NCBI RefSeq assembly: GCF_013155465.1
Contig: NZ_JABJVX010000002.1
Span: 62,001-126,000, forward strand
Length of the DNA stretch: 64,000 bases
Direction of reading: 5' to 3'
DNA from: Alterinioella nitratireducens
GTDB lineage: Bacteria > Pseudomonadota > Alphaproteobacteria > Rhodobacterales > Rhodobacteraceae
Below, piece by piece: positions 1 to 64,000 of the stretch (position 1 is its first letter; each line of letters begins with the position of its first letter). The position numbers and the translations under genes were made by a program. The notes beneath the pieces were generated by a model, which was given only the letters and a program-made list of their open reading frames with translations, was not told the DNA's origin and made no database searches.

Positions 1-819
1 GATATATTTGCCGTCGCGATAGACGAAATACATCGGCACATCGAGCGCGTATTGCGCGTAAGCCTCGAACCCGAACCCGTCTTCAAAGACAAAAGGCAGC
101 ATCCCCGTCCGCGCCGAATCCAGGTCGCGCCAGACGCGGGAGCGCCAGGATTTATGCCCGTTCGGCTTGCCCTCGAAAAAGGGCGAATTGGCGAAGAGCG
201 CGGTGGCGACGGGTTGCAGCGCCAGCGCCACGCGCAGTTTCTGCACCATGTCGGCCTCGGAGGCGAAGTCGATATTGACCTGCACCGTGCAGGTGCGCCG
301 CATCATCACCCGGCCCATCGTGCCGACCTTGCCCATATAGGCATCCATCAGCTTGTAGCGCCCCTTGGGCATCAGCGGCATCTGCTCATGCGTCCAGATG
401 GGCGCGGCCCCGAGGCCGATGAAGCCTACCCCGATTTCATCCGCGATGTCTTTCACTTCGCGCAGGTGGATATTCACCTCGTCGCAGGTGGCGTGGATGG
501 TCTCCAGCGGTGCCCCCGACAATTCCAGCGCGCCGCCGGGTTCCAAGGACACGTTCGCGCCGTCCTTCTCCAGCCCGATCAGGTGGCCGCCCTCGCGCAC
601 TTCCGTCCAGCCATGCCGGTCCCGCAACCCCTCCAGCACCGCCACGATGGAGCGATCCCCCTCGAACGGCAGCGGCTTCAGCGTGTCCTTGCAATAGCCG
701 AATTTCTCGTGCTCGGTGCCGATGCGCCAGTCTGCCTTGGGTTTGCAGCCCGAGGCCAGGTATTCGGCCAATTGCTCGTGCCGCTCGATGGGGCCGCCGC
801 CGGATTGGGGGATGGACAT
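1..819 (-). CDS. gshA: Glutamate-cysteine ligase (partial, C-terminus outside the window)
   Basis: This enzyme joins glutamate and cysteine with ATP, the first step of glutathione synthesis in the cytosol. The 273 visible codons begin [20 protein letters not shown]. They contain the segments [12 protein letters not shown] and [18 protein letters not shown], which are typical of the plant/alphaproteobacterial (class 3) family rather than the enterobacterial form. The reading frame runs open off the left edge, so roughly the last 180 residues are missing from view. The ATG at 819 gives the family's usual N-terminus. The gene points away from the next operon, with about 60 bp between its start and the stop of the neighbour. 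The family call is firm. Confidence 0.93.
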
Positions 820-881
820 GGGGGGTCGGGCCTTTCACGACGGGGCTGATAACGGTCCCAATCCCTGACCCCGGCGGCGGG

Positions 882-1388
882 TCAAGTCAAGGCCACGGGG
901 CGATCCGCCTGCCAAAGCGTGACGGTGCCGGGCGTGGGATCGCCAAGCGCGCGCAACAAATGCGGCATGTTCAGGCCATCGAGCGCCGAGAACGCATCGA
1001 AGAGCTGATCGGCCCCAAGCGCGTTCACCGGGATCGCCAGCACCCCCTCGGGATGGGTCAGCACCCAGGTCTGACCACCGGGGGCGCGGCGCAGCGCCAG
1101 CCGCGTCATGTCGCGGATCGCGACCGCGCCGCCATAATAGGGCCCGAGATAGGCGATGCGCCCCTCATCCAGCGTCACCACGCCGGGCCCGTCGCCGGGA
1201 CGGGTAAACCGGATGCGGCGCAGCGCGAGGATCATGAGCAGGACACCAATCAGGGCGAGGACATAGCCCACCCCCTCGACCACCGGGCCGGGGCTGAGGC
1301 CGAGCCAGAGGCCAAGCACGATGACACAGCCCGCGATGATCGCCTCGCGCCAGCGTTTCAGGGCGGCAAGGGCATCGGGCCGGATCAT
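882..1388 (-). CDS. Conserved small inner-membrane protein of unknown function
   Basis: The 168-residue product has two adjacent hydrophobic segments at about residues 16-60, followed by a soluble C-terminal domain of about 100 residues rich in beta-prone sequence. No catalytic motif is recognised. The ATG at 1388 overlaps the stop of rsmE as ATGA, so the two are translationally coupled; an in-frame ATG six bases further upstream is possible but less likely. The position after rsmE and before gshA suggests a conserved housekeeping cluster. Function is unknown; a PH-like membrane-anchored domain is only a guess. Confidence 0.75.
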   Translation of the reverse strand: MIRPDALAALKRWREAIIAGCVIVLGLWLGLSPGPVVEGVGYVLALIGVLLMILALRRIRFTRPGDGPGVVTLDEGRIAYLGPYYGGAVAIRDMTRLALRRAPGGQTWVLTHPEGVLAIPVNALGADQLFDAFSALDGLNMPHLLRALGDPTPGTVTLWQADRPVALT

Positions 1389-2143
1389 CCCCAATCGCCC
1401 CAGGCCAGTTGCACGGCGGTCAGGGCGGCGACGGCGGCGGTATCGGCGCGCAGGATGCGGGGGCCGAGCGCCACCGGAATGGCCTGCGGCATCGCCGCCA
1501 GCCGCGCGCGTTCCGCATCCGAAAACCCGCCCTCCGGGCCGATCAATATGGCCGCTCCTCCATCCTTGCGGATGTCCTCGCCGCTGGTCCGGGCGAGGAG
1601 CGCCGCAAGGGGCGAGGAGCCGCCCGCCAACCCCTCGTCACAAAAGACAAGCGCGCGGGTCTCGGGCCACTCCGCCAGCACGCGGTCGAGTTTCTGCAAC
1701 CCCTCCACCGGCGGCACGAAGACGCCGCCGCATTGCTCGGCCGCCTCCACAGCATGGGCCTGCAAGCGGTCCTGCCGCACCCTCTCGGCATTGGTGAACT
1801 CACTCTGCACCGGCAGGATGCGCGCGGCCCCCATTTCGGCGGCCTTTTCGACGATGAAATCGGTGCGCGCCTTCTTGATCGGCGCGAAGAGGAGCCAGAG
1901 GTCGGGCGGCATCCGCTGCGGCGCGCTCTGTGTTTGGCACTCCAGCACCCCGCCGCGCTTGCCCGCCTCCACGACCTCGGCCTGCCATTCGCCATCCGCC
2001 CCGTTGAAAAGCGCCACCATCGCCCCGGTTTGCAGGCGCATGACGTTGAACAGGTAATTCGCCTGGTCCCGCGACAGAGGAACGCTTTGCCCTTGCCCCA
2101 ATGGATGCTCTACGTAGAGGCGGATTTTGGCTTTGACCGACAT
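1385..2143 (-). CDS. rsmE: 16S rRNA (uracil-1498-N3)-methyltransferase
   Basis: This SPOUT-family enzyme methylates U1498 of 16S rRNA using SAM. The 252-residue protein has an N-terminal PUA-like part (residues 1-75, with RLYVEHPL and NYLFNVMRL). Its C-terminal trefoil-knot motifs ILIGPEGGFSDAE and LGPRILRADTAAVAAL contain the SAM-binding loops. The start at 2143 gives MSVKAKIRLYV, the family norm; an alternative ATG at 2155 adds four residues. It is divergent from ubiA with almost no spacer, so the two promoters must overlap the coding starts. Confidence 0.93.
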   Translation of the reverse strand: MSVKAKIRLYVEHPLGQGQSVPLSRDQANYLFNVMRLQTGAMVALFNGADGEWQAEVVEAGKRGGVLECQTQSAPQRMPPDLWLLFAPIKKARTDFIVEKAAEMGAARILPVQSEFTNAERVRQDRLQAHAVEAAEQCGGVFVPPVEGLQKLDRVLAEWPETRALVFCDEGLAGGSSPLAALLARTSGEDIRKDGGAAILIGPEGGFSDAERARLAAMPQAIPVALGPRILRADTAAVAALTAVQLAWGDWG

Positions 2144-2155
2144 GGGGCGGACCAT

Positions 2156-3115
2156 ATGACCGCGAGAAATGAAACGCCAGTGGGGCAAGTTGCCGACGCG
2201 GTGACGGGCAATTGGGTGGACCGGCGCGCGCCCGCCTGGACGCGCCCCTACCTGCGCCTGTCCCGCGCCGACCGGCCCATCGGCACCTGGCTGCTGCTCT
2301 TGCCCTGCTGGTGGGGTGTATTGCTGGCCGCTGCCGCGACCGAACCACGCTGGTTCGATCTGTGGATCATCGCGGGCTGCGGCATCGGCGCGGTGCTGAT
2401 GCGCGGGGCGGGCTGCACCTGGAACGACATCACCGATCGCGGTATCGACGGCTCGGTCGCGCGCACCCGGTCGCGGCCGATCCCCTCGGGCGCGGTCACG
2501 GTCACCCAGGCGCTGATCTGGATGGCGCTGCAATGCCTGGTCGCGCTGGCGATCCTGCTGAGTTTCAACAGCGCCGCGATCCTGCTTGGCTTTGCCGCGC
2601 TGATCCCCGTCGCGATCTATCCCTTCGCCAAGCGCTTCACCTGGTGGCCACAGGTGTTTCTCGGCCTCGCCTTCAACTGGGGCGCGCTGCTGGCCTGGAC
2701 GGCGCATACCGGCAGCCTCGGGCTTGCGCCCTTCATGCTCTACCTCGCGGGCATCGCCTGGACGCTGTTCTACGACACGATCTATGCGCATCAGGATGTC
2801 GAGGATGACGCGCTGATCGGCGTGAAATCGACCGCGCGCCTCTTTGGCGAGAACAGCAAGCCCTGGCTGCGCGGCTTCCTGATCGCCTCGGTCGTCCTGA
2901 TGGCCGTCGCGATCATCCTGGCGCTGCCACCCGAGGCCGGGATCCTCGCCATGGTGCTGGCCATCGCGGGCGCCTGGGGGTTCGGCTGGCACTTGGTCTG
3001 GCAGCTTGGCCAGCTGGACACCGGGGATAATGCCACCTGCCTGCGGCTTTTCCGCTCGAACCGCGATGCGGGGCTGATCGCTGCGCTATTTCTTGCCCTT
3101 GCCGCGCTGGTGTGA
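2156..3115 (+). CDS. ubiA: 4-hydroxybenzoate polyprenyltransferase
   Basis: This membrane enzyme attaches the polyprenyl tail to 4-hydroxybenzoate in ubiquinone synthesis. The 319-residue protein has about eight hydrophobic segments. The first Asp-rich prenyl-diphosphate motif reads NDITDRGIDGSVARTRSRPI. The second region, YDTIYAHQDVEDDALIGVKS, also matches UbiA. The soluble N-terminal extension of about 40 residues is common in this group. The ATG at 2156 lies next to the divergent rsmE start. The length is normal for the family. Confidence 0.94.
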   Translation: MTARNETPVGQVADAVTGNWVDRRAPAWTRPYLRLSRADRPIGTWLLLLPCWWGVLLAAAATEPRWFDLWIIAGCGIGAVLMRGAGCTWNDITDRGIDGSVARTRSRPIPSGAVTVTQALIWMALQCLVALAILLSFNSAAILLGFAALIPVAIYPFAKRFTWWPQVFLGLAFNWGALLAWTAHTGSLGLAPFMLYLAGIAWTLFYDTIYAHQDVEDDALIGVKSTARLFGENSKPWLRGFLIASVVLMAVAIILALPPEAGILAMVLAIAGAWGFGWHLVWQLGQLDTGDNATCLRLFRSNRDAGLIAALFLALAALV

Positions 3116-3178
3116 TTGAACACGCCCCGCCAAGCGGATAAGCCTTGGCGGAACAAGAGCAGAGGCACGACCCACCCG

Positions 3179-5113
3179 ATGCGTATCAGCTTTACATTCG
3201 CGGCGATCGCGAGTTTCGCCCTGGCGGCGGGCATCAGCCTTGGCCTGGCCGTGATCGGGGCCCAGACGGTCGAGCGGCAATCGGTCGAGGATGTCTCCTT
3301 CGCGATGCGCGAGGACGGGCTGGACTGGGTCGAGATCGACGCCGACGGCTTGCAAGTCTTCCTGATGGGCGAGGCCCCGGACGAGGCCACGCGCTTTCGC
3401 GCCCTGCGCCGGGCGGGCACCGTGGTGGACAGCGACCGGGTCGTAGACCAGATGACGGTGCTGGACCCCGAGGGCATCACCGCGCCGACCTTCTCGATCG
3501 AGATGCTGCGCAACGGCACCGGCGTGTCGCTGATCGGTCTCATTCCGGGCACCGAGGGCGCCGACCGGCTGACCGATGGCATCTCCGACATCACCGCCGG
3601 GCTGGACGTGGCCAACATGGTCGAAACCGCCGATTTCGCGGCACCCGAAGGATGGGACGCCGCGGTGCGCTACGGCCTCTTGGCGCTGACCGAATTGCCG
3701 CGCTCGAAAGTGTCGATCTTCGCGGGCCGGGTCGAGGTCGAGGCGGTCTCGAACAGCCCCGCCGAGCGCGCCGGCTGGGTCGCATTCCTGGAGGACAATC
3801 TGCCCGACGGCATCGACCTGGTGATGGACATCTCGGCCCCGCGCCCCGTCATCACCCCCTTCACCCTGCGCTACGTGGTCGAAGACGGCACCCCCCGGTT
3901 CGAAGCCTGCTCTGTCGGCACCGAAGCCGACCGCGACCGCATCCTGGAGACCGCCATCGAGTTGGGCGTCGCCGAGAACGCAAGCTGCGTCATCGGCCTC
4001 GGCGTGCCCTCGCCCCGTTGGGCCGAGGCGGTCGAGACCGCGATCACCGCCGCCAGCCGGTTCGAGGGGGCCACGCTGACCTTCTCGGATGCCGACCTGT
4101 CGCTGGTCGCCGCCGAGGGCACGCCGGGCAGCCTCTTCGATACCGTGATCGGCGAGCTGGACGCGGCGCTGCCGGATGTCTTCTCGCTCCATGCCGTGCT
4201 GCCCGCCGCGCCCGCGGAAGGCTCGGAACCCGATGGCCCGCCCCGCTTCACCGCGACGCGCAGCCCGGAAGGCTACGTGCAACTGCGCGGTCGCCTGCCC
4301 GATGACCGCGTCTCGGCCGCCGTGCTGGCCTATGCCAATGCGCTTTTCGGGCGCCGCAACACCTACCTGGCCACCCGCACCGATCCCGACCTGCCCGAAG
4401 GCTGGCCGCTGCGCGTGCTGGCCGGGCTTGAAGCGCTGTCGCGGCTGCCCAACGGCTCGCTCACGGTCGAACCCGACCACCTGATCCTGCGCGGCAATTC
4501 CGGCAGCGAGGACGCGACGTCGGACCTGTCGCGCCTGCTGGCGCAACAGCTGGGTGACGCCGCCAGTTTCGAGATCGACGTGACCTACATGGCCAGCCTC
4601 GACCCGATCACCGGAGAGCTGACCGACCAGCAATGCCTCGACCGCGTCAACACAGTGCTGGACCGGCGCAAGATCACCTTCGATCCCGGTTCGGTCGAGA
4701 TCAACGAGGCGGCGGGCGAGGTGCTGGACGACCTGGCCGAGATCCTGCGCGACTGCTCGCATGTCGAGATGCAGATCGGCGGCCACACGGATACGCAGGG
4801 CCGCGAGGAACTGAACCTCAATATCAGCCAGGCCCGCGCCGATGCGGTGCTGAACGGATTGCTGGCGCGCCGGGTGCTGACCAGCAATCTCAGCGCGCAG
4901 GGCTATGGCGAGACACGCCCCGTGGCCGATAACGACACCGCAGAGGGCCGCGAGGCCAACCGCCGCATCGAGTTCATGCTGCTGACTGACGTCCGCGAGC
5001 GTGAACTGCGCGAGGCGGCCGAGGAGCGCGCGGCCATCCTGGCCAATGCCCCCCGGCCCGTGATGCGGCCCGAGGGGCTTGCGCCCGATCACGAAGAGGA
5101 AGAGACCGAATGA
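3179..5113 (+). CDS. OmpA-family outer-membrane/peptidoglycan-linked protein with BON-like repeats
   Basis: The 644-residue exported protein starts with a Sec signal or anchor (MRISFTFAAIASFALAAG). The middle region (about residues 40-500) contains repeated BON-like phospholipid-binding modules. The C-terminal OmpA domain (about residues 500-620) has ITFDPGSVEINEAA and the peptidoglycan-binding core IGGHTDTQGREELNLNISQA with EGREANRRIEFML. It probably tethers the outer membrane to the cell wall. It overlaps the next gene by ATGA, so the pair is coupled. The ATG at 3179 is chosen because it begins the signal peptide. Confidence 0.88.
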   Translation: MRISFTFAAIASFALAAGISLGLAVIGAQTVERQSVEDVSFAMREDGLDWVEIDADGLQVFLMGEAPDEATRFRALRRAGTVVDSDRVVDQMTVLDPEGITAPTFSIEMLRNGTGVSLIGLIPGTEGADRLTDGISDITAGLDVANMVETADFAAPEGWDAAVRYGLLALTELPRSKVSIFAGRVEVEAVSNSPAERAGWVAFLEDNLPDGIDLVMDISAPRPVITPFTLRYVVEDGTPRFEACSVGTEADRDRILETAIELGVAENASCVIGLGVPSPRWAEAVETAITAASRFEGATLTFSDADLSLVAAEGTPGSLFDTVIGELDAALPDVFSLHAVLPAAPAEGSEPDGPPRFTATRSPEGYVQLRGRLPDDRVSAAVLAYANALFGRRNTYLATRTDPDLPEGWPLRVLAGLEALSRLPNGSLTVEPDHLILRGNSGSEDATSDLSRLLAQQLGDAASFEIDVTYMASLDPITGELTDQQCLDRVNTVLDRRKITFDPGSVEINEAAGEVLDDLAEILRDCSHVEMQIGGHTDTQGREELNLNISQARADAVLNGLLARRVLTSNLSAQGYGETRPVADNDTAEGREANRRIEFMLLTDVRERELREAAEERAAILANAPRPVMRPEGLAPDHEEEETE

Positions 5114-5436
5114 ACCGCACCGAATTCATCGTGGTGATCGCGATCATCCTCTTTGTGGCTTTCGCGCTTGGCTGGTTCGCCAACTGGCTGATCCATCGCC
5201 TGACACGGGTGTCGGGCGTCGACATGAACGAGCTGGAGGAGATGGCCAAGGCGCTGCACGACGCCGAGGAGACGCGCGACCAGGCGATCACCTACCTGCA
5301 GCACCGCGAGGCGGAACTGACCAACCAGATCGCCCAGACCGAGGCCGAGCTGCGCGCCGCGATGGAAGGGCTGCGCGAGGCACGGCGCGAGGCGGAAGAG
5401 CTGCGCATCTATGTCGAACAGGAGAGCCAGGGGTAG
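5110..5436 (+). CDS. Small membrane-anchored coiled-coil protein
   Basis: The 108-residue protein has one N-terminal transmembrane segment (residues 6-27, FIVVIAIILFVAFALGWFAN). A charged, Glu/Arg-rich, likely coiled-coil tail runs from about residue 40 to 105. It starts inside the stop codon of the OmpA-family gene, so the two are cotranslated and may work together at the envelope. No family function is known to me. Confidence 0.8.
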   Translation: MNRTEFIVVIAIILFVAFALGWFANWLIHRLTRVSGVDMNELEEMAKALHDAEETRDQAITYLQHREAELTNQIAQTEAELRAAMEGLREARREAEELRIYVEQESQG

Positions 5437-5731
5437 GGTGTCGGATTGCTGCGCAATCCGACCGGTTGGGGGCGCTGCCCCCAAACCCCCGGGATATTTG
5501 CGGAACAAAGAAGATGTGGGCGGTTTTTTATTGGCTGCGTTAGGGCGGTGTTAACGGTCTTGCGGCAGGGTGGCGGACAGGTACCTTTTGGAAATCAGGT
5601 TTTCGCGGTCTGCCGAAGACAGCCCCGACAGGGCCAAGGCAGATCGGTCGGACCACCGCGCGCCGGGTGTGACGCCCCGGCGTTCACGAACCGCTTTTCG
5701 CCCTTGCGGGCCCGCAAGTTTCCAAGCCCCC
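5437..5731. other. Intergenic region between convergent operons
   Basis: This 295-bp gap separates the OmpA operon from the moaE end of the opposing operon. Its left part holds two tandem hairpins, listed separately. The right part, about 5520-5731, shows no gene-like frame, only short overlapping open frames without family features. Confidence 0.6.
5440..5484 (+). terminator. Tandem GC-rich hairpins after the OmpA operon
   Basis: Two hairpins follow the stop codon directly. The first has a perfect 9-bp stem, GTCGGATTG with CAATCCGAC (5440-5448/5454-5462). The second has an 8-bp stem, TTGGGGGC with GCCCCCAA (5466-5473/5477-5484). Such GGGGGC-CTG-CCCC hairpins after genes are common in Roseobacter-group chromosomes. 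There is no clear T-run, so termination is inferred from position. Confidence 0.5.
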
Positions 5732-6199
5732 TCACGAGCCCCTTTCGTCCGGATCGGACCAGCGGCTGAGGGCATCCTCATCGGCCTCCTTCGCCTGCAC
5801 CCATTCCGCGCCGGCTTGGGTGATTTCCTTCTTCCAGAACGGCGCGCGGGATTTCAGGTAGTCCATCAGGTATTCCGCCGCCGCGAAGGCATCGCCCCGG
5901 TGACGCGCGGCGGTGGCCACCATCATGATCGGATCGGAAGGGGTCAGCGGCCCGTAGCGGTGGAGGATCAGGCTGCCGGCCAGTTGCCAGCGTGCCTCGG
6001 CCTCTGCCGCGATCTCGGCCAGCGCCCTTTCGGTCATGCCGGGATAATGCTCGATCTCCATCCGCTCCAGCCCGCCCTCAGCCAGGTCACGCGTGATGCC
6101 GGTGAAGCTGACCACCGCGCCCGCGCCGGACTGCGCGGCGGCGAAGCTGTTCAGCTCGGCCCCCATGTCGAAGGCCCCGGCCTGCACCCGGATATCCAT
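5732..6199 (-). CDS. moaE: Molybdopterin synthase catalytic subunit
   Basis: MoaE uses the thiocarboxylated C-terminus of MoaD to put two sulfurs into cyclic pyranopterin monophosphate, giving molybdopterin. The 155-residue protein has the family core GAVVSFTGITRD, the segment LILHRYGPLTPSDPIMMVA and the active-site lysines in APFWKKE (about residues 124-127). It lies 5 bp after moaD in the operon uvrC-pgsA-moaD-moaE. Its stop faces the tandem hairpin region. Confidence 0.95.
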   Translation of the reverse strand: MDIRVQAGAFDMGAELNSFAAAQSGAGAVVSFTGITRDLAEGGLERMEIEHYPGMTERALAEIAAEAEARWQLAGSLILHRYGPLTPSDPIMMVATAARHRGDAFAAAEYLMDYLKSRAPFWKKEITQAGAEWVQAKEADEDALSRWSDPDERGS

Positions 6200-6204
6200 T
6201 GCCC

Positions 6205-6462
6205 CTAGCCCCCCGTCATCGGCGGGAAGAACGCAACCTCCCGCGCGCCCTCGATCGGGGCGTCCAGATCGGCCAGTTCCTGATCCACGGCGGCGCGGAT
6301 CGTGGAGGGGTCGGAGAAGGCCAGCGCATAGCCCTCGTCGCGGGCGGCCAGTTCCGACATCAGCTCGGCCACCGTGCGGGCATCCGTCTCGATCCGTTCA
6401 TGGCCGGTGCCGACGCGCTCGCGCAGCCAGGCGAAATATCGCAGCTCAATCATTCGGGTCAT
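6205..6462 (-). CDS. moaD: Molybdopterin synthase sulfur-carrier subunit
   Basis: This small ubiquitin-like protein (85 residues) ends in the diagnostic Gly-Gly tail (FFPPMTGG), which is adenylated and thiocarboxylated to deliver sulfur to MoaE. The start could be the ATG at 6462 or the one at 6453 (MIELRYF); both overlap the end of pgsA. The pairing with moaE makes the call secure. Confidence 0.94.
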   Translation of the reverse strand: MTRMIELRYFAWLRERVGTGHERIETDARTVAELMSELAARDEGYALAFSDPSTIRAAVDQELADLDAPIEGAREVAFFPPMTGG

Positions 6463-7117
6463 CCCTCAGGTGCGGCATGGCCTTCATCAGGTAATCGGCC
6501 CCGGTCAAGAGCGTCAGCGCGGCGGCGAACCAGAGCAACCCGGTGCCACCCCAATAGGCCAGGGCCGCGCCATTGCTGAGCCAGACCAGGCCGAATTCAT
6601 CCTCGATCTCGCCGGCAAATATGCCCGCCACGATCTCGGCATCCATGCCGATGATGTTCATGCCGAAATTATGTTCGAAAATGCCGAAGGAAAACAGCAC
6701 CGCGATGGCGATCATCTGCGCCGTGGTCTTCCATTTGGCCAGCCTGGTGACCTTGAGCGACGCCGCCGCATGGCCGAGATATTCGCGCAGACCCGACACA
6801 AACACCTCGCGGAAGAGGATCGCCGAGACCGGGATGATCAGCCAGGTGTTGAAGCCGAAAAGCCCCATCAGGGTGGCGAGCGCAATGACCACCATGGCCT
6901 TGTCGGCGATCGGGTCCAGCATTGCGCCGAAGCGGCTGTGCTGTTTCCAGAGCCGCGCCAGGTAGCCGTCGATCCAGTCGGTGATCGCCGCGCTGACAAA
7001 GAGGATCAGCGCCACCCAATCGGCGTAGGGACGGGGCAATATCAGGAAGATCACCGCCACGCCGGGGGCGGCGATCATCCGCGAAACGGTCAGCAGGTTC
7101 GGCAAGGTCCAACGCAT
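6446..7117 (-). CDS. pgsA: CDP-diacylglycerol-glycerol-3-phosphate 3-phosphatidyltransferase
   Basis: PgsA makes phosphatidylglycerophosphate, the committed step to phosphatidylglycerol, in the inner membrane. The 223-residue protein carries the CDP-alcohol phosphatidyltransferase signature DG-x2-AR-x8-G-x3-D-x3-D within residues 49-73 (DGYLAR through GAMLDPIADK). Several transmembrane segments follow. It lies 68 bp after uvrC and overlaps moaD, an order often kept in this bacterial group. Confidence 0.94.
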   Translation of the reverse strand: MRWTLPNLLTVSRMIAAPGVAVIFLILPRPYADWVALILFVSAAITDWIDGYLARLWKQHSRFGAMLDPIADKAMVVIALATLMGLFGFNTWLIIPVSAILFREVFVSGLREYLGHAAASLKVTRLAKWKTTAQMIAIAVLFSFGIFEHNFGMNIIGMDAEIVAGIFAGEIEDEFGLVWLSNGAALAYWGGTGLLWFAAALTLLTGADYLMKAMPHLRDDPND

Positions 7118-7185
7118 GGCACAGGCTTAACCTGTCGGGGCGGGACAGGGAAGCAACCTTATGCCGCAGCGGGCAGAATCCCGCT

Positions 7186-9054
7186 TTAGCCGCGCTCGTG
7201 GAAATAGTCGTAGATGGTCTCGGCCAGCGCGCCGGAAATGCCCTCGACCGCCTTGAGATCGGCGAGGTCGGCGCGGGAAACGGCCTTGGCGCTGCCGAAA
7301 TGCGACAGGAGCGCGCGCTTGCGGGTGGCACCCACGCCCGGCACGTCGTCAAGCGGCGTCGCGGCGACCGATTTGGCGCGTTTGGCGCGATGCGTGCCGA
7401 TGGCGAAACGGTGCGCCTCGTCACGCAGGCGCTGGATGAAATAGAGCACGGGGTCGTTGCGTTTCAGGGCAAAGGGGCGCTGGCCGGGGCGGTGAAACTC
7501 CTCCTTGCCCGCGTCGCGGTCGATGCCCTTGGCGACACCGATGAAGGGCACGCCCTCGACTCCCAGATCGGCCATGATCTCGGCCACCGCGCTGACCTGC
7601 CCCGCGCCGCCGTCGATCAGCAGAAGGTCGGGCCAGGTATCGCCCTGCCGGTCCGGGTCTTCCTTGAGCAGCCGCTTGAAACGGCGGCTCAAGACCTCCT
7701 TCATCATGCCGAAATCATCGCCCGGTGTCAGGCTGTCGCCCTTGATGTTGAACTTGCGATACTGGCTTTTCAGGAACCCCTCCGGCCCCGCCACGATCAT
7801 GCCGCCGACGGCGTTGGTGCCCTGGATGTGGCTGTTGTCATAGACCTCGATCCGCTGCGGCACGGTCTCCAGCCCGAAGGCGTCGGCCAGACCTTTGAGC
7901 AGCTTTCCTTGCGTTGCCGCCTCGCTCATCTTGCGGGCGAGGCTTTCACGGGCGTTTCTTGCGGCGCCCGCGACAAGCTCCATCTTCTCGCCCCTCAAGG
8001 GCACCACGATCTCGACCTTGCGGCCCAGTTTCTCGCCGAGCGCGTCGGCCATCAGGTCATCGTTTTCGATCGCGTGAGACAGGATCACCTGACGGGGCGG
8101 AATTTTCGTATCGTAGAACTGGCCGAGAAACGCCTCGAGCACCTCGGCCTCACCCGCGCCCGAGCCGGTGCGGGGGTAGAAATCGCGGTTGCCCCAGTTC
8201 TGGTTGGCGCGGATGAAGAAGACCTGAACGCAGGCCTGCCCGCCCTCCATATGCAGCGCGATCACGTCGGCCTCGGCCACCCCGCGCGGGTTGATGCCTT
8301 GCGCGCCCTGCACCACGGTCAGCGCGCGGATGCGGTCGCGCAGGGCGGCGGCGCGCTCGAACTCCATCGCTTCGGAGGCGTCCTGCATCTCGCTGGCCAG
8401 CACCTCCTGAATCTTGGCGGATTTGCCGGAAAGGAAATTCTCGGCATCCTTGACCGAGGCGAGGTAATCGTCACGCGAAATCAGCCCGACGCAAGGCCCC
8501 GAGCAGCGCTTGATCTGGTAGAGAAGGCAGGGGCGCGTGCGGCTGTCGAAGGTCGCGTCCGAGCAGTTGCGCAAGAGGAACACCTTTTGCAGCTGGTTCA
8601 GCGTGCGATTGACCGCGTCGGCGCTGGCGAAGGGGCCGAAATAGCTGCCCTTTTCCTTGCGCGCGCCGCGATGTTTCTTGATCTGCGGATAGTCGTGCGA
8701 GCGGGACACAAGGATATTCGGAAAGCTCTTGTCGTCGCGCAAGAGCACGTTGTAGCGCGGCTTGAGCTGCTTGATGAGGTTCTGTTCCAAGAGCAGCGCC
8801 TCGGTCTCGGTGCGCGTGGTCAGCACCATCATCTCGACCGTTTCCGAGATCATCCGGGCGATGCGGGGGGAATGACCCGAGGGCTTGGCGTAGTTCGAGA
8901 CGCGCTTTTTCAGGTTGCGCGCCTTGCCGACATAAAGCACCCGCGCCTCGGCATCGAGCATCCGGTAGACGCCGGGGGAATTGTCCAGCGTGCGGGCGAA
9001 GGCGGCGATGGCCTCATGGCCGGAAAGGCGCGGTTCTGGGTCGGTTTCGGGCAT
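7186..9054 (-). CDS. uvrC: Excinuclease ABC subunit C
   Basis: UvrC makes both incisions in nucleotide excision repair. The 622-residue protein has the N-terminal GIY-YIG nuclease (PGVYRM and [14 protein letters not shown], residues 27-51), the UVR domain near residue 210, an RNase-H-like C-terminal nuclease ([25 protein letters not shown]) and tandem helix-hairpin-helix motifs at the end ([15 protein letters not shown]). The ATG at 9054 gives [12 protein letters not shown]; longer in-frame starts lack family support. It is the first gene of the uvrC-pgsA-moaD-moaE operon. Confidence 0.95.
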
Positions 9055-9391
9055 TGTTACCAATCTGAATCGATTCCCTTGCGGCCTGCAACGCCCGGCA
9101 ATCCTGATCAAGTTAAATAGTATCAACGGTTTCTGTGGATAACCTTTAGGATAAATCTTGGGCAGGCAGAAAAAATCGTTGTTTTCGGCAGCTTTCCGTG
9201 ATTTGCCTAATTTTTGAGCATATTTTTAACTTACTGATTTTATTGCTGAATTTTCTTTGCCGCACCCTGTGGGGCGTTGCAGTCATGGAACTGTCACAGG
9301 ACTGTTACCCCATGTTAACCGGTGGACAAGTGGACCGGAGGCCCCGAAAAAAGGACCGGACTCCGCCCTGTTAACCCCGTTCTGCCGGTGA
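9055..9391. other. AT-rich intergenic region upstream of uvrC, with one DnaA-box match
   Basis: This 337-bp gap has a much lower GC content than its surroundings, mainly at 9115-9260. It presumably holds the uvrC promoter. A perfect DnaA-box sequence (TGTGGATAA, reverse of TTATCCACA) sits at 9134-9142. No second perfect box and no replication genes are nearby. No protein or RNA gene is recognised. Confidence 0.5.
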
Positions 9392-10360
9392 TCAGGTGAA
9401 GACCATCACCACATAGGTGACATAGAGCGCCGACAGCACCAGGCCCACAGCCCGACCCATGACCCATTTCATGTAGACGAACGGGATCAGCAGCAGCGAG
9501 GCGGCCAGCATCACCCAGAGGTCATAGCGCAGGATGCCGCTATCGACCGGGATCGGCCCGACCAGCGCGGCAACGCCGATGATGCCCAGAAGGTTGAAGA
9601 TGTTCGAGCCGATCACATTGCCAAGCGCCACCTCGGCATGGCGGCGGATCGCGGCCATCACGGTGGTCGCAAGCTCGGGCAGCGAGGTGCCGGCGGCCAC
9701 CAGCGTCAGGCCGATGGCGGTCTCGCTGACGCCGAAGCTGCGCGCGATGGTGACGGAGGCATCGACCAGGATATCCGCCCCAAGCGGCAGGCCGACCAGG
9801 CCGAGCACGAGGTAGAGCGCGATCTTCCACCAGGGCATGTCGGGGTCGGCGCCCTCGACCTCCTCCAGGTCTTCGGCCTGCGCCGCGGCGCGTTTCCCGG
9901 CGCGCTTGTGGTTGCGCGCGGACAGGAAGGCGCGGGACAGCATCAGGGCCAGCCCGGCCAGCAGGATCAGACCGTGCCACCATGTGAAGGGCCCCGCGAA
10001 GGCCAGCGCGATGAAGAGGAAGGTCGCCGCGATCATGATCTGGAAATCGTGCCGCGTGTCGCAGTCGCGCGTATCGAGCCCCGAGATCAGCGCAGGGATC
10101 CCCAGGACCAGCAGGATATTGGCGGTGTTCGACCCCACCACGTTGCCAAGCGCCAGCCCCGGCACCCCGTCGAGGATGGCATTGACCGAGATCAGAAGCT
10201 CGGGCGCGGAGGTGCCGAAGGCGACAATCGTGAGGCTGACGATCATCGCGGGGATGCCGAGGCGCAGGGACAGGTTGACCGCGCCGCGCACCAGCGTGTC
10301 GCCCGCAAGCAACAAGATCACCAGGCCGAGGCCCGCCAGCAGAAACTCGGTGATCAGCAA
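9392..10360 (-). CDS. Calcium/sodium antiporter of the CaCA family
   Basis: The 322-residue membrane protein has two inverted halves, each with the alpha-repeat of cation/Ca2+ exchangers. The first has TIVAFGTSAPELLISV and NVVGSNTANILLVLG. The second has LVAAGTSLPELATTV and NVIGSNIFNLLGIIG. It probably exchanges Ca2+ for Na+ or H+ across the inner membrane. The best start is a TTG at 10360, one base after the stop of the zinc-ribbon gene; no ATG or GTG lies upstream in frame. It is the last gene of a group with sppA. Confidence 0.9.
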   Translation of the reverse strand: MLITEFLLAGLGLVILLLAGDTLVRGAVNLSLRLGIPAMIVSLTIVAFGTSAPELLISVNAILDGVPGLALGNVVGSNTANILLVLGIPALISGLDTRDCDTRHDFQIMIAATFLFIALAFAGPFTWWHGLILLAGLALMLSRAFLSARNHKRAGKRAAAQAEDLEEVEGADPDMPWWKIALYLVLGLVGLPLGADILVDASVTIARSFGVSETAIGLTLVAAGTSLPELATTVMAAIRRHAEVALGNVIGSNIFNLLGIIGVAALVGPIPVDSGILRYDLWVMLAASLLLIPFVYMKWVMGRAVGLVLSALYVTYVVMVFT

Positions 10361-10361
10361 T

Positions 10362-10547
10362 TCAGCCGCGTCCTTCGTCGCAGGTCGGGCAGCGCCCGCC
10401 GGTCAGGTTGATCTGGCCACAGCGGGCGCAGGTGGTGGGTTTCGGCAGGTCGCGGCGGCGACGCGCGCCACCGGGCCAGCGCAATCGTCCGAACATGGCC
10501 AGCACGGCCATGCCGATGAGGAAGAATGTGGCGATCTTGATGATCAT
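10362..10547 (-). CDS. Small membrane-anchored zinc-ribbon protein
   Basis: The 61-residue protein starts MIIKIATFFLIGMAVLAMFG, a single transmembrane segment. It ends with a four-cysteine zinc ribbon: CARCGQINLTGGRCPTC. The ATG at 10547 lies 4 bp after the stop of sppA and its stop is 1 bp before the antiporter start, so it belongs to that operon. Function is unknown. Confidence 0.75.
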   Translation of the reverse strand: MIIKIATFFLIGMAVLAMFGRLRWPGGARRRRDLPKPTTCARCGQINLTGGRCPTCDEGRG

Positions 10548-10551
10548 CGCG

Positions 10552-11349
10552 TCACAGCCCGAACCGCGCCCATGCGGCGCGATCCTCGATCTGGGCCAGC
10601 GCATCGCCGACGATCTGCGCGCCGAACCGGGCGAAGAGGCCCCGTTTGGGGCCATAGCGGCTGAACCTCACGTCGTCCCCGAAGATCTCCTTCATCTTGG
10701 GCTGCACATGCGCGATGCCATCGGCCAGCCCAAGGTCGACCGCGCCCTGCCCGACCCAGATCTCGCCGGTAAAGAGGTCTTCGCCGGTCAGGCGCGATCC
10801 GCGCCGCGCCTTCACATGGGCGATGAAACTGTCGTGGATCTGGCGCTGCAGATCCTTCAGGCGGGTCACGTCCTCCTCGCGCTCGGGGCGGAAGGGGTCG
10901 AGCATGGATTTGTCCTTGCCGGCGGTATGCACGCGCCGGTCGATGCCGTGATGCGCCATTAGCTTGTCAAAGCCGAAGCTGGCCGAGATCACGCCGATCG
11001 ACCCAGTGATCGAGCTGTCATCGAGCCAGATATGATCGCCCGCGCAGGCCAGCCAATAGCCGCCCGAGGCCGCCACATCCTCGACGAAGGCATGGACGGG
11101 AATGTCGTGTTCATCCGCAATCCCGCGGATGCGCGCGGCAATCAGCGAGGACTGCACCGGCGAGCCACCGGGCGAGTTGATCAGGAGCGCCACCGCCTTG
11201 GGCTTGCCCTTGCGGAACGCCTTTTCGATCAGCGGGGCCAGCGTCGCGTCATTGAGCGTGCCGGGTTTCGCGCCCGAGGCGATCACGCCATGCAGGCGGA
11301 TCACGGCGACGAGGGGCGGGCCGGAGACAAAGGGGATAAAGCGCTTCAT
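10552..11349 (-). CDS. sppA: S49-family signal-peptide peptidase (SppA/SohB type)
   Basis: This 265-residue serine protease, of the short single-domain SppA type, cleaves remnant signal peptides or membrane proteins. The nucleophile is Ser95 in DVAASGGYWLACAGD. The general-base lysine is in TAGKDKSMLDPF (Lys147, or Lys145). The oxyanion region INSPGGSP is present. The ATG at 11349 gives an N-terminus that is only weakly hydrophobic. It leads a three-gene cluster with the zinc-ribbon protein and the antiporter. Confidence 0.9.
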   Translation of the reverse strand: MKRFIPFVSGPPLVAVIRLHGVIASGAKPGTLNDATLAPLIEKAFRKGKPKAVALLINSPGGSPVQSSLIAARIRGIADEHDIPVHAFVEDVAASGGYWLACAGDHIWLDDSSITGSIGVISASFGFDKLMAHHGIDRRVHTAGKDKSMLDPFRPEREEDVTRLKDLQRQIHDSFIAHVKARRGSRLTGEDLFTGEIWVGQGAVDLGLADGIAHVQPKMKEIFGDDVRFSRYGPKRGLFARFGAQIVGDALAQIEDRAAWARFGL

Positions 11350-11464
11350 GGGATGCGATGTAGAGTGCGCGGGGGGGGCGAACAAGGCAGGGGGCCGGGG
11401 AATTCGCGCTTTGTGGCGCGGATGCACGTCACGCTTGCGTGCGCGCGCCCCGCAGGTCGCGCCA

Positions 11465-11511
11465 GCGTGCGCCTCCCGCACGACATGGTTGCGTGCGCCT
11501 CCCGCACGACA
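11465..11511. repeat. Two direct 21-bp repeats upstream of modA
   Basis: Identical 21-bp copies at 11465-11485 and 11491-11511 are separated by 5 bp (26-bp period). Each copy begins GCGTGCGCCTCCC and ends GCACGACA, giving GCGTGC/GCACG dyad symmetry. The related string ACGCTTGCGTGCG occurs on both sides, at about 11431 and 11511. The block lies 40-85 bp before the modA start, so it could be a regulatory array or simple local duplication. Confidence 0.55.
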
Positions 11512-11549
11512 CGCTTGCGTGCGGGGGGCGCCTCATGGAATGTGCCGCC

Positions 11550-12302
11550 ATGGACCTGACCCGCCGCACGATGCTAGGCCTGCTGGCCGCGCCGCTTGTT
11601 GTCCGCCCCGTGGCGGCCTCGGAGGCGATCCTGGTCTTTGCCGCGTCCAGCCTGCGGCAGGGGCTGGAGGCCGCGCTGCAGGGATGGCAGGGCGCGCCGG
11701 TCACGGTCTCCTATGCAGGCACCGCGACGCTGGCCCGCCAGATTGAGGCAGGCGCAAGAGCCGATCTGTTCTTCGGCGCGAATGCGGACTGGGCCGCCTA
11801 TCTGGAAGCGCGCGAGTTGCTGGACGGCGCGGCGCGGGTGGTGCTGTCCAATACGCTGGTGCTGGCGGGCCGGGAGGGGGAGATCTCGCCCGGCGGGATC
11901 GAGGCGGCGCTGGCGGCATTGCCCGAGGATGCCCGCATCGCCACCGGCTTCGTCGAGGCGGTGCCGGTCGGCATCTACGCGCGGCAGGCGTTGCAGGCGT
12001 TGGGGCAATGGGATCGGGTCTTGCCGTATCTGGTGCAGACCGAGAACACGCGGGTGGCGGCGGCACTCGCCGCACGGGGCGAGGTCGCGCGGGCGTTGAT
12101 CTATGCCACCGATGTGGCCGCCGATCCCGGTTTGGCGGTAGAAGCGGAGGTGCCTGCCGACCTGCATGATCCCATCGCCTACCCGCTGGCGATGGTGGCA
12201 CGGGGGCCGCATCCGGGGCGCGCGGCCCTGTTCGACTACCTGTCCGGCCCGGAGGCGCTGGAGGCGTTCCGGGCGCAGGGCTTTTCCGGGGTCACGCCGT
12301 GA
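11550..12302 (+). CDS. modA: Molybdate ABC transporter substrate-binding protein
   Basis: This periplasmic protein binds molybdate or tungstate for import by ModBC. The 250-residue product has an export signal with a twin-arginine-like start (MDLTRRTMLGLLAAPLVV). Typical ModA segments follow: ILVFAASSLRQGLEA, FFGANADW and VPVGIYARQAL. The ATG at 11550 is chosen because it begins the signal. Its stop overlaps the modB ATG by one base. The link to moaD/moaE elsewhere in the window fits molybdenum cofactor supply. Confidence 0.94.
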   Translation: MDLTRRTMLGLLAAPLVVRPVAASEAILVFAASSLRQGLEAALQGWQGAPVTVSYAGTATLARQIEAGARADLFFGANADWAAYLEARELLDGAARVVLSNTLVLAGREGEISPGGIEAALAALPEDARIATGFVEAVPVGIYARQALQALGQWDRVLPYLVQTENTRVAAALAARGEVARALIYATDVAADPGLAVEAEVPADLHDPIAYPLAMVARGPHPGRAALFDYLSGPEALEAFRAQGFSGVTP

Positions 12303-12991
12303 TGCTTGGCCTGGGCGAGGCGGAATGGGGCGCGGTGGCGCTGTCGCTGAAAGTGTCGTTCTGGGCCACGGTGCTGAGCCTGCCGCTGGCGCTGATCACC
12401 GCGCAGGCGCTGGCGCGGGGGCGGTTCTGGGGCAAATCGGCGCTGAACCTCGCGGTTCACCTGCCGCTCCTCATGCCGCCCGTCGTCACCGGCTACCTGC
12501 TGCTGGTGCTTTTCGGCACGCAAGGGCCCTTGGGCCGGTTCTTCGCCCTCTTCGGGGTGGAATTCGCCTTTCGCTGGACCGGCGCCGCGCTGGCGGGCGC
12601 GATCATGGGCTTTCCGCTGATGGTGCGCGCGGTGCGGCTGGCGCTGGAGGCGGTGGACGGGCGGCTTGAGGATGCGGCGGGCACGCTCGGGGCGTCCCGC
12701 GCGCGCGTCTACCTGACCATCACCCTGCCCCTGATGGCGCCGGGTATCGCGGCGGGCGCGATCCTCGGGTTCGCCAAGGCGATGGGCGAGTTCGGCGCGA
12801 CGATCACCTTCGTCTCCAACATCCCCGGCCAGACCCAGACCGTGCCGACCGCGATCTACACCTTCCTGCAAGTGCCGGGACAGGAGGGCGCTGCGCTGCG
12901 GCTGATCGTGGTGTCGATCCTGCTGTCGGCGGGGGCGCTGATTGCCTCGGAGCTTCTGGCCGCGCGGATGCGCCGGAGGCTGGGGCGGTGA
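12302..12991 (+). CDS. modB: Molybdate ABC transporter permease
   Basis: The 229-residue inner-membrane permease has five to six hydrophobic segments. The EAA loop that contacts the ATPase is present (EDAAGTLGASRARVYLTITLPLMAPGI). The HLPLLMPPVVTGY segment is typical of ModB. The ATG at 12302 overlaps the modA stop (TGATG), and the end overlaps modC by GTGA. Confidence 0.95.
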   Translation: MLGLGEAEWGAVALSLKVSFWATVLSLPLALITAQALARGRFWGKSALNLAVHLPLLMPPVVTGYLLLVLFGTQGPLGRFFALFGVEFAFRWTGAALAGAIMGFPLMVRAVRLALEAVDGRLEDAAGTLGASRARVYLTITLPLMAPGIAAGAILGFAKAMGEFGATITFVSNIPGQTQTVPTAIYTFLQVPGQEGAALRLIVVSILLSAGALIASELLAARMRRRLGR

Positions 12992-14049
12992 ACGTCGAGA
13001 TCGACATCACGCATGGGTTCGACGGGCTGACCCTGCGGGTGGAGGCCGAGGTAAAGGGCGGGCTGACCGCCGTTTTCGGGCCGTCTGGCGCGGGCAAGAC
13101 GACCGTGCTGAACATCGTTGCGGGGCTGATCCGGCCCGATGCGGGGCGGGTTTGCGTCAATGGCCGCGTGTTGGTGGATACCGGGGCGGGCGTCTTCCTG
13201 CCGCCCGCCAAGCGCCGTGTCGCGGTGGTGTTCCAGGAGGCGCGCCTGTTTCCACATCTGAGCGTGGAGCGGAACCTGCTTTACGGCGCGAAGTCCCGCG
13301 ACGGGTTGGCCGATATGGTCGATCTTCTGGGGCTTGGCGCGCTGATGACCCGCGCGCCCGGCACGCTTTCGGGCGGCGAGGCGCAGCGGGTCGCACTTGG
13401 CCGCGCGCTGCTGTCGGACCCCGAGTTGCTCTTGATGGATGAGCCGCTTTCGGCGCTGGACCGGGCGCGCAAACAGGAGTTGATGCCCTATTTCGAGCGC
13501 CTGCGCGACGAGGCCCGCCTGCCCATCCTCTATGTCAGTCACGATGTCGAGGAGGTCGCGCAACTGGCCGACCAGGTGATGCTGCTGCGCGGGGGGCAGA
13601 TGCAGGCGCTCGGGCCGGTGGCGCAGGTCTTTGCCGGTGAAGGCATGGCCCCCGAGATCAGCCGCGACATGGCGGCCGCCGTGCTGGAGGTGAGTATCGC
13701 GGGCTATGACGCGCGCGACGGGCTGACCGAGTTGCGGCTTGGCGGCACCCCCCTCTGGCTGCCGGGTCAGGCCGGTGAGTTGGGCCACAGGCTGCGGCTG
13801 CGCATCGACGCGCGTGACGTGATGTTGAGCGAGACGGAGCCGCAGGGCATCTCGGCGCTGAACATCCTGCCGGTGACGGTGCGCGAGGTGCGGGCGGGGC
13901 CGGGATCGGGCGCGCTGGTGGCGCTGGATCATGATGGGCACAGGTTGATGGCGCGGATCACCAAGCGGTCGGTCAGACGGCTGGGGCTGGAGCCTGGGAA
14001 ACGGCTGTTCGCGGTGCTGAAGACGATGGCGGTGGCGGCGCGGGGTTAA
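12988..14049 (+). CDS. modC: Molybdate ABC transporter ATP-binding protein
   Basis: The 353-residue ATPase drives ModAB uptake. Walker A is GPSGAGKTT (31-39), the signature is LSGGEAQ (127-133) and Walker B is LLLMDEP (147-153). The C-terminal Mop/TOBE domain (about 290-353) includes LNILPVTVREVRAGPGSGALV and probably binds molybdate for feedback control. The start is GTG at 12988, overlapping the modB stop as GTGA. Confidence 0.95.
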   Translation: MNVEIDITHGFDGLTLRVEAEVKGGLTAVFGPSGAGKTTVLNIVAGLIRPDAGRVCVNGRVLVDTGAGVFLPPAKRRVAVVFQEARLFPHLSVERNLLYGAKSRDGLADMVDLLGLGALMTRAPGTLSGGEAQRVALGRALLSDPELLLMDEPLSALDRARKQELMPYFERLRDEARLPILYVSHDVEEVAQLADQVMLLRGGQMQALGPVAQVFAGEGMAPEISRDMAAAVLEVSIAGYDARDGLTELRLGGTPLWLPGQAGELGHRLRLRIDARDVMLSETEPQGISALNILPVTVREVRAGPGSGALVALDHDGHRLMARITKRSVRRLGLEPGKRLFAVLKTMAVAARG

Positions 14050-14087
14050 TCTGTCCCGGCGCGGAATCAAGGCGAAGCCGCCGCGCC

Positions 14088-14116
14088 ATCGACGGGCCGT
14101 CCGGCGGCCTGTCGAT
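14088..14116. terminator. Hairpin between convergent modC and the SDR gene
   Basis: The arms ATCGACGGGCCG (14088-14099) and CGGCCTGTCGAT (14105-14116) pair over 12 positions with one G-T wobble and a 5-nt loop. The site lies in the 170-bp gap between two converging operons, so it may end transcription from both sides. No T-run is present. Confidence 0.5.
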
Positions 14117-14219
14117 TGGGTGAGGCCAGCGCGCGGTATCCGGGTCGGACGGGTTTGGCTGAGATAAAGCGCGAAACACTGATGTCGGATCGACAGTCCC
14201 CGGCCCGTCAATGGCGCGG

Positions 14220-15023
14220 CTACTGCACCGTCCAGCCCCCATCGACCGGGATCGTGGTGCCGGTGACGTTATGGGCCACGGGATCGCAGAGCCAGAGCGC
14301 CAGCGCGCCGATCTCGGACGGGTCGGACATGCGGCGCGAGGGTTGTTTCTCGGAGAGAAGATCGGCGATGGCCTTGTCGCGGTCGCCACTGAGGGCCTCG
14401 GCGCGGGCCTCGATCTGCGGGGCGATCAGCGTGGTCTCGGTCCAGCCGGGGCAGATGCAGTTGACGGTGACGCCACCCGTGCGTGCCGAGCCAACGGCGG
14501 CATATTCCAGCGCCGCCACCTTGGAGAGGCCCACGAGCCCGTGTTTCGCGGCGACGTATGGCCCCTTGTGGATCGAGCCCACCAGCCCCTGCACCGACGC
14601 GATATTGACGACCCGTCCATAGCCGCGATCCGCCATGACGGGCAGTGCCGCCTGCATGGTGTGGAAGGCGGCGGAGAGGTTGACGGCCAGGATCGCGTCC
14701 CAGGCGTCGCGCGGCATGTCGGCCAGCGGGCCAGTCTGCTGGATGCCTGCGTTATTGACCAGGATGTCGGCCCCGCCCCAGGCGCCGACCGCCTCCATCA
14801 GCGCGTCGATCCGGTCGGGCTGGCGCAGGTCGCCCGCGAAGAATTCGGCCTGCGGGCTGCCGGCGGCGCGCAACCCTTCGCACACCTCGTGGATCTGCGC
14901 GTCGCCGCCGATCCCGTGCACGGCGATGCGCGCGCCCGCGCCTGCGAGCGCCGTGGCGATGGCCAGCCCGATGCCTTGCAAGGATCCGGTGACAAGGGCG
15001 GTCTTTCCGGTGAGGTCGGTCAT
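14220..15023 (-). CDS. Short-chain dehydrogenase, 3-hydroxybutyrate dehydrogenase-like
   Basis: The 267-residue NAD-dependent enzyme resembles D-3-hydroxybutyrate dehydrogenase, which oxidises 3-hydroxybutyrate to acetoacetate. The N-terminal cofactor motif is TGSLQGIG, followed by NNAG (about 92-95). The catalytic Ser-Tyr-Lys set is in NIASVQGLV and YVAAKHG. The BdhA-like end VTGTTIPVDGGWTVQ is present. The ATG overlaps the stop of the upstream acyl-CoA ligase (ATGA). In this island it could act on a 3-hydroxyacyl product rather than on 3-hydroxybutyrate itself. Confidence 0.8.
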   Translation of the reverse strand: MTDLTGKTALVTGSLQGIGLAIATALAGAGARIAVHGIGGDAQIHEVCEGLRAAGSPQAEFFAGDLRQPDRIDALMEAVGAWGGADILVNNAGIQQTGPLADMPRDAWDAILAVNLSAAFHTMQAALPVMADRGYGRVVNIASVQGLVGSIHKGPYVAAKHGLVGLSKVAALEYAAVGSARTGGVTVNCICPGWTETTLIAPQIEARAEALSGDRDKAIADLLSEKQPSRRMSDPSEIGALALWLCDPVAHNVTGTTIPVDGGWTVQ

Positions 15024-16486
15024 GGGTCTGTCTCCCTCCATGTGCGCAGCTCGGTTTTCAGCACCTTGCCATAGTTGTTCTTGGGCAGGCCAGCGACATG
15101 GCGATAGCGCTTGGGGCGTTTGAAGCGGGCGATCTGGCTGAGGCAGAGATCGTCCAGCTCCTGCGCCGTCGCGTCGCCCACGATGAAGGCCACCACCTCC
15201 TCGCCCCAGTCGGGATGGGGCAGGCCGATGACGGCGGCCTCGGTGACGCGGGCGTGTTGCAAGAGCACCTCCTCGACCTCGCGCGGGTAGATGTTGGAGC
15301 CGCCCGAGATGATCATGTCCTTCGAGCGGTCCTGAAGCGTCAGGTAGCCGTCGGCATCGAGATACCCCATATCGCCGGTATGCAGCCAGCCGTCTTGCAG
15401 CGTGGTCGCGGTGGCCTGTGCGTTCCGCCAATAACCCGGCATCACAGGGGTGCCGCGCACAAGGATCTCGCCGGTCTCGCCCGGAGGTGCATCGACGCGG
15501 ACCTGCACGCCGGTCTGCGCGCGTCCGACCGAGGCGAGACGCTGGCGCCAGCGCGGATGGCTGCGGTCGGCAACATCGTGACGCGACAGCGCGGTGATCG
15601 CCATCGGGCATTCGCCCTGGCCGTAGATCTGGATGAAGATATCCCCGAAATGATCGGTCGCGGCGATGATGTCGGCCAGGTACATCGGCCCGCCCGCGTA
15701 GATCACGCTGCGCAGGCCCGTGCCGGGATCATCCGCCGCCCGCGCATGGTCGGTCAGGCGCTTGACCATGGTGGGGGCGGCGAACATGTGGATGTTGCCG
15801 TGATGGCGGGCGAGCGAGAGGATCTCGGCCGGATCGAAGCCCGCGGAGGGCGGGAAGATATGGCGGGCGCCTGCCCGCACATGCAGCATGGAATAGAGCC
15901 CCGCGCCATGGCTGAGGGGGGCGGCGTAGAGCGCGGCGTCCTGCGCGCGGACCTGGTCGACATCCGTCAGGTAGCTGTCGCTCATCGCGGTGAGCATGTG
16001 ATGCGTGATGATGACGCCCTTGGGCCGCCCGGTGGTGCCGGAGGTGTAGAAGAGCCAGGCCAGATCGTCGGGCGCGCGCGGGACCGGCGCGGCGAGGGGC
16101 GCGGCTTGCGGCACCTCGGTGAGGATCTGCGCGTCGGTCAGGGCGGGCAGGCCGTGGGCCAGATCGGGCGAGGCGAAACAGAGACGCGCGCCGGCATTGG
16201 AGAGGATCCAGGCGACCTCGGCGGGGTGCAACTTGGCGTTGACGGGAACCACGGCGGCCCCGGCAAACCAGGCCCCGAAAAGCGCGATCAGGTAGTCGGG
16301 CGTGTTTTTAAGGAACAGCGCGACCCGGTCGCCGGGGGTGACGCCCATCCCGACCAGCGCGGCGGCGACACGGGCAGCAGCGGCGTGAAAGCCTGCATAA
16401 TCTTCTATAAGATCATGACCCAGATAGAGGGCGGGGCGCGCGGGGTGGGCCTCGGCGGTGGCCTGGAGCCATTGGGCGATGGTCAT
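15020..16486 (-). CDS. Acyl-CoA synthetase (AMP-forming), first of two in the island
   Basis: The 488-residue adenylate-forming enzyme activates a carboxylic acid to its CoA thioester. Motifs in order: the P-loop LFYTSGTTGRPKGV, the IYGQGECP segment (A5 region), DGWLHTGDMGYLDADGYL (A7) and DRSKDMIISGGSNIYPREVEE (A8). The catalytic lysine is in LPKNNYGKVLKTELR near the C-terminus. It is cotranscribed with the SDR downstream. The acid substrate cannot be read from the sequence. Confidence 0.88.
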   Translation of the reverse strand: MTIAQWLQATAEAHPARPALYLGHDLIEDYAGFHAAAARVAAALVGMGVTPGDRVALFLKNTPDYLIALFGAWFAGAAVVPVNAKLHPAEVAWILSNAGARLCFASPDLAHGLPALTDAQILTEVPQAAPLAAPVPRAPDDLAWLFYTSGTTGRPKGVIITHHMLTAMSDSYLTDVDQVRAQDAALYAAPLSHGAGLYSMLHVRAGARHIFPPSAGFDPAEILSLARHHGNIHMFAAPTMVKRLTDHARAADDPGTGLRSVIYAGGPMYLADIIAATDHFGDIFIQIYGQGECPMAITALSRHDVADRSHPRWRQRLASVGRAQTGVQVRVDAPPGETGEILVRGTPVMPGYWRNAQATATTLQDGWLHTGDMGYLDADGYLTLQDRSKDMIISGGSNIYPREVEEVLLQHARVTEAAVIGLPHPDWGEEVVAFIVGDATAQELDDLCLSQIARFKRPKRYRHVAGLPKNNYGKVLKTELRTWRETDP

Positions 16487-16516
16487 GGGATGCGCGGCGC
16501 CTGTTCCGGGTGGGGG

Positions 16517-16538
16517 AAAATCCTTCGTCAGGGATTTT
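16517..16538 (-). terminator. Small hairpin after the flavoprotein gene
   Basis: The arms AAAATCC (16517-16523) and GGATTTT (16532-16538) form a 7-bp stem with an 8-nt loop. On the minus strand the 3' arm ends in TTTT. It lies between the flavin oxidoreductase stop and the CoA ligase start, where it could reduce readthrough. It is short and therefore weak evidence. Confidence 0.35.
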
Positions 16539-16571
16539 GGCCCGGAGCCTGCGGGATGTGCAAGGCCCGCG

Positions 16572-18611
16572 TTACCAGCGCACGCCCATCCGCATCGCCT
16601 CGTAGATCGCGGCGTGCGTGTTGCGCGCCGAGACGGCATCGCCGATGCGGTAGAGGGTGAACGCGCCCTCGGGGTTCCGGTCGGGGAAGAGCGCGCCCTG
16701 CCCCGAGACCAGCGCGCCGTGATCCACCGCGCCGAGGTTGCGGGAGAGCGGTTTCAGGTCAAAATAGAGATCGGCGAGCGGCGTGGTGCCCTGGTTGACG
16801 ATGACCTGGTCGTAATCGCGCATGTCCTCATGATCCGAATAATCGGTGCCGATCCGGGCAGACAGGCGGTTGCCATTGCGCGTTATCCCCTTGAGGCGAC
16901 GGGTGACGGTGAAGCCCACGTCCTGCGCCTGGAGCGTCCGCATATAGGGGACCAGGTTCATGCCCATCACCTCGGGCGAGAAACTGCGGTCACGGGTCAT
17001 GATCTCGACCCGTGCCCCGGTCGCGGCGATCAGTTCGGCGGCTTGCAGGGAGACATGATCGCCCGCCTCGTCATAGATCAGCACATCCGCGCCTGGCTTC
17101 ACATCGCCCGCGAGGATATCCCAGCCGGTCGCGGCGAGGTCGTTGCCTTCCTCCAGCACGCTCACTTCGGGCATGCCGCCGGTGGCGATCACCACCATGT
17201 CGGGGGCGAGGTCGGTTACGTCGTCGGCTTCGGCGAAACTGTTGAAGCGGAAGGCGACATCGCGGGCGGCGCATTGGGCCATGCGCCAGTCGATGATGCC
17301 GATCATCTCGGCCCGGCGCAGGGTTTGCGCGGTCAGGCGGATCTGGCCTCCGGGGTCGGCGGCGGCCTCCAGCACGGTCACGACATGGCCACGCTCCGCC
17401 GCCACCCGCGCGGCCTCCAACCCGCCGGGGCCTGCGCCGACGATGACCGCTTTCTTGCGCGTTCCGGCGGGCGGGATGAGATGCGGCAGGGACAGTTCGC
17501 GGCCCGTCGACGGGTTGTGGATGCAGAGCGCCTCGCCGCCCTGGTAGATGCGGTCGAGGCAATAGGTGGCACCGACGCAGGGGCGAATATCATCCTCGCG
17601 CCCCTCGATCACCTTCTGCACGATATGCGGATCGGCCATATGGGCGCGGGTCATGCCGACCATGTCGAGCAGGCCGGAGGAGATCGCATGGCGGGCGGTG
17701 GCCACATCGGGGATGCGCGCAGCGTGAAAGGTGGGGAGCCCGATCTCGGCACGCACGCGACCGGCGAAATCCAGATGCGGGGCCGATCGCATGCCCTGCA
17801 CCGGGATCACGTCGGTCAGCGCCGGGTCGGTATGGACGCGGCCCCGGATGATGTTGAGGAAATCGACCTGGCCCGTGTCCTTGAGGCGATGGCCGATCTG
17901 CAAGCCTTCCTCGGGTGTGATGCCGCCCGCCTGCGCCTCATCCGCCGCGTAGCGGATGCCGACGATGAAATCGGGGCCCACGCGGGCGCGGATGGCGTCG
18001 ATCACCTCCAGCCCGAAGCGCATCCGGTTCTCCAGCGAGCCGCCATAGGGCGGGTCCAGATCGTTGGTCAGCGGCGACCAGACCTGGTCCATCAGGTGGC
18101 CATAGGCCTCAAGCTCGATCCCGTCCAACCCCGCCGCCTGCATCCGTTCGGCGGCGTCGGCGTAATCCGTGATGATGCGCGCGATGTCCCACTCCTCCAG
18201 CAGTTTGGGAGAGGCCCGGTGCGCCGGTTCGCGGTCCTGCGCGGCGGCGAGGGACGGCAGCCAGTCGCCCTTGTCCCACCGCGTGCGGCGGCCCAGATGG
18301 GTCAACTGGATCATCACCGCGCAGCCGTGGTCGTGGCAGGCATCGGTCAGCTTCGCCATCCACGGCACGACCTCGTCCTTGTAGGCCAACACATTGGTGA
18401 AGGCGGGCGGGCTGTCGCGGCTGACGATGGCGGATCCGGCGGTCATGGTCAGCGCCACGCCCGCGCGGGCGCGTTCTGCGTGATAGGCGCGGTAGCGGTC
18501 CTTGGGCATCCCGTCCTCGGGATAGGCGGGCTCATGGCTTGTGGTCATCACCCGGTTCTTCAGGGTCAGGTGCTTGAGCGTGTAGGGGTGCAGCAGGGGA
18601 TCGCGGGACAT
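16572..18611 (-). CDS. NADH:flavin oxidoreductase / N-demethylase-type flavoprotein
   Basis: The 679-residue protein has an N-terminal old-yellow-enzyme TIM barrel (FMN; residues 1-340), an iron-sulfur region and a C-terminal FAD/NAD domain (VGAGPGGLEAARVAAERGH from about 391). This is the trimethylamine-dehydrogenase / 2,4-dienoyl-CoA-reductase architecture. The cysteine cluster reads CVGATYC then C363 (C345, C351, C363), with Ala348 where classical members have a second Cys. To my knowledge a similar pattern occurs in N-methylproline and dimethylglycine demethylases, so an N-methyl amine is a likely substrate. It is divergent from tetR. Dienoyl-CoA reduction is the alternative. Confidence 0.78.
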   Translation of the reverse strand: MSRDPLLHPYTLKHLTLKNRVMTTSHEPAYPEDGMPKDRYRAYHAERARAGVALTMTAGSAIVSRDSPPAFTNVLAYKDEVVPWMAKLTDACHDHGCAVMIQLTHLGRRTRWDKGDWLPSLAAAQDREPAHRASPKLLEEWDIARIITDYADAAERMQAAGLDGIELEAYGHLMDQVWSPLTNDLDPPYGGSLENRMRFGLEVIDAIRARVGPDFIVGIRYAADEAQAGGITPEEGLQIGHRLKDTGQVDFLNIIRGRVHTDPALTDVIPVQGMRSAPHLDFAGRVRAEIGLPTFHAARIPDVATARHAISSGLLDMVGMTRAHMADPHIVQKVIEGREDDIRPCVGATYCLDRIYQGGEALCIHNPSTGRELSLPHLIPPAGTRKKAVIVGAGPGGLEAARVAAERGHVVTVLEAAADPGGQIRLTAQTLRRAEMIGIIDWRMAQCAARDVAFRFNSFAEADDVTDLAPDMVVIATGGMPEVSVLEEGNDLAATGWDILAGDVKPGADVLIYDEAGDHVSLQAAELIAATGARVEIMTRDRSFSPEVMGMNLVPYMRTLQAQDVGFTVTRRLKGITRNGNRLSARIGTDYSDHEDMRDYDQVIVNQGTTPLADLYFDLKPLSRNLGAVDHGALVSGQGALFPDRNPEGAFTLYRIGDAVSARNTHAAIYEAMRMGVRW

Positions 18612-18713
18612 CGGGGGCCACTCTTTGCTTCGGTTCCGCGTCCAGCCAGCCATGCAAGGCGCGGGGCGGTCTTGCCTCTTTGCGACACGCGCTGTGACGG
18701 CTTGCCAAATGAA

Positions 18714-18733
18714 ACATGAATCAGTATTCATGT
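18714..18733. promoter_or_regulatory. Perfect 20-bp palindrome, probable TetR operator
   Basis: The sequence ACATGAATCAGTATTCATGT has two perfect 8-bp arms around a 4-bp centre. It ends four bases before the tetR ATG and lies in the divergent region with the flavoprotein gene. The same palindrome with one central base changed occurs at 27861-27880. Repression by the adjacent TetR protein is inferred. Confidence 0.75.
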
Positions 18734-18737
18734 ATCC

Positions 18738-19328
18738 ATGGACAAACCCACCCTTCCCAAGACCAAGCGGGGTCAGGCCCGGCGGGCGCAGATCCTGGAC
18801 GCGGCCGAGCAGGTGATCGGCGCGCGCGGGTTCTCTGCCGCCTCCATCGCCGACATTACGCGCGGGGCGGAGACGGCGCTTGGCACATTCTATATCTATT
18901 TCGCCAGCAAGGAAGAGTTGTTCCGCGAACTGGTGCAGGAGATGGGCCATGCCACGAGGGCGCAGGTGGCCGGGGCCATCGCCAAGGCGCCCGACCGGCT
19001 GTCGGCGGAACGCGCGGGGCTGGAGGCGTTCCTGCGCTTCGTCGCCGCGCGCCCGGCGCTTTACCGCATCGTCGAGGAGGCGCGCTTTGCCGACCCGGAG
19101 GCCTATCAGGATTATTTCTCGGGCTTTGCGGAAGGCTACGCCACCGGCCTGCGCGAGGCCGAGGCGCGCGGCGAGGTCAGCCCCGGCAATGCCGAGGTCC
19201 GGGCCTGGGCGCTGATGGGCATGGCCAAGGCGCTTGGCGACCGGTTCGTGCTGTGGGACGACGCCCCCGATATCGAGCATGTCGTCGCGGAGGCGCATCG
19301 CATGATCTGCCGGGGCCTCGCGCCATGA
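18738..19328 (+). CDS. TetR-family transcriptional regulator
   Basis: The 196-residue repressor has an N-terminal helix-turn-helix (about residues 14-60, ILDAAEQVIGARGFSAASIA through TLGTFYIYFASKEELF-like spacing). The helical C-terminal ligand domain is unrelated in sequence to well-known members. It is the first gene of tetR-isomerase-CoA ligase-hotdog-hotdog, all overlapping. The likely operator overlaps its promoter, so it should be autoregulated. The inducer may be a CoA ester or a pathway acid, as in FadR/PaaR-type TetR proteins; this is inference. Confidence 0.88.
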   Translation: MDKPTLPKTKRGQARRAQILDAAEQVIGARGFSAASIADITRGAETALGTFYIYFASKEELFRELVQEMGHATRAQVAGAIAKAPDRLSAERAGLEAFLRFVAARPALYRIVEEARFADPEAYQDYFSGFAEGYATGLREAEARGEVSPGNAEVRAWALMGMAKALGDRFVLWDDAPDIEHVVAEAHRMICRGLAP

Positions 19329-20077
19329 AGGTGCGGGCCGAGGCCGGGGCGGAGGGCGTCTTTCGCCTGACCCTGTGCGGGCCGCGCGCCAATGCGCTTG
19401 AGCCGGGGATATTGCGCGAGTTTCATGCGGGGCTGGATGCGCTGGACGCCTCCGACGCGGATCGGGCGGTGATCGCGGGCGGGCGGAACTTCTGTTCGGG
19501 CGGCGATGTGGCGGCGTTCTTCCGGGCGGCAAACCCCGAGGCCCATGCCGACGCGGTGGTGCCGCTGTTGCAGGATGCGCTGCGGCGGATGGTCGAGATG
19601 CCGGTGATCTTCGCCATCGCCGCGCGGGGCGCGATCACGGGCGGCGCGGCGGGGCTGCTCTTTGCCAGCGACCTGGCCGTGTTGGCGCCGGATGCCTTCG
19701 TGCAGCCCTACTACGCGCAGGTGGGCTTTGCCCCCGATGGCGGCTGGACCGCGCTGCTGCCCGAGCGGATCGGCGCGGGCGCGGCGCAAGATTGGCTCCT
19801 GTCCGATGCGCGGGCTTCGGCGGCGGATCTGGTGCAGGCGGGGCTGGCGCGCGAGGTACAGGACGCGCCGGAAGACCGCGCGGCGGAGATGCTGACCGGG
19901 ATGAGGATCGCGCCCGCGCTGGCGGCAAAGCGGCTGATCTGGGACGGTGCGCGGGTGGCGGCGTTAACGGCGCGGCTGGAGGCGGAGACGCGGGCCTTTC
20001 GTGCCTTGATCGGACGACCCGAGACACGCGAGGGCATGGCGCGGTTCCTGGGCGAAGGGGCGCGGGCGGATGCTTGA
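19325..20077 (+). CDS. Enoyl-CoA hydratase/isomerase (crotonase) family protein
   Basis: The 250-residue crotonase-fold protein has the oxyanion segment NFCSGGDVAAFF. The two catalytic glutamates of true enoyl-CoA hydratases are not in place: the first position reads GGAAGL. The second region reads QVGFAPDGGWTALLP, the PDGG pattern seen in isomerase-like or PaaG-like members. It is therefore more likely an isomerase or another CoA-ester lyase than a standard hydratase. It overlaps tetR (ATGA) and the following ligase (8 bp). Confidence 0.8.
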   Translation: MKVRAEAGAEGVFRLTLCGPRANALEPGILREFHAGLDALDASDADRAVIAGGRNFCSGGDVAAFFRAANPEAHADAVVPLLQDALRRMVEMPVIFAIAARGAITGGAAGLLFASDLAVLAPDAFVQPYYAQVGFAPDGGWTALLPERIGAGAAQDWLLSDARASAADLVQAGLAREVQDAPEDRAAEMLTGMRIAPALAAKRLIWDGARVAALTARLEAETRAFRALIGRPETREGMARFLGEGARADA

Positions 20078-21551
20078 CCACATCCCCGACATGGCCCTGA
20101 AACGGGCCGAGATCGCCCCGGATGCGCTGGCCTTCCACGACCGGGGCCGGGACTGGAGCTTCGCAGAGGTCAACGCCGCCGCCGATGCGATTGCCGAGGG
20201 GCTGCAGGTGCAGGGGATCACGGCGGGCGACCGGCTGGCGATCCTGTGCCTCAATCGGGTCGAGGTCTTCCTGACGCTCTTTGCCTGCCAGAAGGCGGGC
20301 GTGATCCTCTGCCCGCTGAACTGGCGCCAACCCGCGCCGGAACTGGCCGACACGCTTGGGCCCATCGGGGTCAAGGCGATCTTGCATGACGCGGACCATG
20401 CGGCGCTGGCGGGTGAGGTTGCCGGGGCCATCGGCGCGCAGACCATCGGCATCGAGGACGGGCTGGCAGACTGGATCGACGCGGGCGGGCCTGCGTTGCG
20501 GGACCAGATCCCGGCGACACGGCCCTGGTATCTGCTGTTTTCCTCCGGCACCACGGGGCGGCCCAAGGCGGTGATCCAGACGGCGCGCATGGCCTGGGCC
20601 AATGCGATCAATATCGGCCAGGCGATCGGGCTGACCGGGGCCGACCGCTCGGTGAATTTCCTGCCGCTTTTTCATACCGCGGGGATCAACCTCTACACGC
20701 TGCCGGTGTTCCTCAATGGTGCTTCCTCGACCATCCTGCCGAGGTTCGAGCCCGCCACCCTGCTGCACCTGATCGGCCAGGGCGCGGTGACGCAGTTCTT
20801 CGGCGTGCCCGCGATCTACCAGGCGTTTTCGCTGACCGAGGGCATCGACCGCATCGACTGGCGCGGCGTGCGCTGTGGCTGCGGCGGAGCGCCCCTGTCC
20901 GAGCCGCTGATCCGGTTCTTCGCCGAACGCGGCCTCGACGTGCTGAACGGGATGGGCATGACCGAGACCGGGCCGACCGTGTTCCTGATGGACCCGGACC
21001 ATGCCTCGGAGAAGATCGGCTCGGTCGGCAAGGCGCAGGTCTTGACTGAGGTGCGGCTGGCGGGGGTCGCGGAGGGCAGCCCCGGCGAGGGCGAATTGCA
21101 GCTGCGCGGGCCGAACATCACGCCCGGCTACTACGAGAACCCGGAGGCGACGGCGGCGGCCTCTACCGAGGATGGCTGGCTGGCCACCGGCGATGTCGGG
21201 CGGCGCGACGCGGAGGGATATTACTACATCGTCGACCGGATCAAGGACATGTTCATCTCGGGCGGCGAAAACGTCTATCCGGCGGAGGTCGAGCGGGTGC
21301 TGGACACGCATCCCGCGATCCTGGAGGTTGCCGTGATCGGCGTGCCGGACAAGAAATGGGGCGAGACCGGCGCCGCCTTCGTCCTGCTGCGCCCCGGCGC
21401 GGAACTGGAGGCGGAGGCTTTGCGTTCCTGGTGCCGGGAGAGGCTGGCGGGTTACAAGGTGCCTGCCCATCTGCGGCTGGTCGGGGACTTCCCCCGCACC
21501 GCCGCCGGAAAAATCCGCAAGCCCGAGTTGAGGAGGCTTTTCGATGCTTGA
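20070..21551 (+). CDS. Acyl-CoA synthetase (AMP-forming), second of the island
   Basis: The 493-residue ligase is in the 4-chlorobenzoate/long-chain acid CoA ligase class. Motifs: LFSSGTTGRPKAVI (P-loop), NGMGMTETGP (A5), DGWLATGDVGRRDAEGYY (A7), DRIKDMFISGGENVYPAEVE (A8) and the catalytic lysine in RTAAGKIRKPELR. It is distinct in sequence from the ligase at 15020-16486, which argues for two different acid intermediates or substrates. It is translationally coupled to both neighbours. Confidence 0.88.
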   Translation: MLDHIPDMALKRAEIAPDALAFHDRGRDWSFAEVNAAADAIAEGLQVQGITAGDRLAILCLNRVEVFLTLFACQKAGVILCPLNWRQPAPELADTLGPIGVKAILHDADHAALAGEVAGAIGAQTIGIEDGLADWIDAGGPALRDQIPATRPWYLLFSSGTTGRPKAVIQTARMAWANAINIGQAIGLTGADRSVNFLPLFHTAGINLYTLPVFLNGASSTILPRFEPATLLHLIGQGAVTQFFGVPAIYQAFSLTEGIDRIDWRGVRCGCGGAPLSEPLIRFFAERGLDVLNGMGMTETGPTVFLMDPDHASEKIGSVGKAQVLTEVRLAGVAEGSPGEGELQLRGPNITPGYYENPEATAAASTEDGWLATGDVGRRDAEGYYYIVDRIKDMFISGGENVYPAEVERVLDTHPAILEVAVIGVPDKKWGETGAAFVLLRPGAELEAEALRSWCRERLAGYKVPAHLRLVGDFPRTAAGKIRKPELRRLFDA

Positions 21552-21897
21552 TCTGACGGAAACCTGGCTGCCGACGCAGGCCGAGTTCGACGCCTTCGCG
21601 GCGGTCTCGGGCGATGACAATGCGATCCATGTCGATGAGGATTTCGCGGCACGCACGGGCTTTGGCCGCACCGTCAGCCACGGCATGCTGATCTACGCGA
21701 AATTCTGGGGCATGGTGCAGCGCCACACCCCCGGCCTGCGGCAGATCAACCAGGCGATGATGTTCCCCAACCCCTGCTACGCGGGCGAGGAGGTGGTGCT
21801 GCGCGTGACCGGCGATGTGCCCGGCACGCTGACCTTGCGCGCCTTCCGCCGCGCCGACGATGCCGAGCTCTTGCTGGCCGAAACGGAGGTGGCGTGA
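21544..21897 (+). CDS. MaoC-like hot-dog hydratase, catalytic type
   Basis: The 117-residue protein is a single hot-dog domain with the (R)-hydratase motif: the catalytic Asp and His lie in SGDDNAIHVDEDFA, followed by GRTVSHGMLIY. Family members hydrate enoyl-CoA to (R)-3-hydroxyacyl-CoA. At about half the size of double-hot-dog hydratases it must work as a dimer, either with itself or with the next gene product. It overlaps the ligase before and the hot-dog gene after. Confidence 0.82.
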   Translation: MLDLTETWLPTQAEFDAFAAVSGDDNAIHVDEDFAARTGFGRTVSHGMLIYAKFWGMVQRHTPGLRQINQAMMFPNPCYAGEEVVLRVTGDVPGTLTLRAFRRADDAELLLAETEVA

Positions 21898-22253
21898 TGC
21901 AGGTGGGCGATCGCGCCGAGGTGACGCGCAGCTACACGGAGGCCGACCTGACGGAGTTCGCCGATCTGGCCGGGGCCGCGCCGGGGCCACATGTGCCCGA
22001 GCCGCTGATCGCGGCGCTGTTCTCCTACCTTCTGGGGGTGCGCCTGCCGGGGTCGGGGACCAACTACCTCAAACAGGAGCTGGATTTCCGCGCCCCCGCG
22101 CCGCTGAACACGGACCTGACCGCGACGGTCGAGGTGACGAAGGTAAGGCCCGATAAGCACCTGGTCGACCTCTGGGCAAGCTGCACCGCGCCCGACAGCA
22201 CCGTCATCTGCGCGGGCCGCGCGCTGGTGAAGGTCAAGGATGTGGGGGCCTGA
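21897..22253 (+). CDS. Second small hot-dog protein, lacking the hydratase Asp/His motif
   Basis: The 118-residue protein has the hot-dog pattern (LDFRAPAPLNTDLTATVEVTK). The catalytic D-x4-H segment is replaced by AGAAPGPHVPEPLIAALFS. It may be the non-catalytic partner in a heterodimeric hydratase with the preceding gene. The ATG at 21897 sits in the TGATG overlap with that gene; a GTG at 21894 is also possible. It ends the tetR operon, 2 bp before the converging alpha/beta hydrolase stop. Confidence 0.7.
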   Translation: MQVGDRAEVTRSYTEADLTEFADLAGAAPGPHVPEPLIAALFSYLLGVRLPGSGTNYLKQELDFRAPAPLNTDLTATVEVTKVRPDKHLVDLWASCTAPDSTVICAGRALVKVKDVGA

Positions 22254-22255
22254 GG

Positions 22256-23023
22256 TCAGGCCGGGATCAGGGTGGCGAAGTCCTGAACGGTTCGGGCGAA
22301 GGTCTCGGGTTCCTCCAGATGCGGGGAATGGCCGGAATGGGCAAAGACGTGGCGGCGCGCGTGCGGGGCGGCTTCGGCGATCCAGTCGGCGGCGCTGCCG
22401 GGATAGACGCGGCTTTTCGCGCCCGAGGCGACGAGGTAGGGGCGGTCGATCTGCCCGATCACGCCACGCAGGTCCATTGTCACCATATCCTGCCACAGCC
22501 GCCGCATCTGGCCGGGATCCTGCGTCAGGATCACCTGGCGCGCCTCCTCACGCGTGAGGGTCGGCGCGCCGTCCGAGCTTGCGAACATGGTGGCGGCGAT
22601 GCCGTGGGTGGCCCCCTCCCAATCCTCGGCGAAGCGGGCCGTGGTGGCGGCGATGCTGGCCGCGTTCTGGCCGATCAGCCCGTGCGGCCAGTCGGGGGCG
22701 GGCTGCATCCGGGGGCTCATGTCGATCGTCATCAGCGCGCCGATCCTGCCCGTTCCGCGCCGGGCGATGTAGCGCCAGGCCGCCGCCGCCCCCATCGACC
22801 AGCCCACGACCAGCGGGCGCTGCCCCGGCCAGCGCGCGAGGCTATGCGCAACCAGGGTGGCGCAGGCCTCCAGCGTGGCGGGGCGCGTGGCGGCACAGCC
22901 GTGACCGGGCAGATCGGGGGCGGCGCAGTCGAAACCGGGGCCGAGCCGCGCGATCACGTCATCGAAGATCGCCCCCCGCATCGTCCAGCCATGCAGGAAC
23001 AGGATGGGTTGGGGGGGGCTCAG
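22256..23023 (-). CDS. Alpha/beta-hydrolase with no standard start codon
   Basis: The 255-codon frame has the oxyanion/His-Gly segment ILFLHGWTM, the nucleophile elbow VVGWSMGAAAA (Ser) and the catalytic His in AHSGHSPHLEEPE. It could hydrolyse an ester, lactone or CoA ester. No ATG, GTG or TTG is available before the first beta strand. The likeliest start is the CTG at 23023, which overlaps the livM-type stop as CTGA and has GAGGG about 9 bases upstream. An ATG after the oxyanion motif would remove part of the active site. It ends the importer operon. Confidence 0.7.
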   Translation of the reverse strand: MSPPQPILFLHGWTMRGAIFDDVIARLGPGFDCAAPDLPGHGCAATRPATLEACATLVAHSLARWPGQRPLVVGWSMGAAAAWRYIARRGTGRIGALMTIDMSPRMQPAPDWPHGLIGQNAASIAATTARFAEDWEGATHGIAATMFASSDGAPTLTREEARQVILTQDPGQMRRLWQDMVTMDLRGVIGQIDRPYLVASGAKSRVYPGSAADWIAEAAPHARRHVFAHSGHSPHLEEPETFARTVQDFATLIPA

Positions 23024-24072
23024 CGCCCTGCCCTCAGCCGCCCGACAATGCCGGAGGGAAAGAAATAGACGCTGAGCACGAAGAGGATACCGAGCCACAT
23101 CAGCCAGCGGTTCGGGTCGATCAGGTCGGGAATGAGCGGCAGGTTTGCGGTGGCCTCGGCCGCCACGCCCATCAGGTTTTGCAGGTAGTTCTGCGCCAGC
23201 ACGAAGATCGTGGCCCCGATGACCGCGCCATACATCGTGCCCATGCCGCCGATCACCACCATCAAAAGCACGTCGATCATGATCTCGAAGCTCAGCGTCG
23301 TGTCGGGGCCGACATAGCGCAGCCAGATCGCGTAGAGACTGCCCGCGAGTGCGGCGATGGCCGCCGACATGCAGGTCGCGGCGGTGCGGTAATGCACGAC
23401 ACGGTAGCCAATGGCCTCGGCGCGGAAATCGTTCTCGCGGATGGATTGCAGCACCCGTCCGAAAGGCGAATTGACCAGCCGCAGGAGCAGCAGGAACAGG
23501 GCGAGGCAGGCGAAGAATACCAGGTAATAGTTCAGGAGCCGCCCGTTGAGGTTGGTGCCGAAGACCTCTCCGAACCGGAAGGCGGGGGTCAGTTCGCGCG
23601 GGATCTGGTAGGTCAGGCCGTCCTCGCCGCCTGTCAACTGGAACAGCTGGCTGACCAGCACCGCCACGGCGGAAGCCACTGCCAGCGTGATCATGGCGAA
23701 GAAGATCGCGCGCACCCTGAGTGAGAAGAGGCCGATGACATAGGCCAGCACCGTAGCGGCCAGCGCGCCCGACAGCGTGCCGACCAGCAGCGCGTCCCAC
23801 CCCCGGCCCATATGGATCGAGGCCAGCGCCACGCCACAGGCCCCGAGGCCGAAGAACATCGTGTGCGCGAAGCTGACGATGCCGGAATAGCCCAAGAGCA
23901 GGTCATAGGAGGCGACCAGCAGGATGAAGACGCAGATCGTCGCCGCCGTGTGCAACGCGCGCACCCCCGGAAAGAGGAACGGCGCGAGGGCGAGGCCCAG
24001 GAACACCACGATCAGCAGCAGGGACAGGATGCCTGAACGGGGCGCATCGCCCGAGAGAAGCCGGAGACCCAT
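23020..24072 (-). CDS. livM: Branched-chain-amino-acid-type ABC permease (LivM)
   Basis: The 350-residue inner-membrane permease has about nine to ten hydrophobic segments. The LivM-type features LLGYSGIVSFAHTMFFGLGA and the coupling loop SIRENDFRAEAIGYRVVHYR are clear. With livH, livF, livG and the binding protein it forms a complete HAAT-class importer. In catabolic islands these carry amides, urea, aromatic or other small acids as well as amino acids. It follows livH with a one-base gap. Confidence 0.9.
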   Translation of the reverse strand: MGLRLLSGDAPRSGILSLLLIVVFLGLALAPFLFPGVRALHTAATICVFILLVASYDLLLGYSGIVSFAHTMFFGLGACGVALASIHMGRGWDALLVGTLSGALAATVLAYVIGLFSLRVRAIFFAMITLAVASAVAVLVSQLFQLTGGEDGLTYQIPRELTPAFRFGEVFGTNLNGRLLNYYLVFFACLALFLLLLRLVNSPFGRVLQSIRENDFRAEAIGYRVVHYRTAATCMSAAIAALAGSLYAIWLRYVGPDTTLSFEIMIDVLLMVVIGGMGTMYGAVIGATIFVLAQNYLQNLMGVAAEATANLPLIPDLIDPNRWLMWLGILFVLSVYFFPSGIVGRLRAGR

Positions 24073-24073
24073 A

Positions 24074-25108
24074 TCAGTGTCCTTTCGCTACGCGCATCAT
24101 GCCCTCGGGCCGCCAGAGCAGGATCGCGGTCATCAGGGCGATGTTGGAAATGAGCGCCAGTTTCGGCTCAAGAAACGCGACGTAGTTCTGCAGGAGGCCG
24201 ACCAGCAGCGCGCCGACAAAGGCCCCCTCGACCGAGCCGAGCCCGCCGATGATGACGACGATGAAGATCAGCACCATCATGTTCTCGCCCATGCCGGCGG
24301 TGATGACCTGTTCGTAGAGCGCCCACATCACCCCGCCGAGACCCGCCAGCGCGGACCCCGCGATAAAGACGCCGATGAAGACCAGTTTCAGCCGGTAGCC
24401 GAGCGCCTCGACCATGTCGGGGTTTTCCACGCCCGCGCGCACGATGAGGCCGATCTTGGTGCGGCGCAGGACCACGCGCAGGGCGAAGAAGATGGCGAGG
24501 CCGAGGACCACGGCGAGGATGCGGTATTTCTCCAGCGCGGCCCCGGCGAAGGTGATCGCGCCGCGCAGTTCACTGGGGCGGATCAGGAAGATCTCCTCGC
24601 CGCCCCAGATGACGTGGATCGCCTCCTCCAGCACGATCAGCGCGCCGACGGTGATCAGGATCTGTTTCAGGTGCGAGCCGTAGACCGGGCGGATGATCAC
24701 CCGCTCGAACACCCAGGACAGCGCGCCGGTCAGGACCATCGCGGCGAGGATCGCCAGCAGGATCGCGGCGATGTTGAGGGGCAGCGAGGCGGCATCGGTC
24801 CAGCCCGGCAGCGCGAAAAGGACCGAGACGCCGACGAAAGCGCCCAGAGAGATGAACGCGCCATGGCCGAAATTGATGATGTCCATGAGGCCGAAGACCA
24901 GCGTGAGGCCCGAGGCCATGATGAAGATCATCATCCCCATTGCGAGGCCCGAGACCGTCAGCGTCAGCCAGCTTGTCGGCGCGCCGATGGCCAGGAAGCC
25001 GAGCACGACCAGCACCGGCACCAGCAGGTAGGGCGCGGCGCGGCCAAGCCGGTCGATGAGCGTGAGGCGCGCGAATGTGGGGCTATGATCGGGGGCGGCT
25101 GACATCAT
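24074..25108 (-). CDS. livH: Branched-chain-amino-acid-type ABC permease (LivH)
   Basis: The 344-residue permease has the LivH hallmark GLMDIINFGHGAFISLGAF. Its coupling loop is AGVENPDMVEALGYRLKLVF, and IGGLGSVEGAFVGALLVGLLQN is near the end. Two ATGs stand in tandem; the first, at 25108, overlaps the livF stop (ATGA). It pairs with LivM to form the membrane channel. Confidence 0.92.
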   Translation of the reverse strand: MMSAAPDHSPTFARLTLIDRLGRAAPYLLVPVLVVLGFLAIGAPTSWLTLTVSGLAMGMMIFIMASGLTLVFGLMDIINFGHGAFISLGAFVGVSVLFALPGWTDAASLPLNIAAILLAILAAMVLTGALSWVFERVIIRPVYGSHLKQILITVGALIVLEEAIHVIWGGEEIFLIRPSELRGAITFAGAALEKYRILAVVLGLAIFFALRVVLRRTKIGLIVRAGVENPDMVEALGYRLKLVFIGVFIAGSALAGLGGVMWALYEQVITAGMGENMMVLIFIVVIIGGLGSVEGAFVGALLVGLLQNYVAFLEPKLALISNIALMTAILLWRPEGMMRVAKGH

Positions 25109-25827
25109 CCGGCCTCCATGCTGAGGCCCATCAGGCGTTCCTGAAGGCCGGTATCGGTTGCAAGCTCGCCCATGTCGCCTTCCCATGTGACATGGCCGTC
25201 ATCCATCACGACAACCTTGTCGCCAAGCGCGCGGGCGACGGCGAAATTCTGTTCGACCAGCAGGATGGATGCGCCCTGGCGTTTGAGGTCGCGCAGGGCA
25301 CCGACCATGGTGGCGACAATGGCGGGCGCGAGGCCCTTGGTGGGTTCGTCGATCAGGTAGAGGCGACGCTCCTCTATCATGGCGCGCGCGATGGAGAGCA
25401 TCTGTTTCTGCCCGCCCGACAGGTTGCCCGCAGAGGTCCGCCAGAAGGTCTTGAGCGGCGGGAAGACGGAGAAGAGCCAATCCAGCCGGGCCTGATCGGG
25501 GGCCCCGGAGACGGCGGCGAGGTGCATATTCTCCTCGACCGTCAGATCGGTGAAAATGCCCATATCCTCGGGGACGTAACCGATGCCAGCCCGCGCCCGC
25601 GCCGAGGCGGGAAGCGCGCCGATCTCCTGCCCGTCGAACCGGATCTGGCCGGATTTGTTGCGCAGAAGGCCCATGATCGTGCGCATGGTGGTGGTCTTGC
25701 CGACCCCGTTGCGCCCCAGAAGCATGGTGACCTGCCCGCGCGGCACCTGAAAACCGACACCTTTCAGGATGTGGTATTGCGCAATGTCGGTGGCGATAGC
25801 GTCGAGCGTCAGGATGGGGTCAGACAT
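25105..25827 (-). CDS. livF: HAAT-type ABC transporter ATPase (LivF)
   Basis: The 240-residue ATPase has Walker A LGRNGVGKTTT, signature LSGGQKQMLSIARAM and Walker B LYLIDEPTKGLAP. The last pattern is typical of LivF. The start at 25827 overlaps the livG stop by 8 bp. It pairs with LivG to power the importer. Confidence 0.93.
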   Translation of the reverse strand: MSDPILTLDAIATDIAQYHILKGVGFQVPRGQVTMLLGRNGVGKTTTMRTIMGLLRNKSGQIRFDGQEIGALPASARARAGIGYVPEDMGIFTDLTVEENMHLAAVSGAPDQARLDWLFSVFPPLKTFWRTSAGNLSGGQKQMLSIARAMIEERRLYLIDEPTKGLAPAIVATMVGALRDLKRQGASILLVEQNFAVARALGDKVVVMDDGHVTWEGDMGELATDTGLQERLMGLSMEAG

Positions 25828-26584
25828 CGGCCAGCTCCTTGCCCATATAGGCCTCCTGCACCACGTCCGAGGCCATGACCTCGGCCGGCGGGCCATCGGC
25901 GACCAGCGCGCCGTTATGCAGCACGATGATGCGGTCGGCGAGGCTCCGGATCACGTCCATCTTGTGTTCGACCAGCAGGATCGTGCGGTCCCGGTCCTGT
26001 TTCAGCTCGGCGATCAGGTCGAGGACCACGGGGGCCTCATCGACGCTCATCCCCGCCGTGGGTTCATCGAACATGTAGACATCCGGGTCGAGCGCGATCA
26101 GCATCGCCACCTCCAGTTTGCGCTGGTTGCCGTGGCTGAGTTCGGACACTTTCTGATCGCGCAGACCGTCGAGGCGCACGCGGGACAGCACCGCCATCGC
26201 GGCCTCGGTGATCTCGGTATGGCTGGCCGCCGTGGTGAAGAGGTTGAACCCCTTGCCCATGCGCGACTGCATCACGAGGCGGACGTTTTCCAGAACGCTG
26301 AGCGCGGGGAAAAGGTTGGTCAGCTGGAAGGCGCGGCCAAGGCCCATCTTGCAGCGGCGCGAGACGTTGAACCGCGTCACGTCATGGCCCTTCAGCTTCA
26401 CCCGGCCCGCGCTGACGCCGATCTGCCCCGAGATGAGGTTGAAATAGGTCGTCTTGCCCGCGCCGTTCGGCCCGACGATGGCGGTCAGTTCGCCCGCGTG
26501 AAAGGCGCAGGTGACCCGATCGACCGCCACATGGCCGCCGAACCGAACCGTGAGGTCGGTGGTTTCCAGAAGTGTCCGGGTCAT
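25820..26584 (-). CDS. livG: HAAT-type ABC transporter ATPase (LivG)
   Basis: The 254-residue ATPase has Walker A VGPNGAGKTTYFN, Walker B VYMFDEPTAGMS and the LivG segment GLGRAFQLTNLFPALSVLENV. The signature loop reads LSHGNQRKLEVA, where most relatives have a Gln after Gly. It lies after the binding-protein gene, with a hairpin in the 58-bp gap. Confidence 0.92.
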   Translation of the reverse strand: MTRTLLETTDLTVRFGGHVAVDRVTCAFHAGELTAIVGPNGAGKTTYFNLISGQIGVSAGRVKLKGHDVTRFNVSRRCKMGLGRAFQLTNLFPALSVLENVRLVMQSRMGKGFNLFTTAASHTEITEAAMAVLSRVRLDGLRDQKVSELSHGNQRKLEVAMLIALDPDVYMFDEPTAGMSVDEAPVVLDLIAELKQDRDRTILLVEHKMDVIRSLADRIIVLHNGALVADGPPAEVMASDVVQEAYMGKELADV

Positions 26585-26606
26585 GTCGGGAAGATCCTGG
26601 TAAGGC

Positions 26607-26636
26607 GGCCCGGCAGGCTTGCGCGCGTGCCGGGCC
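26607..26636 (-). promoter_or_regulatory. Hairpin between binding-protein gene and livG
   Basis: The arms GGCCCGGCA (26607-26615) and TGCCGGGCC (26628-26636) form a perfect 9-bp stem with a 12-nt loop. It sits just after the binding-protein stop. Such hairpins usually allow high expression of the binding protein and lower expression of the membrane parts, by partial termination or by protecting mRNA 3' ends. Confidence 0.6.
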
Positions 26637-26642
26637 GGGGGG

Positions 26643-27818
26643 TCAGTTGCGGATCGGCACGTCCATGTCGCCCGCTTCGATCTCGCGCACCAGGACCGGC
26701 ACGCCCCAATCGACGCCGTCCTGCACCTCGATGCGGAAGTGATACATGGATTGCATCGCCTGGTGATCCTCGGGGCGGAAGGTCATCGGGCCCTTGGGGG
26801 TTTCCCAGGTCATGCCTTCCATCGCCGCGATCAGCGCCTCGGTATCCTCATACGTGCCCGCGGCCTCGATCGCCTCGACGATGGCGATGCCCGCGGCCAT
26901 GCCGCCCGCGGTGAAGAAATCGGGCGGGGTGCCGAAGCGTTCGAAATGCGTCTCGACCAGCCAGTCATTCACCTCGTTTTGCGGGATCTCGTAATAATAG
27001 TAGGTCGCGCCCTCCAGCCCCGGCAGGTCGCGATACGCCACCAGCGCGGGCAGGATGTTGCCGCCGGTGGCGATCTCGACCCCGAAGCGCGAGGGGTCCA
27101 TGGCGTTCAAGGCGCCCATCGGGTTGCCGCCGCCCGCCCAGATGATGAAGAGCACGCGGCGTTCGGCCTCGACATCCGCCATGGCCTGGAAGATGCGTTC
27201 GGCGGCGGCGGTGAAATCGGTGGTGTCGGTCGGCACAAACTCCTGGTGCACGATCTCGGCCCCGGTGCCCTCCAGCGCCTCGGCAAAGGCCGAAACGCCG
27301 TCGCGGCCAAAGGCGTAGTCCTGCGCCAGCGTGGCGATGGCGACGCCCTCTTCGCCCAGGGCGATGGCGTTGGAAATGGCGTCCTGCGAGGAGTTCCGCG
27401 AGGTGCGGAAGATATAGCGGTTCCAGTTCGCGCCGGTGATCGAATCGGCGACCGCCGGTTCCACGATCAGGATCTGTTCGTATTCCTCGGCCACGGGCAG
27501 CATGGCCAGCGCCACGCCAGAAGACACCGGGCCGACCGCGATATGCACCTCGTCATCGCCATAGGCCTCGGCCAGCAACGCGCGAGCGCGGGCGGGGTCA
27601 AGCTGCGTGTCGTATTCCAGCACGCTGATCGGCTCGCCGTTCACCTCCATCGTGCCGCCGGTGGCATATTCCAGCCCCAGCATCAGCCCGGTGTGGCTTT
27701 GGGCGGCATAGGCCTCCAGCGCGCCGGTCTGGCCGTAGATATGGCCGATGCGGATCTCGGCGGCGAGCGGAGTCGCCACGACCGAGGCCAGCAGCGCGGC
27801 CGAAAATGTCCGTTTCAT
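26643..27818 (-). CDS. HAAT-type ABC transporter substrate-binding protein
   Basis: The 391-residue periplasmic protein starts with a Sec signal (MKRTFSAALLASVVATPLAA). The Leu/Ile/Val-binding (type I) fold follows: IRIGHIYGQTGALEAYAAQSH, EEYEQILIVEPAVADSITG and TLAQDYAFGRDGV. The ligand is not predictable; the island around it suggests a small acid, amide or amine. The likely TetR operator lies 43 bp upstream of the ATG at 27818, and the gene is divergent from the Rieske operon. Confidence 0.9.
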   Translation of the reverse strand: MKRTFSAALLASVVATPLAAEIRIGHIYGQTGALEAYAAQSHTGLMLGLEYATGGTMEVNGEPISVLEYDTQLDPARARALLAEAYGDDEVHIAVGPVSSGVALAMLPVAEEYEQILIVEPAVADSITGANWNRYIFRTSRNSSQDAISNAIALGEEGVAIATLAQDYAFGRDGVSAFAEALEGTGAEIVHQEFVPTDTTDFTAAAERIFQAMADVEAERRVLFIIWAGGGNPMGALNAMDPSRFGVEIATGGNILPALVAYRDLPGLEGATYYYYEIPQNEVNDWLVETHFERFGTPPDFFTAGGMAAGIAIVEAIEAAGTYEDTEALIAAMEGMTWETPKGPMTFRPEDHQAMQSMYHFRIEVQDGVDWGVPVLVREIEAGDMDVPIRN

Positions 27819-27860
27819 GTCTTGAGTTCCTCTCCCTTGGGTCTCCTCCACGTTTATGAA

Positions 27861-27880
27861 ACATGAATCATTATTCATGT
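27861..27880. promoter_or_regulatory. Second copy of the 20-bp palindrome, probable TetR operator
   Basis: The sequence ACATGAATCATTATTCATGT matches the site before tetR at all positions except one in the 4-bp centre. The shared block extends a few bases further (ATGAA before it in both). It lies between the binding-protein gene and the Rieske gene, so it may control either or both. Confidence 0.75.
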
Positions 27881-27975
27881 CAAGAAATGGCGCGGCGTTG
27901 ACCTGTCGTGCAACCTGGCCTACCGTCCTATTGCGAACAAATCTTCGGATATAGAAACACCCCCCGAGGCACCCC

Positions 27976-28356
27976 ATGACATCGCATCCCGAAACGCAAA
28001 CCGTCCGCTGGACCCGGATCGCCAGCAGCTCTGAACTGGACACGGGCCGCGCGGTGATGCCGGTGACGCTGGCGGGGCAGCGCTATGTGCTTTTCCGCGA
28101 CGATGAGGGCCAGCTTGGCCTAATCGGGCGCAACTGCCCGCATCGCGGTGCCGATCTGTGTTTCGGGCGGCTCGAGGATAACGGCTTGCGCTGTCCGTTC
28201 CATGGCTGGCATTTTGATCGCACCGGGCAATGTGTCGAACAGCCTGCGGAACCCGAGGGCTCGACCATGCACACCCAGATCAAGGTGCCGATGGTGCCGG
28301 TGCGCGAAGAGGGCGGCGTCATTTTCGCCCAGGTCTCGGAAGGGGAACGCAGATGA
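27976..28356 (+). CDS. Stand-alone oxygenase-type Rieske [2Fe-2S] protein
   Basis: The 126-residue protein is a complete Rieske domain. Cluster ligands are Cys54 and His56 (CPHRG) and Cys73 and His76 (CPFHGW), spaced as in ring-hydroxylating oxygenase alpha subunits. The flanks (GRLEDNGLRCPFHGWHFD, GQCVEQPAEP) match the phthalate-dioxygenase class rather than small ferredoxins. It overlaps the next gene by ATGA. That gene is an oxygenase catalytic subunit lacking its own Rieske loop, so the two very probably assemble into one enzyme. No reductase gene is nearby. Confidence 0.88.
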   Translation: MTSHPETQTVRWTRIASSSELDTGRAVMPVTLAGQRYVLFRDDEGQLGLIGRNCPHRGADLCFGRLEDNGLRCPFHGWHFDRTGQCVEQPAEPEGSTMHTQIKVPMVPVREEGGVIFAQVSEGERR

Positions 28357-29573
28357 TCAGCCAGGAGCTTAACGACCAGATCACCCGGATCGGCCCGGAA
28401 ACGCAGGCGGGCGCGGTGCTGCGGCGCTATTGGCAGCCCGCCGCGCTGAGCGACGAGGTGCAGGGCGATGTCCCGGTGCCGGTGAACCTGATGGGCGAAC
28501 GGCTGGCGCTGATCCGCGAGGGCGACGGCCTGCTGCTGATCACGCGGCAGGCCGACCCGTCCGAGGCCCCGACGCACCACCCAGCCAGCGGCGACATCCG
28601 CGAGGTCCAGGGCGGCCCGCGCTACCCGGCGGTAGACCGCGCGGGTGTGGTCTTTGCCTATCTCGGACCCGGTGACCCACCGGCTTTCCCGAATTTCGAC
28701 TGTTTCCGCGCACCCGAGGATCACGTCTTCGCCTTCAAGGGGCTGTGGCAATGCAACTGGCTGCAGGCGCTGGAAATCGGGATCGACCCGGCGCATGCCT
28801 CCTACCTGCACCGGTTCCTGGAGGATGCCGACCCCGAAGAGGGATACGGCCAGCAGTTCCGCGACAAGGCGGCCCATACCGACATGCCGATGACGCAGGT
28901 TCTGCGCGAATACCCGCGCCCCGACATCCAGGTCGATGAGACGGAATACGGCCTCAGGATCACCGCGCTGCGCCACATGGCGAACGACCTGACCCATGTG
29001 CGCGTGACCAACCAGATCTTCCCCGAGGCGATCTGCATCCCGATGTCGCGCGAGATGACGATCACGCAATGGCATGTGCCGGTCGATGACGAGAATTGTT
29101 ATTGGTACACCGTCTTCACCAGCTTCAAGAATCCCGTCAACAAGGAGGTGATGCGCGCGCAGCGCCTGAAGGAACACCGCCTGCCGGATTATGCGCCCTT
29201 GAAGAACCGCGAGAACAACTACCACTACGACCCGGCGGAGCAGGAGCGGCTGACCTATACCGGCATGGGGCTGGACATCAACGTGCATGACCAATGGGCA
29301 GTGGAAGGCATGGGCGCGATCCAGGACCGCACGCAGGAACACCTGGGCCGCAGCGACGTGGCGATCATCCGGTATCGCCGGATGCTGCGGCAGGCGATCA
29401 AGGCGGTTGAGGAGGGCGACGAGGGTGCTTTGCCGATGCGCGGCGATGACGTGACGCGCCTGGTCGGGCCGCTGTCGAACGATTCCATCGCCGGGACGCA
29501 GGACTGGAAATCAGCCAGCCGCGCGGCCGATCTGGCGCGTCGGGCAGAGTGCCCCTGGGACGCCACGGTCTGA
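28353..29573 (+). CDS. Rieske oxygenase catalytic subunit without a Rieske cluster
   Basis: The 406-residue protein matches phthalate-dioxygenase-type alpha subunits at both ends: RIGPETQAGAVLRRYWQP near the start, and NWLQALEIGIDPAHASYLH with iron ligands His148 and His153 (Asp145 bridge). It also has DQWAVEGMGAIQDRTQEHLG at about 313-332. The part that normally carries the Rieske cysteines, between about residues 64 and 91, is replaced by 27 residues with no Cys. The cluster is presumably supplied by the preceding gene. It likely oxygenates an aromatic or N-containing ring, or demethylates. The substrate is unknown. Confidence 0.88.
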   Translation: MISQELNDQITRIGPETQAGAVLRRYWQPAALSDEVQGDVPVPVNLMGERLALIREGDGLLLITRQADPSEAPTHHPASGDIREVQGGPRYPAVDRAGVVFAYLGPGDPPAFPNFDCFRAPEDHVFAFKGLWQCNWLQALEIGIDPAHASYLHRFLEDADPEEGYGQQFRDKAAHTDMPMTQVLREYPRPDIQVDETEYGLRITALRHMANDLTHVRVTNQIFPEAICIPMSREMTITQWHVPVDDENCYWYTVFTSFKNPVNKEVMRAQRLKEHRLPDYAPLKNRENNYHYDPAEQERLTYTGMGLDINVHDQWAVEGMGAIQDRTQEHLGRSDVAIIRYRRMLRQAIKAVEEGDEGALPMRGDDVTRLVGPLSNDSIAGTQDWKSASRAADLARRAECPWDATV

Positions 29574-29582
29574 GGGGCTGTT

Positions 29583-31034
29583 ATGGGTTCGGATGATTTC
29601 ACGGCGGCCCTGACCCGCGCGGGCCGCTACGATGGGGCCGCGATTGCGGCGGCTGAGGCGTTGCTGGCCAAGGTCGAGGAGACCGGCCTGGAGACCATCC
29701 GCATGGTCTTTGCCGACCAGCACGGCATCCTGCGCGGCAAGATGATTGTTGCCCGCGCGCTGGCCTCGGCCTTCACTTCCGGCATCGGCGTGCCCTCGAC
29801 GCTGCTTCTGAAAGACACCTCGCACCGCACCGTGTTCCCGGTCTGGAGCGCGGGTGTCTCGGTCGCCGATCAGCCCTTTGGCGGCGCGGGCGACGTGATC
29901 TTGTGGCCGGACCCGGCGCGCTTCTTTCCGCTGCCCTGGTCGCCACATTCGGCGATCCTGCTCTGCGATGTCTGCCAACGGTCGGGCGCGCCGGTCTCGT
30001 TTTCCTCGGGCGCGGTTCTGGCCGATGCCGTGGGCAAGCTGGAGGGCGCAGGGTATCGCGCGCTTTTCGGGTTGGAGGTGGAGTTCCAGGTGTTCGAGCG
30101 GCTGGACCCCGCGCTGACCCATGCGCAGGCCACCATGCCCGGTGCGCCGGTTCAGACGCGCAACCTGACGCAGGGCTACCAATACCTGACCGAGACCCGA
30201 TATGCCGAGGTCGAGGGGCTGCTGGATCATCTGCGGCGGATGGCCGAGGGGCTTGGGCTGCGCCCCCGCTCGATGGAGATCGAGATGGGGCCGAGCCAGT
30301 TCGAGTTCACCTTCGACCCGTCGGACCCGCAGGTGCAGGCGGATCGCTTCGTCCTCTTCCGCACCATGGTGAAGGAGGTCTGTCACACACGCGGGCTGCA
30401 TGCCAGTTTCATGGCCAAGCCGAACCTGCCCAATGCCGCCGCGAATGGCTGGCATATTCATCAATCCTTGCAGGACGCGCGGACCGGCAGGCCGCTGTTC
30501 CGGCCCGAGGCAGATGGCGCGCTGACGCAAGCTGCCAGCGGCTGGATCGCGGGGCTGTTGAAACACGCCGCCGCGTCCTGCCTGCTGACCAACCCGACGG
30601 TGAACGGCTACAAGCGCTTCGCGCCGTTCCAGCTGGCCCCCAACTCGGTGCAATGGGGCGCGGATAACCGGGGCGCGATGCTGCGCGCGCTGCTGGCCCC
30701 CGGCGATGATGCCTCACGCGTGGAAAACCGTGTCGCCGATACCACCGCCAACCCGCATTACGCCTTTGCCGCGCAGATCCTCTCAGGGCTCTCGGGGATC
30801 GAGGCGGGTGAGCCCGCGCCCCGCCCGAGCGAGACGCCCTATACCGAGGCCGGCACCCCCCTGCCCCGCAGTCTGATCGCGGCGGTCGAGGCGTTCGAGG
30901 GATCGGCGTTCTACCGCAAGGCGCTTGGCGAGGGTGTGGTCGATTACCTCGTGACGCTGAAACGCGCGGAATGGGATCGCTACCTGATGACCGTCTCGGA
31001 CTGGGAGCATCAGGAATATTTCGGGCTGTTCTGA
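29583..31034 (+). CDS. Glutamine-synthetase-like ligase (gamma-glutamylation of an amine)
   Basis: The 483-residue protein keeps the GS catalytic set: GLEVEFQVF, SMEIEMGPSQFEFTF, AKPN and NGWHIHQSL, NGYKRFAP, and RVENRVADTTANPHYA. It belongs with PuuA-like or aniline-type GS homologues, not the housekeeping GlnA. These activate glutamate with ATP and couple it to an amine. It starts 9 bp after the oxygenase gene. This parallels the aniline pathway, where a GS-like enzyme makes gamma-glutamylanilide for a dioxygenase. The amine here is unknown. Confidence 0.85.
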   Translation: MGSDDFTAALTRAGRYDGAAIAAAEALLAKVEETGLETIRMVFADQHGILRGKMIVARALASAFTSGIGVPSTLLLKDTSHRTVFPVWSAGVSVADQPFGGAGDVILWPDPARFFPLPWSPHSAILLCDVCQRSGAPVSFSSGAVLADAVGKLEGAGYRALFGLEVEFQVFERLDPALTHAQATMPGAPVQTRNLTQGYQYLTETRYAEVEGLLDHLRRMAEGLGLRPRSMEIEMGPSQFEFTFDPSDPQVQADRFVLFRTMVKEVCHTRGLHASFMAKPNLPNAAANGWHIHQSLQDARTGRPLFRPEADGALTQAASGWIAGLLKHAAASCLLTNPTVNGYKRFAPFQLAPNSVQWGADNRGAMLRALLAPGDDASRVENRVADTTANPHYAFAAQILSGLSGIEAGEPAPRPSETPYTEAGTPLPRSLIAAVEAFEGSAFYRKALGEGVVDYLVTLKRAEWDRYLMTVSDWEHQEYFGLF

Positions 31035-31037
31035 GCC

Positions 31038-31622
31038 ATGCCCCTAACCGACACCCGCATCTTCGAGGACACGATCGACGGCTATTTCCCGCTGCGCGTG
31101 TCGCTGGCGCAGATGATGGCCCGAAACGGGTTCGACGCGGCGCTGGTCTCGCTGACGCAGGCGCCGGTCGCGGCGTTTCCGGGCCTGCCCGAGGACGCGC
31201 CCGTGCCGCTGACCATCCGCGCGGGGCGGGCGGGGTTGATTGATTGGTCGGCCCTCTGGCTCTGGCACGATGGCGAGGGGATGCGATTGCGTGCAAGAGG
31301 CCAATGGCGCTGGCTGGCGGGTGTATCGGATGGCGCAAGGCTGGACCCGATGACGCGGCTGGCGGAACCGGCGTTCCTGCACGGCATCGGCTGGCCGGGG
31401 GCGGAGGACGGAGCCTGCAAACCGGCCGAGGTTGATTTGACGGCGGGCGCGGAGGCGGGATCAGGGGCGGCGCTCTGGGGGCCTTTGCCCGAGGCGGAGG
31501 GGATCGTTTGGGCGGATCGGCCCGCTGTCTTCGGGGCGCGCGTGGCCCCTATGCCGGGGCGCTATCTGGTCACCACAAGCCGTGTCGCCCCGATCGGCGG
31601 CGCGGACACCGCGATCTCCTGA
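31038..31622 (+). CDS. Unrecognised protein ending the oxygenase operon
   Basis: The 194-residue product begins MPLTDTRIFEDTIDGYFPLR and has no signal peptide or membrane segment. It is rich in Trp and Gly in its middle part (LIDWSALWLWHDGEGMRLR). No family is recognised. The gap of 3 bp after the GS-like gene argues for cotranscription and a role in the same pathway. Its last 61 bases overlap the converging lysR gene tail to tail. Open frame, codon use and position support a real gene. Confidence 0.6.
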   Translation: MPLTDTRIFEDTIDGYFPLRVSLAQMMARNGFDAALVSLTQAPVAAFPGLPEDAPVPLTIRAGRAGLIDWSALWLWHDGEGMRLRARGQWRWLAGVSDGARLDPMTRLAEPAFLHGIGWPGAEDGACKPAEVDLTAGAEAGSGAALWGPLPEAEGIVWADRPAVFGARVAPMPGRYLVTTSRVAPIGGADTAIS

Positions 31623-32443
31623 AAGGCGCGCGCGGCGGGAGACACCGCATGGTCGCGGCGCAGGTAGATCATGAACTCCTGCGTGACGGCGGGATCGGGG
31701 AAATCGTGGAACGCGATGTCGAACTGCTCCGCGAAACCGGCGGCATAGGAGGGCGCGGCGGTCACGTAGCGCCCGCGCCCGATCATCGCCAACGCCGGGA
31801 TCAGGCTGCGCACCCGGATCGCGCTGCCCGCCGCCTCGTGCAACTGGTGGGCCTGTTCCAGCAGGACGCGGAATTCGTCGGAATAGTGGATCCACTGCCG
31901 CCCTTCCTGCCCTGTGCCCTGCCCGCGCGGCGTCACCAGCCGGATCGGCACCCGCCAGAGCGGGAGTGAGACGACATCGGGCCCATGGCTGCGCGCGGGA
32001 CCGATGCCGATTTCGGCCTCGTCGCGCGCGATGGCCTGCACGATCCGGTCGCCGGTGATGTCGGCGATCTCCAGCGCGACGCCGGGATGGTCGTGGCTGA
32101 ACCGGTCTAGGACACCCGGCAACCATGTCGCCGCCAGAACCTGCGTCAGCGCCAGCCGCAAGGTGCCCCGGCTGAGCGCCCTGAGCCCCTGCGCCGCGTC
32201 CTGCACGCCCTCCAGATCGGCCATGACGCGGGCAAAGACCGGGCGGGCCTGGTCGCCGAACTCGGTCAGCATCACGCCGCGCCCGGTGCGGATGAACAAT
32301 TCAAGCCCGAGGATCTCCTCCAACTGCCGCACCAGCATGCTGACCGCCGATTGCGTCAGGTTCAGCCGCTCGGCCGCCGTGGTGAAGCCTTGGGTTTCGG
32401 CAACGGCGGCGAAGGCGCGAATCTGGCGCAGGGTGATCTTCAT
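31562..32443 (-). CDS. LysR-family transcriptional regulator
   Basis: The 293-residue regulator has an N-terminal winged helix (LRQIRAFAAVAETQGFTTAA and LNLTQSAVSMLVRQLEEILG, residues 5-45) and a substrate-binding effector domain. It is divergent from the hydantoinase genes and converges on the oxygenase operon, so either could be its target. LysR proteins usually control the divergent promoter, which points to the hydantoinase operon. The tail overlaps the neighbouring gene by 61 bases. Confidence 0.9.
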   Translation of the reverse strand: MKITLRQIRAFAAVAETQGFTTAAERLNLTQSAVSMLVRQLEEILGLELFIRTGRGVMLTEFGDQARPVFARVMADLEGVQDAAQGLRALSRGTLRLALTQVLAATWLPGVLDRFSHDHPGVALEIADITGDRIVQAIARDEAEIGIGPARSHGPDVVSLPLWRVPIRLVTPRGQGTGQEGRQWIHYSDEFRVLLEQAHQLHEAAGSAIRVRSLIPALAMIGRGRYVTAAPSYAAGFAEQFDIAFHDFPDPAVTQEFMIYLRRDHAVSPAARAFQEIAVSAPPIGATRLVVTR

Positions 32444-32536
32444 CAGATTTTCTTATGCAGAGGTGAGGTATATTCGTTTGCATTTTGACAGGCGGGACCG
32501 AACAATCAAGCCATCCGAGAAGAGGCAAGGGATGGC

Positions 32537-32650
32537 ATGCGCGCCGGGACCGATCCGCCACCGATCCTGTTGACCGCCGCGCCGCTGTTGTTTCGCGGCC
32601 GGGGCACGCGGGATACCGCATCGCGGCCCGTGCGGATCGAGGTCGCATGA
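32537..32650 (+). CDS. Possible 37-residue leader protein before hyuA
   Basis: An ATG at 32537, preceded by a purine-rich AGAGGCAAGGG, opens a frame of 37 codons (MRAGTDPPPILLTAAPLLFR at the start). It ends in TGA overlapping the hyuA ATG (ATGA). The overlap is the same style as the other coupled genes here. No homologue is recognised; it may be a translational leader or a remnant. Confidence 0.35.
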   Translation: MRAGTDPPPILLTAAPLLFRGRGTRDTASRPVRIEVA

Positions 32651-34281
32651 CGCGGCTCGGTGTGGATGTCGGCGCGCGGTTCATCGACATGCTGGCCTGG
32701 GGGGATGGCGGCGTGATCGGTCACGCCAAGGAGCCGGTGGGCGGCGATCTGTCCGAGGATGTGGTGGCGGGGCTGCGGGGCCTGGGTATCGCGCCGGGGG
32801 CGCTTGCCGAAATTCGCATCGCCTCGACCGGGTTTCTCAATTGCCTGCATGACGCGCAGGGTGGCGGCCTGCCGCAGATCGGGCTGATCGCCAGTGCCGG
32901 GTTCGAGGATGTCGCCGTTTTGGGCCGGCAGGACCGCCTGTCGCTCTACGATCCGGTGACGCGGGTGGCCACGCCCGAGCACCTCATCGACTGTGTCGAG
33001 GGGGTTTCGGCCCGGATGGATGCCGGGGGAGGAGAGATCTCGCCGGTCGATCAAGGCCAGGTCGCGCGGATCGCCGAGGGCTTCGCGGCGCGGGGGATCA
33101 CGGCGGTGGCGGTCTGCCTGCTGCATGCCCATGTCGATGGCCGCCATGAGCGCGCCGTGGCCGAGGCGCTGAGCGCGGCGGCCCCCGGCCTGACCGTCAG
33201 CCTGTCGCACCGGATCGACCCTGAGCCGCGCGAGTTCGAACGCACGGTCTCGACCGTTCTGGACGCCTGGCTGCGGATCACGGCATTGCCCGCGCTGGAC
33301 GCGCTTCGGGCGCGGCTGCGGGGGGCGGGGTTTGCGGGCCGATGGGTCTGGGGCGACGGGCGCGGCGTGTTGACGGCGGCGCCAACGTCGCTGGTGCCGC
33401 TGATCGCGGGCGGGCCTGCGGCGTCGCTCCGGGCGGCGGCGCTGGCGGCGGAGGGTGACGCGGTCGCGCTCGATATCGGGTCACGCACCACCGACATCGC
33501 GCTGGTGCGCGGCGGTGCCCCTGCCCTGACCGAAGGGGGCGTGTTGGCGGGGCTGCCGATCCGGGGGGGCCGCGTCGATCTGGAAAGCCTTGCGATCGGC
33601 GGCGCGCAAACCGTGGCCGGGTCACGCCACACGCTGGATGACGCGCTGATCGCGGCCGGGTTGATGCCGGGGCAGAGCGATTGTCCGACCTCGGAGGCGG
33701 CACAGCTGCTTGGCGTGGCGTCTCAGGCGCTGGCCGAGGCGATCACCCGTCACGCCACCCGTCGCAATACCGACCCGACCCGCGCGGGCCTGGTGCTGAC
33801 AGGCGGGGCCGGGGCGCTGATGGGGCCAGGGATCGCCGAGGCGCTTGGGCTGGATCACGTGCTGCTGCCGCATCTGCCCGCCATCGCCGGGGCGGTGGGG
33901 CTGGCGCAGGCCCCGAGGCGCAGCGAGACGATCACCCGGATCGACGCGGCGCTGGACAACGTGACGGCAGACATGCTGACAGCAAAGGGCGAAGGCACCG
34001 TCCACGCCCGCATCGCGCCGCGCCCAAGGATGCCGGAGCTTGAGGTGGCCGTCGACCCCGAACGGCTTGATGGGCTGGCCGTCGCGTATCACGCCGCCTA
34101 TCGCGCCCGCTATGCGATCGCGCCGCAGGGGCCGGGGCATGTGACGCAGCTTTGCACGCGGGCGGACGACCTGACCGGCGCGTTGGCGCGGGATATGGGC
34201 GAAGGCGAGGTGGCCGCCCCGAAAGGTTGGCGCGCAGTCGCTATCCCCGGCGGCACGCGGCTGGAAAGGGTAGGCGGATGA
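32647..34281 (+). CDS. hyuA: Hydantoinase/oxoprolinase family protein, A subunit
   Basis: The 544-residue protein has the actin-like ATPase features of HyuA: LGVDVGARFIDMLAW at the start and VALDIGSRTTDIALV around residues 275-290, with VLTGGAGALMGPGIAEALG later. HyuA/HyuB pairs hydrolyse five-membered rings such as N-methylhydantoin or 5-oxoproline, usually with ATP. It is clearly shorter than the usual near-700 residues. The ATG at 32647 gives the standard N-terminus. It overlaps hyuB by ATGA. Confidence 0.85.
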   Translation: MTRLGVDVGARFIDMLAWGDGGVIGHAKEPVGGDLSEDVVAGLRGLGIAPGALAEIRIASTGFLNCLHDAQGGGLPQIGLIASAGFEDVAVLGRQDRLSLYDPVTRVATPEHLIDCVEGVSARMDAGGGEISPVDQGQVARIAEGFAARGITAVAVCLLHAHVDGRHERAVAEALSAAAPGLTVSLSHRIDPEPREFERTVSTVLDAWLRITALPALDALRARLRGAGFAGRWVWGDGRGVLTAAPTSLVPLIAGGPAASLRAAALAAEGDAVALDIGSRTTDIALVRGGAPALTEGGVLAGLPIRGGRVDLESLAIGGAQTVAGSRHTLDDALIAAGLMPGQSDCPTSEAAQLLGVASQALAEAITRHATRRNTDPTRAGLVLTGGAGALMGPGIAEALGLDHVLLPHLPAIAGAVGLAQAPRRSETITRIDAALDNVTADMLTAKGEGTVHARIAPRPRMPELEVAVDPERLDGLAVAYHAAYRARYAIAPQGPGHVTQLCTRADDLTGALARDMGEGEVAAPKGWRAVAIPGGTRLERVGG

Positions 34282-35837
34282 CGCAGGCGGGCCGGATCTT
34301 GCAGATGCGGCTGGATGGGCTGGCCGAGGCCATGCAGCGGATGCTGCTGGACACGGCGGTCTCTCCGGTCGCGCGGGAGGCGGCGGATTGTGCCTCGGCG
34401 CTGTTCACCGCGGGCGGCGAGTTGCTGGCGATGTCGGAGGCTATCCCGCTGCTTCTGGGCGCGCTGCCGGGACAGGTTCAGGCGCTCTTTGCGCGTTACC
34501 CGGCGGAGGGGATGTGCGAGGGCGATCTCTTCCTGGCCAACGATCCCTATTCGGGCGGCACGCATCTGCCCGATATCGCGGTGATGCTGCCGGTCTTTGC
34601 GCAAGGGCGACTGATCGGTGTCGCGGCCAGCCTGCTGCACCATCAGGATATCGGCGGCACACGCCCCGGATCGGTGCCGCCCGATGCGACCGAGATCGCG
34701 CAGGAGGGGCTGCGCCTGCCGGTGATGCGGGCGGGCGCGGACCATCGCCTGTCCGAGGAAATGCGCGGGCTGATCGCGGCCAACAGCCGGGTGCCGCAGA
34801 CGGTGCTGGCCGATCTGGACGCGCAGATCGCCGCAAGCCTGACGGCGGTGAGGGGACTACGGCGGATCGTGGGTGACCTCGGCGTGGATGGGTTTCTTCA
34901 CGCGGCGGGCGAGTTGCTGGACAGAGGCGAGGCCGAAACGCTGGCCGCGCTCGCACGGCTGGCAAGGGCCGAGGCCCGCGCGACGGATGGGCTGGACCCC
35001 GACGCGGCGCTTGGCACCTCAAGCGTGTCGGTGCGCCTGACGGTGACGCCCAAGGGGCTGAGTGCCGATTTCACCGGATCCTCGCCGCAGGTTCCCGCGC
35101 CGATCAACTGCGTCGCGTCGGGGCCGCTTTCCGCCCTGCTCTATGCGATGCTGACGCTGCTGCCAGAGGGTGCCCCGCGCAATGGCGGCTTGTTGCGTTG
35201 CCTGCGCCTGGTCCTGCCCGAGGCGAGCGTGGTAAACGCCGCGCCGCCCGCCCCGGTCAACGCGCGCACCAACATGGTCCGGGCGATCACCTCGACCGTG
35301 CTGGCGGCATTGGCGGGCATGGACCCCAAGCGCCGTCCGGCGGCCAATTGCGGCATGGCCTATGTGATCGCGTTTTCGGGACAGGGGCCGGATGGCGCGC
35401 GGTTCCTGGCGACCGAGATCGTCGCGGGCGGGGCGGGCGGCGGCCCGGACGCACCCGGCGCGCATGGCACCTCGACCGATGTGGGCAATGCGCGCAACAC
35501 GCCGGTGGAGATCATCGAGGCGGAGCTGCCGATCCGCATGATCAGCGCCGAGCGGCGGCGCGGCTCGGGCGGGGCGGGGCGCTTTCCCGGCGGCGACGGG
35601 GTGCGGCGGGTCTATGAGGCGCTGTCGGACGGCATCGCGGTCTCGGTCCGGGGCGAGCGGTTCCAGCGGGTGCCGGAAGGGTCCGCGGGGGGCAGGGCGC
35701 CGAAACCGGCGGCGGCGCAGATCCGGCGCGCGGGCGGCGCGGTCGAGATCCTGGGCCCGCGTTCGGCGGTGGTGCTGGACCGGGGCGACCGACTGATCGT
35801 GGAAAGCTGTGGCGGGGCGGGGTATGGCGCCGCCTGA
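34278..35837 (+). CDS. hyuB: Hydantoinase/oxoprolinase family protein, B subunit
   Basis: The 519-residue protein has HyuB hallmarks: FLANDPYSGGTHLPDIAVMLPVF, LLHHQDIGGTRPGSVPPDATEI and TSTDVGNARNTPVEIIEAELP. The end shows RRGSGGAGRFPGGDGVRR. It works with the A subunit in ATP-dependent opening of a hydantoin-like or oxoproline-like ring. It starts inside the hyuA stop. It faces the converging iclR gene across 4 bp. Confidence 0.9.
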   Translation: MTQAGRILQMRLDGLAEAMQRMLLDTAVSPVAREAADCASALFTAGGELLAMSEAIPLLLGALPGQVQALFARYPAEGMCEGDLFLANDPYSGGTHLPDIAVMLPVFAQGRLIGVAASLLHHQDIGGTRPGSVPPDATEIAQEGLRLPVMRAGADHRLSEEMRGLIAANSRVPQTVLADLDAQIAASLTAVRGLRRIVGDLGVDGFLHAAGELLDRGEAETLAALARLARAEARATDGLDPDAALGTSSVSVRLTVTPKGLSADFTGSSPQVPAPINCVASGPLSALLYAMLTLLPEGAPRNGGLLRCLRLVLPEASVVNAAPPAPVNARTNMVRAITSTVLAALAGMDPKRRPAANCGMAYVIAFSGQGPDGARFLATEIVAGGAGGGPDAPGAHGTSTDVGNARNTPVEIIEAELPIRMISAERRRGSGGAGRFPGGDGVRRVYEALSDGIAVSVRGERFQRVPEGSAGGRAPKPAAAQIRRAGGAVEILGPRSAVVLDRGDRLIVESCGGAGYGAA

Positions 35838-35841
35838 CGGA

Positions 35842-36603
35842 TCAGCGCGTGGTGCCGATGTCGATGGCGCATTGGCGCATCTCGTCGATGATCGGCTGCG
35901 GCGTCTGGTCAGGGGTGTAGCGCCCGGTCGGAAACAGCATCGAGATCGCCCCCGTGACCTGCCGCGCGGCGGAAAAGACCGGCACGGCAATCGAGGTCAC
36001 GCCGGTCACCAGCCCGGAATCGAGAAAGGCGAAACCGCGCTGGCGGGTGCTGTCCAGCGAGGGCGCAAGCGCGTCGGCATCGCAGCCCTCGGGCCAGTCG
36101 GCGGGGTCCAGATGCGCCAGGATCGCGTGGCCCGTCGCGGTGCGGTCCAGTGGCACATGGGTGCCGACCGAGATCATGTTCAGCGTGAACTGGCCGGGCA
36201 GATAGGCATGGGCGACATAGATTGCCTCGGGCCCATCCCTGAGCGCAAAGGAGATGTTCTCGCCGATCTTGGCGGCGGATTTGCGCAGGATCGGCTGGAT
36301 CACCTGCGCGATGCCGTGACCGTCGAGAAACCCGCGCGCCAGCCGCATCACGCCGACCGTCATCTCGTAGCGCTGGCCCTTCTCGATCAGCATTCCGTTC
36401 TGCAACAGCGTGCGCACCAACCGGCGGGTGACGGCGGGGTTCAGACCGGCCTTGCGGGCGATCTCGGCGAGGCTCATCAACCGGTCCTTGCCGTCGAAGG
36501 CCTGCATCACCTGCATCCCCTTGCGAAAGGTCAGCGAAATCTCGGAATCCTCGGCGATTCGCTGGCCTGCCTCGGGCGGGGGGGGTGTTGCGGAATTGGT
36601 CAT
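35842..36603 (-). CDS. IclR-family transcriptional regulator
   Basis: The 253-residue protein has an N-terminal winged helix (KGMQVMQAFDGKDRLMSLAE, then AGLNPAVTRRLVRTLLQNG) and the IclR effector domain (YLPGQFTLNMISVGTHVPLDRTATGHAIL). The ATG at 36603 gives MTNSATPPPP; longer frames are not protein-like. It is divergent from the creatininase gene across 130 bp and probably regulates that operon. Its family often responds to aromatic or organic acid intermediates. Confidence 0.88.
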   Translation of the reverse strand: MTNSATPPPPEAGQRIAEDSEISLTFRKGMQVMQAFDGKDRLMSLAEIARKAGLNPAVTRRLVRTLLQNGMLIEKGQRYEMTVGVMRLARGFLDGHGIAQVIQPILRKSAAKIGENISFALRDGPEAIYVAHAYLPGQFTLNMISVGTHVPLDRTATGHAILAHLDPADWPEGCDADALAPSLDSTRQRGFAFLDSGLVTGVTSIAVPVFSAARQVTGAISMLFPTGRYTPDQTPQPIIDEMRQCAIDIGTTR

Positions 36604-36709
36604 TTCGCCCGATCCTTTGCCCGTTTCCTGCGCATTTGCAAGACATTCGAGCCGCCGCGCGCGGGACGGGTTGCCTTGGCGGGCAAGCTGCGCGATGCTG
36701 ATAGCGAAT

Positions 36710-36727
36710 GAAACTTCGATAAACGAA
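36710..36727. promoter_or_regulatory. Possible IclR operator
   Basis: TTCG (36715-36718) and CGAA (36724-36727) flank a 5-bp centre, and a further CGAA lies just before them at about 36705-36708, giving overlapping dyads. The site is within 30 bp of the creatininase ATG, in the region divergent from iclR. The arms are short, so this is only a candidate. Confidence 0.3.
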
Positions 36728-36733
36728 TACTCC

Positions 36734-37510
36734 ATGAGCCTGTATCGCTGGTCCCGCCTACGCAGTTCAGATTTCCCCGCCCCGCCCGACGCGGTCGCGG
36801 TGGTGCCTGTGGGGGCGGTGGAGCAGCACGGGCCGCACCTGCCGCTCGGCACCGACCACCTGCTGGCCGAGGCGCTGGCCGAACGCGGCGCGGCGCAGGC
36901 GCAAACGGCGCGGGTCTACCTGATGCCGACGCTCTCCCTCGGGGTGTCGGAGGAACATCACGACTGGCCCGGAACGCTGACCCTTGAGACGGAACAGATG
37001 ATCGCCGCGCTGATGGCCGTAGCGCGGGGCGTCGCGTCGGCGGGCATCGCCAAACTGGTCTTCATCAACGGCCATGGCGGCAATATCCCGGCGCTGCACA
37101 CCGCCGTGCGCCGCGCGCGGATCAGGCATGACCTCTTCGCCTCGACGCTTGGCTGGATGGCGCTTGGCATCGGCGACCACCCCGAGGGCGCGCGGATCGA
37201 CGACATTCACGGCGGCTTTCTGGAGACGGCGGCGATGCTGCATCTGCACCCCGATCTTGTCGATATGGGAGAGGCCCGCGATTTCGTCTCGACCAACCGG
37301 ACCATGGCCGAGACCTACGCGCATCTGCGGTTCCTCGGCGCGGTCTCGACCGGCTGGACCGCGCGCGACCTGCATGCCGAGGGGGCCGCGGGCAATGCCG
37401 CCGCCGCCAGCGCCGAGGCGGGCAAGGTCATTGTCGAGACCGCCGCCGCGCGGCTTGGCTCGCTGTTCGATGAAATCGCAGCACATCAGCCGGATTGGAG
37501 CGCCCCGTGA
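36734..37510 (+). CDS. Creatininase-family amidohydrolase
   Basis: The 258-residue metalloenzyme has the family motif EQHGPHLPLGTDH (Glu30, His32, His35, Asp41) and NGHGGN (112-117). The later motif, usually HAGExETS, reads HGGFLETA here (159-166). The family includes creatinine amidohydrolase, formamide hydrolases and mycofactocin peptidases, and the altered motif leaves the exact reaction open. A cyclic amide or N-carbamoyl compound fits the neighbours. It overlaps the next gene as GTGA. Confidence 0.82.
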   Translation: MSLYRWSRLRSSDFPAPPDAVAVVPVGAVEQHGPHLPLGTDHLLAEALAERGAAQAQTARVYLMPTLSLGVSEEHHDWPGTLTLETEQMIAALMAVARGVASAGIAKLVFINGHGGNIPALHTAVRRARIRHDLFASTLGWMALGIGDHPEGARIDDIHGGFLETAAMLHLHPDLVDMGEARDFVSTNRTMAETYAHLRFLGAVSTGWTARDLHAEGAAGNAAAASAEAGKVIVETAAARLGSLFDEIAAHQPDWSAP

Positions 37511-38817
37511 GCGCGCCTCTGCCCCTTCCGCAGGCCCCGCAACCCTACATCCTGCACGACATCGCCGTGCCGCAGGCGCTGCTGCGCGACCTGCCCGGTA
37601 TCGCGATGACTGGCGGGATGGAGGGGGGCCTCGTGCGGACCAGCCTGGGGGTTGCCGCCGGTCGCATCTGCGCGCCGGACGAAATCGCGGAGGCGTTGCA
37701 GGTGCCCGCCGGGGGCTGGACCGCGCTGCCGCGCCTCGTTGAACCGCATGTCCACCTCGACAAATCCGACACGATCGCGGAGACCGGCGCGGGTGACGGC
37801 ACCTTGATGGGCGCGATCGGAACCATGGGCGCGGCGATGCGCGATTGGGACGATGCGCATTACGCGGCCCGGATGTCCCGCGCGGTCAAGGAGGCGCTGA
37901 CAGCAGGCGTCGGCGCGATGCGGACCCATATCGACTGCATGGACCTGCCCGAGGAGCAACCGGGCTGGCGCGCGATTTCCGAAGTGGCGGAGACGTTCGC
38001 GGGCCGAATGCAGATCACACCGGTCGCGCTGGCGGCCCTTGACCGAACCAGGGCGGAAAATTTCGACACGCGCTGCGCGCAGGTGGCGCGCGCGGGCGGC
38101 GTATTGGGGGCGTTCATTGGCCCGGACGGGGCCGACCCTGACCTGCTGGATGCGTTCCTGGCGGGGGCAGAACGGCACGGGCTGGACGTGGATTTCCACG
38201 TCGATGAGCATTTGCGCGCAGTGCCCTCGGCCACGGTCGCGCTGGCCGAGGCGGTGTTGCGCACCGGGTTCGCCGGTCGCGTCCTGGCGGGCCATACCTG
38301 CCGGCTCGGGCTGATGAGTGCCGATGAGCTTGACCGCGCGGTGGATGTGATCGCCCGCTCCGGCATCGCTGTGGCGTCACTGCCGCGCACCAACCTCTAC
38401 CTTCAGGACCGTCAGGCGGGGCGCACGCCCACGCGGCGCGGCATGGCGCCGATCCACGAGCTTGCCGCGCGCGGCGTGCCGGTCGTCTTCGGCACCGACA
38501 ATGTGCGCGACGCCTTCTTTCCCTTCGGCGGCTACGACTTGCTGAACCTCTTCGCCGACGCCGCCTATTCGCTGCATCTGGATGACGATCTCGGCGGCTG
38601 GCTCCGCGCCGTTACCGATGTGGCCGCCGACATGCTCGGCCTCGGCGGGGCGGGCAGTGTCCGGGCCGGGGCTGCCGCCGACCTGGTCCTGCTACCGGCC
38701 CGCAACTGGAGCGGCATCCTGACCACCCGGCCCGAGGATCGGACCATCCTGATCGGGGGCCGCGAGAGCGCGCAGAGCACGCTGCGCGACCTGCCCCGCA
38801 AGGAGGCCGCATCATGA
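37507..38817 (+). CDS. Cytosine/creatinine-deaminase-like amidohydrolase (CodA type)
   Basis: The 436-residue metal-dependent amidohydrolase has the metal pair in EPHVHLDKSD (His81, His83), then DFHVDEHL (His230/His234), AGHTCRLG (His262) and GTDNVRDAFFPFGGYD (Asp330). These match the cytosine deaminase subfamily, which also contains creatinine deaminase and isocytosine-type enzymes. The start is GTG at 37507, coupled to the creatininase-family gene. With HyuAB it could turn creatinine into N-methylhydantoin and open the ring; this is inference. Confidence 0.82.
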   Translation: MSAPLPLPQAPQPYILHDIAVPQALLRDLPGIAMTGGMEGGLVRTSLGVAAGRICAPDEIAEALQVPAGGWTALPRLVEPHVHLDKSDTIAETGAGDGTLMGAIGTMGAAMRDWDDAHYAARMSRAVKEALTAGVGAMRTHIDCMDLPEEQPGWRAISEVAETFAGRMQITPVALAALDRTRAENFDTRCAQVARAGGVLGAFIGPDGADPDLLDAFLAGAERHGLDVDFHVDEHLRAVPSATVALAEAVLRTGFAGRVLAGHTCRLGLMSADELDRAVDVIARSGIAVASLPRTNLYLQDRQAGRTPTRRGMAPIHELAARGVPVVFGTDNVRDAFFPFGGYDLLNLFADAAYSLHLDDDLGGWLRAVTDVAADMLGLGGAGSVRAGAAADLVLLPARNWSGILTTRPEDRTILIGGRESAQSTLRDLPRKEAAS

Positions 38818-40211
38818 CCGCGCGGATCCCGGACTGTATCGACGCGCTGACGGCGCAGGGTATCGCGGTCGAGACCGCCGCCGGTCCGATCGAGCGCAAG
38901 AGCCGGGATTTCTATCGGTATTCCCCGATCCTGAAACGGCAACTGGCCGATGTGCGGGCCGATTTTCTGGCCACGCCCGAAAGCGAGGCTGAGCTGCGCG
39001 ACATCCTCGCCACCTGTTTCCGCTTTGACGTGCCGGTGACGGTGCGCGGCGCGGGGACCGGGAATTACGGGCAGGCCATGCCGCTGAAGGGCGGCTGCGT
39101 GTTGCTGACCGAACGGCTGAACCGGATCGAGATCGGCACGGGGCGCGTCATTGCCGGGCCCGGCGCGATCATTGCCGAGATCGAGACCGAGGCGCGCGCG
39201 ACGGGGCAGGAGATCCGCCTCTTTCCCTCGACCGTGGCAACCGCGACCATCGGCGGCTTCATCGCGGGCGGATCCAGCGGGGTGGGCGCGATCCGGTGGG
39301 GCGGCTTGCGCAACCCGGCCAATATCCACCGCCTGCGCATCTTGACCATGGAGGCCGAACCGCAGGTGATCGAGCTGACCGGCGCCGATGTTCACAAGGC
39401 CGCCCATGCCTATGGCGTCAACGGCGTGATCACCGAAGTGGAGCTGCCGATCGACCCTGCGACGGCGTGGCGCGAGGTTCTGGTGGGGCTGCCCGATACG
39501 CAGGCGGCGCTGGCCTTTGCGTTTGCCTGCGGCGACGACCCGGACATCCTGAACCGCATGATCTCGCTTTTCGAGCCCGGCATCGCCGAGGCGTATTTCC
39601 TGCGCCACCGCAAGCTGACCAACCCCGGCGAGGCGCTGGTGGCGGTCTATGTCTCGGCGCAGACCCTGCCGGCGTTCGAGGCGCTGGTGGGAAAAATGGG
39701 CGGAACCGTACGCTACCGCGACGGCGCGCAGGAGGGCCGGTTTCCCGAGCTGTACGAGATCGGCTGGAACCACACCACGCTTCGCGCCCTCAAGGTCGAT
39801 CCCTCCATCACCTACCTGCAAATGATGTTCGGCGAAGATGTCAGCGGCCAGGTCACCGCGATCAAGAACCGCTTCGCCGACGAGGTGATGATCCATATCG
39901 AGTTCACCCGCATCGAAGGAAAGGTCCGCGCCGTCGCCCTGCCCCTGGTCCGCTACACCGACGAGGCGCGGCTGGAGCGGATCGTCACCATCCTGGAGGA
40001 GGAGCTTGGCCTGACCGTCTTCAACCCGCACCGCGTCACGCTGGAGGAAGGCGGTATGAAGGAGACCGACCCCGCGCAGCTGGAATTCAAGCGCCGGACC
40101 GATCCCAAGGGGCTGCTCAACCCCGGCAAGATGATCGCCTGGGACAACCCCGATTGGGTGCCTGAGGCGGGGCGGAGCTATCTTTTCGGCGCGACGGCGG
40201 GTGAGGATTGA
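38814..40211 (+). CDS. FAD-linked oxidase (GlcD/VAO type)
   Basis: The 465-residue flavoprotein has the PCMH FAD-binding domain (PVTVRGAGTGNYGQAMPLKGG at about 74-94, then ATIGGFIAGGSSGVGAIRWG) and the FAD-linked oxidase C-terminal domain ending DPKGLLNPGKMIAW. Relatives oxidise 2-hydroxy acids. It overlaps the deaminase-like gene by ATGA. It may oxidise a hydroxy acid or a ring intermediate produced by the preceding hydrolases. The substrate is unknown. Confidence 0.85.
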   Translation: MTARIPDCIDALTAQGIAVETAAGPIERKSRDFYRYSPILKRQLADVRADFLATPESEAELRDILATCFRFDVPVTVRGAGTGNYGQAMPLKGGCVLLTERLNRIEIGTGRVIAGPGAIIAEIETEARATGQEIRLFPSTVATATIGGFIAGGSSGVGAIRWGGLRNPANIHRLRILTMEAEPQVIELTGADVHKAAHAYGVNGVITEVELPIDPATAWREVLVGLPDTQAALAFAFACGDDPDILNRMISLFEPGIAEAYFLRHRKLTNPGEALVAVYVSAQTLPAFEALVGKMGGTVRYRDGAQEGRFPELYEIGWNHTTLRALKVDPSITYLQMMFGEDVSGQVTAIKNRFADEVMIHIEFTRIEGKVRAVALPLVRYTDEARLERIVTILEEELGLTVFNPHRVTLEEGGMKETDPAQLEFKRRTDPKGLLNPGKMIAWDNPDWVPEAGRSYLFGATAGED

Positions 40212-40214
40212 GCG

Positions 40215-40796
40215 ATGCGTGTCCATGTCATCTATGCCCATCCGCTTGAGACCAGCCTGGCCGCGACACTGCATCAAACCGTCATCGAGAACCTGACCGA
40301 GGCGGGGCACGAGGTCGACGATCTCGACCTCTACAAGGCCGGGTTCGATCCGGTGCTGTCGGCCGAGGGGCGCAGCCTCTACCATGATGTTCCGACCAAC
40401 CGCGCGCCGGTGCAGCCTTACGTCGAGCGCCTGGAAGCCGCCGATGCGCTGGTTTTCTGCCATCCGGTCTGGAATTTCGGTTGGCCCGCCATGCTGAAAG
40501 GGTATATCGACCGCGTCTTCCTGCCCGAGGTGTCCTTCGTGTTCGAGAAAAACCGGCTTGGTCCGGGATTGACCAATATCAGGAAACTGGCGACCGTCAC
40601 GACCTACGGGTCCAAGCGCTGGCGGGCCGCGGTTCTGGGCGATCCGCCCCGCAAGAACGCGACCCGGTTCCTGCGCGCCATCTGTCATCCGCGTGTCAAG
40701 GTGTCCTACCATGCGCTTTACAATATCGACCGCCTGCCCCGGCAAGACGTCGATGCGTTCATCGAGAAGGTCGGCAAATCCATGAGGAAGTTCTGA
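40215..40796 (+). CDS. NAD(P)H-dependent oxidoreductase, flavodoxin-like fold
   Basis: The 193-residue protein has the KefF/MdaB/NQO-type pattern: VHVIYAHPLETSLAATLHQ at the N-terminus, then FCHPVWNFGWPAMLKGYIDR near residues 79-98. It probably reduces quinones or quinone-like ring products with NAD(P)H. It starts 3 bp after the FAD oxidase and ends in the TGATG overlap with the ABC ATPase gene, so it is part of the same operon. Confidence 0.85.
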   Translation: MRVHVIYAHPLETSLAATLHQTVIENLTEAGHEVDDLDLYKAGFDPVLSAEGRSLYHDVPTNRAPVQPYVERLEAADALVFCHPVWNFGWPAMLKGYIDRVFLPEVSFVFEKNRLGPGLTNIRKLATVTTYGSKRWRAAVLGDPPRKNATRFLRAICHPRVKVSYHALYNIDRLPRQDVDAFIEKVGKSMRKF

Positions 40797-41626
40797 TGTT
40801 GAACCAGACGTCTACCGGTTCCGCGCCCGCATACGGGGTCCACCAGATCGCGCATGACCCCGCGACGCGCGCCGACCGCGCGACGGCGGTGGCGTTCGAC
40901 AATCTGTCGATGACCTACCCGGACGGCACCGAGGCGTTGCAGGACATCACCCTGACCATCCGCGAGGGGGAGTTCGTCTCGTTCATCGGGCCGTCGGGCT
41001 GCGGGAAATCCACGCTGGCGCGCATCGCCTCGGGGCTGTTGCAGCATACCGGCGGCACCGTGCGCATCGACCGCGAGCATCTGGCCTTTGTCTTTCAGGA
41101 GGCGACGCTCTTGCCCTGGCGCAAGACCTTGCAGAATGTCGAGCTGATGATGGAGCTGCGCGGCGTGCGCGCGTCCGAACGGCGGCGCAAGGCGCTGGAG
41201 CAGATGGAGGCGGTGGGGCTGAAAGGTTTCGAGGATCGGTTCCCGCGCGCCCTGTCGGGCGGCATGAAGATGCGCGCGTCATTGGCGCGGTCGCTGACGC
41301 TGGACCCCACGGTGTTCCTGTTCGACGAGCCTTTCGGCGCGCTCGATGAGATCACCCGAGAGAGGTTGATCGAAGACCTGTCGGCGCTGCACCGCGAGAA
41401 GGGATTTACCGGCTTTTTCATCACCCATTCGATCCCGGAAGCGGTCTACCTGTCCGACCGCGTCGTGGTGATGAGCGCGCGACCGGGCCGCATCCATGCC
41501 GAATTCGAGGTGAACCTGCCAAGCCCGCGCACCCACGCGATGCGCTTTGAGGCGCCCTTTACCGAGGGCTGCGCGCTGGTATCCGAGTCGCTTCAGGCCA
41601 CCATGCATGACACAGGAGAGGATTGA
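40796..41626 (+). CDS. Nitrate/taurine/sulfonate-type ABC transporter ATPase
   Basis: The 276-residue ATPase has Walker A IGPSGCGKSTL, the Q-loop FVFQEATLLPWRKT, Walker B VFLFDEPFGALDEITRERL and the H-loop FFITHSIPEAVYLSDRV. These belong to the SsuB/TauB/ThiZ class. The signature is LSGGMKMRASLARSL, where most relatives have LSGGMRQRV. It powers the permease and binding protein that follow. Confidence 0.9.
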   Translation: MLNQTSTGSAPAYGVHQIAHDPATRADRATAVAFDNLSMTYPDGTEALQDITLTIREGEFVSFIGPSGCGKSTLARIASGLLQHTGGTVRIDREHLAFVFQEATLLPWRKTLQNVELMMELRGVRASERRRKALEQMEAVGLKGFEDRFPRALSGGMKMRASLARSLTLDPTVFLFDEPFGALDEITRERLIEDLSALHREKGFTGFFITHSIPEAVYLSDRVVVMSARPGRIHAEFEVNLPSPRTHAMRFEAPFTEGCALVSESLQATMHDTGED

Positions 41627-42465
41627 TGTCCGACGCCGCCGCCCTTCGCGCGCACAAGCCCGTTCCCAATGTCGCGCCCCCCCCACCCGCGCTGCGCTTT
41701 GTCTATACCGTGCTGCCGCCCATCCTGCTTGGGCTGGCGCTGCTTGGTCTTTACGCCTGGGTCCGCTCGGGCCTGCCGGATCATCGCCTGTTCCTGATGC
41801 CAAGCGCCTCGGGCCTGTGGGAGATGGCCTTTTCCCGCCCCGAGGTCTGGGCCGAGCTTGGCACCCGCACGCTGGTGACACTGTCGATCGCCGCCGCCGG
41901 TCTGGCCTGTTCGATCCCCATCGGCATCATCCTGGCCATCATCATGTTCCGCCTGACGGTGATGGAACGCGCGATCTTTCCCTATCTGGTGGCGCTGCAA
42001 TCCATCCCGATTCTGGCGATCATCCCGCTGATCCAGGCCGCGCTCGGCTTCGGCTTCCTGCCGAAGGTTCTGATTGTCGCGCTGTTCACCTTCTTTTCGA
42101 TCCCCACCACGCTGCTTCTGGGCCTGAAAAGCCTCGACCGGGGCGTCATCGACCTCTTCCGCCTCGCCAATGCAAGCTGGTGGGTGACGCTGTGGAAAGC
42201 GGGCTTTCCCTCCGCCGCGCCTGCCCTCTTCGCCGGTCTGCGCATCTCGGCGGGGCTGGCCGTCATTGGGGCCATCGTGTCCGAGCTGTTCTTCCTGGCC
42301 GGCGCGGGCGGGCTTGGCCAGATGCTCATCAACTCGAAGATCGAGTTCAAGTACGAGGAGATGTACGCGGCGCTGATCGCCTCCTCGGCCCTGTCGATCT
42401 CTGTCTATTTGTTCTTCCAGTTTGTCGGAAACGTGCTGTTCGGGGAATGGCACGGACGTGTATGA
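41626..42465 (+). CDS. Nitrate/taurine/sulfonate-type ABC transporter permease
   Basis: The 279-residue permease has about six hydrophobic segments and the coupling loop IDLFRLANASWWVTLWKAGFP. The end AGLAVIGAIVSELFFLAGAGGLG is typical of the SsuC/ThiX class. The ATG at 41626 sits in the TGATG overlap with the ATPase gene. Confidence 0.9.
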   Translation: MSDAAALRAHKPVPNVAPPPPALRFVYTVLPPILLGLALLGLYAWVRSGLPDHRLFLMPSASGLWEMAFSRPEVWAELGTRTLVTLSIAAAGLACSIPIGIILAIIMFRLTVMERAIFPYLVALQSIPILAIIPLIQAALGFGFLPKVLIVALFTFFSIPTTLLLGLKSLDRGVIDLFRLANASWWVTLWKAGFPSAAPALFAGLRISAGLAVIGAIVSELFFLAGAGGLGQMLINSKIEFKYEEMYAALIASSALSISVYLFFQFVGNVLFGEWHGRV

Positions 42466-42502
42466 ACCTGATCAAAACAACGCCAACAGAGAGGAAACGA
42501 CC

Positions 42503-43651
42503 ATGACTGCGAAACATCTGACAAGCGTTCTTGGCGCGCTGGCCGTATCGGCCACGGCCGCCGGAGCCGGAGAGTTTGCCGAGGCGAACTACACCACCGA
42601 TCTGAGCGGGGTCTGCCCCAACCCGCTGATCATCCAGAAGGACTGGCTGATGCAGGCCGAACACGGGCCGATCCTGCAAATGATCGGCTCGGGCGGGGTG
42701 ATGGAACAGGGCGCCTATCGCGGGCCGCTCGGCTCTACCGGTATCGAACTGGTCGTGCTTGAGGGGGGCGGCGGCATTGGCCTGGCCGATGGCGAAACCG
42801 CCTATTCGGCGCTGTTCCTGGGCAATAACCGCGCGGGCCTGGTGCCGCATCTGGCCTATCATGAGCTGGACAACGCCTTCATCTTCTCGGAGCGCTTCCC
42901 CGCCGTGGGCGTGTTCACCCCGCTCGAACTGGCCCCGCAGGCGCTGATCTGGGACGCGGGCACATACCCGGACGGCTTCGGTTCGGTCGAGGACCTGATC
43001 GCCTTCGCCGAATCCGAACAGGGCATGATCTATGTCTCGACCATCAACCGCACATTCGGGCGCTACCTTGTCGAGGCGGGCGTGCCCGAAAGCGTCTTCG
43101 TCGAGGGCTATCGCGGCGATGCGGAAAACTTCGTGGTCAATAACGGCACCTGGCTGAACCAGGGCTTCATCACCAGCGAGGTCTACAAGTTCGAGAACGG
43201 CAACAACTGGGGCCGCCCGATGGATTACGTGCTGGTCAACGACCTGGGCTATCCGAACTATACCGGCATGGTCTCGGTCAGCCGCGACCGGATGGAGGAG
43301 CTTGCCCCCTGCCTCGAAGCGCTGGTGCCGATCATGCAGCAGGCCGCCGTCGATTACATCACCGACCCCGAGGAGGTGAACGAGGTCGTCGTCGCCTTCA
43401 ACGAGGGCGATTATGCCGTCGGCTGGTGGAACACGCCCGCGGACGAGGTCGCCAATGCCGCCGCCGTCATGCGCGAGGCCGGGATCATCGGCAACGGGCC
43501 CAACGACACCATCGGCGATTTCGACATGGACCGGGTGCAGGCGATCTACGAGATCGTGTCGCCCAACCTGGATGAGCGCGCCGACCCGGATGTGCAGCCG
43601 GGCGATGTCGTGACGAACCGCTTCATCGACCCGACCATCGGGCTTGAATGA
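42503..43651 (+). CDS. ABC transporter substrate-binding protein (NMT1/taurine-like)
   Basis: The 382-residue periplasmic protein has a Sec signal (MTAKHLTSVLGALAVSATAAGAG region) after a good ribosome site (GAGGAAA). The body is a type II binding fold distantly like SsuA/ThiY (NPLIIQKDWLMQAEHG, VPHLAYHELDNAF). The family takes up sulfonates, nitrate, pyrimidine precursors and other heterocycles. The neighbouring deaminase and hydantoinase genes favour a small N-heterocycle, as inference. Confidence 0.85.
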   Translation: MTAKHLTSVLGALAVSATAAGAGEFAEANYTTDLSGVCPNPLIIQKDWLMQAEHGPILQMIGSGGVMEQGAYRGPLGSTGIELVVLEGGGGIGLADGETAYSALFLGNNRAGLVPHLAYHELDNAFIFSERFPAVGVFTPLELAPQALIWDAGTYPDGFGSVEDLIAFAESEQGMIYVSTINRTFGRYLVEAGVPESVFVEGYRGDAENFVVNNGTWLNQGFITSEVYKFENGNNWGRPMDYVLVNDLGYPNYTGMVSVSRDRMEELAPCLEALVPIMQQAAVDYITDPEEVNEVVVAFNEGDYAVGWWNTPADEVANAAAVMREAGIIGNGPNDTIGDFDMDRVQAIYEIVSPNLDERADPDVQPGDVVTNRFIDPTIGLE

Positions 43652-43657
43652 CGCGAT

Positions 43658-44515
43658 ATGTGCGCCGTCAGTCTTGACAGTGCAGACCTGGCCGCCAGCC
43701 GCCTGCGCGAGGTGGCGGCCAGGGTTTCCGAGCTTCGCCGCCGTGGTGTCCAGCCGCATCTGACAACCGTTCTGGTGGGCGCGCATCCGGCCAGCGAGGC
43801 TTACCTGGCCCGCAAGCACGCCGATTGCGAAGCGGTGGGCATCGCGTCAGAGGCCATGGTGCTGGACGCCGGGACCGGCCAGGCCGATCTGCTGGCCCTC
43901 ATCGCGCGGCTCAACGCTGACCCTGCGCGCCACGGTCTTCTTGTCCAGCTGCCCCTGCCCGATCACCTGGACAGTGACGCGATTGTCGCCGCCGTCGATC
44001 CGGCCAAGGATGTGGACGGGTTCCATCCCGTCAATCTGGGGCGGCTGCTATGGGGCAGCGACGGGGTATTGCCCTGCACGCCTGCGGGGATTCTCGATCT
44101 GTTGCTGGCCAGGCAGGTGCCGCTGGCGGGCCGCAAGGTGGTGATCCTCGGGCGCGGGTCCATCGTGGGTCGGCCGCTGGCGATGCTGCTGTCGCGCAAG
44201 GGGATCGACGCGGATGTGTGCCTGCTGCATTCGCGCTCGGGCGATCTGTCTGCGGTCGCCTCCGCCGATGTGGTGATCTCGGCGGTCGGTATCCCGGATT
44301 TCGTCACCGCCGAGATGATCCGTCCCGGCGCCGCCGTGGTGGGGGTGGGCATCAGCCATGTGGGCGGTCAGATGGTCTCGGACATCGCCGATGACGTCGC
44401 CGCGAAGGCCGGGTTCGTGACGCCGCGTCACGGCTCGCTCGGGGCGATGACGCGGGCGCATCTGCTGCTGAACCTCGTTGCCGCCACGGAAGCAGCCGCC
44501 CGGAAAGGACACTGA
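43658..44515 (+). CDS. folD: Methylene-THF dehydrogenase/cyclohydrolase
   Basis: The 285-residue enzyme interconverts 5,10-methylene-, methenyl- and 10-formyl-tetrahydrofolate. Catalytic residues are present: Tyr49 and Lys53 in EAYLARKHAD, Gln97 in LLVQLPLPDHL, and Asp120 in PAKDVDGFHPVNLGRL. The NADP site is VILGRGSIVGRPLAMLLSRKG. It lies 6 bp after the binding-protein gene, so this copy is tied to the catabolic operon and probably handles a C1 unit released from the substrate. Confidence 0.9.
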   Translation: MCAVSLDSADLAASRLREVAARVSELRRRGVQPHLTTVLVGAHPASEAYLARKHADCEAVGIASEAMVLDAGTGQADLLALIARLNADPARHGLLVQLPLPDHLDSDAIVAAVDPAKDVDGFHPVNLGRLLWGSDGVLPCTPAGILDLLLARQVPLAGRKVVILGRGSIVGRPLAMLLSRKGIDADVCLLHSRSGDLSAVASADVVISAVGIPDFVTAEMIRPGAAVVGVGISHVGGQMVSDIADDVAAKAGFVTPRHGSLGAMTRAHLLLNLVAATEAAARKGH

Positions 44516-44518
44516 CCC

Positions 44519-44908
44519 ATGCGCATGTTGCACCCCGACACCATCGCCCCGCCCTTCGCGCGCTACGCCCACGGGGTCGAGGTGCCCGCCGGTCACCGGC
44601 TGGTTGCCACCTCGGGTCAGCTTGGGCTGGCCGCTGACGGGACGGTGCCCGAGGGCGCCCGCGCGCAGGCCGATCTGTGCTTTGCCGCCTGCACCGCGAT
44701 CCTGGGCGAGGCCGGGATGACCCCCACTGATGCGATCCGCATCAACGCCTTTGTCACCGCGCGAGAGCATATGCAGGGCTACATGGACGCGCGGGATGCG
44801 TGGCTGGCGGGTGTCACCCGGCTGCCCGCGTCCACGCTGGTCATCGTCTCGGGCTTTACCCGGCCCGAGTTCCTGGTCGAGGTGGAGGTTCTGGCGGCGG
44901 CCCCGTGA
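44519..44908 (+). CDS. RidA-family (YjgF/YER057c/UK114) protein
   Basis: The 129-residue protein belongs to the Rid family, whose members hydrolyse reactive enamines or imines or act as small amidohydrolases. It has the pattern LVATSGQLGLAADGTVPEG and IRINAFVTAREHM, with an end LVEVEVLAAAP rather than the strict RidA arginine motif. It is the last gene of the operon, 3 bp after folD. It could clear imines made by the amine-oxidising or deaminating steps. Confidence 0.85.
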   Translation: MRMLHPDTIAPPFARYAHGVEVPAGHRLVATSGQLGLAADGTVPEGARAQADLCFAACTAILGEAGMTPTDAIRINAFVTAREHMQGYMDARDAWLAGVTRLPASTLVIVSGFTRPEFLVEVEVLAAAP

Positions 44909-45008
44909 CCGCCGCCAACTTGCCCGCCTATTCAGACGGCGGACAGGTGTTGATCGGCGCGGCGCGCACGATGGGGAAGCACGCCTCCCATTCCTCGGTG
45001 CGGGCGGG

Positions 45009-45551
45009 CTAGGGCGTCAGCATCTCGGGGCTTTCATCCCTCTCCAGGATCTCCAACGCCTGGAGGTCTTTCACACGACCGTCGAGATATTCCTTGATGA
45101 TGGTGATCTCGCCGCCCTCGACGGTGGCGATCCAGACATCGTTGACGACCTGGTAATTGCCGCGCTGGAAGGCGCGGAACTGCACTTCGGCGGCGATCCT
45201 TCCCGTGACCGTGTCGATATAGAAGGCGTCGGCGGGCAGGTAGAAGGATACGTCCGTCGCCATGCCGCAGAAGGCATCGAGATCGGCCAGCATCGGTTCA
45301 AGCCCGGTGTAACTGGTGGTCGGGTAGGCAAAGAACACGTCCTGCGACACCGACGCCTGCATCGCCTCGGCGTTGCAATCGGCCCAGGCCGTCATCAGGT
45401 CGAGGATGAGGCCCTGCATCAGGGCGCGGTCGCTGCCGGGTTCCTCCAGCTCACCGGCGAAGAAGACGTTCGGGCGCACCTCCTCCTGCGCGGCTGCCAG
45501 CCCTGCGGTTACGGCAAGGACGGCACTGGCCGCCACTATGGTCTTGATCAT
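45009..45551 (-). CDS. Secreted NTF2/SnoaL-like protein
   Basis: The 180-residue protein has a clear Sec signal (MIKTIVAASAVLAVTAGLAAAQ). The rest looks like a SnoaL/NTF2-type cone fold (DLMTAWADCNAEAMQASVSQ, VNDVWIATVEGGEITIIKEY). Members bind or isomerise small molecules, and many are non-catalytic. It lies 76 bp after the FolD-like gene on the same strand and may be cotranscribed with it. The role is unknown. Confidence 0.65.
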   Translation of the reverse strand: MIKTIVAASAVLAVTAGLAAAQEEVRPNVFFAGELEEPGSDRALMQGLILDLMTAWADCNAEAMQASVSQDVFFAYPTTSYTGLEPMLADLDAFCGMATDVSFYLPADAFYIDTVTGRIAAEVQFRAFQRGNYQVVNDVWIATVEGGEITIIKEYLDGRVKDLQALEILERDESPEMLTP

Positions 45552-45627
45552 CGTCTTCCCTCCCTGTTTTCGATTTTCGAAACACTAGTCGCTTTTCGCC
45601 GATTCGACAAACGCGGGGGGGCGGCGG

Positions 45628-46419
45628 TCAGCGGCCAAGCCGAAGCACGTTGCGCAGCAGGCAGGCGGCGGTGACGGGGCCGACACCGTCCGGCACGGCG
45701 GTCAACCAGGCGACATGCCCCCGCGCGGCGTCAGGGTCGATATCGCCGATCAGCCGGTCGCCGGCGCGTGTGACGCCAATGTCAATCGCGATGGCACCCT
45801 TGCGCAGGTGGTCGCGCTTGACCAGCCCTGGCGCCCCGGCGGCGGCGCAGACAATATCGGCGTCACGGGTCTCGGCGGGCAGGTCCTTCACCGTCTCCTG
45901 TGCCACCCGCACGGTCGCGCCCTGCGCCAGAAGCGACAGCGCCAGGGGCCGCCCGACCGAGGCCGAGGCCCCGATCACCGACACCACCGCGCCTTGCAGC
46001 GATCCGGCCAGATGCGCGGCCACCAGCGTTGCGGCCTCCGCCGTGGGCGGGGTAATATCAGGCCGCCCGAGGGCAAGGCGGCCCGCGTTCTCGGGGTGCA
46101 GCCCCTCGACATCGCGGCGCGGCCCGAGCTTGTCCAGAAAGCGGCGCATGTCAAAGCCCGCGGGGGTCGGCAGAAGCGGCAGGATAGGCCGGTCATGGGC
46201 CTTGATGAGCGTTGCCTCCGCCTGCGCGGACTTGGGATAATCGGTGATCTCGACCGGAAGGCCGATCCGTTGCGCAAGGGTCAGGATGCGGTCGGCAAAG
46301 GCCATCGCGCCAGACGCGGTCGGATCGGCCAACACGCAAAGGCCATCGCCGGGCCGGGGGTTGAGCGTGTCCAGGATGGAGGCGGCAAGATCGTGGCCCG
46401 TGAAGATCCGCGTGTGCAT
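45628..46419 (-). CDS. Degenerate FolD paralogue
   Basis: The 263-residue protein follows FolD end to end: LGPRRDVEGLHPENAGRL, the NADP loop VIGASASVGRPLALSLL and IAIDIGVTRAGDRLIGDID. However, the catalytic YxxxK segment reads AMAFADRILTL with no Lys, and the QLPLP motif reads PLLPTP. The Asp of KDVDG is Glu105. Cyclohydrolase activity is therefore unlikely; a dehydrogenase with another substrate is possible. It lies 33 bp after the amino-acid oxidase gene, likely in one transcript. Confidence 0.8.
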   Translation of the reverse strand: MHTRIFTGHDLAASILDTLNPRPGDGLCVLADPTASGAMAFADRILTLAQRIGLPVEITDYPKSAQAEATLIKAHDRPILPLLPTPAGFDMRRFLDKLGPRRDVEGLHPENAGRLALGRPDITPPTAEAATLVAAHLAGSLQGAVVSVIGASASVGRPLALSLLAQGATVRVAQETVKDLPAETRDADIVCAAAGAPGLVKRDHLRKGAIAIDIGVTRAGDRLIGDIDPDAARGHVAWLTAVPDGVGPVTAACLLRNVLRLGR

Positions 46420-46452
46420 GTTTCCCCCAATGCCGGTTGCCTGCCCCTTGTG

Positions 46453-47697
46453 TCAGAACAGCCCGAACCTGTCTGCCCTGAACGGGTGCAGATCGACCTG
46501 CGCCGCGCGGCCCGCGACCATATGGGCAATCTCGCGCCCCGTGGTCGAGCCGCCGCACATGCCGACATGGCCGTGACCGAAGCCGAACCAGGCGTTCTCG
46601 GCATGCGGGGCGCGGTCGATCACCGGCATGGAATCCGGCATGCAGGGGCGGTGCCCCATCCAAGTGGTGTAGGTTTCGGTCTTCAACGCACCGAACACCT
46701 TGCGCCCGACCGCGATCAGCGCCTCGGCCCTGCCCGGATTGGGGGCCGCGTTGAGGCCCGCGAACTCCACCGTTCCGGCCAGCCGCAGCCCCATCCGCAT
46801 CGGGTTGACCATGATGTTCTGTTCCACCGCCATCACGTTGCGGTTCAGCGTCACGCCGGGATCGGGGATGGTGACGTGATAGCCGCGCTGGCTTTCCAGC
46901 GGCACGCGCGCGCCCAGTTTGCGCGCCAGCTTCCCCGACCATGCCCCGGCGGCGATGACCACCCCGTCAACCGCAAGCGGATCGCCCTGATCCAGGGTGA
47001 TCCGGCGCACCTGGCCATCGGCGAGGTCGAACCCGGTGGCCCGCGCGCGCAGATGCGCCGCCCCGTCCTCGATCGCCTGCGCATAGATCGCCTGCACCAG
47101 TGCCTGCGGATCAATGGTGGAGCCGTTTTCCGGCGCGAACTGGCCAAATCCGAAGCGGCCGCGCAGGGCGGGTTCAAGCTCGAACAATTCCTCGCCCTCG
47201 ACGGGGCGCATCTCGACGCCGAGGTCGCGGCGAAGTTGTGTGCCGAAGCGCCAGCGTTCCGCCGCCGCGCGCGAGCTGTAGACATAGAGACAGCCATCCC
47301 TGCGCATCAGCCCCGTCGCGCCCGCGCGCTGCAAAAGCGGCGTGTAGCAATCGAAGGTGGGCGCCAGCAGCCCGCGCATCGCGCCCGCGATCCTTGTCAC
47401 CTCGGCCTCGGACATATGGCGCAGAAAGCGCATCAGCCAGGGCAGGACGCGCGGCAGGTAATGGGTGCGGATGACCAACGGCCCCTCGGGATCGGTCAGC
47501 CATTTCGGCACCCGTTTCCACATCCCCGGCATCCCCACCGGCAGCACTGCACTGGGCGAGATCGAACCTGCATTGCCGAAGGAGGTCTGCGAGCCCGCGT
47601 CGTTCGGGTCGATGAAACTCACGGATTGCCCGTCGCGTTGCAGCCAGGCAGCCGTGGCAACGCCCACGATCCCCGTTCCGATCACCCCGATATGCAA
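46453..47697 (-). CDS. FAD-dependent amino-acid oxidase (DadA/DAO type)
   Basis: The 414-residue flavoprotein has the FAD site IGVIGTGIVGVATAAWLQRDG, the segment QTSFGNAGSISPSAVLPVG seen in D-amino-acid dehydrogenases, and WMGHRPCMPDSMPVIDR with HGHVGMCGGSTTGREIA at the end. It likely oxidises a D-amino acid or N-methyl amino acid to the imine. No ATG is available at the expected start; a TTG at 47697 fits. A GC-rich hairpin lies just upstream. It is divergent from gntR. Confidence 0.85.
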   Translation of the reverse strand: MHIGVIGTGIVGVATAAWLQRDGQSVSFIDPNDAGSQTSFGNAGSISPSAVLPVGMPGMWKRVPKWLTDPEGPLVIRTHYLPRVLPWLMRFLRHMSEAEVTRIAGAMRGLLAPTFDCYTPLLQRAGATGLMRRDGCLYVYSSRAAAERWRFGTQLRRDLGVEMRPVEGEELFELEPALRGRFGFGQFAPENGSTIDPQALVQAIYAQAIEDGAAHLRARATGFDLADGQVRRITLDQGDPLAVDGVVIAAGAWSGKLARKLGARVPLESQRGYHVTIPDPGVTLNRNVMAVEQNIMVNPMRMGLRLAGTVEFAGLNAAPNPGRAEALIAVGRKVFGALKTETYTTWMGHRPCMPDSMPVIDRAPHAENAWFGFGHGHVGMCGGSTTGREIAHMVAGRAAQVDLHPFRADRFGLF

Positions 47698-47966
47698 TGG
47701 ACGCCCCCCCGTTTCGGGGGCGAGTATCCCGGTTGCGGCAAGTTCAGGCAAACGAATTGATCTTGTGTTACCATCAGCTTTCTTGATGCGCCGCAAGAGG
47801 CCGAAGTGGATCGGCGCGGCACCATGGTCAGCGCCCGCGGCCCCCCGTGGCAACAGCGGCAGTGGCGGCGCCGAGACAGGTCGCCACCCATTGCCGTTGC
47901 AAGTTGGACCGCGCATCAGCAGACTGACCGGGGAACACCCGCAGCAGCCAATGGGCCAGATCGACC

Positions 47967-48758
47967 ATGAACGAACCGACTTTTCTGCCCTATACGGACC
48001 GGCCACCCAATGGCGTCCAGCGGAGAAATCGCCGGTCGCGCCCGGTTCGCGTGGCCGACGCCATCAAGGACTGGGTCGTTGAGCGCAACATGAAGAAGGG
48101 CGACCGCCTTCCAAGCGAAACCGCGATGATGGCGCAGTTCAGCATGTCCAAGGGCACCATCCGCGAGGCGATGCGCATCCTTGAAGCGCAGGGCCTGATC
48201 GAAACCCGCACCGGCCCGGGCGGCGGATCCTTCGTGGGCGAGGTGACGGCGGATCGGGCCAAGGCGCTGCTTGCCAATTACTTCTATTTCAAGGATCTCT
48301 CGGTCGCCGACATCTACCAGCTTCGCCGCGTGCTGGAGCCGGAACTCGCGGCCTCGCTGGCCGGTCGGCTGACCGGCGACCAACTTGCCGAGCTGGAGGA
48401 GGTCGTCGCCCGCTACCCCGAACCCGCCCGATCCGCGGAAGAGGAACGCGACCAGCATGTCGCCTCGCTTGCCTTTCACCGCAAACTGGCCAATTTCTCC
48501 TCGAATGCGCTGCTCGCCTTCGTGGTCAGCTTCATGGGCCGCATCCTGACCGATCTTACGGTCTATCGCCGTCTCTACGATCCGCCCAACCGTGAGCTTT
48601 ACGACAAGGGGCTGGCCTACCAGACCGACCTGATTGCGGCGCTGCGGAACGGAAACGCCGAGGATGCCCGCGCCATCATGCGCGCGCATATGGAGACCGC
48701 CGAGGACCTGATGCAGGCGCAGGAGGCACAGGTGCTGCGCCGCTTTATCGAGGAATGA
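47967..48758 (+). CDS. GntR/FadR-family transcriptional regulator
   Basis: The 263-residue regulator has the GntR winged helix (GDRLPSETAMMAQFSMSKGT and IREAMRILEAQGLIETR, about residues 43-80) and an all-helical FCD effector domain (RRVLEPELAASLAGRL, AEDARAIMRAHMETAEDLM). It is divergent from the amino-acid oxidase gene across 269 bp and probably controls it, possibly with the peptide importer. Confidence 0.9.
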   Translation: MNEPTFLPYTDRPPNGVQRRNRRSRPVRVADAIKDWVVERNMKKGDRLPSETAMMAQFSMSKGTIREAMRILEAQGLIETRTGPGGGSFVGEVTADRAKALLANYFYFKDLSVADIYQLRRVLEPELAASLAGRLTGDQLAELEEVVARYPEPARSAEEERDQHVASLAFHRKLANFSSNALLAFVVSFMGRILTDLTVYRRLYDPPNRELYDKGLAYQTDLIAALRNGNAEDARAIMRAHMETAEDLMQAQEAQVLRRFIEE

Positions 48759-48767
48759 GGTTGCCCG

Positions 48768-49484
48768 CTACCGGCCTGCGCCGGGGGCCGCCTTGACCAT
48801 CGGCTGGGGCATGTCGGGCACATCCGCCGGGGACGGCGCGCGATATGGATCGTCCAGCACCGGCACCACTTCTGTCCAGCCATGATAGGGGTCGCTTTGG
48901 CTCAGCCGGTAGAGATCGGCCAAGGCTGCGAGGGGCTGCATCGAGTGGTCGATCCGCAGCGACAGGGGCGCGAAATCGCGCCCGACGACCAGCAGCGCCG
49001 CCGAGGCCAGCCCACGGGCATCCCCGCCCGCCGCCGCCGCCGCGTCCAGCGCCGCCAGCAACCGTTTCGGCAGCGGCCCGTCAGCTTGCTGACAGGCCGC
49101 AAGCGCTGCGGTGATCACTTCGGGCCCGGTCAGCATGTTGCCCGCGACCACGACGCCCGGTGCCTCGGCCGATCCGGCATAGACGACGCTTTCGGCGCCC
49201 GTAAACGCCGCCGTGCCGCCCTGCGGATCGAGGGCCGCCAACTGCCGATGCGCGCGGCCCGTATCGGGCGATGTGACCGCATCGACCGCTGCCGCCGCCC
49301 CGGCGGACATCCGCGCCAGAACGTCTTCGCCCCACAGGGTCGAGGGGGCCGTGCCCTGGCTTGCCGACATGCCCGAATCAGCGTGCCCGCGCAGAACCCA
49401 GCCGCCCACGCACAAGCTTCCGGTGGCGGCAGCCCCGCCGATCCAGCCTGTTTTTTCATCAATCGCAAGGACCGAGATCGTCAT
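48768..49484 (-). CDS. DUF1028 protein (Ntn-hydrolase-like)
   Basis: The 238-residue protein matches the DUF1028 family: MTISVLAIDEKTGWIGGAAA at the N-terminus, TAAFTGAESVVYAG, VVAGNMLTGPEVITA and DARGLASAALLVVG. Members have an Ntn-hydrolase fold and are often beside oligopeptide transporter genes, as here. A role in cleaving imported peptides or amides is likely but unproven. It is divergent from the importer operon. Confidence 0.85.
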   Translation of the reverse strand: MTISVLAIDEKTGWIGGAAATGSLCVGGWVLRGHADSGMSASQGTAPSTLWGEDVLARMSAGAAAAVDAVTSPDTGRAHRQLAALDPQGGTAAFTGAESVVYAGSAEAPGVVVAGNMLTGPEVITAALAACQQADGPLPKRLLAALDAAAAAGGDARGLASAALLVVGRDFAPLSLRIDHSMQPLAALADLYRLSQSDPYHGWTEVVPVLDDPYRAPSPADVPDMPQPMVKAAPGAGR

Positions 49485-49510
49485 TCGCCATCCTCCGGCT
49501 CAACCCTCTT

Positions 49511-49558
49511 GCATTTATCATGATAATTTGGCGTTATGCAATTTATCATTATAAATGC
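49511..49558. promoter_or_regulatory. Long inverted repeat with two TTATCAT-type sites
   Basis: Arms of 18 bp (GCATTTATCATGATAATT at 49511-49528, ATTTATCATTATAAATGC at 49541-49558) match inversely at 16 of 18 positions. Each arm contains a smaller dyad, TTATCATGATAA and TTATCATTATAA, 28 bp apart. The site is AT-rich in a GC-rich region. It lies between the divergent DUF1028 and peptide-binding-protein genes, about 50 bp before the latter's start. A regulator binding two faces of the helix is plausible. Confidence 0.65.
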
Positions 49559-49608
49559 GGCGTAACGATGGGCACCGCTGAGAAAGACCATAGGAGAGGT
49601 GAGATATC

Positions 49609-51186
49609 ATGAGACTTCTGAACCTGACGCGGCGCCTTGTGCTGGCCGGTGGTGCGGCCATCGCGCTTGGGCTTGCCGCATTGACCCCTGTCGCGGCGCA
49701 AACGCCGCCGGGCGTTCTGGTGGTGGGCCAGGTGGCCGAACCGCAAGCGCTCGACCCCCATGCCGTGACCGCCGTCAACGATTTCCGCATCCTGATGAAT
49801 ATCTATGACGGGCTGGTGCGCTATGCCTCTGGCACGCTGGAGGTCGAACCGGCCCTGGCGACATCTTGGGATATTTCCGAGGACGGCACCGTCTATACGT
49901 TCAACTTGCGTGACGGGGTCAGCTTCCACGATGGCAGCCCCTTCGACGCGGAGGCCGTGGTGTTCAATTTCGAGCGGATGCTTGACGAGGACCACCCCTA
50001 TTCCGACACCGGCCCCTTCCCGCTGTCGTTCTTCTTCTCGTCCATCGACACGGTCGAGGCCGTGGACGATATGACCGTCCGGTTCACGCTGAGCGAACCC
50101 TACGCGCCGTTCCTGTCGAACCTCGCCTATCCCACCGGCCTGATCGTCTCGCCTGCGGCGGTGATGGAGCACGGGTCCGAGTTCGGCCGCAACCCGTCCG
50201 GCACCGGCGCGTTCACCTTCGCGGAATGGCGCTCCAACGAGGCTGTCGTGATCGAGGCCAACCCCGATTACTGGGATGGCGCGCCCGCGCTTCAGGCCGT
50301 GGTGTTCCGCCCGATCACCGACGCGAACACCCGCGTGGCCGAAATGCTCTCGGGTGGCATCGACATGATGGTCGAGGTGCCCCCGGTGGCGCTGTCCGAG
50401 TTTCAGGGCGACGAGTTCACAATTGTCGAACAGGCCGGACCGCATGTCTGGTTCCTGATCCTCAACATGCGCGAAGGCCCGTTCACCAGCCAGCTGGTGC
50501 GCCAGGCCGCGAATTACGCGGTGAACAAGACCGCCCTGGTCGAGGAGGTGCTGGAAGGCACCGCCGCCGTGGCCGCCGGCCCGACACCGCCCGCCTTCGC
50601 CTGGGCCTATAACGAGGAGCTTGAGCCCTATCCCTACGACCCCGACCGCGCCCGCGAATTGCTGGCCGAGGCGGGCGTGGAGAACCCGGAAGTGACCTTC
50701 TACGTCACCGAAGGCGGCTCCGGCATGCTCGACCCTGTCGCCATGGGCACCGCCATCCAGGCCGACCTGGAGGCCGTGGGCTTTGACGTCACGATCGAAA
50801 CCTACGAATGGAACACCTTCCTGGGCCGCGTGAACCCCGGTCTTGAGGGCGAGGCAGACATGGCCGAAATGGCGTGGATGACCAACGATCCCGACACGCT
50901 GCCCTATCTCGCGCTGCGCACCGGTGCCTGGCCTGAAGAGGGCGGCTTCAACTCGGGCTACTATTCCAACCCCGAGGTCGACGCGCTGCTGGAAGAGGCC
51001 CGCAGCGCCACCGATCAGGACCGCCGCGCCGAGCTTTACCGCGAGATGCAGGTGATCGTGCAGGAGGACGCGCCCTGGGTCTTCGTGGCCAACTGGGTGC
51101 AGAACGCCGTGACCTCGGATGCGGTCGAGGGCTTCTCGCTTGAGCCGTCCTTCTTCCTGTTGCTGCAGGACGTGGTGAAGGACTAA
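49609..51186 (+). CDS. Oligopeptide ABC transporter substrate-binding protein (family 5)
   Basis: The 525-residue periplasmic protein has an export signal (RRLVLAGGAAIALGLAALTP, then AAQ). The SBP family 5 features are ALDPHAVTAVNDFRILMNIY, GTVYTFNLRDGVSFHDGSPF and NPDYWDGAPAL. The family takes up di- and oligopeptides, opines and other modified amino compounds. It is the first gene of the importer operon and lies after the inverted repeat. The adjacent DUF1028 and amino-acid oxidase genes suggest use of modified or D-amino-acid peptides. Confidence 0.9.
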   Translation: MRLLNLTRRLVLAGGAAIALGLAALTPVAAQTPPGVLVVGQVAEPQALDPHAVTAVNDFRILMNIYDGLVRYASGTLEVEPALATSWDISEDGTVYTFNLRDGVSFHDGSPFDAEAVVFNFERMLDEDHPYSDTGPFPLSFFFSSIDTVEAVDDMTVRFTLSEPYAPFLSNLAYPTGLIVSPAAVMEHGSEFGRNPSGTGAFTFAEWRSNEAVVIEANPDYWDGAPALQAVVFRPITDANTRVAEMLSGGIDMMVEVPPVALSEFQGDEFTIVEQAGPHVWFLILNMREGPFTSQLVRQAANYAVNKTALVEEVLEGTAAVAAGPTPPAFAWAYNEELEPYPYDPDRARELLAEAGVENPEVTFYVTEGGSGMLDPVAMGTAIQADLEAVGFDVTIETYEWNTFLGRVNPGLEGEADMAEMAWMTNDPDTLPYLALRTGAWPEEGGFNSGYYSNPEVDALLEEARSATDQDRRAELYREMQVIVQEDAPWVFVANWVQNAVTSDAVEGFSLEPSFFLLLQDVVKD

Positions 51187-51199
51187 CCTGGCGTCGGCA

Positions 51200-51234
51200 C
51201 CGCGGCGGGGGATCTTCCTGTCCCCGCGCCGCGG
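51200..51234 (+). promoter_or_regulatory. Strong GC hairpin after the peptide-binding-protein gene
   Basis: The arms CCGCGGCGGGGA (51200-51211) and TCCCCGCGCCGCGG (51221-51234) pair with a small bulge around a loop of about nine bases. It begins 14 bp after the stop codon and precedes the permease genes. No T-run follows, so it is likely an attenuator or mRNA-protecting hairpin. Confidence 0.55.
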
Positions 51235-51333
51235 CGCGATTTGTCTGCACGGGGGATGTACGGGGGGTGTACGCCCCGGTGCATGGGGGGCACCCCCCTT
51301 GTTTTCCGCCCCTGACCGCCGGAGAAACCCGCC

Positions 51334-52281
51334 ATGGGCCGTTACATCCTCCGCCGCCTGCTCTCGGCCATTCCGGTGCTTCTGGGCATCTCGGTGATCG
51401 TGTTCGCGATCATGGCCCTGATCCCCGGCGACCCGGCCCTGGCCATCCTCGGCAGCTTCGCCACACCCGATAACGTGGCTGCGCTGAACGAGGATCTGGG
51501 CCTCGACAAGCCCTTGATACAGCAATACTTTATCTGGCTTGGCAACATGTTGCAGGGCGATTTCGGGCGCAGCTTCGCGCTCAACCGTCCGGTGCTGGAC
51601 GAGGTGCTGGAACGCTTCAACGCGACGCTTGTCCTGGCCGGCACCAGCTTTGTGATCTGCTCGATTCTGGGCATCATCGCGGGGACGGTTTCGGCGGCCA
51701 ACCAATATGGTTTCGCGGATAAGGCCATCACCTTCGTCGTCCTGCTTGGCATCTCGATCCCCTCGTTTTTCCTGGGCATGATGATGATCCTGATCTTCGC
51801 GGTGAACCTGCGCTGGTTCCCGGCCTCGGGGATGTGGCCGATCTACGGCACCCGCGACATCTGGGCCCTGCTTGACCATCTCGCGATGCCCGCCTTCGCC
51901 CTTTCGGTGGTGGCAACCGGGGTCATCGCGCGGCTGGCCCGCTCTGCCATGCTGGAGGTGCTGCGCCAGGATTTCATCCGCACGGCGCGCGCCAAGGGTG
52001 TCTCGGAACGCGGCGTGGTCTGGCGTCACGCGCTGCGCGCCGCGATGGTCTCGATCATCCCCGTCCTTGGTATTCAGGCGGGCTTCGTCCTCTCGGGCGC
52101 GGTCTATATCGAGGTCGTCTTTCAATGGCCCGGCATTGGCCGGATGCTGGTCGACGCGATCCTGCGGCGCGACCTTTTGCTGGTCCAGGGGGGCGTGGTC
52201 ATCGTCGCGGCCTGCTACGTCTTCTTCAATATCGTCGTGGATGTCGCGCAATCCCTCCTCGACCCGAGGATCAAGACATGA
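51334..52281 (+). CDS. dppB: Oligopeptide ABC transporter permease (DppB type)
   Basis: The 315-residue permease has six hydrophobic segments, the DppB start GRYILRRLLSAIPVLLGISV and the coupling loop VLRQDFIRTARAKGVSERGVVW. The end VFQWPGIGRMLVDAILRRD is also typical. It is coupled to the next gene by ATGA. Confidence 0.92.
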   Translation: MGRYILRRLLSAIPVLLGISVIVFAIMALIPGDPALAILGSFATPDNVAALNEDLGLDKPLIQQYFIWLGNMLQGDFGRSFALNRPVLDEVLERFNATLVLAGTSFVICSILGIIAGTVSAANQYGFADKAITFVVLLGISIPSFFLGMMMILIFAVNLRWFPASGMWPIYGTRDIWALLDHLAMPAFALSVVATGVIARLARSAMLEVLRQDFIRTARAKGVSERGVVWRHALRAAMVSIIPVLGIQAGFVLSGAVYIEVVFQWPGIGRMLVDAILRRDLLLVQGGVVIVAACYVFFNIVVDVAQSLLDPRIKT

Positions 52282-54155
52282 GCTTTCTCGCGCTCATTGC
52301 CCGCAACAGGCTGGCCCTCGGCGGTCTGATCGTGATGGCGGTCGTGATCCTGCTGGCGCTTCTGACCCCGCTCCTGCCGCTGGCGGAGCCCAACATCACC
52401 GACACCTCGAACCGCTTTGTCAGGCCCTTTTCCGAGGGCGCGCCTCTCGGCACCGATCATCTTGGCCGGGATCTGCTGTCACGGCTGATGTGGGGCACCC
52501 GCCTGTCGCTTGCCGTGGGCTTTGCCGCCGCCCTGGTCGCCGCCACGCTTGGCGCGGCCATCGGCATCATCGCGGGCTACTATGGCGGCCGCACCGACAA
52601 CATCATCATGCGCGGCGTCGACATGCTGATGGCGTTTCCCTACATCCTGCTGGCGCTGGCCATTGTCGCGGCGCTCGGGCCGGGCCTGGTCAATGCGCTG
52701 ATTGCCGTGGCCGCCGTCAACATCCCCTTCTTCGCCCGCAACATTCGCGGCATCACCGTCAGTATCGCGCATAAGGAATTTGTCGATGCGGCCCGTCTTT
52801 CGGGCATGTCGGATGCGCGCATCATCCTGACCGAGATCCTGCCCAATGTGATCCCGGTCATTGTTGTCGCCATGTCCACCACCATCGGCTGGATGATCCT
52901 GGAAACGGCGGGCCTGAGCTTCCTGGGGCTCGGCTCGCAGCCGCCCGTCGCCGATCTTGGCTCGATGTTGGGCGAGGCGCGCTCGGCCCTGATCACCAAC
53001 CCGCATACTTCGATCGTGCCGGGCATGATGATCCTGGTCATCGTGATGGCGATCAACCTTCTGGGCGACGGGGTGCGGGATGCCCTGGACCCGAGGTTGA
53101 AATCCGGCGCGCTGAACCGCCCGCTGCCCGCCACGCTGGTCGCGCGGGATCGCACGCCCGCACCGCAGACACAGGAGGGCATCCTGGCGCTGAGCGAATT
53201 GCAAACGCAGTTCCACGTCAAGGATCGGGTCTACCGGGCCGTCGGCGGCGTATCCCTGGCCGTCAAGCCCGGTGAATGCCTTGGCATCATCGGCGAAAGC
53301 GGGTCGGGAAAATCGGTGACCGCCCTCTCGGTCATGGGGCTAGTGGCCTCGCCGCCGGGTCTGATCACCAACGGCTCCGTCTGGCTCGACGGCGAGGATC
53401 TGGTCGGCGCGCCCTATGCCACGCTGCGCAGCCTGCGCGGGCGCAAGGTCGCCTATATCTTCCAGGATCCCCAGGCCACGCTGCACCCGCTCTACCGCGT
53501 CGGCGACCAGTTGATCGAAGCGATTTCGAGCCACCGCTCCATCAGCCGCGAGGAGGGGCGCAGGAAAGCCATCGAATTGCTGGAAGCGGTCCGCATCCCC
53601 AACGCCCCGGCGCGCGTGAACGACTACCCGCACGAGATGTCGGGCGGGATGCGCCAGCGCGTGGGCATCGCCATGGCCCTGGCCAATGACCCCGAGGTGA
53701 TCATCGCGGATGAACCCACCACCGCGCTCGACGTGACCGTGCAGGCGCAGATCCTGTCGCTGCTGGACGATCTGCGGCGTGAACGCGGGCTGGCGATCAT
53801 CTTCATCACCCATGATTTCGGTGTCGTGGGTCAGCTTTGCGACCGGGTGGCCGTGATGTATGCGGGCCGCATCGTCGAGCAGGGACCGACACGCGCGATC
53901 CTCGATGCGCCGCGCCACCCCTACACCGCGCGGCTGATGGCCTGCGTGCCGGAACTTGGCGGCGGACGGCGCAGGCTGGAGGCCATCCCCGGCCTGCCGC
54001 CTGCCGTGGATCGCCTGCCCGAAGGGTGCGCCTTCGCCCCCCGCTGCGACCGTGCGCGGCCCGACTGCACGCAGGGCGACATTGCCTTTGACGCCGATAA
54101 CGCCCGCGCCGTGCGCTGCCTCTATCCCGTCGATCAGAGGGAGGCGGCGCAATGA
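52278..54155 (+). CDS. Fused oligopeptide ABC permease-ATPase (DppC-DppD)
   Basis: The 625-residue protein joins two parts that are usually separate. Residues 1-280 are a DppC permease ([20 protein letters not shown], loop [20 protein letters not shown]). Residues 300-625 are a DppD ATPase: Walker [12 protein letters not shown], signature [15 protein letters not shown], Walker [13 protein letters not shown], and the C-terminal oligopeptide domain with [14 protein letters not shown]. Such fusions are known in several bacteria. There is no sign of a frameshift joining the two genes: the linker [16 protein letters not shown] is continuous. Confidence 0.92.
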
Positions 54156-55117
54156 CCCCGGCCCTGCGTCTTGAGGCGCTGTCCAAGACCTTCCCGTTGG
54201 GCCGAACGCTCTTTGGCCCCGAACGCCCCGGCGTGCGCGCGGTGCACCCCCTGACCCTTGATGTCGCCACGGGCGAAACCCTGGGCATCGTGGGCGAATC
54301 CGGCTGCGGGAAATCCACATTGGCGCGGATGCTTGTGGGGTTGCTGGAGCCGAGCACGGGCAGAATTGAAATCGAGGGGTCGGCGCTGGACAAGGCCGAT
54401 CCGGCGGAATTCGGCAAACGCATCCAATACGTCTTTCAGGACCCGATCAGTTCACTTAACCCGCGCAAGACCATCCGGCAGATCATGGAGGCGCCCCTCA
54501 AGCTGCTGCATGGCATGGACAAGGGACAGCGGGCCGCACGGATTGCCGAAATCTTCGATCTGGTCTCGCTGCGGCACGAGTTCCTGGACCGTTACCCGCA
54601 TGAGTTTTCCGGCGGTCAGGCGCAGCGCATCGGGATCGCCCGCGCCCTGGCCGCCGAGGCGCGCATCCTGATCCTGGATGAACCGGTCTCGGCCCTGGAT
54701 GTCTCGGTGCAGGCGCAGGTGCTCAACCTGCTGGCCGATCTGAAGGCACGGCTTGGCCTGACCTATCTGTTCATTTCCCATGACCTTGCCGTGGTCGAGG
54801 CCGTCTCCAACCGCATCGCCGTGCTGTATTTCGGGTCGGTGGTCGAGCTTGGACGGGCGGAGGATGTATTCCGGGCGCCGCGTCATCCCTATACGCGGCT
54901 GCTCGCCGACAGCGCCCCGGTCGTCGGTCGCGCCCTGACGGCGCCGGAGGGCCGAGAGACGGAATTGCCGGATCCGCTCAACCCGCCCGAAGGCTGCGCC
55001 TTCGCAGCCCGCTGCCCCCGCGCGACCGAGCGATGTCGGGCAGAGGTTCCGAAGTTGAGCGGCAATCCCGGTCACTCGGTCGCATGCTTCCACCCCTTCG
55101 GCCCGGACCAGGAATAA
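54152..55117 (+). CDS. dppF: Oligopeptide ABC transporter ATPase (DppF type)
   Basis: The 321-residue ATPase has Walker A VGESGCGKSTLARM, Q-loop YVFQDPISSLNPRKT, signature FSGGQAQRIGIARAL, Walker B ILILDEPVSALDVSVQ and the C-terminal oligopeptide domain (CAFAARCPRATERC). It overlaps the fusion gene by ATGA and completes the importer. Confidence 0.93.
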   Translation: MTPALRLEALSKTFPLGRTLFGPERPGVRAVHPLTLDVATGETLGIVGESGCGKSTLARMLVGLLEPSTGRIEIEGSALDKADPAEFGKRIQYVFQDPISSLNPRKTIRQIMEAPLKLLHGMDKGQRAARIAEIFDLVSLRHEFLDRYPHEFSGGQAQRIGIARALAAEARILILDEPVSALDVSVQAQVLNLLADLKARLGLTYLFISHDLAVVEAVSNRIAVLYFGSVVELGRAEDVFRAPRHPYTRLLADSAPVVGRALTAPEGRETELPDPLNPPEGCAFAARCPRATERCRAEVPKLSGNPGHSVACFHPFGPDQE

Positions 55118-55262
55118 TCCCGCGCTCCGACGGTCTGCGGACTGCAGTTGGGTTGAGGGGTTCCGTTCAAAGCGCCTTGGTCGGGCTTGGACCAACGAGA
55201 GGCGCAGCATGAAACCGAAACCCGATACACCCAGGAAACGCTGCAGATCTGTCCGAAAAGAT

Positions 55263-55284
55263 GGGACCACTTCAATCTGGTCCC
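55263..55284 (-). terminator. Rho-independent terminator after the sugar ABC ATPase gene
   Basis: On the minus strand, GGGACCA (from 55284) pairs with TGGTCCC (to 55263) around an 8-nt loop, followed by ATCTTTT. It starts two bases after the stop codon. The stem, loop and T-run make this the clearest intrinsic terminator in the window. Confidence 0.8.
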
Positions 55285-55285
55285 T

Positions 55286-56344
55286 TCAACGAATGCGTGT
55301 TTCACTGTCCTTGTCAAAGACATACAGGTGATGCGGCTCGAAGGTGCGCGACACTGTATCGCCAAGTGCCGAGGAGATCTCGCCGCGTTCCTCGATGATC
55401 AGTTTTTCTCCGGCCGACGACGTCAGATAGGCATAGCTGATCCCGCCGAGCGCCTCGGTGATCTCGACCGTCAGGGTGGTCCCGTTCGGGTCGATCTTCG
55501 CGTGTTCCGGACGCAGGCCGATGATCACCTCGGTGCCTTCTGCGGGAAGCTCGACCTGCGGTGAAACCGTGCCACCGAGGGCGGGGACGTCGACAGCGCC
55601 ATCTTGCACCACGCCGGTGACGAAATTCATTGCCGGGGATCCGATGAACCCCGCCACGAACCGGTTGTCAGGATCGCGGTAGAGATCGAGAGGGGCACCG
55701 ACCTGTTCAATCCGGCCCGCCCGCAGGACAACGATCTTGTCGGCAAGCGTCATCGCCTCGACCTGATCGTGGGTGACGTAGATCATCGTTGCGCCGATAT
55801 CCTTGTGCAGGCGGGCGATCTCGACCCGCATCTCGACGCGCAGTTCTGCGTCGAGATTGGACAATGGCTCGTCGAACAGAAACACCTCCGGCCCCCGCAC
55901 GATGGCGCGCCCGATCGAGACCCGCTGCCGTTGGCCACCCGACAGTGCGGCGGGCTTGCGGTCCAGGTAGTCTTCCAGTTTCAGGATACGGGTGGCTTCG
56001 GCGACCTTCTCGGCGATCTCGGATTTCGGGTGGCCGTTCATGCGCAGGCCGAACGTCATATTCTCCCGCACCGTCATATGCGGGTAGAGCGCGTAGGTCT
56101 GGAACACCATGGCCACGCCACGCTCGGCCGGGTCCAGCCGGGTCACCTCGCGGCCGCCGATATGCATCGCCCCTTCGGTCGTGTCCTCAAGTCCGGCGAC
56201 CATCCGCAACAGGGTGGATTTGCCACAGCCCGAGGGGCCGACGAACACGCAAAACTCACCATCCGCGATTTCGAGGTCGATGCCGTGGATGACCTGAACA
56301 TCCCCGTAGCGTTTGACCACTTCCTCCATCCTTACGCCTGACAT
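55286..56344 (-). CDS. Sugar ABC transporter ATPase (UgpC/MsmK type)
   Basis: The 352-residue ATPase has Walker A VGPSGCGKSTLLRM, Q-loop VFQTYALYPHMTV, signature LSGGQRQRVSIGRAI, Walker B VFLFDEPLSNLD and a C-terminal TOBE domain (VIIGLRPEHAKID). It belongs to the CUT1 carbohydrate importers. Its ATG overlaps the stop of the glycosidase gene by one base. It completes the importer whose permeases lie at 58813-60734. Confidence 0.92.
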   Translation of the reverse strand: MSGVRMEEVVKRYGDVQVIHGIDLEIADGEFCVFVGPSGCGKSTLLRMVAGLEDTTEGAMHIGGREVTRLDPAERGVAMVFQTYALYPHMTVRENMTFGLRMNGHPKSEIAEKVAEATRILKLEDYLDRKPAALSGGQRQRVSIGRAIVRGPEVFLFDEPLSNLDAELRVEMRVEIARLHKDIGATMIYVTHDQVEAMTLADKIVVLRAGRIEQVGAPLDLYRDPDNRFVAGFIGSPAMNFVTGVVQDGAVDVPALGGTVSPQVELPAEGTEVIIGLRPEHAKIDPNGTTLTVEITEALGGISYAYLTSSAGEKLIIEERGEISSALGDTVSRTFEPHHLYVFDKDSETRIR

Positions 56345-57447
56345 TATCTCGTCGCCCTCCTTGTCGCCGCATGACCGGGTCGGGTCAGGTTGCGGATTGT
56401 GTCGACCTCATGCCGGTCATAGGGGCTGCCATCCTCGTGCAGCAGATCGTGAAACCAGATGCTCCGATCCGGCGTTCCGCCATGCGCCCGCACCAGCGCA
56501 TCGGGCCAGGGCAGCCATGTTTGCGTGCGACCCTTCACAAGGCCCCATTGAAAGCACCCGACGCCGCGGTCGTGAAACAGTTGGAGTTGATCGGTGATCC
56601 GGCTGTCGACGGCGCGGGCCATCCATTCCGTACACAGGATGGGACGGTCCAGGACTTCCAGATAGTCGATGAACTGCGCCACTCGTCCGCGGCTCCAATA
56701 GGCATGAAAGGTAATGATATCGGAATGCAGCAATGCGCTGCGGTCGATCTCGGTCTGGTATGGGTGGCTGTCATCGCCCGGCAGGGGGGTCGTCCAGGCC
56801 GCAACCGAGAGCGGCTGGACCGGGCTTTCCGCCCGCGCCCATTCAAAGCAGCTTTCCATCAAGGACAGGGCCCCGGTCTCCAGCTCGGACGCGTAATGCG
56901 CATAGCCGGTGTCAGAGAAATTCATCCGGTTGCCCGGTTCGTTGTAGAGATCCCAGAACAGGATGCGCCGATCGTCTCGGAAGGTTCGGATGATGTCACG
57001 CAGATAGGCTTCGAGCCGGGGCCGCTGGCGCGCATCAAGAACGATCGCGCGCCCCGGCGAGGCAACCGCGCGGCTGTTATGGATGCCCCGCACCGGATCG
57101 GGCTGCGGGCCCCAGACCGGCTCATCGCCGCCGAAGCCGCAATCGTCGAAGAGGCACGGGACCGTGTCGAGGCCAAGCCCATGCGCCACGCCCATCACCC
57201 GATCCAGCCGGTCGATAGTTCCATCGCGGTCATGCACCCAACCGAGATAGTGAAGGTTGAACCGCACCGCGGTGAACCCGATCTCGGCCGCCCAGGTCAG
57301 TTCGCGCTCGATCGTGGGAAGGTCGAAGGTATCGGGGTGCCACATCTCGATGAAGTTGACGGCGGTGGAGGGCAGGAAATTGAACCCGCAGACCCAGGGC
57401 CGCGCCTGCCACCAGTCCCTTGCGTCTGCTTCCGTCCAGCGATCCAT
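56344..57447 (-). CDS. GH5-like (cellulase-superfamily) glycoside hydrolase
   Basis: The 367-residue protein is a TIM-barrel glycosidase of clan A type. The acid/base is Glu170 in FWDLYNEPGN; the nucleophile is Glu274 in ILCTEWMAR. FTAVRFNLHYLGW and ITFHAYW fit the same fold. No signal peptide is seen, so it probably acts on an imported oligosaccharide or glycoside in the cytosol. It lies between the binding protein and the ATPase gene of the sugar importer. An ATG at 57447 is preferred. Confidence 0.82.
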   Translation of the reverse strand: MDRWTEADARDWWQARPWVCGFNFLPSTAVNFIEMWHPDTFDLPTIERELTWAAEIGFTAVRFNLHYLGWVHDRDGTIDRLDRVMGVAHGLGLDTVPCLFDDCGFGGDEPVWGPQPDPVRGIHNSRAVASPGRAIVLDARQRPRLEAYLRDIIRTFRDDRRILFWDLYNEPGNRMNFSDTGYAHYASELETGALSLMESCFEWARAESPVQPLSVAAWTTPLPGDDSHPYQTEIDRSALLHSDIITFHAYWSRGRVAQFIDYLEVLDRPILCTEWMARAVDSRITDQLQLFHDRGVGCFQWGLVKGRTQTWLPWPDALVRAHGGTPDRSIWFHDLLHEDGSPYDRHEVDTIRNLTRPGHAATRRATR

Positions 57448-57514
57448 GTCATGACACCCGATATGCGCGTGAAGAAGGCCGCCCCACCGGAAGTCGGCAG
57501 GGCGGCAAGGCGGG

Positions 57515-58789
57515 TTAGCGGTCCAGAAGGTCCTGCACGTCGATCTCGGCATCGGCCAGGGCGTCTGCCACCGGCTTGCCGGTCAGCCAGATCGCTTGCA
57601 GCTCGCGGTTCAGGACGTCCTGGATCGCGCCGTAACGGTCGGATGACGGCATGTCCTGTGCCAGCTCGGCGGTGCCGGCATATTCGGACCGATGCGGCAG
57701 GGACGCATAGGCGTCACTGGTGATCACCGACTCGCGAATGGCTATGTGGCCGGTACGGGCCCAGTCGATATTGTGATCGTTGATGAAGGCGAGAACCCGC
57801 AAGGCGGCCTGGTACTCCTCGCCCTCCAGCGAGGCGGGAATGGCCCATATGTGGCTGTCGGCCCAGGTTGCGCCGGTCTCGAAGATGGTCGGGAAATCGG
57901 CAACGTAATAGCTGTTCAGGCCGGTTCCCTCCTGTTCCGCCTCGGCCGTGTAGAGATCGACGACCCAGGTGCCGTTGACCAGAATGGCCGCCTCGCCGTT
58001 GAGGAAAGCCTGCTGGCTGTCGGCATAGTTGAGCTGCGGGTTCGCCAGACCGGCATCGAACAGTTGCGTGACCGCGGCGATTGCGTTGCGCGCCTCCTCG
58101 GTGTCGATGGTGGCGGTGCCGTCCTCGTCGAACACGTTCGAGCCCTGCTGCCAGATCAGCGCCAGCACCAGCCGGACGCCAAGCGGGAACTGGGCAAAAT
58201 CGGCGGCGAGATAGTCTTGCCCGGTCGCCTCTCGGACCATCTGCGCGTGTTCCAGCAGCTCCTCGGGCGAGGTCGGCAGGATCGGCCGGCCGTCTTCGAC
58301 AAGGCCGGCGGCCTCCATGATCTCCATGTTGACGTGCCAGAGATTGGCATGGACATCCATCGGGACACCGTAGATGCCGCCCTCATAGCTGACCGCGTCC
58401 AGTGCGGCGGGGGACCAGTCTGCGGGGTCGATGCCCGCGGCCTCCAGGTCGCCCGAGATCTCGCGCAGCGCGCCGAGCCCCGCGAATTCCGGCACCCGAT
58501 GGCGATGCATGACGTGGATATCGGGCGGGGTGCCACCGGCATAGGCCGCCTTGAGCTGGTCGTAGTAATTGCCCCAGTCGGTCGGCAATGTGGTGATCGT
58601 GATACCGTCCAGCTCGGCATCGGCGGCATTGATGATCGACTGGATGATGCAGGCCTCGCCGGTGGTGACGGTGGTGTCGGTTCCGGCGTCTTCGCAGGCT
58701 CCGAAGAAGCGCGCGAGGGATATTTCCTGCGCGGACGCGCCGGTGGCCATTGTCGCCGCCGCAATCGCGGTGAATAGCACGTGTTTCAT
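57515..58789 (-). CDS. Sugar ABC transporter substrate-binding protein (family 1)
   Basis: The 424-residue periplasmic protein has a Sec signal (MKHVLFTAIAAATMATGASA). The type I solute-binding fold for sugars follows (TTLPTDWGNYYDQLKAAYAG, GGIYGVPMDVHANLWHVN, AFLNGEAAILVNGTWVVDL). The sugar is not predictable, but the nearby GH5-like enzyme suggests a beta-linked oligosaccharide. It is the third gene of the operon. Confidence 0.9.
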   Translation of the reverse strand: MKHVLFTAIAAATMATGASAQEISLARFFGACEDAGTDTTVTTGEACIIQSIINAADAELDGITITTLPTDWGNYYDQLKAAYAGGTPPDIHVMHRHRVPEFAGLGALREISGDLEAAGIDPADWSPAALDAVSYEGGIYGVPMDVHANLWHVNMEIMEAAGLVEDGRPILPTSPEELLEHAQMVREATGQDYLAADFAQFPLGVRLVLALIWQQGSNVFDEDGTATIDTEEARNAIAAVTQLFDAGLANPQLNYADSQQAFLNGEAAILVNGTWVVDLYTAEAEQEGTGLNSYYVADFPTIFETGATWADSHIWAIPASLEGEEYQAALRVLAFINDHNIDWARTGHIAIRESVITSDAYASLPHRSEYAGTAELAQDMPSSDRYGAIQDVLNRELQAIWLTGKPVADALADAEIDVQDLLDR

Positions 58790-58812
58790 GTTAGTCCTCC
58801 CTAAGTTTGGTG

Positions 58813-59646
58813 TTAGCCCTTCGATCCGCCGACGGTCATGGCTTGGACCACGTAGCGCTGGAAGATCAGGAACAGAATGACGACCGGAAGCGAGGCGATG
58901 ACGCCCGAGGCCATGACACGGCCCAACCCTTCCGATTGCGCGAAGTTCGATTGAATGGACGCAAGGCCCAGGGTGATGGTGAAGTATTCCTGCTGCTGCG
59001 CCGAGACGAGCGGCCAGAGGTAATCGTTCCAGGCATAGAGAAACGTCAGGATCGCCAGCGTCATCATCGCGGGGCGCGCGAGCGGCAGCATCACGTACCA
59101 GAAGATCTTGAGCCAGCCGACACCGTCCAGACGCGCCGCCTCCTCGATGTCCTTGGGGATCGCCCGGAAGAACTGCAACATCAGGAAGACGCCGATCGGC
59201 ACCGCCATGCGCGGCAGGATCAGCGCCCGATAGCTGTTGTGCCAGCCCAGGTCGGCAAACATCGTGTAGAGCGGGATGAAGACGGCCTGCTCGGGTACCA
59301 TCAAGCCGATCAGACAGATTACCGTGATCGTGCGCTTGAACGGAAACTCCATCCGCGCCAGAACATATCCGGCGGTCGTCGAGACGGCCAGCACGCCAAA
59401 GGTCATGCCGAGCGCCACAATCAGCGAATTGAGGAACCACCAGGGCGTCTGACCGAAGGCAAAGAGCGCGGCGTAATTATCCGCCGTGAACGGCAGCGGG
59501 ATCAGGCCGAAGGCCGTGGTCGAGGTCGAGCGCGCCAGAACCTCGTTCGGCTGAAACGACAGCGATACCATCCAGATGGTCGGGACGAGCCAGAGGAAGG
59601 CGGGAATCGAAAGGCCGAGGACAAGCCAGTAATAGCTGCGGTTCAT
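58813..59646 (-). CDS. Sugar ABC transporter permease (MalG/UgpE type)
   Basis: The 277-residue permease has six hydrophobic segments and the EAA loop EEAARLDGVGWLKIFWYVMLP. ATG 59646 overlaps the stop of the partner permease gene (TGATG); an in-frame GTG three bases upstream is possible. It forms the channel with the MalF-type protein upstream. Confidence 0.92.
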   Translation of the reverse strand: MNRSYYWLVLGLSIPAFLWLVPTIWMVSLSFQPNEVLARSTSTTAFGLIPLPFTADNYAALFAFGQTPWWFLNSLIVALGMTFGVLAVSTTAGYVLARMEFPFKRTITVICLIGLMVPEQAVFIPLYTMFADLGWHNSYRALILPRMAVPIGVFLMLQFFRAIPKDIEEAARLDGVGWLKIFWYVMLPLARPAMMTLAILTFLYAWNDYLWPLVSAQQQEYFTITLGLASIQSNFAQSEGLGRVMASGVIASLPVVILFLIFQRYVVQAMTVGGSKG

Positions 59647-60734
59647 CACGACTTCTCCCGGCCGACAATGAACTGGATCACCGAGAACGTACCCATGATG
59701 ACGAAGAGAAAGACCGCCATCGCGCTGGCCCGTCCCAACTCGCTGTCACGGAACCCGGTCTGGTAGATGTAGCGGACCAGCACCTGCGTGGTGTCGTTCG
59801 GACCGCCCTGCGTCATCAGATGCGATTGGCCGAAGACCTGGAAATGCAGGATGATCTGGAGGATCACCACCAGGGTAATGGTGCGCTTGAGGTTCGGCAG
59901 GGTGACATACCAGAAGGCCCTGACACCGCGCGCATTATCAAGGGCCGCCGCCTCGTAGATGTCCTGCGAGATGTCCTGCAGCCCGGCCAGAAACAGGATC
60001 ATGGCGATGCCGAGCGACCACCAGATCGTCGCGATGACAATGGCCGCCATGGCGAATTGCTGATCTGTCAGCCAGTTGATCGGGGTGCCGCCAAAGGTCT
60101 CCGTGATGTTCGCAATCAGGCCCTGACGCGGGGAAAACATGATCTGCCAGATCAAGGTGACCACCGTGACCGAGAGAACCTGACTGAGAAAGAACAGGGT
60201 TCGCAGAGCGCCCATGGCCCGCGTTTCCCGGTTCATCGCGGCGGCCAGAACCAGGGCCGAGATCGTGACCCCAGGCACGGCCAGCCCGACAAAAACCAGC
60301 GTATTGCCGACCGTCGGCCAGAACCGCCGGTCATACCAGCGGCCTCCTTCGCCGGGATGAAAACCGGGGAGGAAAACCAGGAGCAGCGACGCCAGCCCGA
60401 GGGCGATGGCGTTGAAGCGGCTCAGACGGTCCACCCGGCGAAGGATGACGGAAAGCGCAAGGCCGATCAGGCCGGTGATCTGCCAGAACGGCGCGGCGAA
60501 AAGGCCCCATTCGATGTTCCGGCCCCACATGACGCGCTCGTAATTGCGGAAGCCGACGAACTCCGTCGCATCCGGGTTGAAGGCGACGGCCAGCAGGTTC
60601 CAGTCATGCAGGCTGATCCAGACCCCCCGAAAGAACGGGTAGATGAGGAACAGGGTATAGGTGATCAGGAACGGGGCCAGCAGGATCGCTGCGGCCTGTG
60701 TCTGAGACATACGTGATCTGGAGCGGTCGCGCAT
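59646..60734 (-). CDS. Sugar ABC transporter permease (MalF/UgpA type)
   Basis: The 362-residue permease has the N-terminal motif QAAAILLAPFLITYTLFLIY and the EAA loop YEAAALDNARGVRAFWYVTLP. It has an extra hydrophobic pair between about residues 80 and 130 compared with short UgpA proteins. The ATG at 60734 is 5 bases after GGAGG; a GTG six bases upstream would overlap that site. It is the first gene of the sugar operon, divergent from lacI. Confidence 0.9.
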   Translation of the reverse strand: MRDRSRSRMSQTQAAAILLAPFLITYTLFLIYPFFRGVWISLHDWNLLAVAFNPDATEFVGFRNYERVMWGRNIEWGLFAAPFWQITGLIGLALSVILRRVDRLSRFNAIALGLASLLLVFLPGFHPGEGGRWYDRRFWPTVGNTLVFVGLAVPGVTISALVLAAAMNRETRAMGALRTLFFLSQVLSVTVVTLIWQIMFSPRQGLIANITETFGGTPINWLTDQQFAMAAIVIATIWWSLGIAMILFLAGLQDISQDIYEAAALDNARGVRAFWYVTLPNLKRTITLVVILQIILHFQVFGQSHLMTQGGPNDTTQVLVRYIYQTGFRDSELGRASAMAVFLFVIMGTFSVIQFIVGREKS

Positions 60735-60768
60735 CTTCACCTCCCTGATCAGATGCCGATTCTACTTG

Positions 60769-60800
60769 TGCTATAATTATTAGCAATATTTATTAGCAGA
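60769..60800. promoter_or_regulatory. AT-rich region with repeated TTAGCA half-sites, possible LacI operator
   Basis: The 88-bp gap between the sugar operon and lacI holds an AT-rich block. TATTAGCA occurs twice, near 60779-60786 and 60791-60798, and GCTA...TAGC dyads overlap them. LacI-family proteins commonly bind such AT-rich dyads in divergent regions. The symmetry is imperfect. Confidence 0.4.
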
Positions 60801-60822
60801 ACGCAACAAGTTTCGGGACCGC

Positions 60823-61848
60823 ATGGAAAGCAACAAGAAATCACGTGTCACGATGAAAGATGTGGCAACGCTGGCCGGTGTCTCGCAATCCACGGTGTCA
60901 TTCGTTCTGAACGGGCTCGAGGATATGCGGATCAGCCGCGATACACGCAAACGCGTGATGGAGGCGGTCAACCATCTCGGCTACCGTCCACGCGGGGCGG
61001 GCCGCCCTCCCAAGACCGTCGGCCCCGGCATCATCGGCCTGATGATCGACGAGATCGCGACAAGCCCCTTTGCCGCCATCTCCATCGAGGGCGTTCAGGA
61101 AGAGGCCTGGAAGAACAACATCATGGTCGAGGTCGTCATGACAGGCGGCGACCCGCAATACGAATCCGAGATCCTCAAGAAATGGGCACAGGACAACGCT
61201 TACGGTGTGATCTACGGCTCGATCCTGACGCGTGAAGCGCATCCGCCCGATGCGCTGGCCCGCCATCGCGCCGTGCTTCTGAACTGTTACGATTCCCTTG
61301 GACGATTTTCCTCCATCGTTCCGGCCGAGCGCCGCGGAGGCGAGGTGGCTACCGCTGCCTTGATCGAGGAAGGCCACAGGCGCATCGCCTTCATCTCCGG
61401 CGAGACGTGGATGGAGGCCTCCGACCAGCGTCTGGAGGGATATGAACGCGCCTTGCGGGCGGCGCGCATCCCCGTCGACCCATCGCTGATCGTCGCCGGG
61501 AACTTCATGCCGAGCGGCGGGCGTGAGGCGACCCTGAAACTCATGTCGGCGGATGCGCGTCCCGATGCGATCTTCTGTGCAAACGATCTGGCAGCGGTCG
61601 GCTGCTATGAGGCCCTGAAGGAGATCGGCGAGATCGTCGGGCAGACGATCGCGGTCATGGGCTACGACGATCAGGAAATCGCGCAGCACCTCGCGCCACC
61701 CCTCTCAACCGTCCTGCTTCCCCATAGGGAAATGGGCCAATGGTGCGTCGAACGGCTCTTGTCGGAGGGTGACGAGCCCATTGACGAGCGTATCGAATGC
61801 CCGCTTGTCATGCGCGCCTCGCACAGGAGGTCAGACCCTTCGAATTGA
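60823..61848 (+). CDS. LacI-family transcriptional regulator
   Basis: The 341-residue regulator has the LacI helix-turn-helix (VTMKDVATLAGVSQSTVSFV, residues 9-28), the hinge near LGYRPRGAGRPP and a periplasmic-binding-protein-like sugar domain (DAIFCANDLAAVGCYEALKE). It is divergent from the sugar importer and glycosidase operon and most likely represses it until the sugar is present. Confidence 0.92.
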   Translation: MESNKKSRVTMKDVATLAGVSQSTVSFVLNGLEDMRISRDTRKRVMEAVNHLGYRPRGAGRPPKTVGPGIIGLMIDEIATSPFAAISIEGVQEEAWKNNIMVEVVMTGGDPQYESEILKKWAQDNAYGVIYGSILTREAHPPDALARHRAVLLNCYDSLGRFSSIVPAERRGGEVATAALIEEGHRRIAFISGETWMEASDQRLEGYERALRAARIPVDPSLIVAGNFMPSGGREATLKLMSADARPDAIFCANDLAAVGCYEALKEIGEIVGQTIAVMGYDDQEIAQHLAPPLSTVLLPHREMGQWCVERLLSEGDEPIDERIECPLVMRASHRRSDPSN

Positions 61849-62100
61849 GTTATATGAGAGACGGCTTCAAACACCGCCGACGAAATCGGAGGATACATTG
61901 GCAGAAGAAGGGCCGGTACAATGGCCCAAAAGGGGCTGGGCCAGAACGAAGCGGCGGACTTTGCCGCTTTCATGGGGAATGCTGGACGTCTCCTGGTCTT
62001 CTGGCTTGAGCCGCTCGATACCGGGCCGATCTGCCGCCAACACACCGAGATGGTCCCTCGTGATCTTGACTACCAGCCAGGACCAGCTGAGACATCTATA
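61849..62100. other. Gap without a recognisable gene
   Basis: This 252-bp stretch follows lacI. One frame from an ATG at 61921 reads plausibly for about 35 codons (KGLGQNEAADFAAFMGNAGR near the start) but then becomes unlike protein and runs antisense through the next gene. No RNA gene, terminator or mobile-element end is clear. Confidence 0.5.
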
Positions 62101-62724
62101 TCACTCCCGAATATAGGACACCGCGGCGTAGTCCAAACCTCCGCCGGGCTGGAACGTCGCTGTCAGAACAATGGTCGGCTCAAAGAAAACATTGTCCAAG
62201 AGCCTTTGAATCCCTCGCCCCCCAAGCGACGACCGAGCGGTCGTTTCCTCCCAACTCCAGTACCCGGAAATGATCCTTCCAAACCGGTCCACGCCAGCAC
62301 TTTCCGGCGGGTATTCACCCTCCCGAACAGTGAAGTTAAATTCAGACATCCAGGACGCAATCACGTCGGGCGACCCAAGAGCCGTCCAAACACGAAACAG
62401 GCAGACGTCGTGTGCGTAGCGCCCATCGATACCCATCCAGTCATAAGCCAGAAGATTCAGCGAGCCGCCACCACGCGCATCTTCGGTAAGACAGGATTCG
62501 GTGGTTGGATGCCTCTCCAGCGCTTCTTCATACCGCGGCCAGCTACGGGCCGAGGGGATCACAACCTCACCCGCAAACCGAAAGGGGTTGGCGTCACGTC
62601 GTTCCACAACGTCTCTGGGAAGCACAAACGCGCTGGCGGCTTCCACACCTGCGCCCTGCCCAAATGCGGGAGAGCCCAAGGACAAGGCGATTACGGCAAG
62701 TACCCGGGAAAGAGAGGCGACCAA
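62101..62724 (-). CDS. Orphan secreted protein of unknown function
   Basis: The 207-residue product, read from a TTG at 62724, starts with a plausible Sec signal (VASLSRVLAVIALSLGSPAF then GQ). A Trp/Tyr-rich mature part follows (SARSWPRYEEALERHPTTES, LLAYDWMGIDGRYAHDVCLF). There are two cysteines that could pair. The frame stays open to an ATG at 62889, but the extra 55 residues look non-coding. No family is recognised. Base use is less GC-rich than nearby genes, which suggests transfer or relaxed selection. Confidence 0.5.
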   Translation of the reverse strand: MVASLSRVLAVIALSLGSPAFGQGAGVEAASAFVLPRDVVERRDANPFRFAGEVVIPSARSWPRYEEALERHPTTESCLTEDARGGGSLNLLAYDWMGIDGRYAHDVCLFRVWTALGSPDVIASWMSEFNFTVREGEYPPESAGVDRFGRIISGYWSWEETTARSSLGGRGIQRLLDNVFFEPTIVLTATFQPGGGLDYAAVSYIRE

Positions 62725-63081
62725 GGGGCGGTTGCATGACTTATCGCCTGATCTTGCGACAGGAGAGCAGCATGGCGGGGCCAAGACCTGTCCGATTTGC
62801 ACTGGACCAAAACCGTTCAACCTGGAGTGTTCCACCCTGGCAAAAAATACACACTGTCCGAAGCCTATCCAAGACAAAGCCCCAGACAAGTCTGGAATTC
62901 CTCAACGTCTGAATTCTGTTCTATTTCGGGCTGTTCGCCCGCCATGTCCGGAAGCCGGACTTTCCAAGTTGCCGACGACGCACGAGCAGCCATGACGACA
63001 TCGGCCCGCGACCCTATCCCGGCAATGAGCCTGGACGGAACCCAGACGTTGGCGAAACGTCTCTCAAGTCTTTGAAAACAG
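62725..63081. other. Gap between the orphan gene and tRNA-Lys
   Basis: Apart from the possible N-terminal extension of the orphan gene, this 357-bp stretch has no protein-like frame. The open frames that run through the tRNA are artefacts. No att-site duplicate of the tRNA 3' end was found by eye. Confidence 0.5.
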
Positions 63082-63157
63082 TGGTGAGCCGTGCAGGATT
63101 CGAACCTGCGACCCACTGATTAAAAGTCAGTTGCTCTACCAACTGAGCTAACGGCCC
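63082..63157 (-). tRNA. tRNA-Lys (anticodon TTT)
   Basis: On the minus strand the gene starts GGGCCGTTAGCTCAGTTGG and has the anticodon loop CTTTTAA (anticodon TTT). The T-arm GGTTCGAATCC is intact and the CCA end is encoded. The 7-bp acceptor stem GGGCCGT/ACGGCTC closes with one G-U pair. The length is 76 nt. Confidence 0.97.
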
Positions 63158-63290
63158 ACTCTGATGCAAAGGGTGGCCCGGTGGGCTGCCCGTCACAGGC
63201 GGCTTCTCTATAAACCCCTCCGCAGGGCGTCAAGCGAAAATCGGCACGTGCGGGATTTCAAATCGGGCGAGGGCGGCGTATATGCCGCGC

Positions 63291-64000
63291 ATGGCTCAAG
63301 GCACGCACCAGACCGGCCTGCCCTTCATGAAGATGCACGGGGCCGGCAATGACTTCGTCGTCATCGACGCGCGGGCAACCGGCGCGGGCGTTTCGGCTGC
63401 GTTGGCACGGGCGCTGGCCGACCGGCATCGGGGTGTGGGCTTCGACCAGTTGGCGGTGATTGAGACGGGCAATGGGGCCGATCTGGACCTGACCTTCTAC
63501 AATGCCGATGGCTCGACCGCCGGGGCGTGCGGCAATGCCACGCGCTGTATCGCGCGGTATGAGATGGACCGGACCGGGGCCGCCGACCTGACCCTGCGCA
63601 CCGAGCGCGGCATCTTGCAGGCGGTGGATGCAGGGGGCGGACTGACCTCGGTCAATATGGGGGTGCCGCAGCTGGACTGGCGCGAGGTTCCGCTTGCCCG
63701 CGAGATGGACACGTTGACCCTGCCCATCGAGGGGGCGCCGGTCGCCACCGGCATGGGCAATCCGCATTGCACGTTCTTCGTCGATAACGCCGAAGCAATC
63801 GACCTTGCGGCGCGCGGTGCCGAGATGGAGCATCACCCGCTATTCCCCGAACGCACCAATGTGCAGTTCGCGCATCTCGTCGGCCCCGATCATCTACGGA
63901 TGCGGGTCTGGGAACGCGGTGTGGGGGTGACGCTGGCCTCGGGCTCGTCGTCCTGCGCGACCGCCGTGGCCGCCGCGCGGCGCGGACTGACGGGGCGCAA
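63291..64000 (+). CDS. dapF: Diaminopimelate epimerase (partial at the window end)
   Basis: DapF converts LL- to meso-diaminopimelate for lysine and peptidoglycan synthesis. The visible 236 codons include [14 protein letters not shown], the first catalytic Cys in [10 protein letters not shown] (Cys80) and [12 protein letters not shown]. The second active-site region, normally ACGTGAC, reads ASGSSSCAT, with Ser217 in place of the catalytic Cys. Start ATG 63291 is favoured; 63282 and 63327 are alternatives. The frame runs off the right edge, with roughly 40 residues missing. Confidence 0.92.

Follow-up and report, generated by a model that had tools for sequence, protein, structure and literature searches.

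A phthalate dioxygenase-class alpha subunit without a Rieske cluster and its free-standing Rieske partner: anatomy, distribution and origin of a putative split oxygenase

Introduction

The usual alpha subunit of a Rieske non-heme iron oxygenase carries its cluster and its catalytic iron in one chain, an arrangement that hinders the separation of electron delivery from oxygen chemistry. In the 64,000-nucleotide stretch of Alterinioella nitratireducens DNA analyzed here (the window) the cluster-bearing domain and the catalytic domain lie on two adjacent genes. Are these the halves of one enzyme and, if so, how did they come apart and what accompanies them? The original prediction, made from the sequence alone, was that the cluster has been lost from the large chain and is supplied by a coupled small protein, the two forming one enzyme with electron transfer across a non-covalent interface. 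Comparison upholds the loss and supports the single enzyme, the complex and the transfer themselves being inferred. It also amends the reading in three respects: Asp145 is the bridging aspartate and not an iron ligand, the event is one of duplication and complementary loss, and the system is accompanied by a third protein, here called p194, which the original prediction missed. No earlier description of such a split, Rieske-less oxygenase was found in the open-licence literature searched, which does not show its absence from print.

Results and Discussion

Anatomy of the two proteins

The features under discussion are listed in Table 1. Rieske is the sole Pfam family matched by the small ORF (E 1.9e-21), and its cluster ligands, Cys54, His56, Cys73 and His76, are spaced at intervals of 2, 17 and 3: precisely the spacing of C69, H71, C88 and H91, the Rieske ligands of isophthalate dioxygenase (PMC12445078). 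All four are invariant in an alignment of 17 small proteins. The match to 7fhr (residues 27-137, E 1.7e-28) covers just the part that is missing from the large protein. The top profile and structure matches of the small protein are Rieske domains of oxygenase subunits; matches to the ferredoxin models AndAb (1.5e-05) and HcaC (4.7e-05) are weak.

Table 1. Positions of the genes and segments discussed (window coordinates unless a locus is named)
Feature	Position	Strand	Basis or remark
Periplasmic binding protein (Peripla_BP_6) of a divergent branched-chain-amino-acid-type ABC transporter	26643..27866	-	Pfam
Small subunit, free-standing complete Rieske [2Fe-2S] protein, 126 aa	27976..28356	+	Pfam Rieske
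Large subunit, cluster-less catalytic alpha subunit, 406 aa	28353..29573	+	Pfam LigXa_C; PDB 9ina, 7fjl
Scar, 25 Cys-free residues (66-90 of large protein)	28548..28622	+	Length comparison and alignment
Glutamine-synthetase-like ligase	29583..31034	+	Pfam Gln-synt_C; best PDB match NpaA1
p194, 194 aa, constant companion of the split form	31038..31622	+	Profile search of loci
LysR-type regulator, tail-to-tail overlap with p194	31562..32443	-	Pfam
Cindoxin-type flavodoxin and adrenodoxin-reductase-type enzyme	L038:9671-11312	-	Divergent from split oxygenase
Cindoxin-type flavodoxin and adrenodoxin-reductase-type enzyme	L037:9009-10627	-	Divergent from split oxygenase

The large protein is a Rieske non-heme iron oxygenase alpha subunit of the phthalate dioxygenase (LigXa_C) class without a cluster of its own. 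Residues 103-357 match Pfam LigXa_C above the family cut-off (E 1.3e-32), and isophthalate dioxygenase (9ina) aligns in two stretches, query 3-62 and 90-358 (E 2.8e-46), with the gap between them falling at the position of the Rieske loops. Solved relatives thus match both ends of the Rieske domain as well as the catalytic domain: the rest of the Rieske fold (the base) is kept despite the loss of both cluster loops. Counting along the 9ina alignment, with the residues named in PMC12445078 as reference, places D145 at the bridging D174, H148 and H153 at H177 and H182, and D313 at D337. The iron ligands by this mapping are His148, His153 and Asp313, and the bridging aspartate is Asp145; all four residues are invariant in two alignments, one of 10 split proteins and one of 18 split and 10 fused proteins.

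A structure model of the large protein (mean pLDDT 80.8, pTM 0.86) superposes on 9ioy with Z 32.6 and rmsd 3.5 over 367 aligned residues. The model is confident at residues 11-130, the Rieske base included (block-mean pLDDT 90-96), and weak near the iron, where pLDDT drops below 50 at 152-158 and at 302-332, the latter stretch containing Asp313. The alignment behind the model included fused rows, which may favor a fused-like Rieske base.

What stands in place of the loops is a scar. Counted between the conserved Arg65 and Tyr91, it is 25 residues long in 25 of 27 distinct split proteins and 23 in the other two; its fused counterpart has 54 residues, with both cluster loops present in 71/71. 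The scar is free of cysteine in the window protein and in 25/27 of the split proteins, those of L045 and L077 being the exceptions. Cluster motifs in the same chain are absent from all 29 split large proteins (27 distinct), and in each case the small protein encoded upstream has them. This anatomy is shown, by computation.

Most of what had been claimed for the pair held: the four cluster ligands of the small protein (by Pfam, spacing and alignment), the ATGA by which the two genes overlap in the window, and the presence in the 406-residue partner of both ends of a phthalate dioxygenase-type alpha subunit, for which the proposed check, alignment with proteins of that class, gave matches on both sides and a gap at the Rieske loops. 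One claim needed correction. The iron site had been given as Asp145, His148 and His153, of which the histidines are ligands, whereas Asp145 is the bridging residue and the third ligand is Asp313. The Cys-free segment replacing the Rieske loop, put at 27 residues, measures 25 as counted here.

Distribution of split and fused forms

A survey of 295 genomes of the same family found a relative of the large protein (E 1e-40) in 37, one each: eight are split, the window's own genome included, and 29 are fused, one of the latter having an internal stop and another needing a longer frame to show its motifs. (The fused relative L015, from genome G219, carries an internal stop codon.) Status was checked locus by locus, and in none of the 295 genomes were both forms found together at this threshold. 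Nor was a fused paralogue detected in the window's genome at E 0.001, or in the other seven split genomes at 1e-40.

For comparison among loci we assembled the window, public genome contigs, five plasmid records (of 107 with a match) and regions from 17 of the 36 other genomes. Because only the 80 top-scoring of at least 578 relatives were kept from the contigs, the proportion of split to fused among them is not a frequency. The resulting 103 loci comprise 29 split and 74 fused ones; with identical proteins removed, 27 and 71 are left. Named hosts of split loci are mostly Roseobacteraceae and Paracoccaceae; two split loci are plasmid-borne (Palleronia and Pseudooceanicola algae) and one (L076) comes from a MAG labelled Granulosicoccaceae. 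Culturable marine strains with the split set include Roseobacter sp. GAI101 (L066) and Thalassovita gelatinovora (L062). Fused relatives, whose identity to the large protein of the window is 55-70% across aligned positions, include L079, L088, a protein from Mameliella and proteins on plasmids of Polaromonas JS666 and Methylobacterium nodulans.

In 29/29 split loci (27 distinct) the small Rieske gene lies directly upstream of the large gene. With start codons chosen by script, the junction is a 4-base overlap in 16 of the 27 and a gap of 8 to 66 bases in the remaining 11. Fusion of the two products by ribosomal frameshifting at ATGA was considered and rejected as a general device, given the 11 loci with gaps.

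It might be argued that the oxygenase encoded here is inactive or in decay, or that the locus reflects a frameshift or an error of assembly: after all, the large protein lacks a part that is essential in its family, and its Rieske stump is divergent. Against this, the frames are open in 27 distinct loci, the catalytic part is conserved as in the fused enzymes (0.79 within split versus 0.77 within fused) and the replacing stretch is of equal length in 25/27. The recurrence of the same arrangement in 27 distinct loci excludes chance and artefact, and with them sequencing error, frameshift and pseudogene; decay of the enzyme is left with next to no support. The same survey satisfies the proposed search for the gene pair in other genomes and disposes of two findings that would have refuted the original prediction. 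The large protein does not align to a family that never has a Rieske domain, since its nearest relatives have one; and a fused orthologue, which might have made this copy an artefact, was found only in other genomes of the 295 surveyed.

Origin of the split

Phylogenies were inferred separately for the catalytic and Rieske parts. In the catalytic-part tree all 27 split proteins group in a single clade inside the fused proteins (support 98); a careful rerun without L060, a long row, gave the clade support of 99/97 and recovered it in 200/200 bootstrap trees. In the Rieske-part tree the 27 small proteins likewise form one clade (99) inside the fused Rieske domains. This second tree rests on 109 columns, is rooted with a single domain from the window's own genome on a very long branch, and includes no ferredoxin. 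The fused L051, L079 and L080 are near neighbors of the split clade in both trees; in the Rieske-part tree the fork joining them has support of 92, which falls below the starred level.

Mean identities, computed with a fused set that omits L039-L041 and L060, show where the two halves have been held constant and where they have drifted. The cluster tip is as conserved within small proteins (0.89) as within fused ones (0.88) and between the two (0.86). The base around it is not: before the tip the corresponding values are 0.55, 0.77 and 0.49, and after it 0.51, 0.68 and 0.40. In the large protein the first part of the base gives 0.61 within split, 0.80 within fused and 0.57 between, and the second part 0.60, 0.76 and 0.58, whereas the active-site part gives 0.85, 0.89 and 0.84. 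The scar is the least constrained segment, at 0.39 within split, 0.73 within fused and only 0.09 from split to fused.

The single origin of the split form and the complementary degeneration of its halves are thus shown by computation. The event behind them is inferred from the comparison of sequences: because the tip is held while the base has drifted in both halves, and because the large chain retains the base of the Rieske fold, we infer duplication followed by complementary loss. One fused ancestral gene, or its first part, would have been duplicated; one copy would have retained the tip without the catalytic domain, the other would have dropped the tip and retained the catalytic domain, and the base, now present twice, would have been relaxed in both. 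The split form is also a clear-cut example of duplication and complementary loss at the level of domains, for which the intact fused sister group is at hand.

An alternative reading takes the small protein for an ordinary Rieske ferredoxin serving other oxygenases, and the large protein for an oxygenase remnant with some other activity or source of electrons. Three-component systems commonly include small Rieske ferredoxins, and the weak matches to AndAb and HcaC could be taken in the same sense. Against this stand the best matches of the small protein, which are to oxygenase-subunit Rieske domains, and its nesting within the fused family (in a tree without ferredoxins); the small gene adjoins the large gene in every split locus; and Asp145 and the cluster tip are held constant. 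We consider this alternative unlikely.

A third protein tracks the split

Every one of the 27 split loci encodes a member of the p194 family, and none of the 71 fused loci does (profile search). Downstream flanks reach at least 2,500 bases in 61 of the 71 fused loci and at least 4,000 in 57, so in some of them a p194 gene at the edge could have escaped notice. No such limit applies to the survey of whole genomes: p194 occurs in eight of the 295 family genomes, exactly the eight that are split. The probability attached to this co-occurrence (8e-16) ignores shared inheritance and, as the genes are inherited together, measures association rather than independent events. Across the class, 385 sparsely drawn genomes yielded p194 only in the window's own. 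Within the loci examined the strict companionship of the genes is shown, by computation.

Gene order reinforces the association. The order small, large, glutamine-synthetase-like (GS-like) gene, p194 holds in 17/27 split loci; in the other ten, where the GS-like gene has a different location, p194 comes straight after the large gene or overlaps it, which ties p194 to the oxygenase rather than to the GS-like gene.

The first ~110 residues of p194 are conserved and its tail is variable. Eighteen members searched against Pfam at E up to 1 gave no match, except one member's chance-level 0.26, and no sequence relative was found in the PDB (best E 0.33). The structure model has a mean pLDDT of 73, with block means of 88-95 over residues 11-120 except for two blocks at 81 and 75. 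A fold search with this model returned seven top rows (Z 7.4-6.4, rmsd 3.5-5.8, 103-116 residues aligned), of which 2dt4 is named PPC and the other six are proteins that we take to be of the PPC/DUF296 family; acetolactate decarboxylases follow at Z 4.9 and below. Values of Z below 8 in this search may reflect no more than a common arrangement, and Foldseek alone gave no match at 0.001 (best 4.0e-03). A PPC/DUF296-like fold is accordingly a possibility predicted by the model.

Membership of PPC/DUF296 by sequence was considered and is not supported, there being no match for the 18 members; comparison by hhalign with a poor three-sequence profile, a weak test, gave a probability of 0.1. The window's genome has no match to PF03479 at E 0.001.

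We lean, by inference, towards p194 being a subunit of the split oxygenase. If its fold is PPC-like, a trimeric oxygenase would be well matched, since PPC proteins are themselves trimers. The alternative, that p194 is no part of the oxygenase and is a pathway enzyme or regulator carried in the operon, remains possible. It draws support from the lack of any Pfam or PDB sequence relative, from the acetolactate decarboxylases (enzymes) that follow the PPC-type rows in the fold search, and from the position of the GS-like gene between the large gene and p194 in 17/27 loci. Against it, p194 tracks the split and not the pathway, being absent from all 71 fused loci even though 68 of them have the GS-like gene, and it stands directly after the large gene in the ten loci where that gene lies elsewhere.

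The GS-like gene and the likely substrate

The GS-like protein is closest in the PDB to NpaA1 (8wwu, E 1.2e-87; next best 3.6e-49), for which structures 8WWU, 8WWV and 8X6Z exist. NpaA1 glutamylates 1-naphthylamine and anilines ahead of a Rieske dioxygenase (PMC11335346). The gene is present in 27/27 split and 68/71 fused loci; two of the three fused loci without it have little flanking sequence, and the third (L051) has ~9 kb on each side. By analogy to NpaA1, the GS-like enzyme probably gamma-glutamylates an amine, the ligation itself being inferred. Since the gene accompanies both forms and is closest to NpaA1, an amine, perhaps aromatic, is the likely substrate of both, an inference that leaves the actual substrate undetermined.

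Electron supply

In six of the 27 split loci (L037, L038, L062, L064, L067 and L069) the oxygenase genes are flanked by divergent genes for a flavodoxin and an adrenodoxin-reductase/FprA-type enzyme; neither occurs in any of the 71 fused loci. All six fall in one clade of eight in the catalytic-part tree. For the P. algae flavodoxin the best match is cindoxin (E 2.3e-23, against 7.3e-15 for the next), and for the reductase beside it adrenodoxin reductase. A flavodoxin-fed Rieske oxygenase would be unusual, and nothing relevant to one was found in the open-licence literature searched, PMC12445004 included. A cindoxin and adrenodoxin-reductase-type chain is known from the cytochrome P450cin system.

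At the level of genomes, a cindoxin-like protein (E up to 1e-20) is found in five of eight split genomes and in nine of the family's 287 others (6e-6 by a Fisher test that takes no account of kinship); four of the nine are genomes with the fused form (G044, G092, G138 and G271). In the window's own genome, as in two other split ones, a search at 1e-20 gave nothing cindoxin-like. The neighborhood of the window's genes yielded no electron donor dedicated to the small protein. The 11 Fer2 matches of this genome, plant-type ferredoxin domains, all lie outside the window. Fused loci have a plant-type ferredoxin match in 8/71 and an adjoining Pyr_redox_2/Reductase_C-type reductase in 6/71; the split locus L069 also matches a reductase of this type.

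A flavodoxin chain was considered for the window as well and rejected, no gene for one having been found: the only Flavodoxin_1 match in the genome, on contig C42, is to a protein we take to be WrbA-like.

Comparison with known systems and a putative mechanism

The closest solved relatives are the isophthalate (9ina, 9ioy) and phthalate (7fjl, 7v25) dioxygenases of Comamonas testosteroni KF1, which share with the large protein their fold, the order of their parts, the iron ligands and the bridging aspartate (Z 32.6 and 31.4), and differ in having the cluster in the catalytic chain. Direct relatives are the fused alpha subunits with a GS-like neighbor (71 loci): one chain with its own cluster, and no p194. 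The AtdA and NpaA systems for aniline and 1-naphthylamine have in common with the present one the glutamylation of an aromatic amine by a GS-like enzyme followed by a Rieske dioxygenase, but use a two-component AtdA3A4/NpaA3A4 oxygenase and have a GAT-like gene (PMC11335346).

A precedent showing that such a separation can work, though with a different architecture, is NdmCDE, the 7-methylxanthine N7-demethylase of Pseudomonas putida CBB5, in which the oxygenase lacks a cluster, the reductase NdmD carries the Rieske domain as a fusion and a GST-like third protein is required (PMC4408171). The logic of a cluster-less oxygenase, a Rieske domain on another polypeptide and an extra structural protein is shared, and it might be supposed that the window encodes a system of the NdmCDE type with its Rieske domain on a reductase. 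This is very unlikely. The small protein is a 126-aa Rieske domain standing alone, unfused to a reductase; it nests, as does its catalytic half, within one fused LigXa_C-class family; and p194, of unnamed family, gave no GST match in Pfam. The sequences of NdmC and NdmD lay outside the comparison.

The reading we prefer is that the small and large proteins act as one oxygenase, to which we assign a probability of roughly 0.78; the complex, its activity and the electron transfer within it are inferred. In the fused isophthalate dioxygenase the cluster and the iron are 12.5 A apart between subunits and 45 A apart within one (PMC12445078), so the covalent link is not what unites them. In this reading the large protein would form, very probably, the head-to-tail trimer of its class, holding the mononuclear iron and retaining its built-in Rieske domain as a cluster-less stump. 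The small protein, a putative duplicate of the ancestral domain, would dock in trans where the tip of the neighboring subunit sits in the fused enzymes, bringing its unchanged cluster tip beside the bridging Asp145 and handing single electrons to the mononuclear iron. Docking cannot simply copy the fused enzyme, as the base retained by the large protein may obstruct that of the small one. As the third subunit p194 would most likely serve as a scaffold or clamp where docking takes place; a role as regulator or second pathway enzyme is possible. The substrate, probably an amine, would first receive a glutamate tag from the adjacent GS-like enzyme.

The ferredoxins of three-component oxygenases are, like the small protein here, small soluble Rieske proteins. 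They reduce a second Rieske cluster, that of the oxygenase. As the large protein has no second cluster, reduction of the mononuclear iron would fall to the small protein. A bolder reading follows these features further, in which duplication and complementary decay of one fused gene gave rise to a three-part oxygenase: ferredoxin and oxygenase cluster would be merged into one mobile carrier, a free and exchangeable Rieske protein that reduces the iron directly; p194, a new subunit with a PPC-like fold, would gate or clamp its docking; and in one sub-lineage a cindoxin-type flavodoxin and an adrenodoxin-reductase-type enzyme would feed the carrier. As a joint claim this falls a little short of what we would back.

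If the two proteins are one enzyme, the split form is a case in which nature has dispensed with the link while preserving the face through which electrons pass. Either half could then be mutated, labelled, exchanged or left out, and the delivery of single electrons, its timing relative to oxygen binding and the role of the bridging aspartate would become directly testable. To this is added an unknown protein, p194, whose presence coincides with the split.

Neighboring genes

Other genes near the oxygenase are less constant. A similar LysR-type gene is present in 8/27 split loci, the window included, and 3/71 fused loci; it possibly regulates the system. Similarly, the Peripla_BP_6 transporter may take up the substrate, a possibility only; with a match in just 2/27 split loci (the window and L048) and 1/71 fused loci, its gene is not a constant part of the system.

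A HyuA/HyuB-like (hydantoinase/oxoprolinase) pair lies at 32485-35837 of the window and also beside the split genes of Pseudooceanicola algae, giving 2/27 split loci (the window included) and 0/71 fused; 5-oxoprolinase activity of this pair would fit recycling of a glutamate tag. Beyond it, 36410-44512 encodes creatininase, amidohydrolase, FAD_binding_4, Flavodoxin_2, permease and FolD-like (THF_DHG_CYH) proteins. On the Nitratireductor OM-1 plasmid the fused system (L039) is likewise located near genes for creatininase, cytosine deaminase and an FAD-binding oxidoreductase, and the two neighborhoods hint at a common pathway for a nitrogen compound.

A small protein of P. algae annotated as 5-carboxymethyl-2-hydroxymuconate isomerase has a match in 8/27 split loci (L037, L038, L047, L062-L064, L067 and L069) and 5/71 fused loci (L058, L099, L117, L123 and L125); such a neighbor suggests an aromatic or muconate-type product. 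Further along the window, at 52125-54152, a single ORF combines a BPD_transp_1 permease with an oligopeptide-type ATPase (ABC_tran and oligo_HPY), an apparent permease-ATPase fusion within an SBP_bac_5 transporter.
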